Origin: a virus | Virus record (IMG/VR): IMGVR_UViG_3300021091_005821 | Coordinates: 1-64,000 of that record | DNA length: 64,000 bases | Strand: one strand, 5' to 3' | In this document: in pieces, positions 1 to 64,000 of the stretch | Layout: every line of letters starts with the position of its first letter | Numbering within the stretch: the first letter of the stretch is position 1 | Translations under genes and position numbers: made by a program | Notes under the pieces: model-generated | What the model was told of the DNA's origin: nothing | Databases searched by the model: none | What the model saw: only the letters and a program-made list of their open reading frames with translations

Positions 1-748
1 CCTGGAAGCCCAAGAAATTGTTGAAACCGCCTGCGGTGTTGAAAAAGCCAGCATTGTATCCCAAGAAATTGTTGCTACTGCCTGTGGTGTTAATTCTACC
101 GGCGCAACTTCCACCAAAAAAATTGTTATTACCAGTAGTAATATTATGACCAGCACTTAACCCAATAGCTATATTGCTTACCCCGCTTGTTTTAAATGCA
201 TCAATACCGCTATTACCCATGAATAGATTTGATCCACCGCGAGAGGTAATAAGATATTTTCCGTCTACATAAATGTCTATTGCGCTTAGTACTGGTGTAC
301 TGAGAGGGCCAGTCATTGTATCACCAGAAATATGAACAAAATTGGTATTTACAAAGTTTAAACTTGCCCCGGAAAGATAATTAGCGCTATTTGTTACTAA
401 GTTGGTATAGGCAACATTCCATTGATCACTATAACCGCCAGATGCAAATATTACACTATTAGTACTAAGAGACCCGGTATCTGAAACTGTTAATAGCGTA
501 AATCCTGAAATATCATTAACAGAAAAAAGTGTACCTGAAACAATATCATTAATAGTTAAAAGATTGCCGTAATTACCTTCTACATTAAAGCGTTCTGAAC
601 TTGAAGCAGTACTAACGATAGTTAACCCACCATCTTTAGTATAAGATATTCGAGCAGAACTAGAAAGAGGCGGTAAATAATCACTACCTTTAGAGACTAG
701 CCTACTAAATGATATATTTCCAGACCCTGGTGTAATTAATGTATTCAT
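1..748 (-). CDS. Tail fibre protein, N-terminal part (cut by window edge)
   Basis: The ATG is at 746-748 and about 249 codons are present before the gene runs off the left edge. The N terminus (MNTLITPGSG) resembles that of the long fibre at 1474-5304 (ILITPGKGS), which suggests a shared attachment module. The visible C-terminal part has repeated NNFLGYNAG-like motifs, the same beta-roll type seen in the fibre at 53727-56405 and in YadA-like trimeric heads. I infer a trimeric tail fibre or fibre-associated protein. The receptor-binding end is not visible. Confidence 0.75.
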   Translation of the reverse strand, partial: MNTLITPGSGNISFSRLVSKGSDYLPPLSSSARISYTKDGGLTIVSTASSSERFNVEGNYGNLLTINDIVSGTLFSVNDISGFTLLTVSDTGSLSTNSVIFASGGYSDQWNVAYTNLVTNSANYLSGASLNFVNTNFVHISGDTMTGPLSTPVLSAIDIYVDGKYLITSRGGSNLFMGNSGIDAFKTSGVSNIAIGLSAGHNITTGNNNFFGGSCAGRINTTGSSNNFLGYNAGFFNTAGGFNNFLGFQ

Positions 749-768
749 TTAATTATAATATATTTAAA

Positions 769-1473
769 TTATATACCGTATCTTCCCTTAAATGCAAAAT
801 AATTGGTCGCAATATCGTCTATGGATAAAGCTGTATTAAACGCTAAAACTTGAGCTACATTATAGCTCATACCTGTTGTATTAGTTCCGTTCACATTAGC
901 AAATAATGTCCAGTAGCTTATTGTCAACGGTATAGGAAATACTAGTGTTACGTTTTTCCATGTATTAACTAAAGGCCCGGAAAATAATAATTCCTGGGCA
1001 AAAAAGTCATTATTTCCTATCCAAATGCCATTATAATAACTATCAGTACCATCTAAACCTGGTCCATAACCGTTGCTATTAATATATGTGTCAGCAATAT
1101 TTGAATTTGAGTCAAAAAAGTATGGATTTGACCCTTCTGTGCCTGCAGTATTATTTTTTTTAATCCAAAAAGAAATTGTACGTATAGTCTTATTGGTTGT
1201 ATAAGATGTTTTTAAATAGCTAGCAAGACTTGATGTTGATGTAGTTTCGATACTTTTTATAATTGTATTATCGCCCCGTGTAAAACTTAACTGAGGAGCA
1301 GTAGCACCAAAACTTACTGAACCAACCAAATCTGTACTATTATCTGATAAAGAAAGCAAATCTTTCCATCTTAAATTGTTATTAAAATTTGGCCCTATAC
1401 TTTTTATATTAAGAACATCATAATACCCAATTAGACCGTTGCTTAATACAGTCGAATTTATATTAATAGCCAT
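769..1473 (-). CDS. LamG/concanavalin-like virion lectin domain protein
   Basis: This 234-residue protein starts with a GLIGYYD motif and ends with FNTALSIDDIATNYFAFKGRYGI-type sequence, the usual start and end of phage concanavalin A-like (LamG) jelly-roll proteins. Between them are TISFWIKK and WKNVTLVF beta strands. It probably binds glycan on the cell or decorates a tail fibre. The stop of the upstream fibre gene abuts its ATG (TAA-ATG), and a strong GGAGGT ribosome site lies inside the end of that gene, so the pair is translationally coupled. Confidence 0.7.
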   Translation of the reverse strand: MAININSTVLSNGLIGYYDVLNIKSIGPNFNNNLRWKDLLSLSDNSTDLVGSVSFGATAPQLSFTRGDNTIIKSIETTSTSSLASYLKTSYTTNKTIRTISFWIKKNNTAGTEGSNPYFFDSNSNIADTYINSNGYGPGLDGTDSYYNGIWIGNNDFFAQELLFSGPLVNTWKNVTLVFPIPLTISYWTLFANVNGTNTTGMSYNVAQVLAFNTALSIDDIATNYFAFKGRYGI

Positions 1474-4400
1474 TTATACCTCCACTTGCAACGGAGGAAT
1501 ATCTTTTCTTATAGCACTAAATGACCAGAAAAACTTGTATGGTTTTTTAAATAAAGTAAAGTGTTTTTTTACTACAAAATTACTTGCATATGGATCTTGA
1601 GATACATTTATACTATCAACCCATAGTTTTTTACTATGTTTATAACCTGTTAGCTGTACATTAAAATCATCTGTTCTAACTAAATGAGGTACATAATTGG
1701 GTAATTCAATCACTACGCTATCGTTTTCTATAATACCGCTTCCAGTCAAACGAATTCCATGATAGGGTGACTCTAGAGACCCATATTGCAAATGCATACC
1801 AGGTTTAGATGGATGCTTAATATAGAATGACTTGGTTTCGGCTGCAATATGATTATAATAGCCAGTTGTACCACTTATATCACCATTAACATGCAGGGTA
1901 TAAGATGGTGTATTTGTACGAATACCAACCCTCTCGTTAGCACCGTCAGCAAATATTAAAGAGTTATTACCTAAATTAAAGTTAGGTTTAACTACAAAGT
2001 TACCACTGCTAACAGCAGCGCTCAATCCTTTATTGACAGTCAGTGTACCGCCGTCGCCATTGTTCGGGTCTGCAGGATCAATTGCAATAATACCACCTGA
2101 TACCTTTAAGAATATTGCACTAGCCTCGTCTTGATCTAGCCAACCTGAGCTATTTTGGTACATTGAAGTGTATACACTATCCCAGTTGGCGCTATTTTGT
2201 GAAGACGATGTATAAACACTATCCCAATCAGCTGAGTTGTTGGTTACTGAAGTATACGTACTATCCCAATTAGCTGAATTATTGGTTACTGAAGTATACG
2301 TACTATTCCAGTTGGCGCTATTTTGTGAAGAACTAGTATATACTGAATTCCAGTTGGCACTATTTGTTTTGCTAGAACTATATACGCTATCCCAATTAGC
2401 ACTATTTTGAGAAGAACTAGTATAAGTGGAATCCCAATTAGCTGAGTTATTTTTGGAAGATGTGTATACTGAATCCCAATTAGCACTATTTTGAGAAGAA
2501 CTAGTATAAGTGGAATCCCAATTAGCTGAGTTATTTTTGGAAGATGTATAAACAGAGTCCCAATTAGCACTATTTTGAGAAGAACTAGTATAAGTAGAAT
2601 CCCAATTAGCACTATTTTGAGAAGAACTAGTATAAGTGGAATCCCAATTAGCACTATTTTGAGAAGAACTAGTATAAGTGGAATCCCAATTAGCACTATT
2701 TTGAGAAGAACTAGTATAAGTGGAATCCCAATTAGCTGAGTTATTTTTGGAAGATGTATAAACAGAGTCCCAATTAGCTGAGTTATTTTTGGAAGATGTA
2801 TATACACTATTCCAGTTAGCTGAGTTATTCTTGGAAGATGTATAAACAGAGTCCCAATTGGCACTATTATTCTTGGAAGATGTATAAACAGAGTCCCAAT
2901 TGGCACTATTATTCTTAGAAGATGTATATACACTATCCCAGTTAGCTGAGTTGTTGGTTACTGAAGTATATGTAGAGTCCCAATTGGCACTATTATTTTT
3001 AGAAGATGTATAAACACTATCCCAGTTAGCGCTATTATTTTTGGTAGAGGTATATGTTGAATCCCAATTGGCGCTGTTATTCTTAGAAGATGTATATACA
3101 CTATCCCAATTAGCTGAATTATTTTTTACTGAAGTGTATGTACTATCCCAATTAGCTGAGTTAGTTTTTACTGAGGAATAAGTACTATCCCAATTAGCAC
3201 TATTAGTTGCTAATACCGTGCTTGCACTTCCACCAGAACCCCAGGAAGCAGAGTTTATATAAACATTTGTATATATATCATTACCTGTTATTTTATCGAA
3301 GAATAAATCCCATAAATCAGTGCTTGAACCATTAACACCGCCCGGGGGCACTGATGATAAGAATTTACCAGTAGTGTAGATACTACCGGTTGCACTAATT
3401 TCTCCTACAACAGATAATGTTTTGTTAGGGAATGAGGTTTTAATACCGATAACACCATCAGGATCTTGACCTAGCGTATATTTTGCATCTCCAATATGAA
3501 GAGCTTCTATACCATCTGCATCATAAAAAGAGGCTATATCGCCCGGGCCTGGACCCTGCTTAACAAATAGTGCAGGCCCTTGACCAGTATTAATAACGGA
3601 CAAAGCGCTTGTAGACGTAAAAATAGTGCTTGCAAAGGTGGCACTTCCTGTTACAAATAAATTATTACCAACCACTAAATCGTGTTGAATATTAACATCA
3701 CCGTAAATAGTACCACCGGAAACTTTAAAATATAAGGTATTAGCCTCAAACTCATCTAACCATGCCGCGCTACTATATTGCATTTGAGTATATACTGAAT
3801 TCCAGCTACTGCTTGTCTGTGAAGAGCTTGTATATACACTATCCCAACTGGCACTATTATTCTTGGAGGATGTGTAAACAGAGTCCCAATTGGCACTATT
3901 ATTCTTAGAAGATGTGTAAACAGAGTCCCAATTGGCACTATTATTCTTGGAAGATGTATATGTTGAATCCCAATTAGCTGAGTTATTAATGGAAGATGTA
4001 TAAACAGAGTCCCAATTAGCTGAGTTATTAATGGAAGATGTATAAACAGAGTCCCAATTAGCTGAGTTATTTTTGGAAGATGTATATACACTATTCCAGT
4101 TAGCTGAGTTATTTTTGGAAGATGTATATGTTGAATCCCAATTAGCACTATTATTCTTGGAAGATGTATAAACACTATCCCAATTAGCTGAGTTATTTTT
4201 GGAAGATGTATAGACACTATCCCAGTTAGCTGAGTTGTTGGTTACTGAAGTATATGTAGAGTCCCAATTGGCACTATTATTCTTGGAAGATGTGTATACA
4301 CTATCCCAATTGGCACTATTATTCTTGGAAGATGTGTATACACTATCCCAATTGGCACTATTATTCTTGGAAGATGTATAGACACTATCCCAGTTAGCGC

Positions 4401-5304
4401 TATTATTCTTAGAAGATGTATAGACACTATCCCAATTGGCACTATTATTCTTAGAAGATGTATATGTTGAATCCCAATTGGCGCTATTTTGTGAAGATGA
4501 GGTGTAGGTTGAATCCCAATCAGCTGAGTTGTTGGTTACTGAAGTATATGTAGAGTCCCAATTAGCGCTATTTTGTGAAGCCGAGGTGTAGGTTGAATCC
4601 CAATTGGCACTATTATTCTTGGAAGATGTGTATACACTATCCCAATTGGCACTATTATTCTTAGAAGATGTGTAAACAGAGTCCCAATTGGCACTATTAT
4701 TCTTGGAAGATGTGTATACACTATCCCAATTGGCACTATTATTCTTGGAAGATGTATAAACACTATCCCAGTTAGCTGAGTTGTTGGTTACTGAAGTATA
4801 TGTAGAGTCCCAATTAGCGCTATTTTGTGAAGCCGAGGTGTAGGTTGAATCCCAATTGGCACTATTATTCTTGGAAGATGTATATGTTGAATCCCAATTA
4901 GCTGAGTTAGTTTTTACCGAGGAATAAGTACTATCCCAATTAGCACTGTTAGCTGCTAATACCGTGCTTGCACTTCCACCAGAACCCCAGGAAGCAGATT
5001 CTGCATTAGTTGTTGTGTAAACTGACCCCCAGTAATTACTATTTTGACCGGGATAATCTGGTGCAAGACCTGGATAATTAGAATAAATTATTTTTGCACT
5101 TAAAGAGTTTGTAGCTATAACATTTCCTGCACTAACGAAAACGGTTGCAGTTGGATAAATCGGAGTATGAAATCCTAATCCCCCATTACTATCGTATAAG
5201 ATTTCTATTGCAGACCCAGTATTAGTTTTTGTCGAGGCACCAGCAACACTTTTATCAAAAAATATAGATCCCTTGCCAGGAGTTATAAGTATGTTCTGAC
5301 TCAC
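1474..5304 (-). CDS. Long tail fibre with >50 copies of a 14-residue repeat
   Basis: This is a 1276-residue fibre. After an N-terminal region of about 105 residues come about 28 repeats of consensus NSANWDSVYTSSKN. A globular module follows (ALSVINTGQGPALFV, DADGIEALHIG, GVIGIKTSFPN), then about 25 more repeats, and a C-terminal domain with KSFYIKHP, LQYGSLESPYHG and FFWSFSAIRKDI motifs. The fibre at 5318-8008 has the same end domain. The aromatic W/Y spacing suggests a rigid trimeric rod. The start is GTG, with a CATAAATA late-type box ending 4 bases before it. Repeat number is likely to vary between relatives. Receptor specificity is unknown. Confidence 0.85.
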   Translation of the reverse strand: MSQNILITPGKGSIFFDKSVAGASTKTNTGSAIEILYDSNGGLGFHTPIYPTATVFVSAGNVIATNSLSAKIIYSNYPGLAPDYPGQNSNYWGSVYTTTNAESASWGSGGSASTVLAANSANWDSTYSSVKTNSANWDSTYTSSKNNSANWDSTYTSASQNSANWDSTYTSVTNNSANWDSVYTSSKNNSANWDSVYTSSKNNSANWDSVYTSSKNNSANWDSVYTSSKNNSANWDSTYTSASQNSANWDSTYTSVTNNSADWDSTYTSSSQNSANWDSTYTSSKNNSANWDSVYTSSKNNSANWDSVYTSSKNNSANWDSVYTSSKNNSANWDSVYTSSKNNSANWDSTYTSVTNNSANWDSVYTSSKNNSANWDSVYTSSKNNSANWDSTYTSSKNNSANWNSVYTSSKNNSANWDSVYTSSINNSANWDSVYTSSINNSANWDSTYTSSKNNSANWDSVYTSSKNNSANWDSVYTSSKNNSASWDSVYTSSSQTSSSWNSVYTQMQYSSAAWLDEFEANTLYFKVSGGTIYGDVNIQHDLVVGNNLFVTGSATFASTIFTSTSALSVINTGQGPALFVKQGPGPGDIASFYDADGIEALHIGDAKYTLGQDPDGVIGIKTSFPNKTLSVVGEISATGSIYTTGKFLSSVPPGGVNGSSTDLWDLFFDKITGNDIYTNVYINSASWGSGGSASTVLATNSANWDSTYSSVKTNSANWDSTYTSVKNNSANWDSVYTSSKNNSANWDSTYTSTKNNSANWDSVYTSSKNNSANWDSTYTSVTNNSANWDSVYTSSKNNSANWDSVYTSSKNNSANWDSVYTSSKNNSANWNSVYTSSKNNSANWDSVYTSSKNNSANWDSTYTSSSQNSANWDSTYTSSSQNSANWDSTYTSSSQNSANWDSTYTSSSQNSANWDSVYTSSKNNSANWDSTYTSSSQNSANWDSVYTSSKNNSANWDSTYTSSSQNSANWDSVYSSSKTNSANWNSVYTSSSQNSANWNSTYTSVTNNSANWDSTYTSVTNNSADWDSVYTSSSQNSANWDSVYTSMYQNSSGWLDQDEASAIFLKVSGGIIAIDPADPNNGDGGTLTVNKGLSAAVSSGNFVVKPNFNLGNNSLIFADGANERVGIRTNTPSYTLHVNGDISGTTGYYNHIAAETKSFYIKHPSKPGMHLQYGSLESPYHGIRLTGSGIIENDSVVIELPNYVPHLVRTDDFNVQLTGYKHSKKLWVDSINVSQDPYASNFVVKKHFTLFKKPYKFFWSFSAIRKDIPPLQVEV
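2145..3215 (-). repeat. Second in-frame array of 42-bp repeats (about 25 units)
   Basis: About 25 tandem 42-bp units each encode NSANWD-S-(V/T)-YTS followed by SKN, SSQ or VTN. Units differ at synonymous and a few coding positions, so the array is old or under repeated gene conversion rather than a fresh expansion. It lies in the C-terminal half of the fibre. Confidence 0.9.
3765..4960 (-). repeat. First in-frame array of 42-bp repeats (about 28 units)
   Basis: About 28 tandem 42-bp units encode the N-terminal rod of the fibre. They have the same consensus as the second array and are separated from it by one globular module of about 170 residues. Both arrays open with the same variant (TYSSVKT), which suggests one array arose by duplication of the other. 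Confidence 0.9.
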
Positions 5305-5317
5305 TATTTATTTATGA

Positions 5318-8008
5318 TTATACTTCCGTTTTTAGGTCAGGAATATCTTTTCTAATAGCGGTAAATGACCAAAAGAATTCGTATAACTTGTTTTTATTCA
5401 AAATGTTGTGTTTTCTGCCTATAACCACGCAGTTTTTGTCGATATCTATATTCTTCACATATAGCTGCTGGGTATGATTAATGTTGGTAATTTGTACGTT
5501 TACTCCTTCTAATTTTACTAAACTTTTAATATAGGGTGGAAGTTCAATACAACATTCTATACCTATGGCCGCCTTTCCTGTAAGGCGAACACCGTGATAA
5601 GGTGACTCAAGTGAGCCGTATTGTAGGTGTTTGTTTGTATCTTCGGGATGTATAATATAAAATGATTTCGTTGCGGCAGCTATATGGCTAAAATAACCTG
5701 TACCACCTACATTAATATCATCCGTTACTGTAACCGCACTTAAAAGTACATTATTTGTTGAAAGGAAGTGAGTTGTTACATAAATGCTGCTCGTTGTATT
5801 CCATGAAGTATAAACGCTATTCCAGCTTCCACTATTTTGAGAAGATGAGGTGTATACACTATTCCAGTTGCTGGAATTATTTTCTACCGAAGTGTATACA
5901 GAATTCCAATTATTGCTATTTCCATTGGCAACTGTTATCGAGCCGTTTGCACTTATAGACCCACTTACTGTTAGTTCTGTTATTGGATTACTTGTATTAA
6001 TACCAATTTTACCGCCACTGCCAGGTTGTGCATTTCCAACATGTAATACCTCAATACCATCCCCGTCTACAAATGATGCTACAGGGTGGGGTCCCGCTGC
6101 TTGGTATACGTACAGTGCAGGGCCTTGACCAATATTAATAACTGAAAGAGCACTTGTAGTGGAAAATACCGTATTAACAAAATAAGCATCTCCTAACGCG
6201 GTCAAATTGCCGAATACTGTCAAATTGTTGTTTACTGATAGATTACCGGTAATGACTCCCCCAGTTAAAGGAAGAAAATTAGTTTTTGTATAATTTTGTG
6301 TATAGGCTTGATAATCATTTTTAATAGATAAAAGTGAAACAGTATTGCCACCAGTTATAGATAAATCATATGTTAATGGTGCCCAAGAAAGATATTGAAT
6401 ATAGGTGTTAGAGCCAAACACATCTAGTAGATCTACCCCTGCAGATAAAATGCTTGTTGTGACATTCAAATCACCGTCTTGTACAGCATTGCCTATAAAA
6501 AGAGTATCTTCTGGTATAATAAGCGTATTACCAACAGCTGACAGTGTAACATTACCTAGATAAATAGAGCTGTCGCTCACATATAAATCTTTCCATCGTT
6601 TTGTTGGAGAACCTAAACTATATATATCTGTGGTGCAAGGTAATAAATCTCCACATATATTAAATGACCCGTTTACTTGTAACTCTCCGTTGACTGTTAA
6701 ATCACCGTTCATTGTGCCGCCGTTAGCATATTGAACAGCTACTGACCCGCCACCACCACCTATGCTTGCTGCAAATTTTTTTGCCTCTCTTAACGCCACT
6801 TCAACTGCTTTATCTACATATTTTTTTATACCATCTCTGATTTTATTAGTATTTTCTGCTTGCTCGACTAATTGAGCAATTTTTTCATCTATTTCGGTAG
6901 TCTTTTCAAAATCTTGCTTAAGCTTCTCTACTATGTATTCATCTAAACTCTTTTTAGAATTCTTTTTGAACTCTGTAGAAAAGTCTCTTTTGAATGTTTC
7001 TAGCTTTAACTGTATATTTTCCCATATTAATTTTTCTACTTCGGTTGCAGCTTCTATAACAACTGACTGCTTTTGAAGTTCTTCTTGTTTTTGGTATAAT
7101 ATTTTTTGTTGCTCTTTTAATTGTGTTTCTAATAACCGCGCCTTTTGTATTGCCTTAGCGTATTGTTGTTTTTTTTCTATTAATTCTGTATCTTCTGTTA
7201 TTATTGAATCTACAGTCTTTTCCTCTTCTGTAATGTCTGCCGGAATGTATGGGGTACCTGTAAATTTTACATATGTTTTTGTTTCATTATCTAAGGTTTT
7301 TAAATTAAACATTGATATAGGAGTATCTTCATTTTCAACTACAATAATTTTAAATTGTATCTTGTGATATAGATCACCATTTTCAAATAGTAGATCAACA
7401 TAGATATATTTGTCGTTTTGCTCAACTGAATACTCGCTTATAAGTTCTGCATCAGCGGTTTTAAAAATACCTACATTAAAAAGTTTATCTTCGAATGAGC
7501 TACAAAAAAAGATATTTTCTACTTCATCGCTCTCCATTAATGTCATGGGAACAGAGCTGTTTATCGCTACATCATATAGTTCACCTACTTTAAGTGGTCT
7601 GTATACCTTGGGATATTCTATTGGTGGCAGAGGAGCTGGCTCTTCAATTATCTCTCTCTCTAAAACCTCTACTGGTAATTTTTCCTCTACAATTTTAGGT
7701 AATATTTTATTTTTTATAGGTTTAGTATAAGATGGATTAAATGTAGAACTAATATTGCTATCAGAAACAACGATTTTAAATTCCACTTCTTTATAAAGAG
7801 TATCTCCTAACTGTACATTTACTTTAGTAAATTTTTCACCATTTTCTTCATAATACTCTAAAAGTAAATCACTATTATCTGTGCTAAAAAGCCCTACGTT
7901 AAAAAAATGTTCGGTAACTGATTTGCAATAGATAACATTTTCTTTTTTACTATCTACAAGTAACGCGAACGAAATTCTGTCATTAAATGTAACTGTCTGT
8001 AAGCTCAC
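5318..8008 (-). CDS. Tail fibre with duplicated N-terminal domain and coiled coil
   Basis: This is an 896-residue protein. The first 250 residues hold two tandem related domains (FFNVGLFSTDNSDLL...FKIVV and LFNVGIFKTADAELI...FKIIV). A charged coiled coil spans about 265-415, followed by GGGGG and fibre modules (ALSVINIGQGPALYV, DGDGIEVLHVG), a few NNWNSVYTS repeats, and the KSFYI...QYGSLESPYHG...FTAIRKDI end domain shared with the neighbouring long fibre. The likely start is GTG at 8006-8008. The coiled coil suggests a trimeric shaft. I infer a tail-fibre component close to the baseplate. Confidence 0.8.
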   Translation of the reverse strand: MSLQTVTFNDRISFALLVDSKKENVIYCKSVTEHFFNVGLFSTDNSDLLLEYYEENGEKFTKVNVQLGDTLYKEVEFKIVVSDSNISSTFNPSYTKPIKNKILPKIVEEKLPVEVLEREIIEEPAPLPPIEYPKVYRPLKVGELYDVAINSSVPMTLMESDEVENIFFCSSFEDKLFNVGIFKTADAELISEYSVEQNDKYIYVDLLFENGDLYHKIQFKIIVVENEDTPISMFNLKTLDNETKTYVKFTGTPYIPADITEEEKTVDSIITEDTELIEKKQQYAKAIQKARLLETQLKEQQKILYQKQEELQKQSVVIEAATEVEKLIWENIQLKLETFKRDFSTEFKKNSKKSLDEYIVEKLKQDFEKTTEIDEKIAQLVEQAENTNKIRDGIKKYVDKAVEVALREAKKFAASIGGGGGSVAVQYANGGTMNGDLTVNGELQVNGSFNICGDLLPCTTDIYSLGSPTKRWKDLYVSDSSIYLGNVTLSAVGNTLIIPEDTLFIGNAVQDGDLNVTTSILSAGVDLLDVFGSNTYIQYLSWAPLTYDLSITGGNTVSLLSIKNDYQAYTQNYTKTNFLPLTGGVITGNLSVNNNLTVFGNLTALGDAYFVNTVFSTTSALSVINIGQGPALYVYQAAGPHPVASFVDGDGIEVLHVGNAQPGSGGKIGINTSNPITELTVSGSISANGSITVANGNSNNWNSVYTSVENNSSNWNSVYTSSSQNSGSWNSVYTSWNTTSSIYVTTHFLSTNNVLLSAVTVTDDINVGGTGYFSHIAAATKSFYIIHPEDTNKHLQYGSLESPYHGVRLTGKAAIGIECCIELPPYIKSLVKLEGVNVQITNINHTQQLYVKNIDIDKNCVVIGRKHNILNKNKLYEFFWSFTAIRKDIPDLKTEV

Positions 8009-8059
8009 ATGTTATTTAACGAATATAATATAGGATCTAGGTATTATAGTGTAGTAATA

Positions 8060-8067
8060 TATAAATA
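8060..8067 (+). promoter_or_regulatory. T4-late-type promoter box TATAAATA
   Basis: This is an exact TATAAATA, the T4 late promoter consensus, ending 5 bases before the ATG at 8073. With T4 spacing, transcription would start at or next to the ATG, giving a leaderless message. Confidence 0.55.
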
Positions 8068-8072
8068 TTTAC

Positions 8073-8438
8073 ATGCATGCAGCTATTCAAGATTTGCTTC
8101 AAATGCAGAACCAGTTTCGCGTACTTCATTGGCAGACAAAAAGTTATGCTGCTCATAAAGCGTTTGGTAAGGCATATAAAGCCTTGGACGGTTTAATTGA
8201 CAATTTTGTTGAGACGGCTCTCGGAAGAAATGATGCTGATTTTAGTAATGGGAGTCTGGATATAAAGCTATTTGATATAAAAGAAATTGATCTGACAACA
8301 ATATTAGACACATACAGAAGTTATCTTCAAGAAATAACCAATAAGCTAAACCCACAAACTGATTCTGATTTATTGAATATAAGGGATGAAATTCTAGGTG
8401 TTATAAACCACACGAACTATCTGCTTAAGTTAAAATAA
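8073..8438 (+). CDS. DUF5856/Dps-like ferritin-fold small protein
   Basis: This 121-residue, probably all-helical protein starts MHAAIQDLLQMQNQFRVLHWQTKSY. The LHWQT motif followed by AHKA and LDGLIDNFVE resembles phage and large-virus proteins annotated DUF5856, which recall the first helices of Dps/ferritin-like proteins. Metal binding or DNA protection is only a guess. It stands alone on the plus strand between two minus-strand blocks and ends 1 base before the end of queF (convergent). Confidence 0.6.
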   Translation: MHAAIQDLLQMQNQFRVLHWQTKSYAAHKAFGKAYKALDGLIDNFVETALGRNDADFSNGSLDIKLFDIKEIDLTTILDTYRSYLQEITNKLNPQTDSDLLNIRDEILGVINHTNYLLKLK

Positions 8439-8439
8439 C

Positions 8440-9357
8440 TTACTGTCTTGCGGTTTTTGTAAAGTACTTAAACTCGTCAATAAGAGCCTTGTCTAGTAGA
8501 TCGTATCTACTCGCTCTCGTCGGATTAATATCTATACCACCGCGTCTAACATATAGACAACTTACAACTAACTCTTCTGGATTAAACTTATTAAATAGTC
8601 TCATATAAATGGTCTCACAAATCTCTTCATGAAAATGACATTCGTCTCTAAAAGAAACAATATACTGAAGCAACGAGGTAGGATTAATTTCGTATTTCCC
8701 CTTATAGTGAATATAAACATCACCCCAATCTGGTTGGGAAGTGACTCTGCAGTTTGACTTAAGAAGAGCAGAATGGAATCTTTGAACTTTAGGCTCTAAT
8801 GCTTCTATACCACTAAGAATATCTGGATTTTCAGTATACGATATTGGTTTAATATACGTAACATCTATACCATTTTCTAAAGTAGGATAATCTTTATTGC
8901 AAAATACTGGTTGATAGAAAACATCATCACTAACATCCTTAGCTAGACGAACACAAACCTTGACATCGGTTTCTAACAATGTGGATAGGTCACGCGCAAT
9001 AGTGCTTTGCAACTCATTAAGAATCTGAATAATATTTCCCTTGAATACTTGCATGTTAAAGGAATTCATGTATAGCTTAATTGATTTACTCTCTACAATA
9101 TAATGGTTTTTGCAAGGATATACAATCTTAGCAATGGCAGCAATTGGCATGCCCTCGTTCGTAAGGCATGATACCTCATACGCATTCCAAATATCAAAGC
9201 CACTAAAAGGTGCATCATCATCATTAATGTTCAAATGTTTACGGTTATTAATTCTTGGCTCACGTACTAGAAGTGAAGGATCATATGTTGACTTGTAGCC
9301 AGTAATTCTACCTAAATGTTTGGAAATATTGCTATTATCTAAAACTGTATTACTCAT
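8440..9357 (-). CDS. queF: QueF: NADPH-dependent preQ0 reductase
   Basis: This 305-residue protein fits the long, tandem T-fold QueF class. It shows the substrate motif ESKSIKLYMNSFN (Glu89), the catalytic SNCRVTSQPDWGD (Cys203, Asp210) and FHEE (His243-Glu244). QueF reduces the nitrile of 7-cyano-7-deazaguanine to the aminomethyl group of preQ1. It ends the cassette begun by the DpdA-like gene, 14 bases after the kinase gene. It also has its own TTGATT-N16-TATAAT promoter ending 6 bases before its ATG. No preQ0 synthesis genes are in the window, so preQ0 must come from the host or from genes elsewhere. Confidence 0.92.
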   Translation of the reverse strand: MSNTVLDNSNISKHLGRITGYKSTYDPSLLVREPRINNRKHLNINDDDAPFSGFDIWNAYEVSCLTNEGMPIAAIAKIVYPCKNHYIVESKSIKLYMNSFNMQVFKGNIIQILNELQSTIARDLSTLLETDVKVCVRLAKDVSDDVFYQPVFCNKDYPTLENGIDVTYIKPISYTENPDILSGIEALEPKVQRFHSALLKSNCRVTSQPDWGDVYIHYKGKYEINPTSLLQYIVSFRDECHFHEEICETIYMRLFNKFNPEELVVSCLYVRRGGIDINPTRASRYDLLDKALIDEFKYFTKTARQ

Positions 9358-9363
9358 TAGTAT

Positions 9364-9391
9364 ATTATATATTATTTTGTATAAAAATCAA
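9364..9391 (-). promoter_or_regulatory. Sigma70-like promoter of queF
   Basis: TTGATT (9386-9391), a 16-base spacer and TATAAT (9364-9369) on the minus strand, 6 bases before the queF ATG. It overlaps the end of the upstream kinase gene, so queF can be transcribed separately. The message would be leaderless or nearly so. Confidence 0.6.
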
Positions 9392-9956
9392 GAATACTCT
9401 TAATTTTATCTAATCTCTCTTGTACTGTACCTTTTAATCTTACTATTCTGTCTTTCCACTGAAATTGATTTAGATAGTACGTTTCATATTTTTCTATAAT
9501 AGCATTTCTAAACTCAGCATTATTACTTCTCTCACCATCATCTTCTAATTTAATTTCATGCGGATCAGGATAAAAAATAATATCATATTTACTATGAAAC
9601 CTATTCCAATAACTCAAAGCCTGAGACCAAATTTGCAGACTAACTAATTTCTTTTCGTAAAAATATTCTGTAAAGACCAAACCATCTAATAAACACCTAT
9701 CATGCACCGCTCCTCTATATCCAGGCCACATCTCATAATTGTATTTAAATAAATTTTCTAGTTCCTTATTTATGATTAACAATTGTGTTACATCATTTGC
9801 ACCTTCTTCATTAATACCTACATTAAACTCTCTTTTAACTAGTCTAGTAACTTCATCTATATAAAAAAATTGATCCATAATGCCTCTAGTTTGCCTCATT
9901 TGCTTAAGCAATGTAGTCTTACCTGAACACTGCGGACCAGTAAAAGTAATGTTCAT
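9372..9956 (-). CDS. NadR/Ttd14-type P-loop nucleotide kinase
   Basis: This 194-residue protein has Walker A GPQCSGKTT (residues 7-15), DRCLLDGLVFTEY near the middle and an ending typical of the AAA_28/NadR-like kinase family. It probably phosphorylates a nucleoside or nucleotide; the substrate is unknown. It lies between Nmad1 and queF in the dpd cassette, and its ATG overlaps the stop of a 43-codon gene (ATGA). A role in making or recycling the modified base or its nucleotide is inferred from context only. Confidence 0.75.
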   Translation of the reverse strand: MNITFTGPQCSGKTTLLKQMRQTRGIMDQFFYIDEVTRLVKREFNVGINEEGANDVTQLLIINKELENLFKYNYEMWPGYRGAVHDRCLLDGLVFTEYFYEKKLVSLQIWSQALSYWNRFHSKYDIIFYPDPHEIKLEDDGERSNNAEFRNAIIEKYETYYLNQFQWKDRIVRLKGTVQERLDKIKSILDFYTK

Positions 9957-10084
9957 TCTTTACCTAATTTTATACCATATAACAACTTCTTCAAGAAAAT
10001 AATTTCAGCTTTAAGTATTCTGTTTTCTTTTTTTAGCTTGCGCAATTCATTATGCTTATTTTTAAAAATATTTACTGCCGACAT
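9953..10084 (-). CDS. Small coiled-coil protein (43 aa)
   Basis: A 43-codon gene starting MSAVNIFKNKHNELRKLKKE and rich in Lys, Glu and Leu, consistent with one amphipathic helix or coiled coil. It is supported mainly by its position: its ATG overlaps the stop of the Nmad1 gene (TAATG) and its TGA overlaps the ATG of the kinase gene. It has no recognised family and may bridge partners in the cassette. Confidence 0.55.
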   Translation of the reverse strand: MSAVNIFKNKHNELRKLKKENRILKAEIIFLKKLLYGIKLGKE

Positions 10085-10440
10085 TATTTACACCATTTCT
10101 TACGCTTGACAATTTCTGCAATAATACAATAAACAGACGTGTCACTAAATGCGTCAAATATAGGTTCGTTTGCGGATTCAAAGGTTTTTTTACGCAAAAC
10201 TAAATTAATTAATCTTTGAATTTTATCATTTAGTCGTACTACAATAGCAGAGATAGAAGCAGTAATATCTTCCTTTTTATGTAAATCAGATCCTAATGAA
10301 ATGTTATGTGGCCCGTAATCAAACTGCTTCTTGCAAAACACCTCATATTGTTCTTGCTGAATCTTTTTAAACTCCTCGCAGGTTTCTGGATATGTACTTT
10401 CAACAACCTTTACAACTTCATCGCTATTAACCGGGCTCAT
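10084..10440 (-). CDS. Nucleotide modification associated domain 1 (Nmad1/DUF1599) protein
   Basis: This 118-residue protein has the motifs FDYGPHNISLG, RLNDKIQRL and a late DTSVYCIIAEIV, as in the Nmad1 family found in phage DNA-modification loci. The molecular activity of the family is not established; it resembles nucleotide-binding all-alpha folds. It overlaps guaC upstream by 4 bases and the 43-aa gene downstream by 1 base, which places it firmly in the operon. Confidence 0.75.
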   Translation of the reverse strand: MSPVNSDEVVKVVESTYPETCEEFKKIQQEQYEVFCKKQFDYGPHNISLGSDLHKKEDITASISAIVVRLNDKIQRLINLVLRKKTFESANEPIFDAFSDTSVYCIIAEIVKRKKWCK

Positions 10441-11390
10441 AATTTTACCCCGTATTTTACGTTAAATAAGTTTAACGACTTGAGATTATAGCCACCTGCG
10501 TAGCTGATAGCACTCTGCAAATCCTGAGCTATTTCTAATAATTTCTCTCTATAGGTAAAAGAATCAGTTTCCATAAGCTTCATTGTACCCTCTATATTCT
10601 TTTTATCAAGTTTGTTATGAATACTCGCTGAACCATAATATTGCTTAAACCTCCTACCATTAGAGTCTTTAACAACTGGAGCAGGGCTATCAGAACAAGC
10701 TGCAAATATTGAACCGCACATAACCATGCTTGCTCCAGCCACTAGCGCTTTTGCTATATCTCCATTGCACCGGATCCCACCATCCGCAATAACTGGTATG
10801 TCTGCGGCACATTCCATTACACAGCTAAACATTGGATACGTAAACCCAGTCTTGTCTTTAGTTGTACAAGCATATCCACCACCTATACCGACCTTAACTG
10901 CATCTGCGCCTGCATCACGAAGATATTCTACACCTCTAAGTGTCGCAACATTACCAGCAATAACCTTTACATTTGGAATAGTGTTTTTAATATGTTTAAT
11001 TTGGTCTGATACTTTGGTATGGTGACCATGTGCCACATCTATGGTAATATAATCAACTCGCATTAAGCTATTTGCCAATGCATCAATTAAATTTTTATCT
11101 TTTTGTTGTATACCCACACTGATTGAAACTGTATTAAAATTCTGTCCATTTGCATATCTAACAAAATTTAAAATATCTTCATCAAACCTGTGCATTATAT
11201 AGAAGTAATTGTTTTTATCTAACATTTCACATGTATCTTGATCAACACAACATTTCATATTAGCTGGTATAATGGGCAATCTAAAAACTTTGCCGAGAAA
11301 ATTTATATCTGTATCTATTTCTGCTCTCGATTTAACAGAATTATGATTAGGTTTGAGAAACACATTCTCGTAGTGTAGAGAAATATCCAT
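10437..11390 (-). CDS. guaC: GMP reductase (IMPDH/GMPR family)
   Basis: This 317-residue TIM barrel carries the catalytic loop VGIGGGYACTTKDKTG (Cys175, Thr176-177), phosphate-binding ADGGIRCNGDI and GSIFA, and a later YYGSAS flap. There is no CBS insertion, so GMP reductase fits better than IMP dehydrogenase. It would convert GMP to IMP and NH3 with NADPH. Inside a 7-deazaguanine cassette it may recycle guanine displaced from DNA after conversion to GMP, or tilt purine pools toward A for an AT-rich genome. Both roles are inferred. Confidence 0.85.
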   Translation of the reverse strand: MDISLHYENVFLKPNHNSVKSRAEIDTDINFLGKVFRLPIIPANMKCCVDQDTCEMLDKNNYFYIMHRFDEDILNFVRYANGQNFNTVSISVGIQQKDKNLIDALANSLMRVDYITIDVAHGHHTKVSDQIKHIKNTIPNVKVIAGNVATLRGVEYLRDAGADAVKVGIGGGYACTTKDKTGFTYPMFSCVMECAADIPVIADGGIRCNGDIAKALVAGASMVMCGSIFAACSDSPAPVVKDSNGRRFKQYYGSASIHNKLDKKNIEGTMKLMETDSFTYREKLLEIAQDLQSAISYAGGYNLKSLNLFNVKYGVKL

Positions 11391-11391
11391 T

Positions 11392-11964
11392 TTATTCTTC
11401 TAACATTTTATATGCAGCAAAAAAGCTTCTCCACAAATCAAATGCCACGCTATGCAATTTATCGTATACACCTGGTAAATCTAACCCCTCTATGCATGTG
11501 CCCTGACTCATTAGTATTTCACCTTCGTCCACATCTGGTACTACTCTATGAATAACGCACCCGGCAAGTCTATACCCCTCTGCAAATGCTTTTTCCTGTG
11601 GATTAAACCCTTTCAGTTCAGGATATTTGTCTATTAAACCTGGATGTAAATTGTATATTTCATACTTTTCACAGATTTCTTTTGGAATGATTCTCAAATA
11701 ACCATGCAGTGTAATGACTGGGTTATTAAAAAGCCCTAACACATCGTTGTATTCTTTTACTGTAGGAGTCTTGGGTAGCTGGCACCACAGGTTAGGTAAA
11801 TTAAGTTTATGTTGTCTAAACTCTGTAGTTTTGATTAAGCATTCATTTGTTGTGGTATGATCTTGCTTGTTGGTTACAATGCAATCTGGATATATGCCTA
11901 GTGCATTAGAAAGATTGTGAATCTCTGTTCCAGTTTGACTAAAAAAAGCAATCCAGGGTCTCAT
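11392..11964 (-). CDS. PurN-fold formyltransferase, DpdN candidate
   Basis: This 190-residue protein has the formyltransferase active-site triad in PurN spacing: Asn105 and His107 in IYNLHPG, and Asp144 in HRVVPDVDEGE. Its partner site is unlike a purine-synthesis operon: the ATG overlaps the stop of the DpdA-like gene by 4 bases (ATGA), and no other pur genes are near. Phages with formylated preQ1 in DNA have been reported to carry a predicted dPreQ1 formyltransferase (DpdN). I infer the same role. Ordinary glycinamide ribonucleotide formylation cannot be excluded. Confidence 0.75.
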   Translation of the reverse strand: MRPWIAFFSQTGTEIHNLSNALGIYPDCIVTNKQDHTTTNECLIKTTEFRQHKLNLPNLWCQLPKTPTVKEYNDVLGLFNNPVITLHGYLRIIPKEICEKYEIYNLHPGLIDKYPELKGFNPQEKAFAEGYRLAGCVIHRVVPDVDEGEILMSQGTCIEGLDLPGVYDKLHSVAFDLWRSFFAAYKMLEE

Positions 11965-12791
11965 CTACGAATGATTTTTTTAAACATACTAGTATTGTAT
12001 TTTACTAGTTCGAGTTGATCTTGAGTGAATTGATGTGTTATTAAATCAGCTAGCTTAGTTGATGGCTTGGTTTGCAGCCCGTAATCAGCATCATATTTTA
12101 ATCCATGAATTGCAGCAACAATTGGATTACTAGTATCACAAGAAACAATGTTGTGAATGTTGTTATCGATATAATATCTAAACTCCTTTGCTAGCGAGCA
12201 CCCAAGCAAATGATGGGGTTTGTTCCAATCCCATACACCATTATTTATTAAATCTGTAATAAACCGCTGGCGCCCTGAGCAAAAGCGCTCCAATGGTGTT
12301 TTGCCCTCACCAATAATATGGTAGTAACTAAAATCAAAGCTAATAGCAATCATATCTGCCTCATAGCTTAGAAACTTATAACATGTTTTTAAATCCTGCC
12401 AGGTCTTACCTTGAACAGCTCCTATAGATCTAGTAGTAAATTCATTTTTAATAGATTTTATATTTTCCCTAAAACCCTTAAAGCTTACCATTGTTGCTTG
12501 TGAATCTTCTAATACATCTGGTACAATAAACATATTAGGCTGTAAGGAAATTATCGAATCATAAAATTTTTCTGGATCAAACGCCTTTCCAAGCTCAAAA
12601 ATGGAATTATCTAGTAAAACCTCTCTATTATATAAAGATCTGGCAAACTTATAATATGTATAATAATCTAACTGTTCTGGTGAACCGGCATTTTGATACA
12701 ATAAATGTACCAGGCAGTAATCAAAATCATTAAAATTTTTTGACTCTTCAAGTAGAGAGATGGGAATTTCGTGAGATACTTTCATTATCAT
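11961..12791 (-). CDS. dpdA: TGT-family transglycosylase, DpdA-like (inserts 7-deazaguanine into DNA)
   Basis: The 276-residue protein looks like a shortened tRNA-guanine transglycosylase barrel: LLDNSIFELG (59-68), VPDVLED (90-96), IGAVQGKTWQDL (TGT: GIVQGG), HLLGCSL (194-200) and SCDTSNP (217-223) at the place of the catalytic-Asp motif of TGT. The zinc site of tRNA-type TGT is not evident. Phage DpdA proteins swap guanine in DNA for a preQ0/preQ1-type base. First gene of the cassette, with a TTGATT-N16-TATAAT promoter just upstream. The start may be M1 or M3 (12785). The assignment rests on motif order, not on a search. Confidence 0.65.
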   Translation of the reverse strand: MIMKVSHEIPISLLEESKNFNDFDYCLVHLLYQNAGSPEQLDYYTYYKFARSLYNREVLLDNSIFELGKAFDPEKFYDSIISLQPNMFIVPDVLEDSQATMVSFKGFRENIKSIKNEFTTRSIGAVQGKTWQDLKTCYKFLSYEADMIAISFDFSYYHIIGEGKTPLERFCSGRQRFITDLINNGVWDWNKPHHLLGCSLAKEFRYYIDNNIHNIVSCDTSNPIVAAIHGLKYDADYGLQTKPSTKLADLITHQFTQDQLELVKYNTSMFKKIIRR

Positions 12792-12796
12792 AAAAT

Positions 12797-12824
12797 ATTA
12801 TAAAAGATGTAACATTAAAATCAA
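12797..12824 (-). promoter_or_regulatory. Sigma70-like promoter of the dpd cassette
   Basis: TTGATT (12819-12824), a 16-base spacer and TATAAT (12797-12802) on the minus strand, 5 bases before the first ATG of the DpdA-like gene. It is the same motif as at 9364, 22968 and 47500. An early, host-polymerase promoter is likely. Confidence 0.65.
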
Positions 12825-12969
12825 ATAGGCCAAAACATACTCTAAACTCTTTGTTGACCGATTCTTTTAATAACTAATATTTCCGCTTTTTATGAAATCT
12901 ACGTTTACTAAAAATGTATTCACACCATAATAATACATGTAAAAACAGTATTATCAATTTAAATAATAT

Positions 12970-14046
12970 GTGTATTACAATATTTCCGAATTAACAAATT
13001 TGGCAGCGAACCTTCAGGCTAAAACCGCTGCCAGCAGCGCTCCTTTATTAAATTCAATGTTAAATATACCAAGTTTTGATGGCTTTAGCGAAGCATCTTC
13101 CAGCTTACTACCACAAAATATAATACAAGTTAAACCAGATGGTTTAGAGTTTTTACCAAACCCAACATTGGTAGATAATGCTTTGCGTGAAGGTATTGCA
13201 GGTATAAAATCTTCTATTGATCGTAATGCCACAGCGCTTTTTAATTCTGTAGCGGGCAAGACCGTTGTAAATCCTCAAGGTGTGGTAACGCAAATAGGGT
13301 TTGATAATACCATTAATACTCTAGCAACCATTTCCCAACAGTTTTCAAAAATAACATCTTCACAAGTAATAAATTTATTTAACATCAATACCAAGTCATA
13401 TCAATATGGTACTATTAATAATGCAGTTGAATCCGCATTTCAACAAAACGCAAAGTTATCGCCTAAGGCAATTAGAGATTTAAATGATTCAACCTTTTTT
13501 GAAAATAAAATATTAAAAACTGTTTCTGATGCTCAGACTAATACTTATAATGCTTCTTATCAAATGACTGCTAATAGTGTTAATAGTCCTACATTTAGTA
13601 AATCATCTCAAAACAATTTACAACAAATAAGCTCTCCTCAATTCAGCGGATCAAATGAAGAAGGTTATGACGTATATGTTAGACGAACCGTATACTGGGC
13701 GTACGGTCCTGGAACCGATTATGATTCAGCAGCATTAAGAAGTTCAACCGGTAGACGATTAGAAGAAGGTATAAGCGTAGCTGTTGACCCTGCATTTATT
13801 CCGTATTTAAGCAGGGTTGTATTTCCTGATATTGGCACCCGTTATGCTACGGATACTGGAGGCGCTGTTAAGGCAAGAACGGCCAGCGGCGGAACTGCTC
13901 CCGTAATAGATGTATTCTTCTTTAACAAAAATGATGCGTTAATCTTTGCCAATAAAAATAAAGATTATATTACAGTAAAGGTATATCCTCCGAAATCGCC
14001 TTATAAATATGCAGCTAATAGCTCACCTAACTATGGAGTAGCATGA
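12970..14046 (+). CDS. Virion-associated protein with C-terminal 3D (double-psi barrel) domain
   Basis: In this 358-residue protein the N-terminal 220 residues are Ser/Asn/Gln-rich, with no recognised fold. Residues about 225-340 form a 3D-type domain: VYWAYGPGTDYDS, SSTGRRLEEGISVAVDP, IPYLSRV, YATDTGGAVKA, VIDVFF. This fold occurs in lytic transglycosylases of the MltA/RpfB class, and the aspartates in AVDP, DTGG and VIDVFF are kept. It overlaps the gp5-like spike gene by 4 bases, so a baseplate-hub role in wall digestion during injection is likely. The start is GTG at 12970. A second 3D protein lies at 24933-25499. Confidence 0.75.
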   Translation: MYYNISELTNLAANLQAKTAASSAPLLNSMLNIPSFDGFSEASSSLLPQNIIQVKPDGLEFLPNPTLVDNALREGIAGIKSSIDRNATALFNSVAGKTVVNPQGVVTQIGFDNTINTLATISQQFSKITSSQVINLFNINTKSYQYGTINNAVESAFQQNAKLSPKAIRDLNDSTFFENKILKTVSDAQTNTYNASYQMTANSVNSPTFSKSSQNNLQQISSPQFSGSNEEGYDVYVRRTVYWAYGPGTDYDSAALRSSTGRRLEEGISVAVDPAFIPYLSRVVFPDIGTRYATDTGGAVKARTASGGTAPVIDVFFFNKNDALIFANKNKDYITVKVYPPKSPYKYAANSSPNYGVA

Positions 14047-16370
14047 ATATATTTACTGACGGTAAATTTTATGGTAATTACCTGGGTATAGTAGTTGCTA
14101 ATAACGATCCACAAAAAAAAGGTCGGGTCAAGGTTTATATACCTAGTATATCACCGACTGTTTATAATAACTGGAATCAGACCTTAACAGATAAAAAATT
14201 TAAATTTCTAGGTAAAAATATAAATAGCGATTTAACCGAAATTGTAGAAGATTTAAAAGATATATTACCCTGGGCAGAATGTGCAGCCCCGGTTGTAGGA
14301 GAAGTTGCATCGGGAAGATATAATAGTTTTAATAGGTCAGGAACCATAAGCGATAGCAATGATTATTCATCATCAACCCCAGTAAAAGATTTTAAACCAA
14401 CAGAATTCAGTCAAAATACAGATGGTACCGGTGAAAAACCTGCTAATATTTTTGAGAAATATAAATGTGCATTAAAAGATGCATTTGTTAGTCCCCCTAC
14501 TACTGGTACTAACAAAGCTAACTTGTATGGTCAGAATTACAGACCTTCTTCTTATTCTAATAAAGCTAAGGGATCTTTTTCAATACCCCCTGTAGGTTCA
14601 CATTTATGGACATTCTTTGTTGATGGTAATCCTATGTACCCGGTTTATTTTGCTACTAGTCACGGGGCTTCGGACTGGCAAGGTTTGTACGAGTTTAATG
14701 ATTATCCAGGTTCCTATGAAAATAAAACCCCTAATACGGAATCACCCGACCATAATGTAGAAATATATAGAAACAAATATATTTTTAATCAAAAAGGTGG
14801 TACAATTGAGATAGTTAATACAGACAATAGAGAATCTATAAACATAACACATTATAGCGGTAGCTTTATAAGCCTTACAAATCCCACGTCTATATATCTA
14901 TCGTCTGCTAACGAACAACATTTAATATTAGGAGATAAATTTGAAACTATTAGAGGAACAGATAATTTGTATACCGATGGTGATAGAGACACTACGGTCA
15001 GGGGTGATGTTTATAGAAAAATAGGTTCATTAGACGCTGGATCAACCCAGAGATGGAAAGATGTTGCACAAGTAATTGCAGATATAAAACAACGTTTTGA
15101 GACTCAGCGTGTGGCTGAGAAAACCCTCTTTAATAGCTTAGAACAAGGTTTTGCGGGTAATTATATTGAGTGTCCAGTTTGTAGGCAAAACAGAAAGTAT
15201 AACACATTGAGAAATGTATCTTTCAGTTCTGTTGGAGTGCCTAGCGTGCTTGCGAGTGGTGGTGGGTATACTGCACGAGATGGTGTGGCTTTGTATGACA
15301 CTGTTAGTCCTATAGGTATTTTTTCTCCTGGTAATGCTCAGAGTCTAGCGTTTCCTGCAACTACAGAATGTCCCAGCTGTGGAGGCACCGGGTATAGTAA
15401 GAGCTCTATGGGAGGTACTTTTGATGCAGATCCAGCAAAGCAGCAGTTACAAGCGCTTATTAATAGCAAGATAATAGAGTTTTCTAAGCATGAGGCCAGC
15501 TTAGGTTTAGGTGGGCATGAGGTTGTAGATGTTACAAAACATAAAATTGAAACTATAGGAACAGTTATGAATGATTTTGGAAGTATAAGAGTTGATACTA
15601 TTGGTAAAATGTATAATTCTGAACTTTATATTGGAAGTTATGGTGTTTTTCAAAATCAAAAGCCGAGCCCGTTAATAGAATACGTTCATGTGGATGACTT
15701 ACCTGGCGGTAATTACACCTTAAACGTATGTAATAGATATACAACTCAGGTAGGTGCTGGTGGTATTAGTATGAAAACATTTGGACCTATACAATTGGGT
15801 GGCACTATTGTTAATATAAGTGGAGAGCAGTTAAACTTAGCGAGCAGTAATGAAGTTAATATTGATGGGGGTAAGAGGTTAACGATAACATCAGATATTA
15901 TGGTATTAAAACAACGGCAAAGTGGACAAATTTTGATAGATAGCTGTTTAGGAATAAACGGTAACTTAATTGTGGGCGGAGGTGCCCATATAGAAGGCGA
16001 GCTTTCATTACAACATGTGACAGCACCGGTAGAAATACAAGAAACACAAGATACTCTAGCTTACGGTCAGACTAATGATGCTAACTGGACCACAGGAAGC
16101 TATCCAGTTATTGGATATGTATCGCCCATAGCAAACGATTATGTTACTGATGGAGGTCAGAACTGGACAAGAGTGTATGCAAGAACAATTAATAAAGCGG
16201 GTACATCTTCACCAAATTGCCTATATACATATGCTCACTCTCATCATTTTAAAAACCTGCCGCTAACGCTAAAGGCAAATAATGAGGAGGTACGTCAAGC
16301 GGCTCAAAATAATAATACTACAACTAGAGCTGCCGCATCCCCGCAAAATGATTCTATGAAAGGTCCTTAA
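14043..16370 (+). CDS. gp5: gp5-like baseplate central spike protein
   Basis: This 775-residue protein opens with the gp5/VgrG OB-fold signature: YLGIVVANNDPQKKGRVKVYIPSI, LPWAECAAPV, FSIPPVGSHLWTFFVDGNPMYPVYF. The C-terminal half is beta-helix-like (GGISMKTFGPI, NISGEQLNLAS, NGNLIVGGGAHIEG), as in needle spikes. It lacks a lysozyme insert; the partner 3D protein may supply that activity. Two Cys knuckles lie in the middle (ECPVCRQ and ECPSCGGTGY, a DnaJ-like CxxCxGxG), about 80 residues apart and likely to bind zinc. It is probably trimeric at the tail tip. Confidence 0.8.
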   Translation: MNIFTDGKFYGNYLGIVVANNDPQKKGRVKVYIPSISPTVYNNWNQTLTDKKFKFLGKNINSDLTEIVEDLKDILPWAECAAPVVGEVASGRYNSFNRSGTISDSNDYSSSTPVKDFKPTEFSQNTDGTGEKPANIFEKYKCALKDAFVSPPTTGTNKANLYGQNYRPSSYSNKAKGSFSIPPVGSHLWTFFVDGNPMYPVYFATSHGASDWQGLYEFNDYPGSYENKTPNTESPDHNVEIYRNKYIFNQKGGTIEIVNTDNRESINITHYSGSFISLTNPTSIYLSSANEQHLILGDKFETIRGTDNLYTDGDRDTTVRGDVYRKIGSLDAGSTQRWKDVAQVIADIKQRFETQRVAEKTLFNSLEQGFAGNYIECPVCRQNRKYNTLRNVSFSSVGVPSVLASGGGYTARDGVALYDTVSPIGIFSPGNAQSLAFPATTECPSCGGTGYSKSSMGGTFDADPAKQQLQALINSKIIEFSKHEASLGLGGHEVVDVTKHKIETIGTVMNDFGSIRVDTIGKMYNSELYIGSYGVFQNQKPSPLIEYVHVDDLPGGNYTLNVCNRYTTQVGAGGISMKTFGPIQLGGTIVNISGEQLNLASSNEVNIDGGKRLTITSDIMVLKQRQSGQILIDSCLGINGNLIVGGGAHIEGELSLQHVTAPVEIQETQDTLAYGQTNDANWTTGSYPVIGYVSPIANDYVTDGGQNWTRVYARTINKAGTSSPNCLYTYAHSHHFKNLPLTLKANNEEVRQAAQNNNTTTRAAASPQNDSMKGP

Positions 16371-16551
16371 ATCTAGATTGCCAAATCTGCTTGTATTTTA
16401 TTATCCAATCTAGCAGAGCAAATTCAAAACCTACATCGCGATTAGCTTTTTGACTTTCAATCCATTTGTGTTTTAATATTTCATTTCTCATTGCTGCAAA
16501 AAACTCATAAGCCTTTGTAGCGGACAATAAAGGTGCTTGAGTTGAGCTCAT
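16354..16551 (-). CDS. Small conserved phage protein (65 aa)
   Basis: A 65-residue protein with the motifs AYEFFAAMRNEILKHKWIESQKA and ALLDWIIKYKQIW. It is probably helical and resembles small conserved proteins of other phages; no function is known. It overlaps the 3' end of the spike gene by 17 bases on the opposite strand. An AATAAATA box lies 6 bases before its ATG, and a nested inverted repeat lies just upstream. Confidence 0.6.
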   Translation of the reverse strand: MSSTQAPLLSATKAYEFFAAMRNEILKHKWIESQKANRDVGFEFALLDWIIKYKQIWQSRFKDLS

Positions 16552-16562
16552 TTTATGTATTT

Positions 16563-16610
16563 ATTCAAATAGTCTCGAATTTCGAGCCCACCTCCCGCCC
16601 CTATTTGAAT
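16563..16610. other. Nested inverted repeat with G-rich loop
   Basis: Perfect 10-bp outer arms (16563-16572 and 16601-16610) enclose a 6-bp inner palindrome (16574-16586) and, on the minus strand, a tract GGGGCGGGAGGTGGG. This is striking in an AT-rich genome. It sits between two minus-strand genes, directly before the AATAAATA box of the 65-aa gene. It could fold as RNA hairpins plus a two-layer G-quadruplex, or bind a protein. Confidence 0.6.
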
Positions 16611-16646
16611 GCACCTTCAATATTACTTATATTTTTAAGGCTAATT

Positions 16647-17900
16647 TTATTGCTCAGGAGGATCTAAATAAAAATATTTAGCGGAAGTAGTAATTTTTGA
16701 TTCAGACCCTGCTGATGTTTCAATATTAGCTAAATCGTCAGCAGTGTTTTTATTTGTACGCTTTTTTTCCTCAGGTACATTTGTATAAGTCTTATGAAAA
16801 AGTTTAGTTTTTTTTTCTTCTTCAACTTCTGCCTCTACTTTGCGAGTACCTCTAATCATATACACTATAATTGTATCAACCATTTCTAATAAAAAAGCTA
16901 GTAAAAAGCATATTAGTGCAGTTGTTTCCCCTCTAAACAATGCTCCAAACGATAGCTCTATAACATCGTCTGTCTTAAAAGATATAAACTGTGGCTCTAT
17001 ACCCATTTTAGAGCTAATAGTAGAAATACTATTATTTACCTGTATAGTTGTTTTAGCTAAATCATTAAAATTATCTATATTATTAATCTGATATAAAATA
17101 CCTTTAGTCTTTGCATCAGAGGAAACAAGTTTTTCTATTTCTTTAATCCCTTCATTTAATTGGTCTTCTTTTATTGCAAAAGTTTTATCTAATGCTTGCA
17201 GTTCGAGATCTTTTTGATCAGATAGTCTGCGACTTTCTAAATCATTTTTAGCTTTTACCCTTCTTACCTCTGCTTCTATTTCCCTTGTGCGAGGACCCTC
17301 ACCAGGTTTTCCTGATGTCTGACTACTTCTAACACCCTCTTTTTCATCTATTACAGTTTGCTTTATGTTAAGAAGGTCATTATCTAATGATATTATGTCT
17401 TGATTAAATTTATTGTTTGTAGAAGTGGTTGCCTTTTCTTTTTCTTTTTGCAGATCTACTTTGTCTTCTTCTATCTTACTTCTTGCAGCTGTATTGAAAT
17501 AGTTTACTTTTTCAACTAGCTCAAATTTAGTTGATATTAATGCTTGTCTTATGCTAGTTTCACTATAAAAACCTACAAAATCAAAAATCGCTGGCAATAT
17601 ACTTATTCCTAAACAAAGCAATGCATGTTTCAACTCAAACCTCTCATTACCAAATAAAACTATTTTTATACAATAGGGTAGACCTACTACTGAAAGACTT
17701 GCAAGTAAAACAAATAACTTATTCCAATCTGGTAATATTAATCCTAACGCATGATAAGCAAAAGCTGTCGCCACTAACATTACTATACCATAGACATAAT
17801 TTAAAAGCTGGCTAGCTAGCTTATTTTTAGTTGAAAAACCAAATAATGTTGGATATAAATGATTGGAGATCAAACGTTTTGAATCTAGAATAGGAATCAT
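16647..17900 (-). CDS. Multi-pass membrane protein with long coiled coil
   Basis: In this 417-residue protein, three hydrophobic segments lie between about residues 25 and 125 (MLVATAFAYHAL, LFVLLASLSVVGL, HALLCLGISILPAIF). A charged coiled-coil region covers about 140-290, and one more membrane segment about 320-350 (LICFLLAFLLEMVDTIIVYMI). The tail is cytoplasmic and Lys/Glu-rich. The arrangement resembles DUF4407-type membrane proteins, but I cannot assign it. It lies next to nrdB on the same strand. Possible roles are superinfection exclusion, lysis timing or membrane anchoring of phage complexes. Confidence 0.6.
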   Translation of the reverse strand: MIPILDSKRLISNHLYPTLFGFSTKNKLASQLLNYVYGIVMLVATAFAYHALGLILPDWNKLFVLLASLSVVGLPYCIKIVLFGNERFELKHALLCLGISILPAIFDFVGFYSETSIRQALISTKFELVEKVNYFNTAARSKIEEDKVDLQKEKEKATTSTNNKFNQDIISLDNDLLNIKQTVIDEKEGVRSSQTSGKPGEGPRTREIEAEVRRVKAKNDLESRRLSDQKDLELQALDKTFAIKEDQLNEGIKEIEKLVSSDAKTKGILYQINNIDNFNDLAKTTIQVNNSISTISSKMGIEPQFISFKTDDVIELSFGALFRGETTALICFLLAFLLEMVDTIIVYMIRGTRKVEAEVEEEKKTKLFHKTYTNVPEEKKRTNKNTADDLANIETSAGSESKITTSAKYFYLDPPEQ

Positions 17901-17920
17901 TTGTATATTATTTATTAAAA

Positions 17921-18985
17921 TTATAATTCGATATCTTCGAAAGATGTATCTTCAATACTAGTGTTCCTTGCCCCTATTTTATAAGCGCTTATTTCAGTTT
18001 CTTGAGGAGCAACCTGGACTTTGCTGCTATCCAAGTAGCTATCTAGCCATCCTGCTATTGGATTGTCTTTCTGGTTAAAAAGTTTCTTATAACCCAACGA
18101 ACGTAGTCTACTATCACACAACCATTTTGCATAACCGCCAAGCACATCAGCGTTTAACCCAAGTAATGATCCTTTGCTAAACAAATATTGTGCCCATTCA
18201 ATTTCGTTTTTAGCTGCCTGCTCATAATATGCATATATTTTATCCTCGCTTTTTTTTGCAATAGAGGTAAATCCTTCCTTATCCTCTTCTTTAAGTATTT
18301 TAAGTAGGTTTTGAGTGGTCGCAAAATGTAAAGCTTCGTCTCGCTGAATAAACTTAATAATCTTCGCGTTGCCTTCCATAATACCGCGATACCCAAAATA
18401 AAACGAACAAGCAAAGCTAACGTAAAATACTAAACCTTCCATGACATTAATAGATAAGATACAATCAAATATCTTCTGTTTTATATCTTTCTTATCATCA
18501 TCTCCTAAAATTTTATCAAAATTGCTTCTTATTAATTCCGCCCGGGAAACTATCTCTTTGTCTTCCATTATACTATCAAAAAATGCTGAGGCATCAGGGT
18601 GTACGTTGTTGAGTAGATATGAATAACTATAGCTATGAATACCTTCAAATCGCTGCCAGGTATTCATACATATCTCTAGCTCAGGATTAGAAACATAATC
18701 TTTAAGTGAATGTATAGATCGGGATAGCATACTATCACCTAATGTTTGAAATTTTAAATTATTATCAAATACAAATCTTTGTTCACCTTTTAACTCTCTA
18801 TAATCATTTCTATCTTTTTGTAAAGATATTTCATGGGGCCACCAGAAAAATTCTTCTTGCTTCTTAAACAATTCAAAAAATATAGGATATTTAAATTTAT
18901 CATATCGTTGCAAATTTAAATCTTCACCAAAAAATAACAGCTGTTTGGTATGATCTATATTCTTGAGATTAAGGACACTTTTCAT
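17921..18985 (-). CDS. nrdB: Ribonucleotide reductase class Ia, small subunit
   Basis: This 354-residue R2 protein has all diiron ligands: Asp84 (FQTLGDS), Glu114 and His117 with radical Tyr121 (EGIHSYSY), a Glu in MEGLVFYVSF, and Glu/His in QRDEALH. It supplies the tyrosyl radical to NrdA, making dNDPs for phage DNA synthesis. It lies 15 bases after nrdA on the same strand, so the two form an operon. Confidence 0.95.
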   Translation of the reverse strand: MKSVLNLKNIDHTKQLLFFGEDLNLQRYDKFKYPIFFELFKKQEEFFWWPHEISLQKDRNDYRELKGEQRFVFDNNLKFQTLGDSMLSRSIHSLKDYVSNPELEICMNTWQRFEGIHSYSYSYLLNNVHPDASAFFDSIMEDKEIVSRAELIRSNFDKILGDDDKKDIKQKIFDCILSINVMEGLVFYVSFACSFYFGYRGIMEGNAKIIKFIQRDEALHFATTQNLLKILKEEDKEGFTSIAKKSEDKIYAYYEQAAKNEIEWAQYLFSKGSLLGLNADVLGGYAKWLCDSRLRSLGYKKLFNQKDNPIAGWLDSYLDSSKVQVAPQETEISAYKIGARNTSIEDTSFEDIEL

Positions 18986-19000
18986 TGAGCAATTATATAA

Positions 19001-21259
19001 TTAGAGCTTACAAGCTCCACTCGAGCAGTCAGCGTCTCGTTCCATTGATTGTTCCTTGTCCCCATCATCAGTATTGTTATAATACAAAGATATTAGACCC
19101 ATACTATATGCGTACATTATCTCCTTCATAACCTTACTATCTGGTAAAACATGATTGTCATAATGACTGTAATTGTAATAAATGTTTGTTGATATTGCCA
19201 TATCAATATATTTTTGAATTACAGCATTAATATTTATTAACCCGGTGTTGTCCTGCATTGAATAGGCGAGTTCATAATTCTTATCAAATTTACCTATACC
19301 AGGCACTAGGACTGGTAATTTGCCCATTTTAGACATTTTATACGTTATAAGTGAACGGACTGGTTCTATGCCATTGGTAGAACTCTGTATAACTGAGCTA
19401 GACTCACAAGGCATTACAGCAGATAGCGTGCTGTGTCTTAGCCCATGTTTTTTAATTTCTTCCTTCAATTCAGACCAAGGCAAACTTAATTTGCGCTTTA
19501 CTATATCGTTGACCTTCTTTTTATATGTATCTATAGGCAAGATACCTTTGGCATATTTCGTTCTATCGAACTTCTCGCACTTGCCTTTTTCCTTTGCCAA
19601 AACAAGGCTTGACTTAAGAAGATAAAACTGAAAATGCTCCATCCATTCATCTACTAAAATAAGGGAATCTTTTGAAGTGTATTTACATTCGTTTTTAGCT
19701 AGAAACGCAGCAAGATTGGTTATGCCTATTCCTAGGCTCCTGCGTTTTTTTGCAAAATTAGAAGCTGCAGTATTAAAATAGTCTTGAATATCTATTATTT
19801 CATCTAAAAACCGTACAACCAAATCGCAAGTCTTTTCTAAGTCTTGCCAATTTTTAATTTCTAACATATTAATAGCGGAAAGAATACACATACCTATTTC
19901 TGCTTCTGAGTCGTGATAATCTTTGAGCGGTATATAAGGTTGAATAACTTCTGTACAAAGATTAGACATTGTTATTTTGTCTGCCCAAGAACTATGTTCG
20001 TTAGCTGTGTCTACATTCAAAACATATATTCTACCTGTTTCAACTCGTTCTTTAATAATAAGTGAAAATAACTTTCTAGCTGATACCTTCTTTTTAAGTT
20101 TAATTTTCTTATTTGATTCACAATCTTCGTATATCTTATCAAATGCTGGGGTGCCCCATGCTTCCCAAAGTTCCGGTACTTCGTGTGGGCTGAATAATGT
20201 TATAGATTCATTTTTAAGAACTCTATCATAAAACAACCTAGAAATTCCAACTGTATAATCTAATTTGCGAACTCTATTATCATCTGTACCGGCGTTATTT
20301 TTTAACACAACTACATCTTCTATTTCATAATGCCACCACATTAAGTTTACTGTAGCACTACCGCCTCGCATAGAATTTTGCTGCCACGCCTTCACAGAAG
20401 CTTCATAAATTTTTAAAAACGGTATTAAGCCTGTATGAACGACATGACCTCCATTTACAGAAGCGCCTAGCGCGCGTATTTTAGAAACATCTATACCTAT
20501 GCCACATCTGGAAGCAGTTGCTAAAGATACAGCTGTACCTGAGGCTGTAATAGATTCTTTGGTATCATCTATACCAATCAAACAACAACTCGCGTATCCC
20601 CGTGCCGTAGTTCTGACTCCTGCCATAATGGGAGTAGGTAAATTAATCTTATGCTTGGATATTGCATCATAAAATCTTTTAATATATGTCATTCTTGTTT
20701 CGTGTGGATAATTTGCGAATGCATAAGTAGCAATTAGAATATATGCAAACTGCGGTGTTTCGTGTATAATATTTGTAACTCTATTTTTAATTAGATATTT
20801 GTCACAAAGCTGTTTGATACCCGCATAAGTAAACAAAAAGTCCCTATCGTGGTCAATCCACTCACCAATTTTATTTAGTTCATCTTCTGTATATTTCTTT
20901 AAAATTAGCTCATCATATATCTTGCGTCGAACACCTCCATATACCATATCGACCAACCTAGGTGGGTGCTTGCCGCCCCATACATCTTTTCTAAGTTGAT
21001 AGTTTAGTAGCCGAGCCGCGACATATTGATAATTAGGTGTATCGACAGAAATTAAATTAGCAGCAGCCTCTATAATGCTTTGATGAATGTCTCTTGTTGA
21101 AACATTATCGGTTATGTTTAGCTTTGCATTAATCTCAATATCTGACAAACTAACCCCTGAAATGCCTTCAATAGCCCAACTTATAACTTTATTAATTTTT
21201 TCTATATTAAACTTTTCTGTTTTGCCGCATCGTTTTTTTACATAAAATTGTGTGCTCAT
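19001..21259 (-). CDS. nrdA: Ribonucleotide reductase class Ia, large subunit
   Basis: This 752-residue R1 protein has an N-terminal ATP-cone (FYVKKRCGKTEKFN), an active-site Cys in YASCCLIGIDD, the NLCTEV motif (Asn, Cys, Glu), MPCESSSVIQSSTNGIEP, and the C-terminal redox pair Cys745/Cys750 in CSSGACKL. It is complete and looks active. It reduces ribonucleoside diphosphates together with NrdB. A TATAAATA box lies on the minus strand at 21278-21285, 18 bases upstream of the ATG. Confidence 0.95.
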   Translation of the reverse strand: MSTQFYVKKRCGKTEKFNIEKINKVISWAIEGISGVSLSDIEINAKLNITDNVSTRDIHQSIIEAAANLISVDTPNYQYVAARLLNYQLRKDVWGGKHPPRLVDMVYGGVRRKIYDELILKKYTEDELNKIGEWIDHDRDFLFTYAGIKQLCDKYLIKNRVTNIIHETPQFAYILIATYAFANYPHETRMTYIKRFYDAISKHKINLPTPIMAGVRTTARGYASCCLIGIDDTKESITASGTAVSLATASRCGIGIDVSKIRALGASVNGGHVVHTGLIPFLKIYEASVKAWQQNSMRGGSATVNLMWWHYEIEDVVVLKNNAGTDDNRVRKLDYTVGISRLFYDRVLKNESITLFSPHEVPELWEAWGTPAFDKIYEDCESNKKIKLKKKVSARKLFSLIIKERVETGRIYVLNVDTANEHSSWADKITMSNLCTEVIQPYIPLKDYHDSEAEIGMCILSAINMLEIKNWQDLEKTCDLVVRFLDEIIDIQDYFNTAASNFAKKRRSLGIGITNLAAFLAKNECKYTSKDSLILVDEWMEHFQFYLLKSSLVLAKEKGKCEKFDRTKYAKGILPIDTYKKKVNDIVKRKLSLPWSELKEEIKKHGLRHSTLSAVMPCESSSVIQSSTNGIEPVRSLITYKMSKMGKLPVLVPGIGKFDKNYELAYSMQDNTGLININAVIQKYIDMAISTNIYYNYSHYDNHVLPDSKVMKEIMYAYSMGLISLYYNNTDDGDKEQSMERDADCSSGACKL

Positions 21260-21277
21260 ACAAGAAAAAATATTTTA

Positions 21278-21285
21278 TATTTATA
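21278..21285 (-). promoter_or_regulatory. TATAAATA box upstream of nrdA
   Basis: An exact TATAAATA on the minus strand, 18 bases before the nrdA ATG. Unlike the other copies in the window it would leave a short leader. It lies next to a long A/T homopolymer stretch (21301-21328), so chance is possible. Confidence 0.35.
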
Positions 21286-21327
21286 CTAAAGTTTTGCAGT
21301 AATTTTTTTTTTTTAAAAAAAGTTTTT

Positions 21328-21819
21328 TTAGTTACTTTTTTTGTGATTAATTAGCGCAAACAAATAAATATTATTAATTTTTTGAAAATGAGGAATGATT
21401 TTTTTATTATTTAAGATGGATTCATCTATAGAAGGAAAAAATCTATTTAAATAGTTGGAATCAATAGGATAGAGCCCAGGAGAAAAATGTAGAAAACACG
21501 TAAGACACGATAATCCGTTAAGTGTTAATATTGAACTATACTCGCCTATATTGATAAAATTATTTTTTGTTAGAGCAGATATTAATTTATGATTTGGCGA
21601 AGCCTCGCTAAGTATGCCGTAAAGATTATATTTGCTATTATTTGTAGTAAATGAAAATCTTTTAGGATTGAATTTACTATGAATAGACAGCCGCTCTTCG
21701 TCATATCTATTTTTAACAATATAACCTGCAAAAAAATAATGCGAAAAGTCTTCGGGGAGCAGGGAATATTCTAGCGATGGTTCTTGTTCTGCAAGTTCGT
21801 AATCTAATGCAATCTCCAT
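21328..21819 (-). CDS. Hypothetical protein (163 aa)
   Basis: An acidic N terminus (MEIALDYELAEQEPSLEYSLLPEDF), then a mixed segment with a CLTCF motif and FFPSIDESILNNKK. No family is recognised. It ends just before a poly(A)/poly(T) hairpin region upstream of nrdA on the same strand. It may be an early host-takeover gene, but nothing in the sequence proves this. Confidence 0.5.
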   Translation of the reverse strand: MEIALDYELAEQEPSLEYSLLPEDFSHYFFAGYIVKNRYDEERLSIHSKFNPKRFSFTTNNSKYNLYGILSEASPNHKLISALTKNNFINIGEYSSILTLNGLSCLTCFLHFSPGLYPIDSNYLNRFFPSIDESILNNKKIIPHFQKINNIYLFALINHKKSN

Positions 21820-21868
21820 ATACAGATAGTAACTGTAGATAGTTAGAATTCAAGAGGAAAAAAACTAA

Positions 21869-22093
21869 TTATCCGCGAAACGTAGATGTAAGTAAGAAAG
21901 ATGGAAGTTTAAAGACTTTACCAAAATTTGTATTACCTTGTCGAATGACTACGGTGACCCGATCACCAGTTACAATTGGGCCTGACACAAGGGTACCACT
22001 AAGTCTTAGTGTATTAAATTGATTACCTGTTTTTGCATCAATACACCTTAAGGTTGTTCCATCACTTGTTACTGTAAATACCCTACTCTCCAT
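21869..22093 (-). CDS. Small conserved beta-rich phage protein (74 aa)
   Basis: A 74-residue beta-rich protein: MESRVFTVTSDGTTLRCIDAKTG, SGPIVTGDRVTVVI and GKVFKLPSFLLTSTF. The pattern resembles one blade of a PQQ-type propeller or a small virion decoration protein. It overlaps the upstream 116-aa gene by 11 bases and has TATAAATA 6 bases before its ATG, which suggests late expression and a structural role. Confidence 0.5.
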   Translation of the reverse strand: MESRVFTVTSDGTTLRCIDAKTGNQFNTLRLSGTLVSGPIVTGDRVTVVIRQGNTNFGKVFKLPSFLLTSTFRG

Positions 22094-22433
22094 ATAACAT
22101 ATTTATAAAATCCTTGACATCAGAATCTGTGGATTGGTGAGTAAAAGATGTTAATTCTGAAAACATTGTATTACGCTTTACACCATATTCATTGGTGGTA
22201 ATAGCTAATATTACATCACTAGGTACAGCCGGTAACTGTTCAGTAGTTTCAAATTGTTGTCTAATTTGCTCTACAGTAACCCCCTTTAAAAGTAGATCTT
22301 TAGCTTCTTTACAGATATATGTTCTATGTAATTCCTCTTCAGAGCCCGCTTTTTCTAGCTTTTTTTTATAATAATCAGGTGCCGCTGTTAGCGTCTTACC
22401 TGTAACAATACACTTGAGCTTTCTAGACTTCAA
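22083..22433 (-). CDS. Hypothetical protein, paralogue of the neighbouring 176-aa protein
   Basis: A 116-residue protein. Residues 1-65 (KLKCIVTGKTL, YYKKKLEKAGSEEELHRTYICKEAKDLLLKG, VEQIRQQF) align by eye with the start of the upstream gene product (ITCIITEEE, LKNKLAKFGTIENLQRYYVSRSAAKLLKSG, VQQVRDKL). The likely start is TTG at 22431-22433, inside the TGA of the upstream gene (TTGA), giving translational coupling. Function unknown. Confidence 0.55.
   Translation of the reverse strand: MKSRKLKCIVTGKTLTAAPDYYKKKLEKAGSEEELHRTYICKEAKDLLLKGVTVEQIRQQFETTEQLPAVPSDVILAITTNEYGVKRNTMFSELTSFTHQSTDSDVKDFINMLYGE
22100..22107 (-). promoter_or_regulatory. T4-late-type promoter box TATAAATA
   Basis: TATAAATA on the minus strand, 6 bases before the ATG of the 74-aa gene and inside the end of the 116-aa gene. 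It would give a leaderless message. Confidence 0.5.
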
Positions 22434-22960
22434 GAAACCTCTTTACTACCACACAAGCAATGTACATGATATGGGCATGGCTTGCAGCGGCCTTCACGGC
22501 TATGTTCATTATCATAATATATGTCCGGTCTTATACATGTGCCTCCATAAGGTACTTGACATCTATTTGGACCGCCTGTCATTTCCTCAACCCATGTCCG
22601 AGTACATGTTTTTATTTTTTCCTGTAAACTATACCAGTCTTTTTCATTTTTTTCGGTTTGTTCGCGTTGTAGTTTTGCTTCTTCTGGACTAACAAATTTT
22701 TTTCTTTTTTTAGCAGTCTTTAATAATTTTAATTTATATAGTACCTCGAAGTCTACCTGTTTTATTGACTTGCTATTGAGTTTATCCCTGACTTGCTGTA
22801 CTGATAGACCAGACTTAAGTAATTTTGCTGCAGACCGAGAGACGTAATATCTTTGCAAATTCTCAATAGTACCGAATTTAGCTAATTTATTCTTTAAAAC
22901 AGTGCTATTGAAATACTTCTCTTCTTCAGTTATTATACAGGTAATTGTCGTGCCTTTCAT
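22430..22960 (-). CDS. Hypothetical protein with C-terminal Cys cluster
   Basis: A 176-residue protein. The N-terminal 65 residues match the next gene product. A basic linker follows (KTAKKRKKF), then a C-terminal part with Cys at CTRTW, GPNRCQVPYGGTCIRP, GRCKPCPYHVHCLCG, which looks like a metal-binding knuckle. It may bind nucleic acid or act as a structural zinc protein; no family is recognised. A strong TTGATT-N16-TATAAT promoter ends 7 bases before the ATG. Confidence 0.6.
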   Translation of the reverse strand: MKGTTITCIITEEEKYFNSTVLKNKLAKFGTIENLQRYYVSRSAAKLLKSGLSVQQVRDKLNSKSIKQVDFEVLYKLKLLKTAKKRKKFVSPEEAKLQREQTEKNEKDWYSLQEKIKTCTRTWVEEMTGGPNRCQVPYGGTCIRPDIYYDNEHSREGRCKPCPYHVHCLCGSKEVS

Positions 22961-22967
22961 TACACCT

Positions 22968-22995
22968 ATTATAATTACCTTTGTAAATAAATCAA
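22968..22995 (-). promoter_or_regulatory. Sigma70-like promoter
   Basis: TTGATT (22990-22995), a 16-base spacer and TATAAT (22968-22973) on the minus strand. The spacer shares TTACAAA with the promoter at 47500. It ends 7 bases before the ATG at 22960. Confidence 0.65.
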
Positions 22996-23016
22996 TTATA
23001 CTAAATATATAATATT

Positions 23017-24171
23017 ATGCCAGACCCTATTACACGAATTGTTTTTAGAAGAGGCTTAGAGTCAGAGCGCTCAGGCCTTATTTTATTGCAAGGTGAGCCA
23101 GGCTATACTACAGATTCAAAAAGACTATATGTGGGTGACGGATCTACGGCTGGCGGGGTCCCTGTAGGTATAAAAAATCTTGGTATTACAGCATTTGGCC
23201 CGGTAGCTTCAAATTTATCAGTATCACAACTCGCCTTTGCACCAGTCATTGGTGATATTGTATATGATACTACATCTAGTTTTATATATGCATTAACCGC
23301 CAGCGACTCTACTCTTGTATCTAGCTATACAAAATATGGCGCCGCAGCATTGCCAGATGAAACAACTATAACAAATAGTGGTGGCAATTTAGCTGTAAAA
23401 ACAAATTCACTAGACGCGACTTACCTTCAAAGTGTTGCTATAGGAAGGGGATTAGAGCGTATCTCTAGTAATCAAACAATACGTATAGCTGATCCAGGTC
23501 CTGAACTAACATTTAGTGGAGATACTCTTTACATTACACCAGCAGGTGTAGCAAACGAAAAATTAGCAGTAATGCAGCCGAATACAGTTAAAGCCCGACT
23601 TGCCACTGCAGGGTTACCGCAAGATGTTCCTTTTACTGATTTTGCAGCGGCAATCAAAACTTCTCTTGCAAGTGCTCTTGATATTGCTGGTATACCTACG
23701 GGGACAGTTTTAGATTTTGCCGGTACATCAGCCCCTGTGGGTTATTTGCTTTGTGATGGATCTGCGGTGAGTAGATCAACCTATGCAACCTTGTTTACTG
23801 CAATTGGTACAACCTGGGGTGTTGGTGACGGTTCCACTACTTTCAATGTACCTGATTTAAGAAGACGAACATCTGTCGGCGCTGGAGGTAGTGCTACATC
23901 TACATTGGGAAATACTGTAGGAAATATCGGCGGAGCAGAGGCACATCTATTAACTGCAAACGAAAGTGGGTTAAGAGCGCACGCACACCAGCAGTCATAT
24001 GGGGGATGTTTTAAATCTGCGGGAGGCTGCGAATCGAGTAATAGAAGCGCCCAAGGCGGTGGCACAACACCAAGCGGTCTTACAACCCAAAACAATGCTG
24101 CATCTAATGCACTAGTAGCACATAATAATTTACAACCGTCAGCAGTTGTGACTAAGATTATAAAATATTAA
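23017..24171 (+). CDS. Tail fibre with phage tail collar domain
   Basis: In this 384-residue protein the N-terminal region has the fibre head motif RIVFRRGLESERSGLILLQGEPGYTTDSKRLYVGDG. The C-terminal part is a Phage_Tail_Collar domain: GTVLDFAGTSAPVGYLLCDGSAVSRSTYATLF, GVGDGSTTFNVPDLRRRTSVGAG. This is the architecture of short tail fibres of the gp12 type, which bind the cell irreversibly. The last residues (HNNLQPSAVVTKIIKY) also fit collar proteins. It is followed at once by a 74-aa gene (TAATG). Confidence 0.85.
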   Translation: MPDPITRIVFRRGLESERSGLILLQGEPGYTTDSKRLYVGDGSTAGGVPVGIKNLGITAFGPVASNLSVSQLAFAPVIGDIVYDTTSSFIYALTASDSTLVSSYTKYGAAALPDETTITNSGGNLAVKTNSLDATYLQSVAIGRGLERISSNQTIRIADPGPELTFSGDTLYITPAGVANEKLAVMQPNTVKARLATAGLPQDVPFTDFAAAIKTSLASALDIAGIPTGTVLDFAGTSAPVGYLLCDGSAVSRSTYATLFTAIGTTWGVGDGSTTFNVPDLRRRTSVGAGGSATSTLGNTVGNIGGAEAHLLTANESGLRAHAHQQSYGGCFKSAGGCESSNRSAQGGGTTPSGLTTQNNAASNALVAHNNLQPSAVVTKIIKY

Positions 24172-24395
24172 TGAAATTTAATAGTTTGGTTGCTAAATTA
24201 CTAGAAGATTTTAATGTCTACCCTCAAACAAGAAATATTCAAGGCAGGCCTGCCCCATCCCCAGGTCCAAATATAAATTTTAGAGGACCGCTACCATCAG
24301 GTTTCAAGGGCGCAGGCCCCCAGGGTATAGCACCCGGTCAGCAGGATCAGGTAGTGATAAAGATGGTCACCAAGAAAAAAAAGAGAAAGCGTTAA
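24171..24395 (+). CDS. Small Pro/Gly-rich protein with capsid-targeting-like N terminus
   Basis: A 74-residue protein. The first 13 residues (MKFNSLVAKLLED) look like the start of the SleB-like protein encoded convergently next to it (MRFNLLVKQLLEA). The rest is Pro/Gly-rich and ends in a basic KKKKRKR tail. A T4-type capsid-targeting sequence cut by the prohead protease after LxE is possible, which would make this a small DNA-binding internal head protein. This is inference. Confidence 0.5.
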   Translation: MKFNSLVAKLLEDFNVYPQTRNIQGRPAPSPGPNINFRGPLPSGFKGAGPQGIAPGQQDQVVIKMVTKKKKRKR

Positions 24396-24925
24396 CGAAT
24401 ATTTTTTAAGAACGTGTGTCTGCCTATAGTATTAGTGACGACTGCTTGAGGGTTTTTCCCGCCAACCTGAGGGTGTGACCATTTTGGTTGTACTTTGCTC
24501 GGCCCGCTTGATACATGATAGTGGGTTGCACCATCTGTAATATCTGGTAGTTTTTTTGATAACCCCGCCAAAGCTAGTTCTAAAGCTTTAGGCCAATTAG
24601 GGTGTTGTTTTGCCTTATCTACAATTGACGCCATGCTCTCCTGCCCTGATGTGTACTTATTAAAAAAGCTAAATTGTTTTGGTTTCAATACAACTTGTAC
24701 TGTTCCTTTGACAAAATCAGACGATGTTTGAGCTCTGTTGGAAATTACATTCATAACAGCGTGCATTCCCTTTTCACCCTCCCCGCCGGCTTCTCCTATT
24801 AATGCTGCTGCTATTATATCCATATTTCTTATAGCTTGCTTAGGAGCAGACTGAACAATGCCTGGGGGCTGAGGAGGCACATCTGCTGCCTCTAATAATT
24901 GTTTTACTAGTAAATTGAACCGCAT
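24392..24925 (-). CDS. SleB-like cell wall hydrolase
   Basis: A 177-residue protein. Residues 35-175 fit the Hydrolase_2/SleB family: AALIGEAGGEGEKGMHAVMNVISNRA with the catalytic-type Glu, LKPKQFSFFN, W..ALELA, DITDGATHYHV. It would cleave peptidoglycan glycan strands. There is no signal peptide; the N-terminal MRFNLLVKQLLEAAD may be a head-packaging propeptide. It overlaps the 74-aa gene by 4 bases (convergent). It is followed by a secreted 3D-domain protein, so these two form a lysis or entry pair. Confidence 0.75.
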   Translation of the reverse strand: MRFNLLVKQLLEAADVPPQPPGIVQSAPKQAIRNMDIIAAALIGEAGGEGEKGMHAVMNVISNRAQTSSDFVKGTVQVVLKPKQFSFFNKYTSGQESMASIVDKAKQHPNWPKALELALAGLSKKLPDITDGATHYHVSSGPSKVQPKWSHPQVGGKNPQAVVTNTIGRHTFLKNIR

Positions 24926-24932
24926 GTATTAT

Positions 24933-25499
24933 TTAATTTAATACAGCTACTTTTACTATTTTTGGATATCTATTAGCAAATAATATAGCATCCCTTTTAT
25001 GTTCAAAGAAGACATCTATTACAGGTAGTTTGCCCCGAGATGCGCGCTTTTCTTTAACAGCGGTACCGGTGTCAACCGCTTTAACTAATCCAATGTTTGG
25101 TATAATAACTTCTTTAGTATAAGGAATAATACGAGGATCAACCGCAATTGATTCACCCTGTTTTAATGTATAGCCGGTTGAGCTTTTCTTTTTAGCACTA
25201 TAACGATCTGTGCCGCTACCGCGAGCCCAATATACAGTTAAGCGCACAGTCAATACATTAAAATCTCCTCTATCAGTTTTTGGAATAAAAACACCATCAT
25301 ACTTTACACCATTTTGCTTGACTTCAATTTGTTTAGCAACTTTCTTTTCTTCTGCTGGGTTCATAGATTTTAATTCTGCCCTAACATCTTTAATATTTTT
25401 TTGTCTTTCTGGATAATCAGTGAAACAAAAAGATGCTGTCGACAGCATTAGAATTATGATCAGTGTGCTTAGCTTATGTATTTTATTTGTTGTTTTCAT
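24933..25499 (-). CDS. Secreted 3D-domain protein (lytic transglycosylase-like)
   Basis: This 188-residue protein has a signal peptide at residues 1-26 (basic MKTTNKIHK, hydrophobic LSTLIIILMLSTASFCF). Residues 85-185 form a 3D double-psi barrel: VYWARGSGTDRYS, SSTGYTLKQGESIAVDP, IPYTKEVIIP, AVDTGTAVK, VIDVFF. This domain is a close relative of the one at 12970-14046, but that protein is not secreted. A likely role is periplasmic wall cleavage at lysis. Confidence 0.75.
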   Translation of the reverse strand: MKTTNKIHKLSTLIIILMLSTASFCFTDYPERQKNIKDVRAELKSMNPAEEKKVAKQIEVKQNGVKYDGVFIPKTDRGDFNVLTVRLTVYWARGSGTDRYSAKKKSSTGYTLKQGESIAVDPRIIPYTKEVIIPNIGLVKAVDTGTAVKEKRASRGKLPVIDVFFEHKRDAILFANRYPKIVKVAVLN

Positions 25500-25556
25500 A
25501 AAATGAAATATATGACGGCTATAGGCCGGAGAAAACTATGTCTCTATATTAGTTTA

Positions 25557-26003
25557 TTATTTAGTCTCTTCCCACGGAAAAACAACCCACCTGTTGTCCG
25601 AAAGCTGAGTGCCAAAATAATTTGGTTTGTAGACTTCATTTGTTCTATATACAAGAGTAATAGAAACCATCTTTAAAGGCAACAAATAATTTTCCATAAA
25701 TTTTAAGGTACCGCCTGAATCACATATATCATCTATAACATATACAACATCTTTATCGCTTAGAATCTTTTTATCTGGATACTGAAACATAACTTCTGTG
25801 CTTTTATTAGTTTCATTGTAACTTTTTATTCCGCAAGTATAAAAAGTGTTAATATTTTTTAAATGTGAAAAGATTACTGCTGGTACCAACCCTCCACGAG
25901 ACAACCCTACAATAGCAGCATTATTACTATAATTACTTGTTTCATTAACAATGCAGTTTAAGGAGTTATAAATATCGCTCCACGACAAGAAAAGCTTTTC
26001 CAT
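25557..26003 (-). CDS. Purine-type phosphoribosyltransferase (Gpt-like)
   Basis: This 148-residue protein has the PRPP motif VVYVIDDICDSGGTL, an early GLSRGGLVPA loop and the late WVVFPWE of xanthine-guanine phosphoribosyltransferases. It would convert guanine, xanthine or hypoxanthine plus PRPP to the nucleotide. Guanine displaced by a DpdA-type enzyme is a possible substrate, with GMP then passing to the GuaC enzyme of the cassette at 10437-11390. It stands alone, with a weak TTGATA/TAAAAT promoter before the ATG. Confidence 0.8.
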   Translation of the reverse strand: MEKLFLSWSDIYNSLNCIVNETSNYSNNAAIVGLSRGGLVPAVIFSHLKNINTFYTCGIKSYNETNKSTEVMFQYPDKKILSDKDVVYVIDDICDSGGTLKFMENYLLPLKMVSITLVYRTNEVYKPNYFGTQLSDNRWVVFPWEETK

Positions 26004-26031
26004 TCTTAATTTTAAAGTATTTTATTAAATA

Positions 26032-26211
26032 TCAAGACTTCTTTTTTGTAACATTATCTGGCACCACCAGCCACTCATTTAAATGTTTGCTAAGAGTGAT
26101 AGCCGTTTGTAGTAAGTCTTGAGCTTCTTTACCCTTTTTCTTTTTACTCTGTTCGTATACATCCAGGACAAAATCAGCAGTTATCTTAGTTTTTGTCTTA
26201 CCAGTTGTCAT
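26032..26211 (-). CDS. Small basic protein (59 aa)
   Basis: A 59-codon gene starting MTTGKTKTKITADFVLDVYEQ and ending LNEWLVVPDNVTKKKS. It is Lys-rich and probably mostly helical. It fits tightly between two genes on the same strand. Its product ends in a W-V-V-P motif of unknown meaning. No family is recognised. Confidence 0.55.
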   Translation of the reverse strand: MTTGKTKTKITADFVLDVYEQSKKKKGKEAQDLLQTAITLSKHLNEWLVVPDNVTKKKS

Positions 26212-26239
26212 TGTAGTAATTACGCATAATTCTACAAAT

Positions 26240-26614
26240 TCAACGTTCGGTTTGATCTGGTGAATTACTAGCCCTTATATGCTTTACTGTATCCACAAAT
26301 TTTGCAAGCAGATTATTAAATTCAGGAGAACCATATAATTGATGATGTATTCTTTCAATGCCAGAATGATCATCAGTGTTTGCAGCATTATGCAAATCTT
26401 CTAGTATTTCACATACTTTTTCTTTCATTTCTTTTAATGACATTGGACCATAGTTTGCAACATGTATTTTAAATTTTTCTTCCCCCTCGTTAGGTGCATA
26501 TTGGTAGCTTATAGGAAATGCCCCCGTGTTGTTGACATTAATATTTTCTGTAATCCAATTATCTATTTTGGGCTGCCAGTAATTTGCCATATTATATTTA
26601 TGCTTTTCTGGCAA
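26240..26614 (-). CDS. Hypothetical protein (124 aa)
   Basis: An acidic protein: MPEKHKYNMANYWQPKIDNWITENI, FKIHVANYGPMSLKEMKEKVCEILEDLH, IHHQLYGSPEFNNLLAKFVDTVKHIR. It overlaps the radical SAM gene upstream by 17 bases and so belongs to its operon. A start at M9 (26590) would remove the overlap. No family is recognised. Confidence 0.5.
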   Translation of the reverse strand: MPEKHKYNMANYWQPKIDNWITENINVNNTGAFPISYQYAPNEGEEKFKIHVANYGPMSLKEMKEKVCEILEDLHNAANTDDHSGIERIHHQLYGSPEFNNLLAKFVDTVKHIRASNSPDQTER

Positions 26615-27428
26615 ATGCGCATGATCTGCATATAGTGTTTACCTTGTGATCATTAAAGCCATTAAGAATTTTATTATATTCTTTGCTTCTAAACAATGAT
26701 TCGTAGTTATCTTTATAGAGATTGCCCAATACATGATTTTTTTCTACATCCATACAACATAGGACCACATCACCATCTGGTAATAAATGCTGTATTTTAT
26801 CGTGATGCTCAGAGCAATAAATCTTACCTTTTAGTTTCTTATTAGGCTTGGCTTTATACTTCATAGGTGCATTTATCCTGGTAAAGGGCTCACTCCTGTG
26901 AGCATAGTCTAATAAATCATACTTTTGTAGAAGTGTCTGTATTTTTAAATCTATATTTTTTGATAAAATAGAGATTCTATCCTTTTTTATGCCGCTACAA
27001 TTTTTATTAATTTGAGAAAAATACTTTTCTATATTACTGTAATAATAATCGCTATTATTCTTATATGACATTTGATCATCTCGTATGTGGAGAGATCTAA
27101 CTAACCATAGATTTGAATCTAAAAATAAATCTACATGTTCTGGGTATTTGTCTGGTAGAGTAGTAAAGCAAACCACCTCGTACCCTTCATTAATTGTATG
27201 TAATAAGATTTCCTTAAAATCTTTATGTAACAAAGGCTCGCTCATACCAATAAAAGCTATTCCAACAAACTTTGGTATTTTAGAGAGTATGAGTTTATAA
27301 TCTGATACTGTTAAAGACTTTGCTGAGCTTTTTTTAAGTAGGCTTAAATGGGGACAGTAATTACAGTTTACACTACATCCAACATAGAGACTAATTTCTA
27401 CAGTGTAGGTAGGAAGCTTTAGTTGCAT
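26598..27428 (-). CDS. Radical SAM protein with SPASM-like C terminus (A)
   Basis: This 276-residue protein has a [4Fe-4S] motif GCSVNCNYCP (Cys18, Cys22, Cys25). A C-terminal Cys cluster (GKIYCSEHH, VVLCCMD, ICRSCAF) resembles an auxiliary-cluster SPASM/twitch domain. It is a clear paralogue of the C-terminal part of the protein at 37600-38886 (shared LHIRDDQMSYK/LHLRDEFMSYK, RINAPMKY/RINAPIKY, PDGDVVLCCMDVEK). The substrate is unknown; context suggests sugar or peptide modification. Confidence 0.8.
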   Translation of the reverse strand: MQLKLPTYTVEISLYVGCSVNCNYCPHLSLLKKSSAKSLTVSDYKLILSKIPKFVGIAFIGMSEPLLHKDFKEILLHTINEGYEVVCFTTLPDKYPEHVDLFLDSNLWLVRSLHIRDDQMSYKNNSDYYYSNIEKYFSQINKNCSGIKKDRISILSKNIDLKIQTLLQKYDLLDYAHRSEPFTRINAPMKYKAKPNKKLKGKIYCSEHHDKIQHLLPDGDVVLCCMDVEKNHVLGNLYKDNYESLFRSKEYNKILNGFNDHKVNTICRSCAFARKA

Positions 27429-27748
27429 CTATCAATTATTGCTTTGTATATATAAGCAAGGCCGGGGTAGGTAAACCACACCAAAGGAATAAAGGTTAAA
27501 GGCGTATTAAAGTAAAAATGACTAGCGATACCGATTAATAAAGATAACCAGAATGAAAGGCAGATATAACACCCCAATAATTTTCCTAAAAATGGAGACT
27601 TAATAAGTAGCGCGGTCTCAAATTGATCATTAGAAAATATATTTCTATCAAAAAATATTTGACCTAAAGAAGTCCGTAGCGGGCTATAAAACCATATCAA
27701 TAAAGATGTTGTCAGAATACCTAAACCAATTATATACTGTACTATCAT
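27419..27748 (-). CDS. Small membrane protein (DUF1360-like)
   Basis: Start taken at Met12 of the longest frame (27748), giving 109 residues beginning MIVQYIIGLGILTTSLLIWF. There are three hydrophobic stretches, with the motif GKLLGCYICLSFWLSLL, recalling the C-x-x-C plus FW pattern of DUF1360 proteins, and WFTYPGLAYIYKAI. It overlaps the radical SAM gene by 10 bases. It could tether the modification enzymes to the membrane. The longer frame would overlap the divergent gene at 27770. Confidence 0.55.
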   Translation of the reverse strand: MIVQYIIGLGILTTSLLIWFYSPLRTSLGQIFFDRNIFSNDQFETALLIKSPFLGKLLGCYICLSFWLSLLIGIASHFYFNTPLTFIPLVWFTYPGLAYIYKAIIDRCN

Positions 27749-27769
27749 ATCATATATAGTAAATAAGAC

Positions 27770-29128
27770 GTGATTATACAAGAGCTACTTAGTAGTCAAA
27801 AGCATCTAACCAAAACTCAGTTCTTGCAAAATAGAAAAGACAAATTTGGCACGCTTTGCCAAGCACCATTTACTACTATGAATTTTAATCAGGGAGGACG
27901 AATAACTGTATGTTGTGCAAACAGGGACTATGCGGTTGGCTTTTATCCGCAAAGAAGTTTGATGGAAATTTGGAATGGAGAAGAGTTAAAGAAGCTAAGA
28001 GAGGAAATGGATAGTTTTAGCTTCAAGCTAGGGTGTCAGCAGTGCGAATTAATGCTTGATTCAGCCAACTACAAAACATTAAAAATAAAACATTATGATA
28101 CAGAAGACTCAGCGTTATCTGAGAGGTATGATGATAGTTTTAGAAAATTGAAATACCCATATAGATTGGACTTTGAGCTCAGTAATAAGTGCAATTTAGA
28201 ATGTATAATGTGTAATGGTGTTTATTCCTCTTCTATTAGAAAAAATAGAGAAAAACGAGAACCTTTACTTGAAGTTTACGAAACTGAAGAGTTTTTTGAA
28301 GAATTAAAGCCTTTTCTTTTAAACGCAAAACGAATTAATTTTTTTGGAGGTGAGCCGTTTTTAATAGGGGCATATTACAAGATATTTGATTTTCTTTTAG
28401 AGCAAAAATCTCAAACACTTTGCTATATACAAACAAACGGTACTATATATAATGATAAAATTAAACGTTATCTGGAAAATCTTAATATAAACTTAAGCGT
28501 TTCACTTGATGCAGCTACAAAAGAGGTATATGAACGAATAAGAAAAAATGCACAATATGATAGAGTAATTTCAAATATAGAAAAATTTAAAGAAGCATTA
28601 GATAAAAATAATAAACAGTTTTTTTTATCTCCAGTGGTATGTACTGAAAACCTTTTTGACTTAAAGAATATCTTAGATTTAGCAAATAAATATCGGGCAA
28701 AGCTTTATTTTCATCATTTAGAATTTCCTCTGATGTTAAACTTGAGATACACCGACAAGCTTTCGCTGCAGCAAGCGCTTGACCATTATTACTCTATTGA
28801 TGCTCAGGAATATTCTGATGGTAATTCTGGTTATAACTTTAATGCATTTCTAGATGCATTAAAATATATAAAATATTGTGTAGTAAATCATGAAACAAAT
28901 AATCCTAGTGCAATATACTTAGTAGATTATCTGCGGGTAAATTTTACTGAAAGATATAATTTAGCTCAAAAAATTATCCAAGAGTATAATTTAGACGAAA
29001 AAAAGGTGCACAAGCTTTATACTATAAACGAAAAATATTGTATAGAGCTGTTTAGAGATGAGCCAATGGATACTTTTGTACGAACTATTACCGGGATGGC
29101 AGTTGATGACGCCCATCTTTTGCGCTAA
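27770..29128 (+). CDS. Radical SAM protein with N-terminal SPASM-like cluster
   Basis: A 452-residue protein with a GTG start. The Cys cluster lies first (LCQAPF Cys30, VCCA Cys48-49, GCQQCE Cys89/92), followed by the radical SAM motif NKCNLECIMC (Cys141, 145, 148) and FFGGEPFL. The order SPASM-then-radical SAM is the reverse of the usual one. The family includes enzymes that modify peptides or sugars. It lies back to back with a membrane protein and converges on the epimerase gene, overlapping it by 41 bases. Confidence 0.8.
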   Translation: MIIQELLSSQKHLTKTQFLQNRKDKFGTLCQAPFTTMNFNQGGRITVCCANRDYAVGFYPQRSLMEIWNGEELKKLREEMDSFSFKLGCQQCELMLDSANYKTLKIKHYDTEDSALSERYDDSFRKLKYPYRLDFELSNKCNLECIMCNGVYSSSIRKNREKREPLLEVYETEEFFEELKPFLLNAKRINFFGGEPFLIGAYYKIFDFLLEQKSQTLCYIQTNGTIYNDKIKRYLENLNINLSVSLDAATKEVYERIRKNAQYDRVISNIEKFKEALDKNNKQFFLSPVVCTENLFDLKNILDLANKYRAKLYFHHLEFPLMLNLRYTDKLSLQQALDHYYSIDAQEYSDGNSGYNFNAFLDALKYIKYCVVNHETNNPSAIYLVDYLRVNFTERYNLAQKIIQEYNLDEKKVHKLYTINEKYCIELFRDEPMDTFVRTITGMAVDDAHLLR

Positions 29129-29990
29129 TAAACCATTCAATAGTATTTTTTATACCTTTTTCCCAGCTATAAACCGGGCTCCATTTTAATAGCTTTTTTG
29201 CTTTATCTGTAGAAAACCTCTCATAAAACGTTTGGTTTTTTCGTTGATCTATATTAATAATTTTTGACTTACTATTTAGCTTTTTAATTATATCTTTAGC
29301 CATTTTTTTTGCTGTAATTTGTTCGGATGCAGATAGATTTATTATATTATTTTTAGCTTTATTAAATCGTTGAACAGCTTTAACGACACCCGAAGCAATG
29401 TCATATACATGAGTTTGGGTGCGTGTTTGTTTTCCGTTTCCATGTATCTTTAATGGAAGATTTTTTTTAGCGGCAGTAATGAATTTATGAACACCTAATG
29501 CAGGTCTTATACCTGGCCCATATGTAGTTGCAAAACGTAAAATAATATATTCAAGCCCAAACGTTTTTGCATACCCTAATATTATATTTTCACCGGCTAG
29601 CTTTGAATAAGCATACAGGTCAGATGGATTTAGCGCTGAATTCTCTTTGCCTATTGTTTCAATATTACCGTAAGTGCATACTGTGGATCCATATATTAGA
29701 GGCTTTTTATACTTTGCACAAAGATAGGCTATATTATGAGTCCCTACAACATTTATCATTACACCGCTTTGTGCTCCTAATAAATTTTCCATTTCCATAA
29801 AATTAGCCTGAGCGGCAATATGAATTACCATATCAGTATTTTTAATATATCGCTCAAGTTGATTTATGCATAAAAGATTGTTTCTATCGCTAATATCAAA
29901 ATTAACAGGTCTATATTTTACCCATTCTAAATGCTTAATAATTTCTTTACCTATAAACCCACTCCCCCCTGTCACAAGTATGCTACTCAT
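29088..29990 (-). CDS. NAD-dependent nucleotide-sugar epimerase/dehydratase (SDR)
   Basis: I chose ATG 29990, giving 300 residues starting MSSILVTGGSGFIG, because the longer frame runs into the PIG-L gene. Rossmann motif TGGSGFIG, catalytic YAYSKLAGE (Tyr-x3-Lys), GSTVCTYG and a late RTQTHVYDIA fit extended SDRs acting on UDP- or GDP-sugars. It would make or epimerise an activated sugar for the glycosyltransferases nearby. It overlaps the PIG-L stop by 8 bases. Confidence 0.85.
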   Translation of the reverse strand: MSSILVTGGSGFIGKEIIKHLEWVKYRPVNFDISDRNNLLCINQLERYIKNTDMVIHIAAQANFMEMENLLGAQSGVMINVVGTHNIAYLCAKYKKPLIYGSTVCTYGNIETIGKENSALNPSDLYAYSKLAGENIILGYAKTFGLEYIILRFATTYGPGIRPALGVHKFITAAKKNLPLKIHGNGKQTRTQTHVYDIASGVVKAVQRFNKAKNNIINLSASEQITAKKMAKDIIKKLNSKSKIINIDQRKNQTFYERFSTDKAKKLLKWSPVYSWEKGIKNTIEWFISAKDGRHQLPSR

Positions 29991-30636
29991 TGATATGCCA
30001 CCGGGCCACCATAAACGCTTCTGCATAATTGCTATTACATTCAGACCCTCTTAACGCTGCTAGTGTTTTTATTAATTGTATTGACCGGGGATGGGGAGGC
30101 TGTCTAAGCTCACCAGGATAGAATAAAAGAGCTTCAACTTTTTTATTAATATCATCTTCGGATAAAATATTGTAATAGGTGGGAGTAAACTTTTTTGTAA
30201 TTCCAAAAGTTTGATCAGATGAAGATAGTGTTTCACCACATAAAATGCGAGGAATAACAAAAGGCCCTGTTGCTCTTAAAGCAACATTAATTGCAGAAAA
30301 GACTCCCCGATGATCTTGATGATTATCGTAAGGAGAAACAGTATACAAAATATCAAAAAACGGCTCATTTAATAAAAAACTTTCTATTGCACCTGCCACA
30401 TACTTTATATCCGAGCTAAGAAGAGATTCTGAAATATCTAAATGTTGTAGTTTGTCTACATTAAGAAAACGCGCAACCTCTTTACTATTCTCTAGTTGTT
30501 GAGCATTACGAGGGTCCTTATCTCCTTTGAGAATGCATATTGTTAGTGTATCGCCTTGCCTTTTATGTTTGATCAATGAACCGCCTGCAGACAAAATTTC
30601 ATCATCACCGTGCGGTACTAAACACAGGACATTCAT
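29983..30636 (-). CDS. PIG-L/LmbE-family deacetylase
   Basis: This 217-residue protein has the zinc motif PHGDDE (residues 8-13) and later DNHQDHR, the two metal-binding blocks of PIG-L/LmbE N-acetylglucosaminyl deacetylases. It would remove acetyl from an N-acetyl sugar, leaving a free amine. That amine could be the acceptor for the amidinotransferase in the same island. It is translationally coupled to the epimerase. A TTGAGT-N16-TATAAT promoter ends 6 bases before the ATG. Confidence 0.85.
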   Translation of the reverse strand: MNVLCLVPHGDDEILSAGGSLIKHKRQGDTLTICILKGDKDPRNAQQLENSKEVARFLNVDKLQHLDISESLLSSDIKYVAGAIESFLLNEPFFDILYTVSPYDNHQDHRGVFSAINVALRATGPFVIPRILCGETLSSSDQTFGITKKFTPTYYNILSEDDINKKVEALLFYPGELRQPPHPRSIQLIKTLAALRGSECNSNYAEAFMVARWHINE

Positions 30637-30642
30637 AGCTTT

Positions 30643-30670
30643 ATTATATATACTATTTAATTAAACTCAA
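30643..30670 (-). promoter_or_regulatory. Sigma70-like promoter of the PIG-L/epimerase pair
   Basis: TTGAGT (30665-30670), a 16-base spacer and TATAAT (30643-30648) on the minus strand, 6 bases before the ATG at 30636. Confidence 0.5.
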
Positions 30671-30912
30671 TTAACTGCAGGGTCTTTAATATTATCAAGC
30701 AACTGAGTAATAAAATAAGCCCTAAACTGAACTAATTCACAACCATTGCACAGGCTAATTTTTTTTAGAAATTCTTCTCTTGCAACATAATCTTCTCTTA
30801 ATTTTTTACCGTTTTTGAATATTTTAGGTACAGGTTTTTCCAAATTAAAAAATTGTTTAATCTCTGCTTCGTAAATTTTTGCCCCGTAAATTTTTGGATC
30901 AATATCTGACAT
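30667..30912 (-). CDS. Hypothetical protein (81 aa)
   Basis: A charged small protein: MSDIDPKIYGAKIYEAEIKQFF, KLREDYVAREEFLKKISLCNGCE, FRAYFITQLLDNIKD. One CNGC motif is present. No family is recognised. A TATAAATA box ends 5 bases before the ATG, so it may be expressed late, unlike its neighbours. Confidence 0.5.
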   Translation of the reverse strand: MSDIDPKIYGAKIYEAEIKQFFNLEKPVPKIFKNGKKLREDYVAREEFLKKISLCNGCELVQFRAYFITQLLDNIKDPAVN

Positions 30913-30917
30913 AAGGA

Positions 30918-30925
30918 TATTTATA
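30918..30925 (-). promoter_or_regulatory. T4-late-type promoter box TATAAATA
   Basis: An exact TATAAATA on the minus strand, 5 bases before the ATG at 30912. It would give a leaderless message. Confidence 0.45.
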
Positions 30926-30926
30926 T

Positions 30927-31730
30927 TTAGTTATTAAAAAATAAACTAGACTCTTTTTCTAATTGTTTGTATCTTAAAAATAATTTTGACAATAAAAACA
31001 ATCCTGTATTACTTAACACATATTCATTATAACTTTCCTGCAGTTTATTATTCCAGGGCTTGAGTTCACCAACAAAATGAAATATAAGACCTTCGGCCAA
31101 TAGCTCAGACGACAATACATCTGTTGTGACATTATATTTTTGCGGCAAAAAAGTTGTCTTGTTTTTAAAAAAATGATTTAGAACAACTTGATTACCAGAT
31201 AAATTATTTGACTCTTCGCAAAACTTAATTAATTTCCTTTTAAATGATTTAGAAATATATTTCTTTCTTACTAAAAAAATACCGGCGTTAAACCCGTTGC
31301 CTCTTGCATAGTAAATAGCGATTCTCGGATTTAACGGGCATGCACAAAAATTACCCTGTTGACTAAAGAATGAAGTTATATCGCCATTAATTAAAGTATC
31401 GCAATCTATATACAGTATCTCATCAAACTTTAAATCAAACAGTTCAAATCTATATCCAGGATTAAATTGCCACTTTCTGTATGCACCATCAAATATACAA
31501 TTGTTATAGAGGCCTCTATTTATTGGTTTAAAATCTACAGATAATTTTAATTTACTAAAAATAGTACTTAGTTCCGGTAATAGACAGTCTTCGTAATAAA
31601 AAATAACTAATTTAATGTTTTTTAAACTATTATACTTGTATAACGAATACAAAGATACTTTAAATGCAGTTAAAAACTCTTTGTTTAAAATATAAACAAT
31701 TGCTTTAGACACGAAAGCCTTTCTTTTCAT
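30927..31730 (-). CDS. GT8-like glycosyltransferase (A)
   Basis: In this 267-residue protein, ILYIDCDTLI carries the DxD metal/nucleotide-sugar motif. FNAGIFLVRK and GNQVVLNHFF follow in GT8 order, with a late FHFVGELKPWN like the HFxGxxKPW of glycogenin-type enzymes. It transfers a hexose from a nucleotide sugar. It overlaps the AsnB-like gene by 26 bases and is a paralogue of the protein at 35814-36629. Confidence 0.8.
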   Translation of the reverse strand: MKRKAFVSKAIVYILNKEFLTAFKVSLYSLYKYNSLKNIKLVIFYYEDCLLPELSTIFSKLKLSVDFKPINRGLYNNCIFDGAYRKWQFNPGYRFELFDLKFDEILYIDCDTLINGDITSFFSQQGNFCACPLNPRIAIYYARGNGFNAGIFLVRKKYISKSFKRKLIKFCEESNNLSGNQVVLNHFFKNKTTFLPQKYNVTTDVLSSELLAEGLIFHFVGELKPWNNKLQESYNEYVLSNTGLFLLSKLFLRYKQLEKESSLFFNN

Positions 31731-32982
31731 TTTCTTTATACGGAAAATTATTTTGTATTAGGTAATCCCTAAGAGGTGCTTTATAAAAAGCATTTTTTAA
31801 TTCTGGTAATAGCCACAAAAATTCTTGAACGAGGTGTTTGTCCAAAAACGGATACCGGGCTTCAATTCCTAGACAACCGATAATATATTCATCTTTCGTA
31901 AGATATTTTCGCATTGTCCCGTTAAAGACGTTTTTCCATGGAAAGATAGAATTAAGATCGTTAGGAAATTTTCCTTGAAAGCAGGACGCTTTGTCTTGAT
32001 CATAATTACCTTTTACATAGTAATCGCCTATAATCTCGTCACACCCAGTACCAGAAAAGAATATCTTACAACCACTATTTTTTGCGCGAATTCCAATATG
32101 CATCAAGGGTATAGATGATCTATCTTCCAAATACCCATATTCTGTATTCGTATCTAGCTCACAATACTTTTGAAAGTGTGACAATACATAAAGGTTGTTT
32201 TTTTCATTATAATCAATCATTTCAACATTGTTTAATATATTACATCTTTCCTGAATAATATTATAATTTTCATTGTTTACAATGCTATATGCGTTAAAAG
32301 GCTTTTTAATATTGTTTAATTCACAAGCAATACAGCCGCTATCATAGCCGCTGCTTAACCCTATAAATATTTTTTTATCTGTTTTAGATCTATTTAATAT
32401 AGATAGCTTAAAAGCGGCAATCCAGTCTTCATAAGTTTGCTTATGTTGCCTTAAATCAAACGTAATATTTGTATAATTTCTTATCTTGTTTTTATTAATA
32501 TCATAAACCATTACTGTATTTGGCTTATGAGGCTCAACATTAGATATACCACACTCCAACAATGCGCTTTTATATGTAGAAACGTGAAACCCATTATCTA
32601 TAGAAACCCATAATGGTTTTGTTTTAAACGGGTCTGTTGCAGAGAGTATTTTCTGCCTTTTATTGTCAACTAACAGTATAGCGTATTCACCATCCAAATA
32701 TTGTGCAAATTTTATTCCATATTTCCTATAAAGATTAAGAATATAGAGGGCTTCATTATCTTCGGTATAATTATATATTTCGCCATTAAAAATTATATCT
32801 ATGTCATGTTCAGAGAAAGGCTGTAAGCAGTTGCCAGCAATATCTAATCTATTGTGTAAAAATGTACCCACCCCGGTTTGATAAGTATTAAAATTATCTG
32901 GCCCTCTATATTGCAGTAATTTATTAGCATTAGATATACTTTCTGCAGAAAGCTGCTTTGTAGTGAATAGAATGCTACACAT
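31705..32982 (-). CDS. Asparagine synthetase-like glutamine amidotransferase
   Basis: In this 425-residue protein Cys2 is the Ntn glutaminase nucleophile (MCSILF), followed by LQYRGPDN, HNRLDI and FNGEIYN. The synthetase half has the ATP loop as GLSSGYDSG (usual SGGxDS) and FSGTGCDEIIGDY. It is shorter than AsnB (about 550), so the C-terminal helices are trimmed. Relatives in sugar clusters amidate carboxyls of uronic acids or act on peptides. In this island it probably amidates a sugar acid; true asparagine synthesis is less likely. Confidence 0.8.
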   Translation of the reverse strand: MCSILFTTKQLSAESISNANKLLQYRGPDNFNTYQTGVGTFLHNRLDIAGNCLQPFSEHDIDIIFNGEIYNYTEDNEALYILNLYRKYGIKFAQYLDGEYAILLVDNKRQKILSATDPFKTKPLWVSIDNGFHVSTYKSALLECGISNVEPHKPNTVMVYDINKNKIRNYTNITFDLRQHKQTYEDWIAAFKLSILNRSKTDKKIFIGLSSGYDSGCIACELNNIKKPFNAYSIVNNENYNIIQERCNILNNVEMIDYNEKNNLYVLSHFQKYCELDTNTEYGYLEDRSSIPLMHIGIRAKNSGCKIFFSGTGCDEIIGDYYVKGNYDQDKASCFQGKFPNDLNSIFPWKNVFNGTMRKYLTKDEYIIGCLGIEARYPFLDKHLVQEFLWLLPELKNAFYKAPLRDYLIQNNFPYKENEKKGFRV

Positions 32983-33829
32983 AAAATTGAAACTCCTTAA
33001 TAAATTTGTTAAGTTTGTTTGTTGTTATCCCTCGCTTCTTACAAAAAGCATCTAGTATGCAGTTAATCATTAATTTTTCTTGCTGATCAAGCGTTTCGTT
33101 CTTTTTTATTTTAGAAATAATTTTGCTGTCTACAGGAATATTAAGATATTTTCTAATAAAATCACAAGATAATCGCACGTTAATGTCGTTGCTATGCTTA
33201 TACTTTTCCGTCATGCAAGTTTTTGATTTGTAGCATTCACACAATATATCGGTGGATTGTATACCGCTTATACTGTCTGGATTGTATATTACACTTCTTA
33301 ACCATAGATCGTAGTCTTCTGAGTGTAATAGCGTGTTATATTGACCTAATAGATTAATATATTTTCTATCATACCCAACATTATGATCCACAGTATTAAA
33401 AAACATTAATCGCCATACTAATAAATCTAGATCAGTTAACCGGGTAGTATTTTCTACTCGCCCATCATGATAATTAAACTTATAGCTCCCATAAACTATC
33501 TTATGCTTATTTTTGCTAAGCTCATCAACATAATATTGTATATAATTTGGATGGTATATGTCATCTCCATCAGCACGACAAATAATATTTTCTTTAATTA
33601 TGTCGAGCCCGTAATTTAAAGCCGCGCTACATTTTTGTATAGCATTATAGTTAAAAACTTTTATTCTAAAATCAGGGATACCCTTAACTATATCAATTGT
33701 TTTATCACTACAATTGTTATTAATCACATATAGTATGAAATCGGAATATGATTGAAGAAGCAAGCTTTGAACTGTTTGATTTATAGTATCCTCACAATTA
33801 AATACAGGCAATAATATAGCTACACTCAT
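32975..33829 (-). CDS. GT2-family glycosyltransferase
   Basis: This 284-residue protein has the GT-A start VAILLPVFNCEDTINQTVQSLLLQSYSDF, then VINNNCSDKT, CRADGDDIYHP (DxD) and HSEDYDLWLR (ED catalytic base region). It is first in a minus-strand group leading to the AsnB-like and GT8 genes and overlaps the next gene by 8 bases. Its ATG overlaps the ATG of the divergent gene at 33828 (CATG). Confidence 0.88.
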   Translation of the reverse strand: MSVAILLPVFNCEDTINQTVQSLLLQSYSDFILYVINNNCSDKTIDIVKGIPDFRIKVFNYNAIQKCSAALNYGLDIIKENIICRADGDDIYHPNYIQYYVDELSKNKHKIVYGSYKFNYHDGRVENTTRLTDLDLLVWRLMFFNTVDHNVGYDRKYINLLGQYNTLLHSEDYDLWLRSVIYNPDSISGIQSTDILCECYKSKTCMTEKYKHSNDINVRLSCDFIRKYLNIPVDSKIISKIKKNETLDQQEKLMINCILDAFCKKRGITTNKLNKFIKEFQFYV

Positions 33830-34733
33830 GAATATATACTTTTTGGCTCACAAATTGGGTAATAACTATTTAGAATGCAAAGATGAATATTCAAATCTTT
33901 GTAACGGTAACTTTCACCATATAGTTTATAATTATTGGATTCTAAAAAATAATTTAAAAAATAAACAATATAATTTATTTTTAGTTACAGACGTTCCAAA
34001 AAATATACAAAAAAATGATGTTGTAATATTTCATTATGATACTAAAGATAAAATTAAAATTGGTAAATATAAAACTGTACAGGTTATAGGTGATTTTCCG
34101 GAAGTTCAGGGTGTTGATTTTATAGTCACTCATAACAAGCAGATGATTAATAAGCGCACGTTTTTCATACATTTTCCTCTTCCTGTTAATATTATTAAAT
34201 TTAACCCTAAGTTTCCCCCCGTAAATTTTACTGGTGTAGGCGCAGCGCACAGTTTTGACAAAGAGTTATCTGGTAAGAGATTTATCCAGAATTGTGCCTA
34301 CTATGGAATAAATTTTAAGATAATAAACAACAAAAATTATTGCGATATACCTACGGATGTGTTTGTATTTTTGAGAGACAAAAAATTACCATTATATAAG
34401 AAAGACAACGGTGAATTTCTTCATCCTTCATCCATATGGTCTCCTATTACTGGCAAAACGCACCGTCACGCAAATAGGCTATATCAAGCTTGGTATATGG
34501 GTATACCGAGTATTCTTAATAGAGAAACCACCATATCAGGAGTAGTTAAATCGAAATATGATACAATTTTTGCCGAAACACCAAAAGAGCTTTTTGCAAA
34601 AATGATGTTCTTAAAAAAAGATAAGAAAACTTTTTTGAGAATGATTGGTAGGTGCAAAAAGCGCGCAAATGAAAATTGCCACAAAATTATTGTACAGCAG
34701 TACCATGAAATGTTTAAACAAATATGCAAGTAA
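33828..34733 (+). CDS. GT-B-like glycosyltransferase
   Basis: A 301-residue protein starting MNIYFLAHKLG. The C-terminal half has HRHANRLYQAWYMGIPSILNRE, then KYDTIFAETPKELFAKMMFL, the layout of a GT-B nucleotide-sugar site with a helical tail. Conserved DxD is absent, as expected for GT-B. It starts the plus-strand half of the glycan island and overlaps the amidinotransferase gene by 10 bases. Confidence 0.65.
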   Translation: MNIYFLAHKLGNNYLECKDEYSNLCNGNFHHIVYNYWILKNNLKNKQYNLFLVTDVPKNIQKNDVVIFHYDTKDKIKIGKYKTVQVIGDFPEVQGVDFIVTHNKQMINKRTFFIHFPLPVNIIKFNPKFPPVNFTGVGAAHSFDKELSGKRFIQNCAYYGINFKIINNKNYCDIPTDVFVFLRDKKLPLYKKDNGEFLHPSSIWSPITGKTHRHANRLYQAWYMGIPSILNRETTISGVVKSKYDTIFAETPKELFAKMMFLKKDKKTFLRMIGRCKKRANENCHKIIVQQYHEMFKQICK

Positions 34734-35821
34734 ACAGTCATAATGAGTGGGGTAAGCTGAAGGAGGTAATTGTAGGAAATGGATTTCCCGCAGAATTACC
34801 ACACAATGATATAACGTTCAAATTGTTTTTTCATGATAATATATACGATACTCGTAATTCATATTATGCCGACAGATGGGTTTTAAATTCTAAAATAATT
34901 GAAGAGCATACTGAAGATTTAAATTCATTTGTATCTTTACTTGAAAATAATGGTGTTAAGGTATTAAGACCAAAAGTACCTGCATGTTTAAAGGCTACAA
35001 AAACATTGTGCTGGTCTAGTACCAACTACCCAGCTCTTAATGTACGTGATTTGACCATGGTAATAGGAGACAAAATAATAGAAACCCCAGTGGCTGCAAG
35101 ATGGCGACAATTTGAAAACGATTATTTAAAGCATTTGTTTTTAGAATATTTCAAGCATGGTGCATCATGGATATGTGCACCTAGACCTCTAGTAACAGAC
35201 AATTCTTATGATATGTCCAGAGTCTATAAATCTTTAGATGCTAAGAAATATTATGAGTCGTTAAAATCAAAATATAGTCAAGAGTTAGATTGTGGGGTTG
35301 AAATCATGTTTGATGCAGCAAACTGTTTGCGGTTAGGTAATACCATATTAATGAATGCATCAACAGAACATGAGAGACTTGGTGCTAAATGGTTACAACA
35401 AATCTTAGGTAAAGACTACAGAGTGTGGGTAGTTGATATTGCTGATCATCATATTGATTCCGTTTTTTTACCTCTTCGCCCTGGGCTTGCGCTAATAACA
35501 TTAGATATTGTTAATAAATTACCTAAGCCTTTGCAACAATGGGAGTTTATTCACGTGCCAACTGAATTATCCCCTACTACATCAACAGGCTACATACCGC
35601 TAGCTTCTGAAAAAATATATTGCAATATACTTTCACTATCACCAGAAACAATTATTTGTATGCCTGAATATTATGATATCTTGAGCTCTAAGCTTAGAAA
35701 ATACAATATAGAAGCAATACCTAATAAAATAAGATACAGTAGACTATTTGGAGGGGGTCATCATTGTCTAACTTTGGACATTAACAGGGAAAGCGAGCTG
35801 GAGGATTACTTTAGTGAATAG
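34724..35821 (+). CDS. Amidinotransferase (glycine amidinotransferase-like)
   Basis: This 365-residue protein has the beta/alpha propeller fold of arginine:X amidinotransferases: MQVNSHNEWGKLKEVIVG start, FDAAN (Asp197), DHHIDSVFLPLRPG (His243), FGGGHHCLTLD (nucleophile Cys348). The Asp-His-Cys set is complete. It should move an amidino group from arginine to an amine, making a guanidino compound. It lies between two glycosyltransferase genes with overlaps at both ends. An amino sugar or sugar-linked amine is the likely acceptor (inference). Confidence 0.82.
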   Translation: MQVNSHNEWGKLKEVIVGNGFPAELPHNDITFKLFFHDNIYDTRNSYYADRWVLNSKIIEEHTEDLNSFVSLLENNGVKVLRPKVPACLKATKTLCWSSTNYPALNVRDLTMVIGDKIIETPVAARWRQFENDYLKHLFLEYFKHGASWICAPRPLVTDNSYDMSRVYKSLDAKKYYESLKSKYSQELDCGVEIMFDAANCLRLGNTILMNASTEHERLGAKWLQQILGKDYRVWVVDIADHHIDSVFLPLRPGLALITLDIVNKLPKPLQQWEFIHVPTELSPTTSTGYIPLASEKIYCNILSLSPETIICMPEYYDILSSKLRKYNIEAIPNKIRYSRLFGGGHHCLTLDINRESELEDYFSE

Positions 35822-36629
35822 CGCCATGGTATTTACAATTACTAATGACTATGTAGATGCTCTCAGAGTATTTTTATATAGCTACTTACAATACAATAAA
35901 TTAACTCCCCCGTGTGTGATTATTGAAGAAGAAAATATAACACAGTATAACAAGAGTGAGATAAAGAAAATTTATCCAAATGTAATTTTCAAAACAGTAT
36001 GCAACAATTATAGTTTTGATCGTACATTCAAACGAAGAAAATGGAGAATTAACCCTGCTAAAAGATTTGAAATTTTTACTTTGCAATATGATAGTATAGT
36101 ATTCTTTGATGCTGATATGATTGTTTGTGGTAATATTGAACACCTGTTCTCCAATCCTGTTGCTTTTGGTGCAGTTTATCATCCAAACCCTGACGGCCTG
36201 CATAGTAAATTACTTTGCTCTGGAAGTAAGTTTTTAAAGAATAAAAATTTTAATTTTGACAAATGTTTTAATGCCGGGGTAATGGTAATAAATAAACAAT
36301 TCCTGTGTGAAGAAGTAAGATTAGGATTATTTAAAATATATAAATCGGCAAATTGGCTTGGCAATCAAGGTCCTTTGAATTTATATTTTAATAATTTAGT
36401 TACGCTTCTACCAGCAGAATACTTTATATCCACACCTTTTATTACTGATTCTAAGCTCAAGAATGGTTTAATTTTTCATTACGCTGGTGAGAATAAGCCC
36501 TGGCTAACAACAAGCAATAATATTGAAGATAATTTTGATAGCGGTATAGTGTCTTCTATTAAGGAAAGAGTGCTTTTGCTAAAGATACTTACAAAATACA
36601 AGCAGATATTAAATAAAATAAATGATTAA
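35814..36629 (+). CDS. GT8-like glycosyltransferase (B)
   Basis: In this 271-residue protein, VFFDADMIVCGNIEHLF holds the DxD motif; FNAGVMVINK, GNQGPLNLYF and IFHYAGENKPW follow. It is a paralogue of the protein at 30927-31730. The start is GTG at 35814, overlapping the amidinotransferase stop; ATG at 35826 is an alternative. Confidence 0.8.
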   Translation: MNSAMVFTITNDYVDALRVFLYSYLQYNKLTPPCVIIEEENITQYNKSEIKKIYPNVIFKTVCNNYSFDRTFKRRKWRINPAKRFEIFTLQYDSIVFFDADMIVCGNIEHLFSNPVAFGAVYHPNPDGLHSKLLCSGSKFLKNKNFNFDKCFNAGVMVINKQFLCEEVRLGLFKIYKSANWLGNQGPLNLYFNNLVTLLPAEYFISTPFITDSKLKNGLIFHYAGENKPWLTTSNNIEDNFDSGIVSSIKERVLLLKILTKYKQILNKIND

Positions 36630-36948
36630 AAATTATTGGATGCGATCTAATGGCGATTTGGTAGAGGTGTTAGATCATTTTGCTATGTTAGAGAATAAGC
36701 TTAAAGCTAAATACACACCAGAAGCATATTTTACAATGCTCTCAAAGCAAGGGTTTTTACGAATAGTGGAAACTGATAAGGATATAATTATAGGATACCA
36801 TCCTTTCAGAAAGGTGCAGCAGCATCAACTTCAAAAACTTACAGATTTTTCTATAGAGCATAAAAAAAAGTTAGTAATGGAACGGGATCCTCGATTTCAA
36901 AAACCTGGTATAGAGTTTACGGTATTACGAGATGAAAATTCAGCATAA
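36622..36948 (+). CDS. Hypothetical protein of the glycan island (108 aa)
   Basis: A charged small protein starting MIKNYWMRSNGDLVEVLDHFAMLENKL and ending FQKPGIEFTVLRDENSA. It overlaps the GT8-like gene by 8 bases, so it is probably the last gene of the plus-strand operon. No family is recognised. Its 3' end overlaps the convergent gene by 52 bases. Confidence 0.5.
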   Translation: MIKNYWMRSNGDLVEVLDHFAMLENKLKAKYTPEAYFTMLSKQGFLRIVETDKDIIIGYHPFRKVQQHQLQKLTDFSIEHKKKLVMERDPRFQKPGIEFTVLRDENSA

Positions 36949-37568
36949 TTTTCAAATTCAAATACACCTAAAAATATAAAGTTTTTTTCATAGAATGGAT
37001 TAATAATTTCGCATGGAGTATCATGCAAAAAGTAAAAACTATTAAAATTTTCATTTAATGTTGCATCAATTCCGTTTGATCGGATAGTGATAGGCCCGTC
37101 GCCCTTATCATATATTAAAAGAATAATATGTTTATATTCGGGTCGTATGCTCTTATGTGTTTTCATAGAACTATACATAAACGTGGTCATTGCCTTGTAT
37201 TGCTTACAAAATTCTTTCATACTGTCAGGGGGTTCAGGGAAATCATATCTCATATTATCCCGCTCTGGGTATAATAAATTAAGAAGAGGATTTTGATTAA
37301 TAACATCAAAAAATTTGGTTGCTTGTGTTTCCTGTTCGTAAAGTGGAATACCTTTAAAGGTGTTTTCGGGGCAATTTTCTTCATCAGCAACAAAATCGCT
37401 TATTCTATTACAAGGATAGAGTAAATCACTTTCAGGCGAATAACTGTTATAGTGCATATCTGCCAAGCCGTAGTTATTCTGTATGTTATATACATCATTC
37501 TTTAATAGGCTATAATTGTTTTTAAAGTCTGACAAAAAATTATAAATGTATTCGTTAATCTTGGCCAT
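36897..37568 (-). CDS. Hypothetical protein (223 aa), possibly cupin-like
   Basis: Start taken at Met25 of the longest frame (37568, MAKINEYIYNFLSDF) to keep a gap to the divergent radical SAM gene. The C-terminal part (FYFLHDTPCEIINPFYEKNFIFLGVFEF) is beta-rich and faintly recalls a cupin or hydroxylase end. I make no firm call. A perfect 14-bp palindrome sits upstream at 37571-37584. Confidence 0.5.
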   Translation of the reverse strand: MAKINEYIYNFLSDFKNNYSLLKNDVYNIQNNYGLADMHYNSYSPESDLLYPCNRISDFVADEENCPENTFKGIPLYEQETQATKFFDVINQNPLLNLLYPERDNMRYDFPEPPDSMKEFCKQYKAMTTFMYSSMKTHKSIRPEYKHIILLIYDKGDGPITIRSNGIDATLNENFNSFYFLHDTPCEIINPFYEKNFIFLGVFEFENYAEFSSRNTVNSIPGF

Positions 37569-37570
37569 TG

Positions 37571-37584
37571 AATAAGTACTTATT
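37571..37584. promoter_or_regulatory. Perfect 14-bp palindrome between divergent genes
   Basis: AATAAGTACTTATT, an exact dyad, lies 2 bases from the start codon at 37568 (minus) and 15 bases from the start at 37600 (plus). Its position suits an operator controlling both genes. An AT-rich chance dyad remains possible. Confidence 0.35.
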
Positions 37585-37599
37585 GTTTTTAAATATTTT

Positions 37600-38886
37600 A
37601 TGCAACTTGCTGAATACAAATATATTGAAGGTATTAGCAAAGAATTTAATATTAATTACCCTTATTCCTGGGCTAATTTAGCTGTCCAAAAAGATGTAAA
37701 TGTCGCTCTGTCTTTGTTGTTATTTGGATTTAATTTAGAGAGTATGTTACATAAAGAAGAATACATTAATAATGCTAAAACCATTTTTAATGGTGTTATT
37801 GACAAGGTAATACACCGCACATTAGATTACTATAAAGCGAATGTGGATTCTGATGATGATTATGCTTTTTTAGAGAAAACTTTTTATCAAATAAAAAACT
37901 ATAATACTAAAGCAAAAACTCCTTTTGAACTTTTAAATGACTGGCCTGTAATGCTCTCACCTAATCCTTTTGTTTATGCTGGTAGAAAAGAAATTCCATA
38001 CCCGTATTATGTTTTCAATATCAAAGATGATAATCTTACTAGATGGGGGCGAGACCCTTTTATTACTTTAGAATTTTCACTATTTACTGGGTGTAGTGTA
38101 AATTGTTCCTATTGCCCCCATGCCACACTTCATAAGGCATCATCTGAAAAATATATGTCCGTGGATAGATTTAAATTAATTTTAGATAAAATACCAAAAG
38201 AGGTTGGTTTAGTATTTGCAGGGTTTTGCGACCCTCTTCAATATGATAAGTTGGTAGACGTAATAGAGTATAGCTATCAAAAAGGCCATAGATTGAACAT
38301 CGCTACTACCATACCAGAAGATTATCCTGAGAATATAGATCTTTTTTTAAATGAAAAATATTGGACTGGAAGATGCTTACACCTAAGAGATGAATTTATG
38401 TCATATAAGACAAACAGCGACAACTATTATAATATAATAGATAAATTTTTTTCACAAATGAATAAACAATATAAAACTAATAATATAGTAGTTGATAATA
38501 GATTTTCGTTTTTAGGTAAAAACATTGATAGCCGTATCAAGGAATTAATAAACAAAAATGAATTAGATCATGTATTTGAGGTGTGTATTCCCCATACTAG
38601 GATAAATGCCCCTATCAAATATGATGCTCCAAGACAAAATAAAGGACTAGCGGGCAAGATATACTGTTCTGTGGGCCTATATAGGCGTCAAATGATAACC
38701 CCAGATGGTGATGTGGTACTATGTTGTATGGATGTGGAGAAGCAGCATGTATTAGGTAATTTAATTACCAGTACCTATGATGATATTTATAATAGTGAAA
38801 ATTATGGTAAATTTTTGAGAGGGTTTAATGATGAATCAGAATCGATAATTTGTAGAAATTGTATTTACGGAAAACAAGTTAAATAG
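37600..38886 (+). CDS. Radical SAM protein with SPASM-like C terminus (B)
   Basis: A 428-residue protein. Residues 1-150 form an extra N-terminal domain with helices and LNDWPVMLSPNPFVYAG. GCSVNCSYCP (Cys165, 169, 172) is the cluster motif. The C-terminal Cys set (KIYCSVG, VVLCCMDVEKQHVLGNL, IICRNCIYG) matches the paralogue at 26598-27428. The two paralogues bracket the island. It is probably an enzyme acting on a carrier-bound sugar or peptide; the substrate is not visible. Confidence 0.8.
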   Translation: MQLAEYKYIEGISKEFNINYPYSWANLAVQKDVNVALSLLLFGFNLESMLHKEEYINNAKTIFNGVIDKVIHRTLDYYKANVDSDDDYAFLEKTFYQIKNYNTKAKTPFELLNDWPVMLSPNPFVYAGRKEIPYPYYVFNIKDDNLTRWGRDPFITLEFSLFTGCSVNCSYCPHATLHKASSEKYMSVDRFKLILDKIPKEVGLVFAGFCDPLQYDKLVDVIEYSYQKGHRLNIATTIPEDYPENIDLFLNEKYWTGRCLHLRDEFMSYKTNSDNYYNIIDKFFSQMNKQYKTNNIVVDNRFSFLGKNIDSRIKELINKNELDHVFEVCIPHTRINAPIKYDAPRQNKGLAGKIYCSVGLYRRQMITPDGDVVLCCMDVEKQHVLGNLITSTYDDIYNSENYGKFLRGFNDESESIICRNCIYGKQVK

Positions 38887-38889
38887 AAT

Positions 38890-39672
38890 ATGAAGATATG
38901 CTTTTCCTATAGCTGTGATGCTGCATACTTACCCTACCTTAAAAAAAGCTTAGATACCCTTAATAAAAATGCACCTAGATGTTTTGCTAATATAGATATT
39001 ATAAACTCTCCTGGTGCTATTATAGAAAATAATAATATTGAGGTAACTCATACTAATCAGGTATTTTTTGAAGAACATATCTTAATAAAAAACAAAACAT
39101 CAGAAATTTTAAAAGAGAGATTTGTAGGCATGGCAGGAGCTTATGCTAATTTAAAAAAGGTTTATAATGTATACGACCTACTATTTAAATATGATTATGT
39201 TATAAACATGGATGCAGATAATTTAATATTGAAAGATGTCTACAATTTTTTTGAAACTACAGATACAAATGCTGATATTTTACTGAAATATTCAAAAAAA
39301 GGAAAAATGGAAGGCAGGGACTTGGAAAGAAGAAAATTTAATTTCAGACATTTTGATTGTAATATAATAGACTTAAATAATTTAGACGTACATTTTAGAG
39401 AAGGTTGCATGGTTATAAGAAGTACAGACAAATCAAAAGAATACTTCAAGATAATAAAAGATAATATTTTAAGCAAAATAGTATGGTATGGTGATTCTTA
39501 TTGGATGGCATATGCATATAGGCAGATCGGAAGTTCTGTTCATTTCAAAGAATTACCTAATACATTTGTAGCTTATGATTTAGATAATGAATTAAATGAT
39601 TCCTATGTTTGTAGTGGTTATGGAAAGAACAAGCATTCAAGTAAATATGCAGAGTTAGTTAAGACTACATGA
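38890..39672 (+). CDS. Putative GT-A glycosyltransferase
   Basis: A 260-residue protein. YDYVINMDADNLILKDVYNFFE has a DxD at the metal-binding place, then FDCNIIDLNNLDVHFREGCMVIRS and YGDSYWMAYAYRQIG. The layout fits a GT-A enzyme but not a close GT8. It lies 3 bases after the radical SAM gene and overlaps the next gene by 4 bases, so all three should be co-expressed. Confidence 0.65.
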   Translation: MKICFSYSCDAAYLPYLKKSLDTLNKNAPRCFANIDIINSPGAIIENNNIEVTHTNQVFFEEHILIKNKTSEILKERFVGMAGAYANLKKVYNVYDLLFKYDYVINMDADNLILKDVYNFFETTDTNADILLKYSKKGKMEGRDLERRKFNFRHFDCNIIDLNNLDVHFREGCMVIRSTDKSKEYFKIIKDNILSKIVWYGDSYWMAYAYRQIGSSVHFKELPNTFVAYDLDNELNDSYVCSGYGKNKHSSKYAELVKTT

Positions 39673-40406
39673 ATAGTTTTAAAGATCTATATAATTGGTA
39701 TCAGAAAATTAGTAATGTATATAATTATTCTTTTTCTGATAATGGCTGGCTTGGTCTTTATGGTGTAACGTATAAAAATAACACCCCTGTAGCGACCAAA
39801 TTATATTTTAATATTGAAACTCCTATTCAAAATAAAGATTTTCCATTTGCAGAAAACAAGAATTTATATATAAATCTAGTTCAACATGCAGATCCTGACA
39901 GATGCTTTAACAATTGTTTAGCGTTAAAAAAATATAATAATCATATAAAGAGCTATTTTCACATTAAGTTTAAAGACTATTATAAATTTGTTGACAGTGA
40001 CTCATTAGACGACATAGCACTATCAAAATATAAGCAAGGAATATCAGTAGAAGATACTATTCGTAGATATTATTATGTAACTGAAAAAGAAGACATAAAA
40101 AAAATTCTTAAAAAAACAGAAATTAGTCAACTAGAGTCTGATGTAAAATATTTAGAAGTTACATTAGATCCTAACAAATGCATAGTGATATTTCCAGATA
40201 ATTATGGCTTGTGGGTAAATCGTATAATAGAGAGTAATTGTTCACAAGATATTATAAAAGATGTAAAAAATATGCAAAATTTATTTGGTGTAATACCTTG
40301 TTTGTTTGGGAAATATATGAATAAAGATGTAAAAACGATATACTGGGATTTGACTGTTAAAAATTTTTACCCTGGCTCAGATTTATATAACTATATTATT
40401 TCTTAA
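39669..40406 (+). CDS. Hypothetical protein of the glycan island (245 aa)
   Basis: It has a Tyr/Asn/Lys-rich sequence, with DNGWLGLYGVTY, YFNIETPI, QHADPDRCFNNC and WDLTVKNFYPGSDLY. It is the last gene of the plus-strand set (ATGA overlap upstream). No family is recognised; an acceptor-binding or transferase role is only suggested by context. Its end overlaps the convergent gene by 11 bases. Confidence 0.5.
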   Translation: MNSFKDLYNWYQKISNVYNYSFSDNGWLGLYGVTYKNNTPVATKLYFNIETPIQNKDFPFAENKNLYINLVQHADPDRCFNNCLALKKYNNHIKSYFHIKFKDYYKFVDSDSLDDIALSKYKQGISVEDTIRRYYYVTEKEDIKKILKKTEISQLESDVKYLEVTLDPNKCIVIFPDNYGLWVNRIIESNCSQDIIKDVKNMQNLFGVIPCLFGKYMNKDVKTIYWDLTVKNFYPGSDLYNYIIS

Positions 40407-41388
40407 AAACCCAATGATATGGGTCCAGTACAAACTGAGGCGGGGGATATAATACAGGGGGCCAAAACGAAAAAACTTCTTTAGGTGTTCTAAATTTACT
40501 AAAATCAACATCATTAGCACAATTTTTTAAAATATTTTGTACAAATTCTATTTCCTCTAATTCTGTTTTGTTTTCTGGATTATTTTCTTTAAATACTTCT
40601 TTTTCTTTTTGTAGTGTATCAGAAGCCTCAGTTGCATGCTCTGTAATAATTTCCTTCCATCTGCTTATACATTTATTAAGTATCTCTTTATCAGTAGAAA
40701 GAAGGTTATCTACATCAAATCCAAGACGCTTGCTATAAAATTCATCGCTTAAACTGTTATAATAACCTATTCGCTTTTGTATTTCTTGATCATCAAAATC
40801 AAACAGTGATTTGTTTTCTTCTAGTAATCGATTAATAAACTCTGAGTCTAAAATGAATTTTTTAGGCAATCTTTTCTTAAATTTCTTTAAGACCTTATCA
40901 TTAAACAATATATGTTTTTTGTCTAGTTTTTCTACTTTGCTATAATAATGATAGAGTAGTCTTAGATTGTATATAGCTGTATTTGTTATGATGTTATTTT
41001 CAGAATTTTTACTTTTCTGTATTTCTTTCAAATATCTTAAATCTTGAATAGGCTCTTTTTGAAGTCTTATAATATCGTCAACTGTGATACGCCCTTCGTA
41101 TCTTTCATTTAAAATATAAACAGGGGGGATTTCAAATGGAAAACCCGGGTAATCTAATGTTGAAATATTGCATGTATTGATTGTAAGTGGTAATTCATTT
41201 TTAAGGTCTATTAAAGTAATATCATCTGTCTCATTATTATTATTAATCTCATAGGTTTGGTTACCGCAAAATAATTCTACTATTTTAGGATTTAATGACG
41301 CATGAATTATAGAAAAACCTTCAAGCTCTTTAACATTCAGAATAATGTAAGCTTTAGATAATGCTTTTAATAATAATGGTTTGTTCAT
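40396..41388 (-). CDS. Hypothetical phage protein (330 aa)
   Basis: The N-terminal half is beta-rich (MNKPLLLKALSKAYIILNVKELEGFSIIHA). The middle is helical and charged (LEENKSLFDFDDQEIQKRIGYYNSL), and the tail is Pro/aromatic-rich (VFSFWPPVLYPPPQFVLDPYHWVFKK). It overlaps the next structural gene by 4 bases, so a virion or fibre-assembly role is plausible. No family is recognised. Confidence 0.5.
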   Translation of the reverse strand: MNKPLLLKALSKAYIILNVKELEGFSIIHASLNPKIVELFCGNQTYEINNNNETDDITLIDLKNELPLTINTCNISTLDYPGFPFEIPPVYILNERYEGRITVDDIIRLQKEPIQDLRYLKEIQKSKNSENNIITNTAIYNLRLLYHYYSKVEKLDKKHILFNDKVLKKFKKRLPKKFILDSEFINRLLEENKSLFDFDDQEIQKRIGYYNSLSDEFYSKRLGFDVDNLLSTDKEILNKCISRWKEIITEHATEASDTLQKEKEVFKENNPENKTELEEIEFVQNILKNCANDVDFSKFRTPKEVFSFWPPVLYPPPQFVLDPYHWVFKK

Positions 41389-42002
41389 GGGTAAGATACA
41401 GTAGCTGTAATCTTAATATTTTCTAGTGTTCCACAACCTTCAAAATCTTTAACCCAAACATTATATGTGCCAACTGCAAGCCCTGTTCCATCACCCCCAA
41501 ACGTAGTGGCAGATCCTGAGCTTATGTTAGCTTGTCTCCACCCAGATGCTGGAATTCTCCCACTAGGTCCGAGGATATAGAAAAAGTAGGGTGTGCCCGA
41601 ACCTATATAAGCGGGAGAACCGTTACCGGTTACTGTCAATATACTATTTCCAGGACCTGGAGGGTTTGGATTATTAGATGCGATAATAGGATTTCCTGAA
41701 ATAATTTGTGGCCAGCTATAACTACCTCTAAATTCACTTAGTCTTGCGGGAAGATAGCTATTGCCTGGAGTACCGTAAGGAGCATTACCGGTGGGTGCCC
41801 AGGTAATAGTACTCTTCTCTAGCTCACCAGGCATACATACACCATAGGTGATAATATAAGTCATAGCTTGCTGCTCCCGACCACTAAGACTAGAATTTAA
41901 GGTACTTGCTGCAAGACCCATGAGCAGGTTAACACTTCTTGTTATTCCTGCTTGAGAACCTATACTAACGGTTCCTGTTACTGGTATGCCGCTAGAAGCC
42001 AT
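41385..42002 (-). CDS. Probable virion/tail structural protein (205 aa)
   Basis: A Gly/Ser/Pro-rich beta protein: SSGIPVTGTVSIGSQAG, YGVCMPGELEKSTITWAPTG, then a C-terminal Ig-like part (FYILGPSGRIPASGWRQA, GTYNVWVKDFEGCGTLENIKITATVSYP). It lies 6 bases after the S74 fibre gene on the same strand. A tail or fibre attachment role is inferred. Confidence 0.55.
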   Translation of the reverse strand: MASSGIPVTGTVSIGSQAGITRSVNLLMGLAASTLNSSLSGREQQAMTYIITYGVCMPGELEKSTITWAPTGNAPYGTPGNSYLPARLSEFRGSYSWPQIISGNPIIASNNPNPPGPGNSILTVTGNGSPAYIGSGTPYFFYILGPSGRIPASGWRQANISSGSATTFGGDGTGLAVGTYNVWVKDFEGCGTLENIKITATVSYP

Positions 42003-42008
42003 AGGAAA

Positions 42009-42584
42009 TTATACCTTATTGCTAAGTTCTTTTATGGCTTCAATAAGTAAAGGAATTAACTTATCGTAATTAACAGCTTTGTAACCATTATCCCTTGTTA
42101 CAACTATTTCAGGTAAAATATTTTCAACTTCTTGAGCAATAACTCCATAATCTTTTCCAGAATATCCAGACTCTGGCTTCCAATCAAATGTTACTCCAGA
42201 TAGCTTTTTGACCTTTTCTACTGCATTTTCAATTTTTTGTACATTGTCCTTTAATCGTGCATCAGAAGATGAAAATGCTACAACGTCATCAGTAACCTGT
42301 AATTTGCCTGTTATAAAAGAATCCCCTGTTACTGTATATCCGCCTGCTGAGATGGTTAAACCGCCAGCAGTAATTGTTGCGCCACCTGTATTTACAGTTA
42401 ACCCACCAGTAGTTACAGTTAACGCTCCTTGAAAAGTTGCTGCACCAACTGTTAATGCAAAAAGACTTGAACCACTTTGCAGTGCAGCCTTTAAATTAGC
42501 AGGATTAACGCTTACAACAGAACTAGTACCAGATTGAATATCAGCTGTACTAGCAAAATTTACCGAAATAGTAGCTATTGCCAT
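42009..42584 (-). CDS. Short tail fibre with S74 intramolecular chaperone domain
   Basis: A 191-residue protein. The N-terminal 100 residues hold Gly/Thr-rich beta repeats (TVTTGGLTVNTGGATITAGG). The C-terminal 85 residues are a Peptidase_S74 domain: SSDARLKDNVQKIENAVEKVKKLSGVTFDWK, DYGVIAQEVENILPEIV, YDKLIPLLIEAIKEL. The Ser-Asp before ARLK is the usual self-cleavage site. It helps trimerise the fibre and is then released. TATAAATA ends 6 bases before the ATG. Confidence 0.85.
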   Translation of the reverse strand: MAIATISVNFASTADIQSGTSSVVSVNPANLKAALQSGSSLFALTVGAATFQGALTVTTGGLTVNTGGATITAGGLTISAGGYTVTGDSFITGKLQVTDDVVAFSSSDARLKDNVQKIENAVEKVKKLSGVTFDWKPESGYSGKDYGVIAQEVENILPEIVVTRDNGYKAVNYDKLIPLLIEAIKELSNKV

Positions 42585-42590
42585 ATACGT

Positions 42591-42598
42591 TATTTATA
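42591..42598 (-). promoter_or_regulatory. T4-late-type promoter box TATAAATA
   Basis: An exact TATAAATA on the minus strand, 6 bases before the ATG of the S74 fibre gene. Late expression fits a virion gene. Confidence 0.6.
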
Positions 42599-42617
42599 CA
42601 GCAAACAAGGTTTTCTA

Positions 42618-43037
42618 CTATTTTATACTAATTTTTTTGAGTCTAACGTTGTAAAATTTAAAAATATCAATTGCTTTTAAATCTCTATTGTAATCATGCA
42701 GATAAACGACTTCAGGTATGTTCCAGCTGCATATTAGTCTAGCACAATCTGAGCATGGTAATAAAGTTACAGCCAAAAGCCGCGCTTCTCCTCTGCCAAA
42801 TAAACTCAATAGATTTTGCTCTGCATGAATAATAAAAGGTCTTCTTTTATCTCTATCCTGCCAAAATGTATCTGGTACTCGCTTTTTACTTACCAATCCA
42901 TTATATGATACACCAAGCACTCTATTGCTATGACTCAGTGCACATGCTCCAACTCTACAATAAGGATCTTCACTTCTTAGTGAGGCTACCTTTGCAATAT
43001 GTAAAGCGTATTCTTCCCAACTATACCGCTTTTTCAT
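42618..43037 (-). CDS. dCMP/cytidine deaminase-family protein
   Basis: This 139-residue protein has the zinc site HAEQN (His and catalytic Glu) and LLPCSDCARL (Cys pair), in the deoxycytidylate deaminase pattern, plus DPYCRVGACAL and VSYNGL. It would convert dCMP to dUMP for dTMP synthesis, suiting an AT-rich genome. It overlaps the upstream nuclease gene by 17 bases. Confidence 0.85.
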   Translation of the reverse strand: MKKRYSWEEYALHIAKVASLRSEDPYCRVGACALSHSNRVLGVSYNGLVSKKRVPDTFWQDRDKRRPFIIHAEQNLLSLFGRGEARLLAVTLLPCSDCARLICSWNIPEVVYLHDYNRDLKAIDIFKFYNVRLKKISIK

Positions 43038-43755
43038 TATTGCTTAAACAATATAAAATATCATCTTCAAGGTAGGGTAAATTAAATACCCGCCAACAGC
43101 CATCAAAGTTTTCGTAGTTTTCAGGCTCTTTTCTTTCATACCAATATATTTTTAATCTCTTTACATCTAAGCCAGTCATATTCTTATACAAGTATCCATA
43201 CATACTAAGCTGGAGAGAGTAATGATAATATTCAGTATTAGGATAATGACCAAGAGGTGCTAATAATTCACCATCACTAAACTTGGTTTGAAATCTAAAT
43301 CTTTTATTAGTTTTAAAATCAAAAACATTAAAAGTATTATCATCATTATGTGTAATAATATCGGCCATTCCCGCAATGCCTAGCTGTCTATTGTAAACCA
43401 ATTTTTCGTGAAAAGTTTGTTCGGAAAATGTTAATTTAAGTTTTTTAAATTCATCTACTACAATCTTACATTGTTCATCTTCTATATTACCGGTATTGTG
43501 AAATAATTCTAATGCCTTATGAAGGCGAGTGCCATATTTGATGCTTTCTTCTTTCTTTCTTTGCCAATCTTCCAGAATGAAATCTATTGATACACCTTCC
43601 TTTGCGGCCAATTTTGCAGCTTTTGCTTGTTTATCAAAAACCGGTTTGAATTTGTCAATCCATCTAGTTACGCTTGTATACCTAAACCCATCATTTGGAT
43701 CTGTGTAAGTGTGAAGATCCGAATTAAATACTGGTATCACATTATTTTCTTTCAC
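43021..43755 (-). CDS. PD-(D/E)XK nuclease (RecB/Cas4-like)
   Basis: This 244-residue protein has YTSVTRWIDKFKP, a GTRLHKALE helix, then the active-site motifs GMADIITHNDDNTFNVFDFKTNKR (D-x(n)-D-x-K) and YHYSLQLSMYGYLY (QxxxY). This is the layout of RecB-type and Cas4-like exonucleases. It may process phage DNA in recombination or degrade host DNA. No CRISPR is present. The start is GTG. Confidence 0.8.
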   Translation of the reverse strand: MKENNVIPVFNSDLHTYTDPNDGFRYTSVTRWIDKFKPVFDKQAKAAKLAAKEGVSIDFILEDWQRKKEESIKYGTRLHKALELFHNTGNIEDEQCKIVVDEFKKLKLTFSEQTFHEKLVYNRQLGIAGMADIITHNDDNTFNVFDFKTNKRFRFQTKFSDGELLAPLGHYPNTEYYHYSLQLSMYGYLYKNMTGLDVKRLKIYWYERKEPENYENFDGCWRVFNLPYLEDDILYCLSNNEKAV

Positions 43756-43786
43756 TTATTATAGGATACAGGATAAAAAAGATAAG

Positions 43787-43993
43787 TCAAGCTTTTACGT
43801 ATACACAAGTCAACGATTTCGGCATTTCTGTAAAATGTACTAACTTATAGTTTAATTTCTCCATGCCTTTATTGAGTGTAGCAAACCATTCATGATCAAC
43901 ATTGATGAGAAAACTACTATGAGTTCTATCCTCATAAACATGAGAGCAGAATTCTTCACAGAAACTTTTTCCTGCCAATTGGGTTTTCTTCAC
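43787..43993 (-). CDS. Hypothetical protein (68 aa)
   Basis: A small protein starting MKKTQLAGKSFCEEFCSHVYEDRTH. No family is recognised. The GTG start has an AATAAATA box 5 bases upstream (43999-44006). It lies in a run of small minus-strand genes. Confidence 0.45.
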   Translation of the reverse strand: MKKTQLAGKSFCEEFCSHVYEDRTHSSFLINVDHEWFATLNKGMEKLNYKLVHFTEMPKSLTCVYVKA

Positions 43994-44001
43994 CCAATTA
44001 T

Positions 44002-44235
44002 TTATTCTAGATAATCTTCCTCTTCCACATCATCCATATAGCTTAAGTCATATGGGTTTTCAACAGAAAAAATAATACCGTTTTGACTACATCCATCTTT
44101 TAAAAATTTAGAAATTGAGTTAAACTGCTCGCTATTCAAATAAAGGATGCCGGATTCTTGTTCATCAATAAATAACTTTGTGTGATATGCCCCGCTCGTA
44201 CCCTGATCCGTAACAACAAGCTGAACGCTGTTCAT
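44002..44235 (-). CDS. Hypothetical protein (77 aa)
   Basis: A beta-type N terminus (VQLVVTDQGTSGAYHTKLFIDEQESGILYL), then a helix and an acidic tail (DDVEEEDYLE). No family is recognised. It may be an early regulator. Confidence 0.45.
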   Translation of the reverse strand: MNSVQLVVTDQGTSGAYHTKLFIDEQESGILYLNSEQFNSISKFLKDGCSQNGIIFSVENPYDLSYMDDVEEEDYLE

Positions 44236-44269
44236 TCTTTATTCATCTTTGCGGGTGTCTTTTTATTAT

Positions 44270-44470
44270 TTATTCGAAAAGGAAGCCTTTTTCAATATTA
44301 TACACTTCTGTTTTTCGACTATCTTTAATAGAAATAATATCTTCACGCAGCTGGTTACTCTCGTCACATCCTTGCTTATGAGCTAAGTAATGGTCTTCTG
44401 CTCTAATTTTAATAGACCTGGTTTTATCTGTAGCGTACACGTTTTTAATAACTACTGTGAATGTTTCCAT
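44270..44470 (-). CDS. Hypothetical protein (66 aa)
   Basis: METFTVVIKNVYATDKTRSIKIRAEDHYLAHKQGC-type sequence with a mixed charged character. No family is recognised. A TTGATT-N17-TATATT promoter ends 5 bases before the ATG, so it is probably early. Confidence 0.5.
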   Translation of the reverse strand: METFTVVIKNVYATDKTRSIKIRAEDHYLAHKQGCDESNQLREDIISIKDSRKTEVYNIEKGFLFE

Positions 44471-44475
44471 ACCAT

Positions 44476-44504
44476 AATATAACTTATATATAGGCTGAAA
44501 TCAA
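44476..44504 (-). promoter_or_regulatory. Sigma70-like promoter
   Basis: TTGATT (44499-44504), a 17-base spacer and TATATT (44476-44481) on the minus strand, 5 bases before the ATG at 44470. It is divergent from the promoter at 44570-44598. Confidence 0.55.
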
Positions 44505-44569
44505 ATAAAATTTAACGTTCTAAATTTAAATAGTTAAATTATTGATTTATATATAGTTATAGATTGTAT

Positions 44570-44598
44570 TTGATTTTATGGTAATTTTCATTTATAAT
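44570..44598 (+). promoter_or_regulatory. Sigma70-like promoter
   Basis: TTGATT (44570-44575), a 17-base spacer and TATAAT (44593-44598), 8 bases before the GTG at 44607. Confidence 0.6.
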
Positions 44599-44606
44599 AT
44601 ACATAG

Positions 44607-45209
44607 GTGAAAAATATTCTTGTTATTAACGGAGCCATAGGAGGGCGTTCTGGCAATACTTTTATGCTACTCAAAAAGATTAAGAAAATGATTCTCAAGA
44701 CACACGATGATGTGAGAGTTAAAACAATTCATTTGCAGCCTACATTTTGTTGGAATGGAGTAAAGCGGAATATTAAAAAAGCAGATTGTTTAATTTTCGC
44801 TACAGGAACATATTGGGATAGTTGGGGTTCACCTATGCAGCTTTTATTTGAAAAAATGACAGTGCTTGAAGGTTCAAAATATTTGGTTGGTAAACCTGCA
44901 TGTGCAGTTGTAACAATGCATTCAGTGGGAGGTAAAGAAGTGTGTTCTAGAATTTTAGGTAACCTAGTAAGCCTTGGTTGTATGATACCGCCATTTGCTG
45001 GTTTTGCTTATTCATATGCAGATCATGTCGCACACAAAACCCGTACTTCAGGTAGACGTTTATTGGATGATGTATGGCATATTCAAGACTTACAAACTCT
45101 TCTAAATAATCTTATTAAAGCGGCGAGCGTCGATAATAAGCCACAATATGAAGTATGGGATTTTCTTGATACTACAGCATTCGACCCGACAACTGTTTGG
45201 TTAAAGTGA
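44607..45209 (+). CDS. NADPH-dependent FMN reductase/flavodoxin-like protein
   Basis: A 200-residue protein. MKNILVINGAIGGRSGNTFMLLKKI carries the FMN phosphate loop; FATGTYWDSWGSPMQLLFEKM and VVTMHSVGGKEVCSRIL follow in flavodoxin order. It probably reduces FMN or a quinone with NAD(P)H. A link to the reductive enzymes of the phage (QueF, RNR, radical SAM) is possible but unproven. The start is GTG. Confidence 0.75.
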   Translation: MKNILVINGAIGGRSGNTFMLLKKIKKMILKTHDDVRVKTIHLQPTFCWNGVKRNIKKADCLIFATGTYWDSWGSPMQLLFEKMTVLEGSKYLVGKPACAVVTMHSVGGKEVCSRILGNLVSLGCMIPPFAGFAYSYADHVAHKTRTSGRRLLDDVWHIQDLQTLLNNLIKAASVDNKPQYEVWDFLDTTAFDPTTVWLK

Positions 45210-45643
45210 ATATAGTATTCTCAAGACCATCCCATATTTGGCTTAAAAAACATGAGGTGTGTTTTAAGTCACTGTGTAATGTTTTAAAATATCTATGTTA
45301 TAAGGAAGGCTATCCTTCCAATAAGACTTTATACATACACATTAAAAAAAATGGCATACATAGCGATTATGATATTGTTAATAACCGTATTTCTATAGGT
45401 ATAGATGTATATACTAAGAATAAAAAACAAAAAGTTAAAAGAATGGTAAGAAATTTACTACATGAATTAAGACATTTTATTCAATATAAAATTCAACGTC
45501 TTCAAGCCCAGTTTACATATTCTCAAAAAGATATGTTATTAGTTAATGATAAGTACTGGTTTGCTCCAGAAGAAGTAGATGCTCGGCTATACGAAACTAA
45601 GAAATTAAAATTTGCTTTACGTCGAATTAAACGGCTGGAGTAG
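45206..45643 (+). CDS. Putative HExxH zinc metallopeptidase
   Basis: I chose GTG 45206 because it overlaps the previous stop in GTGA form; a TTG at 45197 is the other option. HELRH is an HExxH zinc motif in NLLHELRHFIQYKIQ, and PEEVDARLYE offers a possible third ligand. The small size and basic tail resemble SprT-like or phage-specific metallopeptidases. The substrate is unknown. It overlaps the end of the portal gene by 17 bases on the opposite strand. Confidence 0.6.
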   Translation: MNIVFSRPSHIWLKKHEVCFKSLCNVLKYLCYKEGYPSNKTLYIHIKKNGIHSDYDIVNNRISIGIDVYTKNKKQKVKRMVRNLLHELRHFIQYKIQRLQAQFTYSQKDMLLVNDKYWFAPEEVDARLYETKKLKFALRRIKRLE

Positions 45644-47453
45644 CCGGTGCAGCCCCTGTAGGAGCCGGAATAGTGCCTCCCTCAACAGGTGCAGGCTCAG
45701 CTGCAGCTTGTGCTGCTACAGGCCCTGCCTCGGCCTCACCTCCTGGCGCTGGTCCGAACGCAGGAGGTGTAGAACCTGATACACCTCCGCCAGCTGCACT
45801 GCCTAATTCACCTTCAGCCTCTCCAGCCGCAGCAATTGCATTTTCCTTCCAACTAGGTCCACCCGCCTTTATTTGCTCTAACTCCCACGCAAAAGCCATA
45901 TCTTTACGCATAAACTCCCTGTTAGCTTGTAATTCAACATCTGTCCAATCCATGTATTTTTTAAGAGCATATGTTTTGCTAATATTATCAGATGCTTGTA
46001 AGATATTTTGAAATGTATTTGTCTTAATTTCTTGCTTCTGTGCTTCCCGCATTTCAAAGAAATTAATAGGTACATTAAATTCCAAGTCTAAATGATCTTC
46101 TCTTAGTTCATATTTTTTCCACAATCCTCGCAACCTTAAATGTGTAATGAACCCATTTTTTAACCCTTGAGCAAAATTCTGCTGCATTCTTACTACAAAC
46201 TTTGCAAATTTTAATTCTTCTCTTAAAATATTTGCATCGTCTTTATAAGCATCATCCACATTTAATCGAGATACAGGCACTTTTAAGCTTTTGTAAAGCT
46301 TTTTTACAAAATATTCTAAGTCTTCTAATTTTCCTAAATTTTGACCGCCTTCTAATCTTGTTACGCTAGTACCCTCGCTGCCTTGCCTTTTAGCAAACCA
46401 GAAATTATCTAATATAGATTGTGGGTTAAACTTCTTAACAGCAACCCCTGAGTTTTGACTACTATCGTATGTCTTTGAAGACCAGTATTGATTCATTAGT
46501 TTCTTTAAATACGCCTCAGCCTTAGGCGGGGGCATATTACCTACATCAACGTTGAAAACTAAACGCTCTGGTGCTCTAGCTAAGCGATAAATTACAATAG
46601 CATCCTCAGTAAGGCTTAACTGTCTATAAGCTCTTCTCGCATTTTCTATGAACGGGAGTCTTATAGTTCTGTTTTCATTCCATATACCAGAATTAATATA
46701 AGTGACTTGGTTTTTATCCATAGGCACCATCTCATAGTCAACTATTTTAGTTGGATTTGTTTTATCAAAAACTGGCTTTCTTAAAAGATATCCTTTAATC
46801 ATCATATTCTGGACGTTACCGAAAATAGGATCAACAAATTCTGTAGGAATAGTAACAACACCTAAAATACCTTCTTCTTCGTAACTCTTGTGTATAATGT
46901 GCTCAAAATAAATTTCACCATCTATAAGAAGTTGACGAAAATACTCCCACCCTTTGTGGGGTAAATCAAAATAATTTACATATTTCTGAAATTCACCTTG
47001 CAACACCTCTTTATCTTTATCGTCAATATCTAAGTCAGGAAAAGTTAATTTTATAACTCTACCATTTTTGTCTCTATTAACAGCTTCATCACATATCTCA
47101 TCTAATGCATCTGCAACCTCTGAAAATGATGCCATAACACGATAATCGCGTAATCTTGAAATTTTATCATGCTGTATATTTGCATACATGTATTGTGTAA
47201 AATTATTATCCAGACCAATAATTCCCGCGGGATCAAGATTATTAATTTCTGAGTTACTGCTAATACTCTGTCTTGCTAATGCCTCGGTACGCCTACTGCC
47301 TGTATCTTGAAATATCTTGTACTTTGGATTAAGCTTGCTAATGGTATCAATAGTAGAGTAACTTTGATATGGAAGCTTAGAGTTAATATAATTCATTAAA
47401 GATCGTCCAAATGTTTGCGATCGATCAGTATCTGTATTACCGTATTCAGGCAT
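45627..47453 (-). CDS. gp20: T4 gp20-like portal protein
   Basis: This 608-residue protein has RDYRVMASFSEVADALDEICDEAV, YFEHIIH, YRLARAPERLVFNVDVGNMPP, MNQYWSSKTYD, VSRLNVDD, FVVRMQQNFAQGLKNGF: the run of motifs typical of T4-type portals. The dodecameric portal threads DNA into the head. It is longer than T4 gp20 because of a C-terminal tail of about 65 residues rich in Ala, Pro and Gly, encoded by GC-rich DNA unlike the rest. TATAAATA ends 4 bases before the ATG. Confidence 0.93.
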   Translation of the reverse strand: MPEYGNTDTDRSQTFGRSLMNYINSKLPYQSYSTIDTISKLNPKYKIFQDTGSRRTEALARQSISSNSEINNLDPAGIIGLDNNFTQYMYANIQHDKISRLRDYRVMASFSEVADALDEICDEAVNRDKNGRVIKLTFPDLDIDDKDKEVLQGEFQKYVNYFDLPHKGWEYFRQLLIDGEIYFEHIIHKSYEEEGILGVVTIPTEFVDPIFGNVQNMMIKGYLLRKPVFDKTNPTKIVDYEMVPMDKNQVTYINSGIWNENRTIRLPFIENARRAYRQLSLTEDAIVIYRLARAPERLVFNVDVGNMPPPKAEAYLKKLMNQYWSSKTYDSSQNSGVAVKKFNPQSILDNFWFAKRQGSEGTSVTRLEGGQNLGKLEDLEYFVKKLYKSLKVPVSRLNVDDAYKDDANILREELKFAKFVVRMQQNFAQGLKNGFITHLRLRGLWKKYELREDHLDLEFNVPINFFEMREAQKQEIKTNTFQNILQASDNISKTYALKKYMDWTDVELQANREFMRKDMAFAWELEQIKAGGPSWKENAIAAAGEAEGELGSAAGGGVSGSTPPAFGPAPGGEAEAGPVAAQAAAEPAPVEGGTIPAPTGAAPATPAV

Positions 47454-47457
47454 TAGT

Positions 47458-47465
47458 TATTTATA
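47458..47465 (-). promoter_or_regulatory. T4-late-type promoter box TATAAATA
   Basis: An exact TATAAATA on the minus strand, 4 bases before the portal ATG. Late expression is expected for a portal gene. Confidence 0.6.
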
Positions 47466-47499
47466 ATAAAAAAACCTGGTTTCAATTGAAAAATGTTAG

Positions 47500-47527
47500 T
47501 TGATTTCTTACAAAATTTGATTATAAT
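47500..47527 (+). promoter_or_regulatory. Sigma70-like promoter of the DUF366-bS21 gene group
   Basis: TTGATT (47500-47505), a 16-base spacer and TATAAT (47522-47527). It is the same motif as at 12797 and 22968. Unlike the others it leaves a leader of about 100 bases before the ATG at 47637, with an AGGAGAG site and a 13-codon reading frame at 47580-47621. Confidence 0.6.
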
Positions 47528-47636
47528 AGTATGTGGGTATTAGGATCAGAACCATTTATAATGGACAGGAGAGAAAAAAATGCGGGACGAGTCTTTTTCG
47601 TTGAATTATCCTCGAGTGTAGTTATTATCTATAGAT

Positions 47637-48227
47637 ATGATCGTTACAGATATTAAAGTTTATGACGGTGTAGCTCTTCACAGACGTTTTGCATATCGCT
47701 ATTTTCGTGATAAGACTTTACCCATAGGCAACATTATTGCTTTTCGTGCTCCTGCAAAAGTGGAGACAGAAGGTTTGATCGATCAAGAGGACTCACTTAA
47801 CAAGGATTTTATATATAGTGAGGATATGATTCATTTTCTTTATGAAATACCTCTTATTACCGAGGGGTTTGGTGCAATTAGTTATCAAAGAATGTTTAAT
47901 ACAAATATTGCCAATATACTTTTTAAATTTATTAATGCACCTATAGAAGTAGATGGTGATGATTTAATGGTTACAAAAGAGTTTACCCAGGGCGGTGTGA
48001 CACAACATAAGGGTAAATGTAGTGTAAGTATTGTACATGTAAAGGATAATGCCGCGTTAGGTCATACAGGTATCAATGTAAGAGCTGGTAAGCAAGCACC
48101 GGCGTTTGCATTTAGTACCGAACTAAGCGATACTCAATGCACACAATTTATGTCTGAGGTAATTTCTTCCTTTTATCAGATTAATGATAATATCTTTATT
48201 GCATCAACCAAGATTATTTCACATTAA
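47637..48227 (+). CDS. DUF366-family protein
   Basis: A 196-residue protein. FAYRYFRDKTLPIGNIIAFRAPAKVETEGLIDQED, YSEDMIHFLYEIP, DGDDLMVTKEF and GKCSVSIVHVKDNAALGHTGINVRAG follow the DUF366 pattern. The function is unknown. It starts a tightly packed plus-strand group that includes replication and translation genes, so an early role is likely. It overlaps the methyltransferase gene by 1 base (TAATG). Confidence 0.65.
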   Translation: MIVTDIKVYDGVALHRRFAYRYFRDKTLPIGNIIAFRAPAKVETEGLIDQEDSLNKDFIYSEDMIHFLYEIPLITEGFGAISYQRMFNTNIANILFKFINAPIEVDGDDLMVTKEFTQGGVTQHKGKCSVSIVHVKDNAALGHTGINVRAGKQAPAFAFSTELSDTQCTQFMSEVISSFYQINDNIFIASTKIISH

Positions 48228-48781
48228 TGATTCCGTATACACCTACTGGTGAATACGCAGGTATTTTAAAAGTTTATAGCTGCCCATCAGCTTGGCTTGG
48301 ATTAGAAAGATATATAGCTGAAATAATGCATGATTTTAAAATACAAAATAATATAGCATTAGAGTTTGGAGTAGATCGTGGGTATTCTACATCTGTGTTT
48401 TCAAATTTTTTTAAAAGGGTTATTGGGGTAGATACATTTGAAAGTGATAAACATGCAAATAATAAGATGAATAATTTGTACGAACAGACAAAGAATAATC
48501 TCCAACACTTCCCAAATGTTGAGCTTATTAAAGACAATTTTTATAATTTCATTAAAAAAAATAATAATCATTATAATCTAATTCATGTTGATATAGTGCA
48601 TGAATATCAACCTACCTTTGATTGTGCGGAATGGTCTTTGTTACATAGTGATATTGTTCTTCTGCACGATACAGAGAGTTTTCCAGTAGTTAAACAAGTT
48701 TGTATAGATTTATCTGGTAAACATAATGCAAGTTTTTATAATATAAGAGAACATTTTGGTCTAGGTATTTTAATCAAATGA
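48227..48781 (+). CDS. Class I SAM-dependent methyltransferase-like protein
   Basis: A 184-residue protein. ALEFGVDRGYSTSVFSNFFKRVIGVDTFES has the SAM-binding loop in altered form (EFGVDRGYST), then NLIHVDIVHEY and SDIVLLHDTE. It resembles the small TylF/Methyltransf_24 group that acts on sugars or small molecules. The target is unknown. It overlaps the gp62-like gene by 4 bases. Confidence 0.65.
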   Translation: MIPYTPTGEYAGILKVYSCPSAWLGLERYIAEIMHDFKIQNNIALEFGVDRGYSTSVFSNFFKRVIGVDTFESDKHANNKMNNLYEQTKNNLQHFPNVELIKDNFYNFIKKNNNHYNLIHVDIVHEYQPTFDCAEWSLLHSDIVLLHDTESFPVVKQVCIDLSGKHNASFYNIREHFGLGILIK

Positions 48782-49056
48782 ACATTTTTGACATTATTGA
48801 GGGTATTGCCTTTACTAAAAAAACAAACCCCTTTACTAATTTTGAAGAAGAAAAAGAATATCAACCATTTCTGGTTAATCGTTGGTTATCAATGCTTGAT
48901 CCCTTAGCCGCTCGTATTATTAACGATACTCTTAATAGATTTGGAAAGAATTTTGATAATATTGATCAATATAGGTTTCTGTCTAATTTATTACCAAAAT
49001 ACCGCAAACAAAGAATACATTATATCAAAAAACCTGCTAAAGGCAGTACCTCTTGA
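48778..49056 (+). CDS. gp62-like clamp loader small subunit
   Basis: A 92-residue protein: IIEGIAFTKKTNPF, EEEKEYQPFLVNRWLSMLDPLAARIINDTLNRF, QYRFLSNLLPKYRKQRIHYIKKP. The Y-x-PF-x-VNR-x-LS pattern and the closing basic K-x-KR-like segment match T4-type clamp-loader small subunits of marine phages, which are shorter than T4 gp62. It would work with gp44 to load the gp45 clamp; neither gene is in the window. Confidence 0.6.
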   Translation: MNIFDIIEGIAFTKKTNPFTNFEEEKEYQPFLVNRWLSMLDPLAARIINDTLNRFGKNFDNIDQYRFLSNLLPKYRKQRIHYIKKPAKGSTS

Positions 49057-49086
49057 TTTTCAACTAATTGACTCATAAGTGACTAT

Positions 49087-49536
49087 ATGAGCAAACCAAA
49101 TGTAGATCAACTACCTGTACAGAAAAGTTTAATTGATTTAGGAGGAATGCCTAAAAATATATTTAATAGTATGTTTATGGGATATGATCTTGTAAATCTT
49201 TTAGATGATGTAATTTTAGTTGAATTTGTTGATGATGGCGGCAGTTCAAATACAATAGTTAGAAACGGTATTCTAGTACCTGTAAATGCTGATACGAATG
49301 CATGGCGTATTGGTAAGGTAATATTAACAGGTATTAACTGTAGATTGGTCAAGGTTGGAGACCATGTTTGCTTCCCTAACAATATGGGGGTGCCAATAGC
49401 AAATATTGATGTAGTTAATTACGGGACATTGCGCGCAGGTATTTTTTTAAATGAACAACGAATATTCGGTGTAGTTAAGCCGAGGGAAAAAGATGTTAGT
49501 ATCACTAACAAGCTTAAGGTCCGTGCTACAAAATAA
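49087..49536 (+). CDS. GroES-like/gp31-type co-chaperonin
   Basis: This 149-residue protein is about 50 longer than GroES. DDVILVEFVDDGG, IVRNGILVPVNADTNAWRIGKVILTG, VKVGDHVCFPNNMG and FLNEQRIFGVVKP follow the GroES strand order. Residues 75-90 could be the mobile loop. T4 gp31 replaces GroES to fold the capsid protein; the same role is inferred. Confidence 0.6.
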   Translation: MSKPNVDQLPVQKSLIDLGGMPKNIFNSMFMGYDLVNLLDDVILVEFVDDGGSSNTIVRNGILVPVNADTNAWRIGKVILTGINCRLVKVGDHVCFPNNMGVPIANIDVVNYGTLRAGIFLNEQRIFGVVKPREKDVSITNKLKVRATK

Positions 49537-49870
49537 TGTTTGTGAAATAAAGTTTGCCCGGCGCAGACTTAAACCGGGCAAGCCTAATACCCGGAGAATG
49601 CTTTGTACTAATGCTCAATCTTTGTTGAATAGTGTTGATGGGAGAATGACATTAAATTATAGACCAGCAAAAGGACCTTTAAAATATAACCCCACACAAA
49701 AAAATCTTGTTATTGTATGGGATATTTTTATGCAAGATTATCGAGCAGTTGGCTGTGATAGTTGTGATCTTATAACATCTATACCTGCAGGTGAAGCATT
49801 CTGGAAATACTTCAAAGAAAATTTAGTTGGCTTAACACCATCACAAAAAATATCTTACATGGATACATAA
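49493..49870 (+). CDS. DUF2693-like conserved phage protein (125 aa)
   Basis: NNVCEIKFARRRLKPGKPNTRRMLCTNAQSLLNS opens the protein, followed by NLVIVWDIFMQDYRAVGCDSCDLI and GEAFWKYF. The pattern resembles small DUF2693-like proteins of marine T4-like phages; the function is unknown. It overlaps the GroES-like gene by 44 bases. A later start is not obvious. Confidence 0.55.
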   Translation: MLVSLTSLRSVLQNNVCEIKFARRRLKPGKPNTRRMLCTNAQSLLNSVDGRMTLNYRPAKGPLKYNPTQKNLVIVWDIFMQDYRAVGCDSCDLITSIPAGEAFWKYFKENLVGLTPSQKISYMDT

Positions 49871-49871
49871 T

Positions 49872-50228
49872 ATGACATCAAAATTAGAGAGATCTATCAG
49901 TAACTTCCTTCAACAAAAAGTTAATTTTATTGTTAATGGTAAGACGGTCAAGAGTGGTAAATTGATACTTTTTTGTATAAAGGACTTTTATCTTGTTTTT
50001 ACTCTAGGCATTCATCATACGAAAAAAATCTTTGAAATACCTTACCCTTATGGATATAATGTTGTAGATAAAAGAATTATTTTAGACTATACCATAGACA
50101 AGTTAAGCCATAACTTAAGACACATAGAAGATTCAGCTAAAAATTTAATTTCTAAAAAACCAAACAAATTTTTTAACACTATTGCAGAAATTTCTATTAT
50201 GGAAGAAGTAACAATTCAGGATAAATAA
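49872..50228 (+). CDS. Hypothetical protein (118 aa)
   Basis: MTSKLERSISNFLQQKVNFIVNGKTVKSGKLILFCIKDFYLVFTL begins a beta-rich region, followed by IFEIPYPYGYNV and a helical end. No family is recognised. It lies between the DUF2693-like and bS21 genes in the same operon. Confidence 0.5.
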   Translation: MTSKLERSISNFLQQKVNFIVNGKTVKSGKLILFCIKDFYLVFTLGIHHTKKIFEIPYPYGYNVVDKRIILDYTIDKLSHNLRHIEDSAKNLISKKPNKFFNTIAEISIMEEVTIQDK

Positions 50229-50232
50229 ACAA

Positions 50233-50436
50233 ATGATAAATTGTGAAGTAAAATTAGATAAAAATAAATGTTCAAATAAACTATATTTTGATAAAAAACT
50301 TAAACAATTTACAAATGCAGTTAAGAGATGCGGTATATTAGAAGAAGTTAGAATCCGTAGATCTTTTATGAAGCCTTCCGTTAAGAGAAAGCTATCTGTA
50401 AAGTTATCTGCAAACAAGTGGAAATACTATAATTAA
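50233..50436 (+). CDS. rpsU: Ribosomal protein bS21 homologue
   Basis: A 67-residue basic protein. FDKKLKQFTNAVKRCGILEEVRIRRSFMKPSVKRKLSVK matches the bS21 pattern (AL-x-RF-x-K, GIL-x-E, R-x-x-F-x-KPS-x-KR). bS21 sits near the Shine-Dalgarno helix of the 30S subunit. Phage copies are known in marine and huge phages and may steer ribosomes to phage messages. That is relevant here, since many genes look leaderless. Confidence 0.85.
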   Translation: MINCEVKLDKNKCSNKLYFDKKLKQFTNAVKRCGILEEVRIRRSFMKPSVKRKLSVKLSANKWKYYN

Positions 50437-50440
50437 GCCC

Positions 50441-50471
50441 CTTTAACCTCTTAAATATAAGAGAGGTAAAG
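50441..50471 (+). promoter_or_regulatory. Hairpin overlapping the ribosome site of the gp15-like gene
   Basis: Arms CTTTAACCTCTTA (50441-50453) and TAAGAGAGGTAAAG (50458-50471) pair with small bulges. The 3' arm contains the AGAGAGG ribosome site used by the gp15-like gene. The hairpin could hide this site, in the manner known for T4 late genes on early transcripts. It has no T-run and so is not a classic terminator. Confidence 0.5.
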
Positions 50472-50474
50472 TAT

Positions 50475-51302
50475 ATTAAATTACAAAGCTATTACTTTGA
50501 AGTAAAAGATCTGTTAATACAGTTTTTAGCAGCATTTGATCATGTTGTTATTAATAGATATGACAAAAATCGTAATGTTGGTGCAAAACAACAAGTAAGA
50601 TATATCTATGCTCCAAAACAGCGGGTTTTGTTTGATTTAATTAACCCAGGTCAAAATTTAACTCTACCTGTTGTTAGTGTAACCATTGGCTCAATTATGA
50701 GGGACAATAATAGAGTTTTCAATAAAAATGCAGGTTTTTATGCACACGGTACTCCTATTGAAGATCAACCCTCGAGTGTTTCATTTTATTATAAAGCCCC
50801 AGTACCAGTTAATATTGATGTTAAGATGAGTATAATTACTCGCTATCAATCAGATATGGATCAAATATTAAGCAATTTTATACCTTTTAACAATCCCTAT
50901 ATTATTTTAAGTTGGACAATACCAAAAGAATTTAATTTACCATATACACAAGAGATTAGAAGTGAAGTGTCTTGGAACGGTAGCGTCAATCTTTCCTATC
51001 CCACTGATATTAACGGCTCACAAAAAGCACAAATAATTGCTGATACCGGATTTACGATTAAAGGTTGGTTATTTCCCGATCCTCAAGCTCCTGTAAAAAA
51101 TATTTTTAAAATTGATACTAATATTACAGCAGTAAGTTCAGGCACTACATTAGAGTATGGAAGTTATACTACCCTAAAAACTCAAGCAATAACCACAGAT
51201 GATGCTATTTCTCTTTCTGCTGTTGCTAATACCGAAACAGTTACAGTTTCTGGTCGCCCGGTTATTTCTTCGGTAGAATTATATACTCCATTTGGACCGT
51301 AA
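50475..51302 (+). CDS. gp15: gp15-like tail sheath stabiliser/terminator (non-AUG start)
   Basis: Motifs: YYFEVKDLLIQFLAAFDHVVINRYDKN, VRYIYAPKQRVLFDL, NLTLPVVSVTIGSI, SIITRYQSDMDQILSNFIPFNN, EVSWNGSVNLSYP, GFTIKGWLFP. These follow T4 gp15 in order. The open frame has no ATG, GTG or TTG before 50628, yet conserved residues begin about 45 codons earlier. The ribosome site AGAGAGG is 8 bases before an ATT at 50475. Using ATT gives 275 residues, against about 272 for T4 gp15. A TTG at 50628 would remove conserved sequence. Confidence 0.7.
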   Translation: MKLQSYYFEVKDLLIQFLAAFDHVVINRYDKNRNVGAKQQVRYIYAPKQRVLFDLINPGQNLTLPVVSVTIGSIMRDNNRVFNKNAGFYAHGTPIEDQPSSVSFYYKAPVPVNIDVKMSIITRYQSDMDQILSNFIPFNNPYIILSWTIPKEFNLPYTQEIRSEVSWNGSVNLSYPTDINGSQKAQIIADTGFTIKGWLFPDPQAPVKNIFKIDTNITAVSSGTTLEYGSYTTLKTQAITTDDAISLSAVANTETVTVSGRPVISSVELYTPFGP

Positions 51303-51658
51303 TGAAGACATTTCCTACATTTACCGTTAAAACAGGCGTATCTGGCAAAATTATTACTCTTCAAGGTAATATGTTTAATTACAAAACTAATGTTGGGTTG
51401 TTTTTAAGCTCTAATAAATTTGATGGTACAGAACAATATTATAATTTATATAGTGGGGTTAAAAGTGTGAGTGCTAATAACCCACCCTTTAGCGCTTACC
51501 CTATTTCGGATTATACTGCATGGACAAATAACACCTTACAGTTTACTCTTCCCGCTTATTATCATCCTCAACATTTAGATATAATTTTTGCTAATGATGC
51601 AGGATATACGCTAGCATCATCAAGTAAAAGATTTTCATATATTGAAATAACAAATTAA
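51302..51658 (+). CDS. Probable virion protein with Ig/IPT-like fold (118 aa)
   Basis: A beta-rich protein (FTVKTGVSGKIITLQGNMFNYKTNVGLFLSSN, LQFTLPAYYHPQHLDIIFANDAGYTLAS), with a layout like IPT/TIG modules. TAATG overlap with the gp15-like gene places it in the tail operon. Function is inferred only from context. Confidence 0.5.
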   Translation: MKTFPTFTVKTGVSGKIITLQGNMFNYKTNVGLFLSSNKFDGTEQYYNLYSGVKSVSANNPPFSAYPISDYTAWTNNTLQFTLPAYYHPQHLDIIFANDAGYTLASSSKRFSYIEITN

Positions 51659-51675
51659 AAGTATATATATAAGAT

Positions 51676-51870
51676 ATGTCAACACAAGAACTTTCGTCAA
51701 GAGAGCAAGAATTAGTTGAACTTAAGAGTAAAATTGAGGCTATTCTTAAGGAAGGCAATGCAGCTCTAGTACCTGTTACCCTTATTAGTGGTCAACGCGT
51801 ACTGAGTCGTGTAGATATCGTTCCTCTGGAAACGGTTAATTCTGACGCTTCTCCTGCAAATAATTCGTAG
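51676..51870 (+). CDS. Hypothetical protein (64 aa)
   Basis: MSTQELSSREQELVELKSKIEAILKEGNAALVPV... has a helical N-terminal half and a short beta part with SGQRVLSRVDIVPLE. It lies in a run of structural genes. No family is recognised. Confidence 0.5.
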   Translation: MSTQELSSREQELVELKSKIEAILKEGNAALVPVTLISGQRVLSRVDIVPLETVNSDASPANNS

Positions 51871-51915
51871 TATCTATTACTCATTTTAGTCGGTACAAAA
51901 CTAAATAATATACCT

Positions 51916-53361
51916 ATGTACCGTAATTTTAGTGATTTCGCACAGACTAAACCATTGGCATCAGATTTTCTAGTAGGGTTTAGACCAAATCAAGGAGAGT
52001 TTAAGGTAGATTTCTATACTATTTCTAATCTTATAAGCGGCGGTTTATTTGAAACGCCAAACGTTCTTTATGTTACAGTTAGTGGTGCTGACACCAATAT
52101 TGGTGTAGCAGAAAATTATCCTTTTAAAACTATTAAAAGAGCTTGCTCTTACGCAGCAGCTCGCCCTTATAACAATTATTCTATTTTTGTTAAATCAGGA
52201 ACTTATTACGAAAAAAATCCAATATATGTGCCTCCTAATACAACTTTGCACGGTGACAATTTAAGGCGAACTAGTATTATTCCGTTGAATCCGACCTATG
52301 ACATATTGTGGGTAACAAATGCAGATTACGTGTGGGGATTTACATTTCGACAGCATAAAAGACCATCTGCGGCTGTAGCATTTCCTAGCCTTAATTCTGG
52401 TAATCCTGAGTATGCAGTTGCTTTTAATACAGCTCCTTTAACTTTGTATCAAGTTACTCCACCTTCTACTAATATCCATACTTTTGGAAATCCTCTCTAT
52501 ATTGTTACTAGTCCTTATGTTCAGGGGTGTAGTTCGATTACTAGATCATCATCAGATGGAGCAAACGATGCAGGCTGTGGTATGAGAATAGACGGAAGTA
52601 GAGTCGGGGGATACATAAGAAGTATGGTATTAGATTCTTACACTCAATTTAATGAAGGTGGCGAGGGTATTGTAATTTTAAATAATGGTTATGCACAATT
52701 GGTAAGTATTTTTACTGTTGCTTGTACTACTGCGGTGATTGTGAGTGCTGGAGGAGGTTGTGATATTAATACATCAAATGCATCGTTTGGGTTGTCTGGT
52801 CTTGCAGCATTTGGAAGATCTAATACTCCAGTAATAACAGGCACTTTGGTGAATAGTGTTTCTGCAGGAGATAACATTCTTGTAATTGATCAAGTTCTTC
52901 CCACACAAATAGCTACTACACCTGCACCTTTAATGGTATTTAATGAACCTAATTATCCTAATACTTATTATACGGTGACTTCTGCTCTTTCGACAAGCAC
53001 TGTATTCAAGAGAGTACAATTTACTACAGATGAAAATTTAGTTTATGATATACCCGCAGGTACTTCAATTAAATTTTATTTAAGAAGTTCTATTCTTGCA
53101 AGTGCATATACAATGGAATTTGTTGGATCTGGAACTATCTTAAATAAAGCATTACCGGTATTAGGGGGTGTTGCAAAACCTGAAAATGAAGTATGTGAAA
53201 GAGATGGCGGAAAGATATTTGTAACATTAACTAATGAGCAAGGTGATTTTAAAGTAGGTACTGACTTTACTATAAGACAGGCTACAGGAACCATTGAAGG
53301 TCGAACGTTCCAAAGATCTATTTTCTCTTTAATAACCCCGTTTGTACTATCAATAGAATAA
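51916..53361 (+). CDS. Right-handed beta-helix virion protein
   Basis: A 481-residue protein. VLYVTVSGADTNIGVAENYPFKTIKRACSYA is the start of a pectate-lyase-like parallel beta-helix, then PPNTTLHGDNLRRTSI, YVWGFTFRQH, CGMRIDGSRVGGYIRSMVLDSYTQFNEGGEGIVILNNGYAQLVSIFTVAC, GGCDINTSNASFG. This is a family common in marine T4-like phages, next to fibre genes. No hydrolase residues are evident; it is probably a baseplate or fibre connector. Confidence 0.75.
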   Translation: MYRNFSDFAQTKPLASDFLVGFRPNQGEFKVDFYTISNLISGGLFETPNVLYVTVSGADTNIGVAENYPFKTIKRACSYAAARPYNNYSIFVKSGTYYEKNPIYVPPNTTLHGDNLRRTSIIPLNPTYDILWVTNADYVWGFTFRQHKRPSAAVAFPSLNSGNPEYAVAFNTAPLTLYQVTPPSTNIHTFGNPLYIVTSPYVQGCSSITRSSSDGANDAGCGMRIDGSRVGGYIRSMVLDSYTQFNEGGEGIVILNNGYAQLVSIFTVACTTAVIVSAGGGCDINTSNASFGLSGLAAFGRSNTPVITGTLVNSVSAGDNILVIDQVLPTQIATTPAPLMVFNEPNYPNTYYTVTSALSTSTVFKRVQFTTDENLVYDIPAGTSIKFYLRSSILASAYTMEFVGSGTILNKALPVLGGVAKPENEVCERDGGKIFVTLTNEQGDFKVGTDFTIRQATGTIEGRTFQRSIFSLITPFVLSIE

Positions 53362-53364
53362 ATA
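53357..53364 (+). promoter_or_regulatory. Late-type box AATAAATA
   Basis: GAATAAATA spans the stop of the beta-helix gene and ends 6 bases before the ATG at 53371. This is a one-base variant of TATAAATA. Confidence 0.35.
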
Positions 53365-53370
53365 AACTAT

Positions 53371-53727
53371 ATGGCTCAGATTCCCTTAAATAAATTTACC
53401 CGTTATATAGGAACTCTTGATACATTTACCCCTAATATTATACCTATATATATATGTCCAGATCAACGAGCTACAATTATTTTGAGTGTACAGTGTGCTA
53501 ATGTTGCCAACTCATCGACTGAAACTATTACCATAGGTATCTCTAGCGCTACAGATAAAACATTGTATTATCTTGTCTCCGGTTTTAATATACCAAAAAA
53601 TGATGCTGCTAATATGGCATTAGGCAAGGTATTAATCACAGAAGGTGATGGGGTTGTAGCTTACTGCAGCGCTCCTAGCGCGGTTAATATTGTTTTGTCT
53701 TTATTAGAAGCGTTTAATGCAAACTAA
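53371..53727 (+). CDS. Hypothetical virion protein (118 aa)
   Basis: A beta-type sequence with TPNIIPIYICPDQRATIILSVQCANVANSSTETITIGISS. The pattern recalls small tail or collar proteins of marine phages. It is followed by the long fibre gene with a 1-base overlap (TAATG). Confidence 0.5.
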   Translation: MAQIPLNKFTRYIGTLDTFTPNIIPIYICPDQRATIILSVQCANVANSSTETITIGISSATDKTLYYLVSGFNIPKNDAANMALGKVLITEGDGVVAYCSAPSAVNIVLSLLEAFNAN

Positions 53728-56405
53728 TGAGCAATTTTCCTTTTCTCTTAAGCAACAGGGAAAGGGTTAATTCCCCTTTACAAGCAGATCCCCAGCGCTA
53801 TCAATTTTTAGATCTACGTAATGCAGAGCCTAATTTTGGTGTACCAGTTACCTCAGCAAAACCAATTAGTGCAACATTCATTCTTACTGTTGATTTAAAC
53901 GGTACAAGAAGACTTTTATCTACTCGTACTATAGATTCAGCATATACTTTTCTCAATTCAAATAGCTCAAGCTATTTGTCAAATTATACTTCAGTCAATT
54001 TAAATAGTAGTAGCTGGGTTTCCACATACACAACATTGGCTACTAATAGTGGTACATGGCTTACGGAAACCTCTGCAAGTAGTTTATATTTTAAATTAAC
54101 TGGAGGTGAATTATCTGGTAATCTAAACGTTTTAGGAGATGTATTAATTTTTGGAGCATTATCTGCATTAAGTGGTCTTAATTATATTACTACTAATGCT
54201 ACCACAACAAGCTCCTTGAGTGTGGTAAATGTTGGTATAGGACCAGCACTATATGTTCAACAAGATGGTTTTTATGATGTAGCACAATTTTGGGATAAAG
54301 AGGGAGGTATTGTTATGGTTATTGGTAACACCTCACCTCCTGGGCCTCATACAGGTGCTGTTGGAATAAAGACAACTGCTCCTAACGAAACTTTAACTGT
54401 TGTCGGGACTATAAGTGCTACTGATGTTATATTTACTCAAACAGGATTTTATAGCGGCGGACAAAATATACAAAATTTATTTGATAATGCATATCTTCCT
54501 AAATTGGAAACTTCTTACTCCACAGTTAATACAAATAGTGCTAGCTGGTCATCAGTTTATAGTTCATGGTTTGACACAAGTGCAAGATATACAACTAAAG
54601 ACTATTTGTCTTCCGACTTAGTATATTTAAGTTCGGCATTAGTTACAAATGATTTGCGGGTGCTTGGTAATTTCTTCGCTGCAGGCAGCGCATATTTTGC
54701 AAATACTATTATTACTACTACTAGTGCACTAAGTGTAGTAAATTATGGTGACGGGCCTGCGTTATATGTATTTCAAGGCCCCGGAGCAGGTACTGTTGCA
54801 AGCTTTGTTGATGGTGACGGAGTAGATGTCCTATATGTTGGTAATGCTTTTACAGCCCCGAGCACATCACCAAAAGGAGTTGTAGGAGTTAAAACAAAGT
54901 TTCCTCATAGAGAGCTAACTGTTGTCGGAGAAATTAGTGCTTCTAGCTATATTAACAACTTACAGATTGATTTCGACAATCAAACCATGTATTTGGGTCG
55001 TTCTACAAACAACACAAATGCAGGATTACAGAATATATTCATAGGTATTGATCCAGGAAAGTCTAATCAATTTGGAAGTGATAATATTTTCATTGGTTAC
55101 CATGCGGGTTATTCTAATGTTGATGCTAACAACAATATTTTTATTGGTACTAATGCAGGTCAAAACAATATTGTTGGTACTCAAAACATTCATATAGGTT
55201 ATGCTGCAGGAGATTCTAGCACAGGCAATAATAACATATTACTTGGCTATCAAGCTGGTAAAAATGCTTCTGGAAATGATAATATTATAATTGGCTACAA
55301 CGCAGGACAGGGTGTAGTAGGCTCAAGTGATAATATTATTATTGGTAGTACTGCAGATGTTGTGGGTTCACCAAGCAATGTTTTGGTAATAGGCAAAGGG
55401 GCTACTGTTGATGGAAATAATCAATTAATAATTGGTAGTTCTTCCTTAAAATATAATACAGGTAAAATTTGGACTAGTACATTATCTATTAATAATATAC
55501 TCTCTGCACAACAAACAAGTGTGGTTAATTTAACAGGCACCGCTTCAATATTTAATACTTCTCAAGTTTTAACCAGATTTACTAGTAATAACATAACTCA
55601 ACTATCTGGTACAATAGGTTTATCTGGTACTAATTACCTGGTTGGAACAAATGAAGTTTCTGGATTTAATTTTATAAAAGGAGTCACAAATATATCCGGA
55701 ACTTTATCTGCAGAATCTTTATCTGCTAGATTTTTAAGATTGACTCAAAATATTGATTCAACCAGTAAAGAAACTGGTACGTTAGTGGTATCTGGTGGTG
55801 TTGGTGTTATTGGCACAGTTACTGCTGAAGCTCTTTCTGCTGCCAATTATATTGGTACTAATGTAATAAGATTAAGTAGCAACACAATCTATACAACCAA
55901 TCCTGATACAGATTTAAATATTATACCCAGCGGTACAGGCATTGTTCGTTTTGAAAAACCACCTATTTATAATAAAGATCCTAATGATACTGGGCCATTG
56001 TCTGGCGATACATTGGTTAGATTTAGTTTTGTACAACAAGGAGCCAGATGGGCTTCAGTTTCCGGAGTTAATATAGGTCCTGATATATCTGGAACCACAA
56101 CTATACTGGCTGTTACAGCAATGAGACATTCATTGAATGTTAGCACCAGAACAGCTACAGTTACTTGTGTATTGCCCCTGGAAATGCCTGACGGAATGGA
56201 AGTTAGAATATTAGACGGCGGCAGACAAGCCGCTACTCGCAATATTACTGTAAGCGCACACCCCACAGTAACTATTAACGGCATTCAAGATGGAGTTTTA
56301 GATAATATTCTTAAAATAGACAAAAATGGATCCATGGTAATGTTAGTATATTCTGTTCCTACAGATGGAGGCATTCCAGATTGGAAGCTTGTGGGTATAG
56401 CGTAA
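53727..56405 (+). CDS. Large tail fibre with YadA-like beta-roll repeats
   Basis: An 892-residue protein. Its N-terminal part has degenerate NSSSWVSTYTT repeats. Two copies follow of the module ALSVVNxGxGPALYV, D-x-DGVDVLYVGNA, GVVGVKTKFPHRELTVVGEISA. Residues about 430-560 hold repeats of NxIFIGYxAGxxN, as in trimeric YadA heads. The C-terminal domain holds GATVDGNNQLIIGSS and later FEKPPIYNKDPND. It shares modules with the fibres at 1474-8008 and the partial one at 1-748. Confidence 0.8.
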   Translation: MSNFPFLLSNRERVNSPLQADPQRYQFLDLRNAEPNFGVPVTSAKPISATFILTVDLNGTRRLLSTRTIDSAYTFLNSNSSSYLSNYTSVNLNSSSWVSTYTTLATNSGTWLTETSASSLYFKLTGGELSGNLNVLGDVLIFGALSALSGLNYITTNATTTSSLSVVNVGIGPALYVQQDGFYDVAQFWDKEGGIVMVIGNTSPPGPHTGAVGIKTTAPNETLTVVGTISATDVIFTQTGFYSGGQNIQNLFDNAYLPKLETSYSTVNTNSASWSSVYSSWFDTSARYTTKDYLSSDLVYLSSALVTNDLRVLGNFFAAGSAYFANTIITTTSALSVVNYGDGPALYVFQGPGAGTVASFVDGDGVDVLYVGNAFTAPSTSPKGVVGVKTKFPHRELTVVGEISASSYINNLQIDFDNQTMYLGRSTNNTNAGLQNIFIGIDPGKSNQFGSDNIFIGYHAGYSNVDANNNIFIGTNAGQNNIVGTQNIHIGYAAGDSSTGNNNILLGYQAGKNASGNDNIIIGYNAGQGVVGSSDNIIIGSTADVVGSPSNVLVIGKGATVDGNNQLIIGSSSLKYNTGKIWTSTLSINNILSAQQTSVVNLTGTASIFNTSQVLTRFTSNNITQLSGTIGLSGTNYLVGTNEVSGFNFIKGVTNISGTLSAESLSARFLRLTQNIDSTSKETGTLVVSGGVGVIGTVTAEALSAANYIGTNVIRLSSNTIYTTNPDTDLNIIPSGTGIVRFEKPPIYNKDPNDTGPLSGDTLVRFSFVQQGARWASVSGVNIGPDISGTTTILAVTAMRHSLNVSTRTATVTCVLPLEMPDGMEVRILDGGRQAATRNITVSAHPTVTINGIQDGVLDNILKIDKNGSMVMLVYSVPTDGGIPDWKLVGIA

Positions 56406-56424
56406 CCCTCAGAAAGGTAATGCT

Positions 56425-57438
56425 ATGGCCTCGTTAAATAAACTCTTAACACAAAGACAGTTAAGACCATTAGAAAATAATCAAGAAGAGGGTAAGCTGC
56501 ATAGCTATACAAATGGTAATATATATACCTATGCGCAGTGTTATTTTTGTTGGAATGCACCAGGAAATGGTACAGCAATTATAGAGATATGGGGCGCGGG
56601 TGGCTCCTCGGCATGGATGTGCTGTTGTGGAGGTGCGACCCCTGGTAATTCCGGGTCATATGCTAAGAAAACTATAGAAGTTTGTGCAGGAAGTTATGTA
56701 TGCGGATGGCCCGGTCACTCTTGTAATAACCCCGCATTAAATTTTCGAGGTTGTAGTGAATCTACATGTATTTGCTGGACAGGTGCAAATAATACATGTG
56801 GGTGTATGTGTGCACAGGGTGGATTCGGCGGTAATACACTTTGTATAAACACTGGTAGTATATATTGTTGTTTTATTGCAGCTGGATATTGCGGATCGCA
56901 GGGATGTTTTACTGGCCCAGGATGTGGTATAATTTGCAATACCTCTAGCAGTGTAGCGATTGGAAACGCATTTGGAGGTGATATAAATTGCCCCAGCATA
57001 GTAGGCTGTACTACGTTTATGTTAGGTTGTAACCCGTGTTGTGAATACTGTTTTGCACTTCACCATGTACCGGTACCTCCAGGTATTATATCAACAGACG
57101 GTGCTATAATTACATTTCAAAGAGACTGGAATGGATCGTGCGGCGGATGTTATGCAAATGTTCAAGGTATTGGCTATCATCAATTTATAAATGCATTAAA
57201 TGTAGCATCAAGAAATCCTGCAACTGGATTTCCTCCTGCAGCTTGTTGGGGTGCTTATACCGGGGTTTGTAACGGCTATGATATGTCTGGTTGTATACAA
57301 TATTTTCCCCCAGGTGTTGGCGCTATACCTGATAATACATCTGTAGTAAATTATCGGGGGGTAGGCTACCGGGGAGGAATGGGTCATATAAAAATAACCT
57401 ATCTAGATTATGTTGATAGAGAAAGAATAAGTGTATAA
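56425..57438 (+). CDS. Cys/Gly-rich tail protein, copy 1
   Basis: A 337-residue protein with 32 Cys. It starts MASLNKLLTQRQLRPLENN, then IIEIWGAGGSSAWMCCCGGATPGNSGSYAKK, MCAQGGFGGN, CGIICNTSS. The three genes here share this start and core. Similar Cys-rich, Gly-rich proteins are encoded beside tail genes in marine T4-like phages. Many disulphides or a metal are likely in the mature virion. It has an AAGG ribosome site before the ATG. Proposed role: adhesin or fibre tip. Confidence 0.75.
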   Translation: MASLNKLLTQRQLRPLENNQEEGKLHSYTNGNIYTYAQCYFCWNAPGNGTAIIEIWGAGGSSAWMCCCGGATPGNSGSYAKKTIEVCAGSYVCGWPGHSCNNPALNFRGCSESTCICWTGANNTCGCMCAQGGFGGNTLCINTGSIYCCFIAAGYCGSQGCFTGPGCGIICNTSSSVAIGNAFGGDINCPSIVGCTTFMLGCNPCCEYCFALHHVPVPPGIISTDGAIITFQRDWNGSCGGCYANVQGIGYHQFINALNVASRNPATGFPPAACWGAYTGVCNGYDMSGCIQYFPPGVGAIPDNTSVVNYRGVGYRGGMGHIKITYLDYVDRERISV

Positions 57439-58466
57439 TGGCTTCCTTAACTACATTATTAACGCGTAGACAAGTTGTGCCTAACGAGGATAATCTAGAA
57501 AGAGGTCAGGTTCAAGTTTTTTGCCCAGGTACAGAGTTTTATGATATACCTTATGCGTGGTGCTATAATCCACCAGGTTGCGGTACAGTAATATTTGAAT
57601 CGTGGGGTGCAGGCGGATCTGGTGCAAAAATGTGTTGTTGTGGCGGTGGAGTTGCTGGTAATTCAGGAGCATATGCAAAAGTACATTTAAGAGTTAACCC
57701 ATCAACCACATTTTGTGGTAATATAGGCCATGGTTGTCATTGTGATAATGTTTGTTTTAAAGGCTGTAGTGAAGCAACTTGCTGGTATTGGTCTGGTGCA
57801 TTAAATTGTGATGGAAGCACATATTGTGGCTGTACTTGTGCACAAGGGGGGTTAGGAGGTACAGCATTTTGTTTAACTGGAGGTAGTGTTTATTGCTGTT
57901 TTAGAGCCTCAGATTGGTGTAATACACCGTCGTGTTGTTTTTGTTGTTGTTGGTTAAACTGTGGTATAGTGTGTAATATTAGCTCTACTTATCCTGAATC
58001 AAATCATGGAAATGCATATGTAAGCGTGTGTAATTGTGAAAATGATATAGGAATAAGAAGCTCTGTTTCGTGCACTGCTTTTTTTGGATGTCAAGCCGAA
58101 TGTAATACATGTTATTTCATCAATCATATGGGCATACCGCCCGGTCTTTATTCGTCTAAGCCGGGCGGAACTATTGCAGTAACATCTGAAAATACTAATG
58201 GTCATTCATATTGGTCCGGTCAAGGAGTTATACCTATGATTCATGCAATAAATGGTTTAACAAGATTTCCCGGAAGAGGAATACCTTATGCATATTGTTG
58301 GGCATGTTTGTTTTATGGTTGTAGAGAAGAAACACAATGTCAGCAAACTCTACCTATAGCGTGGGGCGGTCTTTCTGGATTTCCTTGCGCCGGTGTTAGA
58401 GATCATGCAGTGAGAGGAGGATTGGGAGCAGCAAAATTTACCTATTTCCCATATTTATTATCATAA
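57438..58466 (+). CDS. Cys/Gly-rich tail protein, copy 2
   Basis: A 342-residue protein with about 38 Cys. Same N terminus (MASLTTLLTRRQVVPNEDN), FESWGAGGSGAKMCCCGGGVAGNSGAYAK and TCAQGGLGGTAFC. It overlaps copy 1 by one base and copy 3 by one base (TAATGG), so the three are translated together. A local Cys-dense stretch occurs at SCCFCCCWLNC. Confidence 0.75.
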   Translation: MASLTTLLTRRQVVPNEDNLERGQVQVFCPGTEFYDIPYAWCYNPPGCGTVIFESWGAGGSGAKMCCCGGGVAGNSGAYAKVHLRVNPSTTFCGNIGHGCHCDNVCFKGCSEATCWYWSGALNCDGSTYCGCTCAQGGLGGTAFCLTGGSVYCCFRASDWCNTPSCCFCCCWLNCGIVCNISSTYPESNHGNAYVSVCNCENDIGIRSSVSCTAFFGCQAECNTCYFINHMGIPPGLYSSKPGGTIAVTSENTNGHSYWSGQGVIPMIHAINGLTRFPGRGIPYAYCWACLFYGCREETQCQQTLPIAWGGLSGFPCAGVRDHAVRGGLGAAKFTYFPYLLS

Positions 58467-59503
58467 TGGCATCATTAACCACATTACTAACACGTAGACA
58501 GGTTGTTCCGAGAGAAGACAATTTAGATAGAGGAAGAATTTGGACTTTTGCCCCTTCAACCCAGGTTGGATTAACTTGCGGATTTTATTGGCCGTCTCCA
58601 GGGTGTGGGAACGCTTTAATAGAAATATGGGGTTCTGGTGGATCTGGTGCTCGTATGTGTTGCTGTGGAGGTGGAATACCAGGCAATCCTGGAGCGTATT
58701 CTAAAAAAACTATTTGTGTATATCCTAATTCTTTTGTAAACGGCTCACCCGGTCTATCATGCGCTAATAATGATTCTGGAGATTTTTATGTAAGAGGAAG
58801 AGGAGAACCAACCGGAATATGCTGGACCGGCGCATGCGATTGTTGCGGAAACACAAACGGGTGTATGTGTGCGGAAGGCGGTATAGGAGGAACAAGCCTG
58901 TGTAACACGGCTTCTTATACTCCGTTTTGTTGTTTTTTGAGCATAGGATTTCCTGGGTCTCAATTTGCTTCACATGGCGAGGGGTGCGGTGTTATTTGTA
59001 ATACTGGCAACGTAGGAGGACCTTGTGCACAATGTAGGGCGCCTGCATGTGCGTATGGAGGTGATGTAAATTGTATAGGGTGTTTCTCTTGTACAAACTT
59101 TATGCATTGTGATGCGTTATATTTTGTTGCATGTTACTCACAAATGCATGTATGGGCTCCTGCAGGTACTATATCTGAAGATCCCGCAGTTATACATTAT
59201 AAACACGGTAATGGCACTGATGGGGGTGCGAATTGGTCAGGTCAAGGTCTTAATAACTATCTTTATGCAATTCAAGCTGCTTCTAGATTTCCAACTTATG
59301 GCTGGGCACCGTTTCAATGTTGGAGTGGTGCAACAATGTGTGGGTGTTATGAAACAAACGGTTGTTTACCCTACGTTCCTTATGGATTTGCTGGCCCCGC
59401 ACATAGTAGTTGTGTAAATGTAAGAAGTGGCGGCTATAGAGGAGGGTTAGGTGCTGTCAGAATAAAATTTATATGTTGTGACTCTTGCTTTTTTCAACAA
59501 TAA
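58466..59503 (+). CDS. Cys/Gly-rich tail protein, copy 3
   Basis: A 345-residue protein with about 34 Cys. Starts MASLTTLLTRRQVVPREDN; IEIWGSGGSGARMCCCGGGIPGNPGAYSKK; MCAEGGIGGTSLC; RSGGYRGGLGAVRIKF; CCDSCF at the end. It is closer to copy 2 in the first 20 residues than to copy 1, so the last duplication was probably between copies 2 and 3. It has the same proposed adhesin role. Confidence 0.75.
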   Translation: MASLTTLLTRRQVVPREDNLDRGRIWTFAPSTQVGLTCGFYWPSPGCGNALIEIWGSGGSGARMCCCGGGIPGNPGAYSKKTICVYPNSFVNGSPGLSCANNDSGDFYVRGRGEPTGICWTGACDCCGNTNGCMCAEGGIGGTSLCNTASYTPFCCFLSIGFPGSQFASHGEGCGVICNTGNVGGPCAQCRAPACAYGGDVNCIGCFSCTNFMHCDALYFVACYSQMHVWAPAGTISEDPAVIHYKHGNGTDGGANWSGQGLNNYLYAIQAASRFPTYGWAPFQCWSGATMCGCYETNGCLPYVPYGFAGPAHSSCVNVRSGGYRGGLGAVRIKFICCDSCFFQQ

Positions 59504-59506
59504 ATA
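59499..59506 (+). promoter_or_regulatory. Late-type box AATAAATA
   Basis: AATAAATA covers the stop of the third Cys-rich gene and ends 4 bases before the ATG at 59511. Confidence 0.35.
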
Positions 59507-59510
59507 AAAT

Positions 59511-60173
59511 ATGAATAAGCCATTTACATTTATTTTGCCAGACGAACCTTATAAGACAACTACCTTAAAAAATAATACTGTAAATTGTATTTATACAGGA
59601 AATAGATTTCTAACACTTGATGTAACATTAGAAGACGGTACCATAAACGGGGTTGTTGACAAAACGGATATAAAGCCTGTAGTACCTAAAGAATGTAGAA
59701 TACCAGGGCACGCATTTATAGTTGTTGATGCATTAGATAATCTTGTAGGTGCTGCATCTGTAACGGGTGATTATACAAATGAAGATGTGCCGGATTTTGA
59801 AGAAGATGTCCCGGGAGGAAAATATACGTTTACTTATAGTAAAGGTACAGGGGTTATAGGTCTTGTAATTACGTTTCCTGGAATAAAATTTGATCATGAA
59901 ACTAATAAGATAAGCGCTTCATTTCCCTACAGAATACATGCAAATACTAGAGAAACAACCTTGAACGGTTTTTTAAGCTTCGCAAATACTATTGATAAAT
60001 ATCTTTCTAAGTTTCCTGAATATTTTTCTGAGGAAGAAACAACTAAACTCAAAAAACATAGTGACTGGTTAAAAACGATACCTACAGTCTATGCAAATGT
60101 AGATCACTGGAAAATACCTTTTCCGGTAAATGTACCAAGTCTTCCCCCAGGGTTACCGCTTCCAGAAGATTAA
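59511..60173 (+). CDS. Probable virion protein (220 aa)
   Basis: MNKPFTFILPDEPYKTTTLKNNTVNCIYTGNRFLTLDVTLEDGT begins a beta-rich protein with an acidic middle (NEDVPDFEEDVPGG) and a Pro-rich end (VPSLPPGLPLPED). It is last in the plus-strand tail operon. No family is recognised. Its stop overlaps the end of the convergent deaminase-like gene. Confidence 0.55.
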   Translation: MNKPFTFILPDEPYKTTTLKNNTVNCIYTGNRFLTLDVTLEDGTINGVVDKTDIKPVVPKECRIPGHAFIVVDALDNLVGAASVTGDYTNEDVPDFEEDVPGGKYTFTYSKGTGVIGLVITFPGIKFDHETNKISASFPYRIHANTRETTLNGFLSFANTIDKYLSKFPEYFSEEETTKLKKHSDWLKTIPTVYANVDHWKIPFPVNVPSLPPGLPLPED

Positions 60174-60571
60174 AGCTGTCTAAACTGCTTGCTATTGTCA
60201 ATATAAAATACTTTACTAAAGTTTAATTTTCTAAGCATATCTAAACAACCATTACATGGCTTACTCATATCAAACACATTGTTTCTGTTAATTCTTGTGT
60301 TTACCAATGTTAGCCCCGAACAATCAGTATAGCCCAATTTAATTACTGCGTCCATTTCACTGTGAATACCAATTTGATCGGCCATGAACTCTCCCCTGCG
60401 ATTTTTATATGCATATAAAAGATTTTTAGGGTGGGTTTTTCTTCTATTATAACCAATTTTTAGTATATGTGATCCATCTAAAATAAAACTAAAATGCCTG
60501 CATCTATGACAGGCAGGGTGCTCTTGTAAGAGGGCCAGACTCACCTCTTTAATACGATCAAAAACTTTCAT
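60170..60571 (-). CDS. Cytidine deaminase-fold protein with HSE motif
   Basis: I chose ATG 60571 (TAATG overlap with the upstream gene) over TTG 60580. The product has 133 residues. HPACHRCRHFSFI, IGIHSEMDAVIKLG (His, and Glu as proton donor) and SKPCNGCLDMLRKL (Cys pair) give a complete zinc site, but with Ser in place of the usual Ala of HAE. It differs from the dCMP deaminase at 42618, so it may act on another base or on nucleic acid. Confidence 0.7.
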   Translation of the reverse strand: MKVFDRIKEVSLALLQEHPACHRCRHFSFILDGSHILKIGYNRRKTHPKNLLYAYKNRRGEFMADQIGIHSEMDAVIKLGYTDCSGLTLVNTRINRNNVFDMSKPCNGCLDMLRKLNFSKVFYIDNSKQFRQL

Positions 60572-60753
60572 TAAAACCAATGCAATACTACTTTAAACAA
60601 CACTAATGCTGAACTAATGGCCGCAATCAAGCTTGCGCACGTACGAAGCAACTCTAACTTATGATTGTGACGGTCAACCCAAATTTCTATCTCATCACGA
60701 AGTCTGCCTTCTTTTTTAAGCTTCCGAATTTGTTTCCTGGTAAGCTTCCTCAT
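60571..60753 (-). CDS. Small membrane protein (60 aa)
   Basis: A very basic N terminus (MRKLTRKQIRKLKKEGRLRDEIEIW), then one hydrophobic segment at the C terminus (CASLIAAISSALVLFKVVLHW). It is a possible antiholin-like or membrane anchor protein. A promoter TTGAAA-N16-TATAAT ends 6 bases before the ATG. It is coupled to the deaminase-like gene. Confidence 0.55.
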   Translation of the reverse strand: MRKLTRKQIRKLKKEGRLRDEIEIWVDRHNHKLELLRTCASLIAAISSALVLFKVVLHWF

Positions 60754-60759
60754 TTGTTT

Positions 60760-60787
60760 ATTATAAATGTTTATTAACTATTTTCAA
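60760..60787 (-). promoter_or_regulatory. Sigma70-like promoter
   Basis: TTGAAA (60782-60787), a 16-base spacer and TATAAT (60760-60765) on the minus strand, 6 bases before the ATG at 60753. It lies within the 3' end of the upstream gene. Confidence 0.5.
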
Positions 60788-61051
60788 TATATCTAAATTA
60801 TATTTGTCTAAAAAATATTGCCTAGACTCTAATATAAGCTTCCTAAAAACAGCTTCATTAGCTTTATGTCTTCGGTCTAGTTCATTAAATTGATTCACCA
60901 ATGCATCTAGCTTATCTTCTTTAGATATATCAAACTCAGGGTTTTCCTCTATCTTTATGTACTTCTTTATTATTTTATCTAATTCTTTTACAGACCACCG
61001 ATAATAATTATCCAAAATTTCCAACTGCTCAAATAATTTATCTGAGTTCAT
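60761..61051 (-). CDS. Hypothetical coiled-coil protein (96 aa)
   Basis: A charged and helical protein: MNSDKLFEQLEILDNYYRWSVKELDKIIKKYIKIEE... LDALVNQFNELDRRHKANEAVFRKLILE. No family is recognised. It starts 3 bases after the tRNA at 61055-61127, so they share a transcript. Confidence 0.55.
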   Translation of the reverse strand: MNSDKLFEQLEILDNYYRWSVKELDKIIKKYIKIEENPEFDISKEDKLDALVNQFNELDRRHKANEAVFRKLILESRQYFLDKYNLDILKIVNKHL

Positions 61052-61054
61052 ATG

Positions 61055-61127
61055 TGGCCCAAGTCAGACTCGAACTGACACTTGAACGATTTTAAGTCGT
61101 TTTTCTCTGCCATTGGAATACTGGGCC
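61055..61127 (-). tRNA. tRNA with anticodon UAA (Leu codon UUA), class I shape
   Basis: A 73-nt cloverleaf: acceptor GGCCCAG/TTGGGCC, anticodon stem AACGA/TCGTT with loop CTTAAAA, T arm GTCAG-TTCGAGT-CTGAC, discriminator A. Standard numbering fits exactly and puts UAA at 34-36. The variable loop is only CAAGT (5 nt), whereas bacterial tRNA-Leu has a long arm. No CCA is encoded. UUA is a common codon here. Confidence 0.85.
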
Positions 61128-61128
61128 A

Positions 61129-61278
61129 TCAGGGGTATTTGTAAATTTTTTTACCTTTTTTAACGGTATAATTTCTGATCTCTTTATTTTCTTTGGAAGC
61201 CCAGTTCTCAATTGCGTCAAAATTATCTTTAAATTTCTTACTAAAACAACTACGCGGTTTTGATCCTTTGCCAGCCAT
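61129..61278 (-). CDS. Small basic conserved phage protein (49 aa)
   Basis: Starts MAGKGSKPRSCFSKKFKDNFDAIENW and ends KKGKKIYKYP. The MAGKGxxPR start occurs in small conserved proteins of marine T4-like phages. The function is unknown. Its stop abuts the 5' end of the tRNA at 61127, and it lies between two tRNA genes. Confidence 0.55.
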   Translation of the reverse strand: MAGKGSKPRSCFSKKFKDNFDAIENWASKENKEIRNYTVKKGKKIYKYP

Positions 61279-61320
61279 AAAATTATAATAATAGAATTAT
61301 TGTTATTTGCAAGGTTTTTC

Positions 61321-61411
61321 TACCTCCGGTAGGATTCGAACCTACATTGCGCCCAAATCTAGAGCTTCACGAGTATAAGTCGTGGGTCTTAACCAGTTAG
61401 ACGACGGAGGC
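61321..61411 (-). tRNA. tRNA with anticodon UAU (Ile codon AUA), class II shape
   Basis: A 91-nt cloverleaf: acceptor GCCTCCG/CGGAGGT, D arm GTCT/AGAC, anticodon stem CACGA/TCGTG with loop CTTATAC (UAU), T arm GTAGG-TTCGAAT-CCTAC, discriminator A. The variable region is 22 nt and can form a stem GCTC/GGGC. Long variable arms normally mark Leu, Ser and Tyr tRNAs, not Ile. AUA is common in this AT-rich genome. Confidence 0.8.
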
Positions 61412-61418
61412 AAAAGCC

Positions 61419-61450
61419 CCCTATCGTATTCGAAAAAATATAGGGTTTTT
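61419..61450. other. Hairpin between a small gene and a tRNA gene
   Basis: CCCTAT (61419-61424) and ATAGGG (61440-61445) flank an A-rich loop. On the plus strand a TTTTT run follows (61446-61450), like an intrinsic terminator, but the genes here read on the minus strand. It may block plus-strand read-through or mark the 5' processing site of the tRNA. Confidence 0.35.
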
Positions 61451-61473
61451 ACTTAAGAGGGTCACCCTAAACC

Positions 61474-61629
61474 TCACTTGTTTATAGTAGCAGGGCGTCC
61501 ACGCGAACGTGGGCCACCTCCACCATTCTTCTTACGTCGAGTAAGATAGAAAGCAAAATTGTAATATACATAGCCAACTAGAATAACAATCCAACCAACA
61601 AAAAATACATTGATTAAAAAGTTATGCAT
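61474..61629 (-). CDS. Small membrane protein with basic GRP tail (51 aa)
   Basis: MHNFLINVFFVGWIVILVGYVYYNFAFYL is one membrane segment, followed by TRRKKNGGGGPRSRGRPATINK. The RGRP core is like an AT-hook. The combination suggests tethering of DNA, or simply a positive-inside tail. No family is recognised. Confidence 0.5.
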   Translation of the reverse strand: MHNFLINVFFVGWIVILVGYVYYNFAFYLTRRKKNGGGGPRSRGRPATINK

Positions 61630-61659
61630 ACATTTAAAATAAATGAAAATTATAAAATA

Positions 61660-61938
61660 TCAAGCGGTTTTTAAAAAAATAACTTGGTAATCTCTTTCCA
61701 GATATTTTTTACCCCCGTAAGAATCCAAAAAATACTCGTAAATTTCTTCTGACATTTTTAAATAACATTTAGTAACATAATCATCTTTAGTCACAACAAT
61801 CATTTCAAAAAAATCATCCACAAGACTAAATTTATCGATGGCCATCATAACAGTCTCTACAATTAAATGCTGAGTCTCAGACCGGTATTTACTGGTATGA
61901 TACTTTTCCTCTATCTTAAGCCGCAATATAACACGCAC
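61660..61938 (-). CDS. Hypothetical protein (92 aa)
   Basis: MRVILRLKIEEKYHTSKYRSETQHLIVETVMMAIDKFSLVDDFFEMIVV... is an alpha/beta small protein with an acidic middle. No family is recognised. It lies 1 base before the next upstream gene on the same strand. Confidence 0.5.
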   Translation of the reverse strand: MRVILRLKIEEKYHTSKYRSETQHLIVETVMMAIDKFSLVDDFFEMIVVTKDDYVTKCYLKMSEEIYEYFLDSYGGKKYLERDYQVIFLKTA

Positions 61939-61939
61939 A

Positions 61940-62137
61940 TTAATTAAAAATTAAATAAATTATAAATGTTATTAAAATAGGAACAGAAATTATGATTATT
62001 CTTAAAAAATCTGAAACTCGTTGATGAAGTGTTTCTTTCTGTCGTCTCAATAGGTATAATGATGCAGCATCTACTTCTAATGATTTATACTCATCATCAG
62101 TCATAAATTTATTATACATAATATTGCTCTTAATCAA
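61940..62137 (-). CDS. Small membrane protein (65 aa)
   Basis: An N-terminal charged helix (MTDDEYKSLEVDAASLYLLRRQKETLHQRVSDF), then one C-terminal membrane segment (IIIISVPILITFIIYLIF). A start at M7 or M12 is possible. It overlaps the GAF-like gene by 8 bases and may partner with it. Confidence 0.5.
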   Translation of the reverse strand: MIKSNIMYNKFMTDDEYKSLEVDAASLYLLRRQKETLHQRVSDFLRIIIISVPILITFIIYLIFN

Positions 62138-62801
62138 CTTCTTGTTTTATTAAATAGCCGCCTAAAATTTTTGATTCAATAATTAATGTATCTATTATTT
62201 CTTTACTAAATTCGCAAGGATCAGTTACACAATCCACAATTAATAAACCCAACAATTTTTTGTTTAAGCATTTAATTGCGGCAATATGAAAACCTCGCAC
62301 CCCTCTTTCAATCCAAAACGATTTTAATGACATGCCGGTATCAGATGCTTTATCAATGTCATCTATTCCAAAATGTCCTTCTTCTTTTACTTTTCTTAAA
62401 ACACCCGTGAATAGTGATACTGGTATATTTTGTACTGTGCTTAATTCAGAGGATATTCCATTTTTACAAGCTTCATAAGTTAAGCTTAATTTTTGAAATT
62501 TGTTTAATACTCTTTCTGAAGGATAGAAGGACCCGCCATTATGAAATTGAGCAATCCATACTCTATCAAAATTATGTTCAGCTCGAAAACTTTCTAACCT
62601 ACTATCAATTCGTTCATTTGCGTGTAACATTTTTAAAATTTCATCGGTTTCTTCTTCATCTATTTTAACATCTTGTTTGGTAAATTTTGCTCTTGCCCAT
62701 GAAGCTACTATGGGGCTTAAAACACCAGTAACAAATGCTATTATCAATGCTAATAGACCATCTGCGGCTTGTTTATTTGCCCATAGTTCATCTATATTCA
62801 T
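62130..62801 (-). CDS. Membrane-anchored GAF-like domain protein
   Basis: A 223-residue protein. One membrane segment lies at residues 13-35 (ADGLLALIIAFVTGVLSPIVASW). The C-terminal 140 residues look like a GAF/PAS-type fold: FDRVWIAQFHNGGSFYPSERVLNKFQKLSLTYE, GVRGFHIAAIKCLNKKLLGLLIVDCV. Similar phage proteins carry the W-I-A-Q-F-H-N-G motif. A sensor or signalling decoy at the inner membrane is possible; the ligand is unknown. Confidence 0.6.
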   Translation of the reverse strand: MNIDELWANKQAADGLLALIIAFVTGVLSPIVASWARAKFTKQDVKIDEEETDEILKMLHANERIDSRLESFRAEHNFDRVWIAQFHNGGSFYPSERVLNKFQKLSLTYEACKNGISSELSTVQNIPVSLFTGVLRKVKEEGHFGIDDIDKASDTGMSLKSFWIERGVRGFHIAAIKCLNKKLLGLLIVDCVTDPCEFSKEIIDTLIIESKILGGYLIKQEVD

Positions 62802-62831
62802 ATAACATTATTTAGTCGGTATTGTACTAGC

Positions 62832-63050
62832 TTATACAGCAGCTTTAGTTCTTATTGCGTACTGATCAAAGATATAGTAAGCTGTCAAAGGCTCAAAAGT
62901 TGAATTGGGAAATGCGTTTGATGTATCTGGTCCTTCAATCCTCACAGATGTAATAGCAGGATATGTCGTTGAATCAGCTTGAGTTAGATTGAATAACGCA
63001 CTATTCAGTTTGGCTTGAAAAGTATCTACTTTTGTAACAGTCACAGGCAT
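62832..63050 (-). CDS. Hypothetical protein (72 aa)
   Basis: MPVTVTKVDTFQAKLNSALFNLTQADSTTYPAITSVRIEG... TAYYIFDQYAIRTKAAV. A beta-rich, perhaps small virion protein. A CATAAATA box ends 5 bases before the ATG (63056-63063). No family is recognised. Confidence 0.45.
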   Translation of the reverse strand: MPVTVTKVDTFQAKLNSALFNLTQADSTTYPAITSVRIEGPDTSNAFPNSTFEPLTAYYIFDQYAIRTKAAV

Positions 63051-63100
63051 ATAATTATTTATGTTCTATACATTAAATAATACATAATAAAAAGCGTAAT

Positions 63101-63173
63101 CTGCCAGGCTAGGACTCGAACCTAGAACACGCAGATCCAAAGTCTGCTGTGCTACCAATTGCACCACCTGGCA
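63101..63173 (-). tRNA. tRNA-Gln(UUG)
   Basis: A 73-nt cloverleaf: acceptor TGCCAGG/CCTGGCA, anticodon stem GCAGA/TCTGC with loop CTTTGGA (UUG), T arm with TTCGAGT. Discriminator G73 and a weak first pair fit bacterial tRNA-Gln identity. Confidence 0.92.
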
Positions 63174-63177
63174 AACG

Positions 63178-63249
63178 AGCCAGAGATCGGATTTGAACCG
63201 ATAACCCCCTCATTACAAATGAGGCGCACTTCCGTTGTGCTACTCTGGC
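63178..63249 (-). tRNA. tRNA-Thr(UGU)
   Basis: A 72-nt cloverleaf: acceptor GCCAGAG/CTCTGGC, anticodon stem CCTCA/TGAGG with loop TTTGTAA (UGU), T arm ATCGG-TTCAAAT-CCGAT. Discriminator U73 is less usual for Thr. It reads ACA. Confidence 0.9.
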
Positions 63250-63294
63250 ATTGAATAGGGATGGATTGAACCAACTAGAACTAGTTCTAATTGG
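63250..63294 (-). other. Possible degenerate tRNA remnant with palindrome
   Basis: A 45-nt gap between two tRNAs. It holds TAGAACTAGTTCTA, a perfect 14-bp palindrome (63276-63289) inside a longer imperfect dyad, and on the minus strand a T-arm-like GGTTCAATCC. It may be a decayed tRNA or a processing hairpin. Confidence 0.3.
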
Positions 63295-63368
63295 CGTGCC
63301 CGGCAGGAATCTAACCTGCAACCTGCGCTTTAGAAGAGCGCTGCTCTAGACAATTGAGCTACGGGCAC
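63295..63368 (-). tRNA. tRNA-Arg(UCU)
   Basis: A 74-nt cloverleaf: acceptor GTGCCCG/CGGGCAC, D arm GCTC/GAGC, anticodon stem GCGCT/AGCGC with loop CTTCTAA (UCU), T arm GCAGG-TTAGATT-CCTGC. The T loop has A in place of invariant C56 and the D loop has T in place of G19, a matched change. It reads AGA. Confidence 0.88.
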
Positions 63369-63401
63369 GTCCTGCTCTTCTCAGCTGTGTTACAGGTGCA
63401 A

Positions 63402-63644
63402 TTACTTATTATTATCTAATCGTTCGAGTTTGCCAGTTAAAAGATTATAATTCCACCCATCTCGTCCGTGAAAGTTGTCATAAAGATCCATATTAAAATT
63501 TATAACTTCACGGTTTGTTTTAAAGTTATCATATGCTATACTATTAATACCGCTTCCATCCATTTTTCCTAACAAATCAAAAAATGCTTGCAAGGAATAA
63601 TAAGGTTTTTTATTGCCGCTGGAGCCCTGCTCCTTCATATACAA
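63402..63644 (-). CDS. Hypothetical protein (80 aa)
   Basis: MYMKEQGSSGNKKPYYSLQAFFDLLGKMDGSGINSIAYDNFKTNREVINFN... contains a short helical region and an acidic tail. A start at M3 (63638) is possible. It overlaps the upstream gene by 35 bases, so one of the two starts may be later than shown. Confidence 0.45.
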   Translation of the reverse strand: MYMKEQGSSGNKKPYYSLQAFFDLLGKMDGSGINSIAYDNFKTNREVINFNMDLYDNFHGRDGWNYNLLTGKLERLDNNK

Positions 63645-63891
63645 TCTTATTTATTCTATTGTATAATTCTGCAGGGTAATAAGTAGCTTCAATTTCTCTA
63701 ATCTGAGAGTTTAGTTTTTTTATTAACTCTTTTGCACATCTATAGTCAATGTATACTAAATGTCCATCTTTTCTATATCCATCAGGTTTAAAGGATAATT
63801 CCAATACAGGTATACGTTGCCCACGAGCTAATACCTTTTCAGTATTAACTATTTTATTAGTTATTGCGTTATATTCTTTTCGTTTTGTCAC
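63610..63891 (-). CDS. Hypothetical protein (93 aa)
   Basis: MTKRKEYNAITNKIVNTEKVLARGQRIPVLELSFKPDGYRKDGHLVYIDYRC... has a beta hairpin followed by helices (ELIKKLNSQIREIEATYYPAELYNRI). GTG start. A TTGACC-N17-TATTAT promoter ends 6 bases before it. No family is recognised. Confidence 0.5.
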   Translation of the reverse strand: MTKRKEYNAITNKIVNTEKVLARGQRIPVLELSFKPDGYRKDGHLVYIDYRCAKELIKKLNSQIREIEATYYPAELYNRINKIVYEGAGLQRQ

Positions 63892-63897
63892 ACACCT

Positions 63898-63926
63898 ATA
63901 ATAGAAGAGTTTTTATAATAGGTCAA
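63898..63926 (-). promoter_or_regulatory. Sigma70-like promoter
   Basis: TTGACC (63921-63926), a 17-base spacer and TATTAT (63898-63903) on the minus strand, 6 bases before the GTG at 63891. Confidence 0.55.
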
Positions 63927-63932
63927 GTTTTA

Positions 63933-64000
63933 TTATTTGGATGATACGCAATTAAGAACAGTTTTGCCATCCTTGGTCTTAGTGCCCACCGGTTTATACC
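63933..64000 (-). CDS. C-terminal end of a gene cut by the window edge
   Basis: An open minus-strand frame of about 21 codons ends at TAA 63933-63935: KPVGTKTKDGKTVLNCVSSK. A similar K-T-K-DG-x-T-V-x-NCV tail is common in proteins of marine T4-like phages. Too little is present to name it. Confidence 0.4.
   Translation of the reverse strand, partial: YKPVGTKTKDGKTVLNCVSSK

Follow-up and report, generated by a model that had tools for sequence, protein, structure and literature searches.

Does the compact gene run at positions 8440-12791 rewrite the DNA of this virus, and if so, which base does it install and by what route? The window analyzed here is a 64,000-nucleotide stretch of a viral record of 66,335 bases (34% G+C), which is probably an incomplete fragment. 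An earlier note on this DNA had described a tight minus-strand run and proposed that it places preQ1, or its formyl form, in phage DNA. All seven open reading frames were confirmed on the minus strand at the positions given. Six are closely packed; from the DpdA-like gene on, their junctions are a 4-base overlap, a 1-base gap, a 4-base overlap, a 1-base overlap, and a 4-base overlap. QueF is set off from these by a 14-base gap. The relevant features are:

11961-12791, minus strand: DpdA-like guanine transglycosylase, 276 aa, predicted from AF2 fold and conserved positions
11392-11964, minus strand: PurN-fold formyltransferase, 190 aa, DpdN candidate (Formyl_trans_N, 3e-14)
10437-11390, minus strand: GMP reductase, 317 aa (IMPDH/GMPR, 2.4e-56)
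10084-10440, minus strand: 118-aa protein, Nmad1/DUF1599-like at best (phrog_1485, 8.6e-13)
9953-10084, minus strand: small basic protein, 43 aa, pI 10.2 (tblastn matches)
9372-9956, minus strand: P-loop kinase, 194 aa, nucleoside-kinase fold (AAA_28, 1.3e-12)
8440-9357, minus strand: QueF, two-domain reductase of preQ0 to preQ1, 305 aa (QueF_N, 4.2e-34; QueF, 1.2e-21)
25557-26003, minus strand: purine phosphoribosyltransferase (PRT), 148 aa (Pribosyltran, 6.9e-11)
17921-18985, minus strand: class I ribonucleotide reductase, small subunit (Pfam, 1.1e-52)
19001-21259, minus strand: class I ribonucleotide reductase, large subunit (Pfam, 9.4e-125)

The identity of the 276-aa protein was settled by its fold, because sequence-profile searches gave nothing usable. 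Pfam gave no usable hit for it and NCBIfam none at all; it fell below every curated TGT or DpdA profile, and matched one PHROG of unassigned function (5.9e-49). For its AF2 model (pLDDT 85.9), all 50 Foldseek matches listed were TGTs, and the best VIA match was 7ui4 ("DNA preQ0 insertase DpdA"; Z 18.1, rmsd 3.4, 239 aligned). The TGT-like barrel expected of this gene was thus recovered by structure, although curated TGT and DpdA profiles remained unmatched. As tRNA TGTs reached a VIA Z of 17.9, a tie, this comparison did not separate DpdA from tRNA TGT. DUF6610 was rejected (6 of 13 members matched, at best 0.0015), and a PDB sequence search with the DpdA-like profile returned only troponin noise.

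Conserved residues were consistent with a working transglycosylase. D61, D92, G128, G197, and D219 were invariant over 10 divergent members, Q127 and E203 were kept at 90% or more, and the active-site positions persisted down to 20% identity. Mapped by motif order, their TGT counterparts are presumably D102, D156, Q203, G230, and D280. The tied folds would also suit a protein that modifies tRNA, with the cassette boosting or altering host queuosine, and QueF is a normal queuosine enzyme. However, tRNA TGTs are marked by a C-terminal zinc motif, C-x-C-x-x-C...H, and the C-x-C-x-x-C run was absent from the window protein and from all 75 rows of our tree. A DNA polymerase gene adjoins the DpdA-like homologue in MaInes, the gene context in the Flavobacterium phage immuto (described below) also argues against a tRNA role, and to our knowledge queuosine needs no formyl group. 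We therefore regard tRNA modification as very improbable. The best reading of the 276-aa protein is a DpdA of the Campylobacter firehammervirus and Flavobacterium immuto type, which would insert preQ1, probably formylated, into DNA.

The neighboring enzymes appear equipped for the corresponding chemistry. QueF matched the PDB QueF 3bp1 (1.1e-66) across two domains and retained the catalytic Cys and Asp and the NADPH motif ESKS-K-LY; E89-S-K-S, C203, D210, H243, E244, and E245 were invariant in 10 sequences. It scored below the NCBIfam TIGR03138 cut-off (258.2 vs 293.45 bits) and, from its residues, looks catalytically intact. The claimed PurN-fold formyltransferase was borne out by its domain match, by a PurN as best PDB match (4.3e-17), and by N105, H107, and D146, invariant in 10 sequences; it too looks catalytically intact. 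Its score of 46.8 bits lies far below the PurN equivalog cut-off of 150.1. The formyltransferase fold, the N-H-D triad, and the link to QueF and a DpdA-like gene make it a candidate DpdN, which we take to be the dPreQ1 formyltransferase family, although it could act on an amine other than that of preQ1. The GMP reductase assignment also held, with a nearly full-length match to 1ypf (1.3e-75), C175 aligned to a cysteine of that enzyme, and an NCBIfam NF003966 match (5.9e-102) just below cut-off (341.3 vs 344 bits). It resembles the bacterial 1ypf enzyme but is located in a phage DNA-modification cassette.

Genes for preQ0 synthesis had been noted as missing. Indeed, profile searches of the whole 66,335-base record found no match for QueC, QueD, or FolE. 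This is probably no peculiarity of the system, however, as related records carried QueC (18/20), QueD (18/20), and FolE (16/20), with all three present in most of the large contigs. The absence probably reflects the fragmentary state of the 66-kb record; the genomic link between the DpdA-like gene and preQ0 synthesis is present in relatives, but not in this record. A first QueC search was positive in 7 of 18 records, the 11 misses being this record and contigs of 19-85 kb. QueC was not found in an 84.9-kb contig nearly identical to the window.

We then surveyed related viral contigs. By sequence comparison the gene order is not chance, because it was found again in dozens of them. From the best 80 of 584 DpdA candidates, 63 loci offered 5 kb of downstream sequence and were retained, the other 17 being left out; a scan with the kinase kept the best 80 of 344 candidates and gave 78 new loci, 58 with 4 kb upstream and 20 set aside. 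Because only these best matches were kept, the counts favor near relatives. The 80 DpdA loci were not dereplicated (L112 is a near-identical twin of the window), and matches were counted anywhere in a locus. Among the 63, the kinase was present in 63, QueF in 61, the formyltransferase in 52, the 118-aa gene in 48, and GMP reductase in 24. GMP reductase, which had been singled out as unusual, is thus a recurring member, and 6 of the 24 loci with it have it upstream of DpdA. In 2 of the 58 kinase loci (L094 and L096), DpdA fell outside the locus, at a distance of about 7 kb along the contig.

A tree of 75 rows omitted loci with less than 3.2 kb downstream and identical proteins, and was extended by additional loci from near relatives, by two named loci, and by five distant ones. 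The fewest changes needed were 2 for the kinase, 3 for the 118-aa gene, 5 for QueF, 6 for the formyltransferase, and 7 for GMP reductase, a rough guide from a quick method with long-branch warnings.

The PRT, which is not adjacent to the cassette in the window, matched the purine PRT 1vdm (5.1e-14) and the PRT of immuto (4.7e-16). PF00156 was found in 18/20 related records. PRT matches occurred in 14 of 50,697 phage records, and the four carriers tested of these 14 (phiST, phi13:1, MaInes, and CP21) all had a DpdA-like match and QueD. CP220 has the kinase and no PF00156 match, while its relative CP21 has the PRT. That the kinase and the distant PRT are more constant partners than GMP reductase was overlooked in the earlier note.

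GMP reductase, PRT, the kinase, and PurN-fold enzymes are all of nucleotide-metabolism types, and the run might be a random gathering of purine-salvage and one-carbon genes in which QueF merely raises preQ1. GMP reductase relatives occurred in 73/50,697 phage records; in the Microcystis phage Mel-JY01 and the crAss-like cr108_1, homologues of GMP reductase and the 118-aa protein lie within ~4 kb of each other, and the stretches fetched held no annotated DpdA or Que gene. Yet the order DpdA-kinase-QueF was held down to 38-42% DpdA identity, and this persistence, with the company kept by the PRT in the phages tested, makes a chance assembly the least probable of the readings weighed here.

The closest named parallel is Flavobacterium phage vB_FspM_immuto_3-5A (MW353176), in which DpdA, a PurN-like formyltransferase, a kinase, and QueF follow in the order of the window (42%, 47%, 30%, and 45% identity, respectively). 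Its depositors called the transglycosylase gene DpdA, and its kinase is annotated as "thymidylate kinase". Unlike the window, immuto has its PRT inside the cluster, a 50-aa ORF between DpdA and formyltransferase, and FolE, QueD, and QueE adjoining the cassette, and its run lacks GMP reductase and the 118-aa gene.

Eighteen phage records had a DpdA-like match, 14 of them from Campylobacter phages, and the window protein shares 43% identity with its CP220 homologue. In the firehammerviruses CP220 and CP21, the DpdA-like gene is followed by the kinase (30-32% identity in CP220), as in the window, but the stretches examined held no QueF or formyltransferase. The firehammervirus base is reportedly dADG, replacing all dG (Crippen, 2019). 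The predicted chemistry of the window is shared with a scheme that Cui is said to have described in 2023, in which preQ1 from QueF is formylated and inserted by DpdA3, with DpdN giving 7-(formylamino)methyl-7-deazaguanine and complete replacement. DpdA3 is presumably the subfamily of complete G replacement, with firehammervirus DpdA taken as our yardstick. We know of no kinase, PRT, GMP reductase, or 118-aa partner in that scheme. In the results listed by literature searches, kinase and PRT likewise did not appear as DpdA partners, which is weak evidence.

PMC6884629 describes 7-deazaguanines as shielding phage DNA from restriction enzymes. They are reported there from 9g, Dp-1 (which has dPreQ1), and nt-1, levels being low in nt-1 and in Dp-1, where about 1.7% of G is modified. 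The same paper, which counted Campylobacter phages as lacking DpdA, cites a report of high dADG modification in them. Our DpdA-like profile had no match in 9g, Dp-1, nt-1, or HVTV-1.

The kinase is the most constant DpdA partner among near relatives. Its AF2 model (pLDDT 88.1) has the P-loop and fold of NadR and deoxynucleoside kinases (VIA Z of 18.1 for NadR kinase, 17.9 for dCK, and 17.2 for dGK). Sequence matches include thymidylate kinases, none of which appeared among the 50 VIA matches listed, though the protein may still be of that kind. The protein is thus predicted from its fold to be of nucleoside-kinase type. Such a partner raises the idea that DpdA of this clade works on deoxyguanosine or dGMP in free form, and that polymerase places the product throughout the DNA once the kinase has phosphorylated it. 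Besides its constancy in the best-matching loci, the kinase gene directly follows DpdA in CP220 (in immuto, the formyltransferase lies between), and there was no kinase match in 9g, Dp-1, or HVTV-1 and only one of 2.6e-4 in nt-1. In phiST, the neighbor of the DpdA-like gene encodes another kind of P-loop protein (AAA_18, 9.4e-7), MaInes groups a dNMP kinase with PRT, FolE, and ribonucleotide reductase, and complete DpdA-like copies are only 258-289 aa long with a median pI of 5.75.

Against such a route, TGT-type enzymes act on polynucleotides, infected cells reportedly contained no dADG phosphates (Crippen), and insertion is said to be post-replicative (Cui). The kinase was present in only 3 of 5 distant DpdA loci with room, with none near DpdA in L218 and L220, and related kinases occur without DpdA: in the Campylobacter phage CC_R7 one lies beside a dUTPase with no DpdA match. 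CP220 has a second copy of the kinase besides that in the cassette. We consider nucleotide-level exchange unlikely, though less so than the tRNA and chance readings.

Insertion into DNA is the reading we favor: the cassette probably makes a 7-deazaguanine and inserts preQ1 or formyl-preQ1 into phage DNA, with guanine recycling. The earlier claim of dPreQ1 or its formyl form stands as the best prediction, because a DpdA/TGT fold is joined by an intact-looking QueF and formyltransferase and by the immuto run beside FolE, QueD, and QueE; the chemistry itself is what we infer from them. The pathway is based on gene order, folds, conserved catalytic positions, and co-occurrence, from which we infer its substrates, formyl product, step order, recycling loop, and kinase role. 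Preformed preQ0 would come from FolE, QueD, QueE, and QueC, probably phage-encoded outside the record, or from the host. QueF would reduce it to preQ1, and the PurN-fold enzyme would formylate the aminomethyl group, presumably from 10-formyl-THF, either ahead of insertion or once the base is in DNA. The DpdA-like enzyme would swap DNA guanine for the modified base through a covalent aspartate link, as in TGT, freeing one guanine per exchange.

We propose that PRT, kinase, and GMP reductase recycle this guanine. The phage PRT would convert it to GMP; GMP reductase, where present, would, in this genome of 34% G+C, lead GMP through IMP to adenine nucleotides; and the kinase would phosphorylate a nucleoside or nucleotide of the loop. 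Recycling leaves unexplained why it is the kinase, and not the PRT, that lies beside DpdA. The ribonucleotide reductase may supply deoxynucleotides, with a possible tie to the cassette. Guanine replacement probably serves to escape host enzymes.

If this prediction is true, formyl-preQ1 DNA would be common in uncultured viruses. Were the nucleotide route true instead, it would give phages a second route for placing 7-deazaguanine in DNA, with a logic akin to the Z-genome pathway, and full dG replacement would be explained. With the constant kinase and PRT, isolated phages can be used to test how guanine comes to be fully replaced in some phages, and whether this happens in the DNA itself or in the pool of nucleotides.

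The two small proteins of the run are less readily placed. The 118-aa protein had no match to DUF1599 (PF07659); 1 of 8 family members scanned matched weakly (E 0.031), and a PDB search with the family profile gave no match. "Nmad1" is thus a weak label for it. In the 63 loci from the best 80 of 584 DpdA candidates, the 118-aa gene was always accompanied by the formyltransferase (48/48). Outside these loci, L092 had the 118-aa gene but no match to the formyltransferase, and L090 had GMP reductase but no 118-aa gene. A tree test of this tracking gave 3 pairs on starred branches, too few independent cases. The 43-aa protein appears patchily conserved, with many tblastn matches just upstream of the kinase at E values from 7e-15 to weak.

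The seven open reading frames previously predicted for the cassette were confirmed in place, on the minus strand. The following window features are considered here:

8440-12791, minus strand: cassette encoding a DpdA-like protein, a formyltransferase, GMP reductase, a 118-aa protein, a 43-aa protein, a P-loop kinase and QueF
8073-8438, plus strand: DUF5856 protein (1.5e-18), convergent with QueF
25557-26003: match to a purine phosphoribosyltransferase (PRT) and to the PRT of Flavobacterium phage vB_FspM_immuto_3-5A (immuto)
26598-38886: sugar and radical-SAM gene block with three radical SAM/SPASM proteins, an NAD epimerase, a PIG-L deacetylase, family 2 and 8 glycosyltransferases and an asparagine-synthase-like protein
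45627-47453: T4-type portal protein gp20 (4.9e-100), suggesting a T4-like myovirus

Tight packing held for five junctions (overlaps of 1-4 bases or a 1-base spacing), while QueF was set apart by 14 bases. DUF5856 relatives also lay on the opposite strand directly beyond QueF in a number of loci.

The 276-aa DpdA-like protein had no usable Pfam match and none in NCBIfam. AlphaFold2, given 14 sequences from the window and viral contigs, produced a model with pLDDT 85.9 and pTM 0.86 (residues 155-161 uncertain). Foldseek returned tRNA-guanine transglycosylase (TGT) in all 50 matches listed. The top VIA-align match was 7ui4, the DNA preQ0 insertase DpdA (Z 18.1, rmsd 3.4, 239 residues aligned), tied with TGTs at 17.9. 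Across ten aligned divergent homologues, down to 20% identity, D61, D92, G128, G197 and D219 did not vary and Q127 and E203 varied little. By motif order, we take these seven to correspond to the TGT pocket and nucleophile. The C-x-C-x-x-C run of the zinc site of tRNA TGT was absent from the window protein and from the 75 loci in the tree of its relatives. A tblastn search of 50,697 phage records gave 18 matches, 14 from Campylobacter phages and four from Flavobacterium immuto records, in which the gene carries the annotation DNA guanine transglycosylase. The hypothetical protein gp056 of the Campylobacter firehammervirus CP220 (L024 10001-10777) belongs to the DpdA clade of the window. PMC6884629 counts Campylobacter phages among those without DpdA.

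Profile matches upheld the names given to the formyltransferase, GMP reductase, P-loop kinase and two-domain QueF. Relative to curated equivalog cut-offs, GMP reductase fell narrowly short (341.3 of 344 bits), QueF by a larger margin (258.2 of 293.45) and the formyltransferase far short of PurN (46.8 of 150.1), which fits a PurN-fold enzyme other than PurN. The formyltransferase retains N105, H107 and D146. Almost the whole length of QueF aligned with a solved QueF structure (1.1e-66), and its ESKS-K-LY motif, C203 and D210 were invariant in ten sequences. GMP reductase was closest to 1ypf, with C175 aligned to a cysteine of that structure.

From the folds and gene linkage observed, we infer the substrates and order of steps. 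Most likely, QueF would make preQ1, the formyltransferase would cap its amine, and DpdA would swap guanine in DNA for the formylated base. Each exchange would release guanine for possible reuse by a PRT, a kinase and GMP reductase, as would suit an AT-rich genome (34% G+C). Cui and co-workers reportedly proposed the core of DpdA, formyltransferase and QueF for formyl-dPreQ1 in 2023; the kinase, PRT, GMP reductase and 118-aa protein are not known to belong to that scheme. None of these four partners appeared among the papers listed by our literature searches.

We collected 80 DpdA-anchored viral loci and counted partners in the 63 with 5 kb downstream: kinase in 63, QueF in 61, formyltransferase in 52, the 118-aa gene in 48 and GMP reductase in 24. 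GMP reductase occurred only with the 118-aa gene, and the latter only with the formyltransferase (all three, 24 loci; without GMP reductase, 24; formyltransferase alone, 4; none, 11). Outside these 63, loci L092 and L090 broke the nesting. The 118-aa protein and GMP reductase also have homologues within ~4 kb of each other, next to replication and nucleotide genes, in Microcystis phage Mel-JY01 and crAss-like cr108_1 (L032 8441-13297, L033 8683-11659), with no DpdA or Que gene annotated in the stretches examined.

The kinase was found in 77 of the 80 loci, always downstream of DpdA on the same strand. Reciprocally, 56 of 58 kinase-anchored loci with room contained DpdA, which lay ~7 kb off in the other two; both sets favor near relatives. 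Six distant DpdA loci came from bacterial bins (L215-L220, 32-41% identity); a kinase was near DpdA in L215, L216 and L217 and not in L218 or L220, the latter bin having kinase matches on other contigs; L219 stops directly after DpdA. L216 joins PRT, QueD, FolE, DpdA, formyltransferase, kinase and QueF in a single run with QueC nearby (QueD named by profile; PRT, FolE and QueC by eye from translations). That the kinase is tied to DpdA and not to the PRT is compatible with a nucleotide-level route to the modified base, which we consider improbable; base exchange in DNA by DpdA remains our preferred reading.

The kinase model (pLDDT 88.1) was nearest to NadR ribosylnicotinamide kinase (18.1), human dCK (17.9) and dGK (17.2), and its sequence was also near thymidylate kinases. 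All 17 matching phage records were from Campylobacter and included the same 14 that matched DpdA. A second paralogue elsewhere in CP220, and one beside dUTPase in CC_R7, which is without DpdA, make the DpdA-linked copy look specialized. The kinase had no match in 9g, Dp-1 or HVTV-1 and one in nt-1 (2.6e-4).

The reported lack of preQ0 synthesis genes stood for the 66,335-base record, where QueC, QueD and FolE were not found, but not for most of the 20 records searched (this record, 17 related viral contigs of at least 105 kb, immuto and CP220): QueC and QueD each occurred in 18 and FolE in 16. One 121-kb contig also had none of the three, and two further records were without FolE only. An earlier QueC search of 18 records, mostly short contigs, was positive in 7, the 11 misses including an 84.9-kb twin of the window. 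The record is probably a fragment, and its incompleteness is the simplest explanation for the missing genes, short of proof.

PRT (PF00156) was present in 18 of the 20 related records, the exceptions being CP220 and one 105-kb contig. At E 0.001, 14 records of the phage collection matched (immuto, 4; Campylobacter firehammervirus CP21, 2; Cellulophaga, 5; Brevundimonas, 2; a fecal fragment, 1). Beyond immuto, all four tested had QueD and a DpdA-like match: phiST (1.5e-13), phi13:1 (1.4e-13), MaInes (7.4e-7, part of the profile) and CP21 (6.4e-103). Brevundimonas phage MaInes has genes for PRT, FolE, a dNMP kinase and the two RNR subunits side by side (L236 864-5678); next come a polymerase, the DpdA-like gene and QueE, QueD and QueC, interspersed with two small hypothetical genes. 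A gene for a P-loop protein (AAA_18, 9.4e-7) is next to the DpdA-like gene of phiST.
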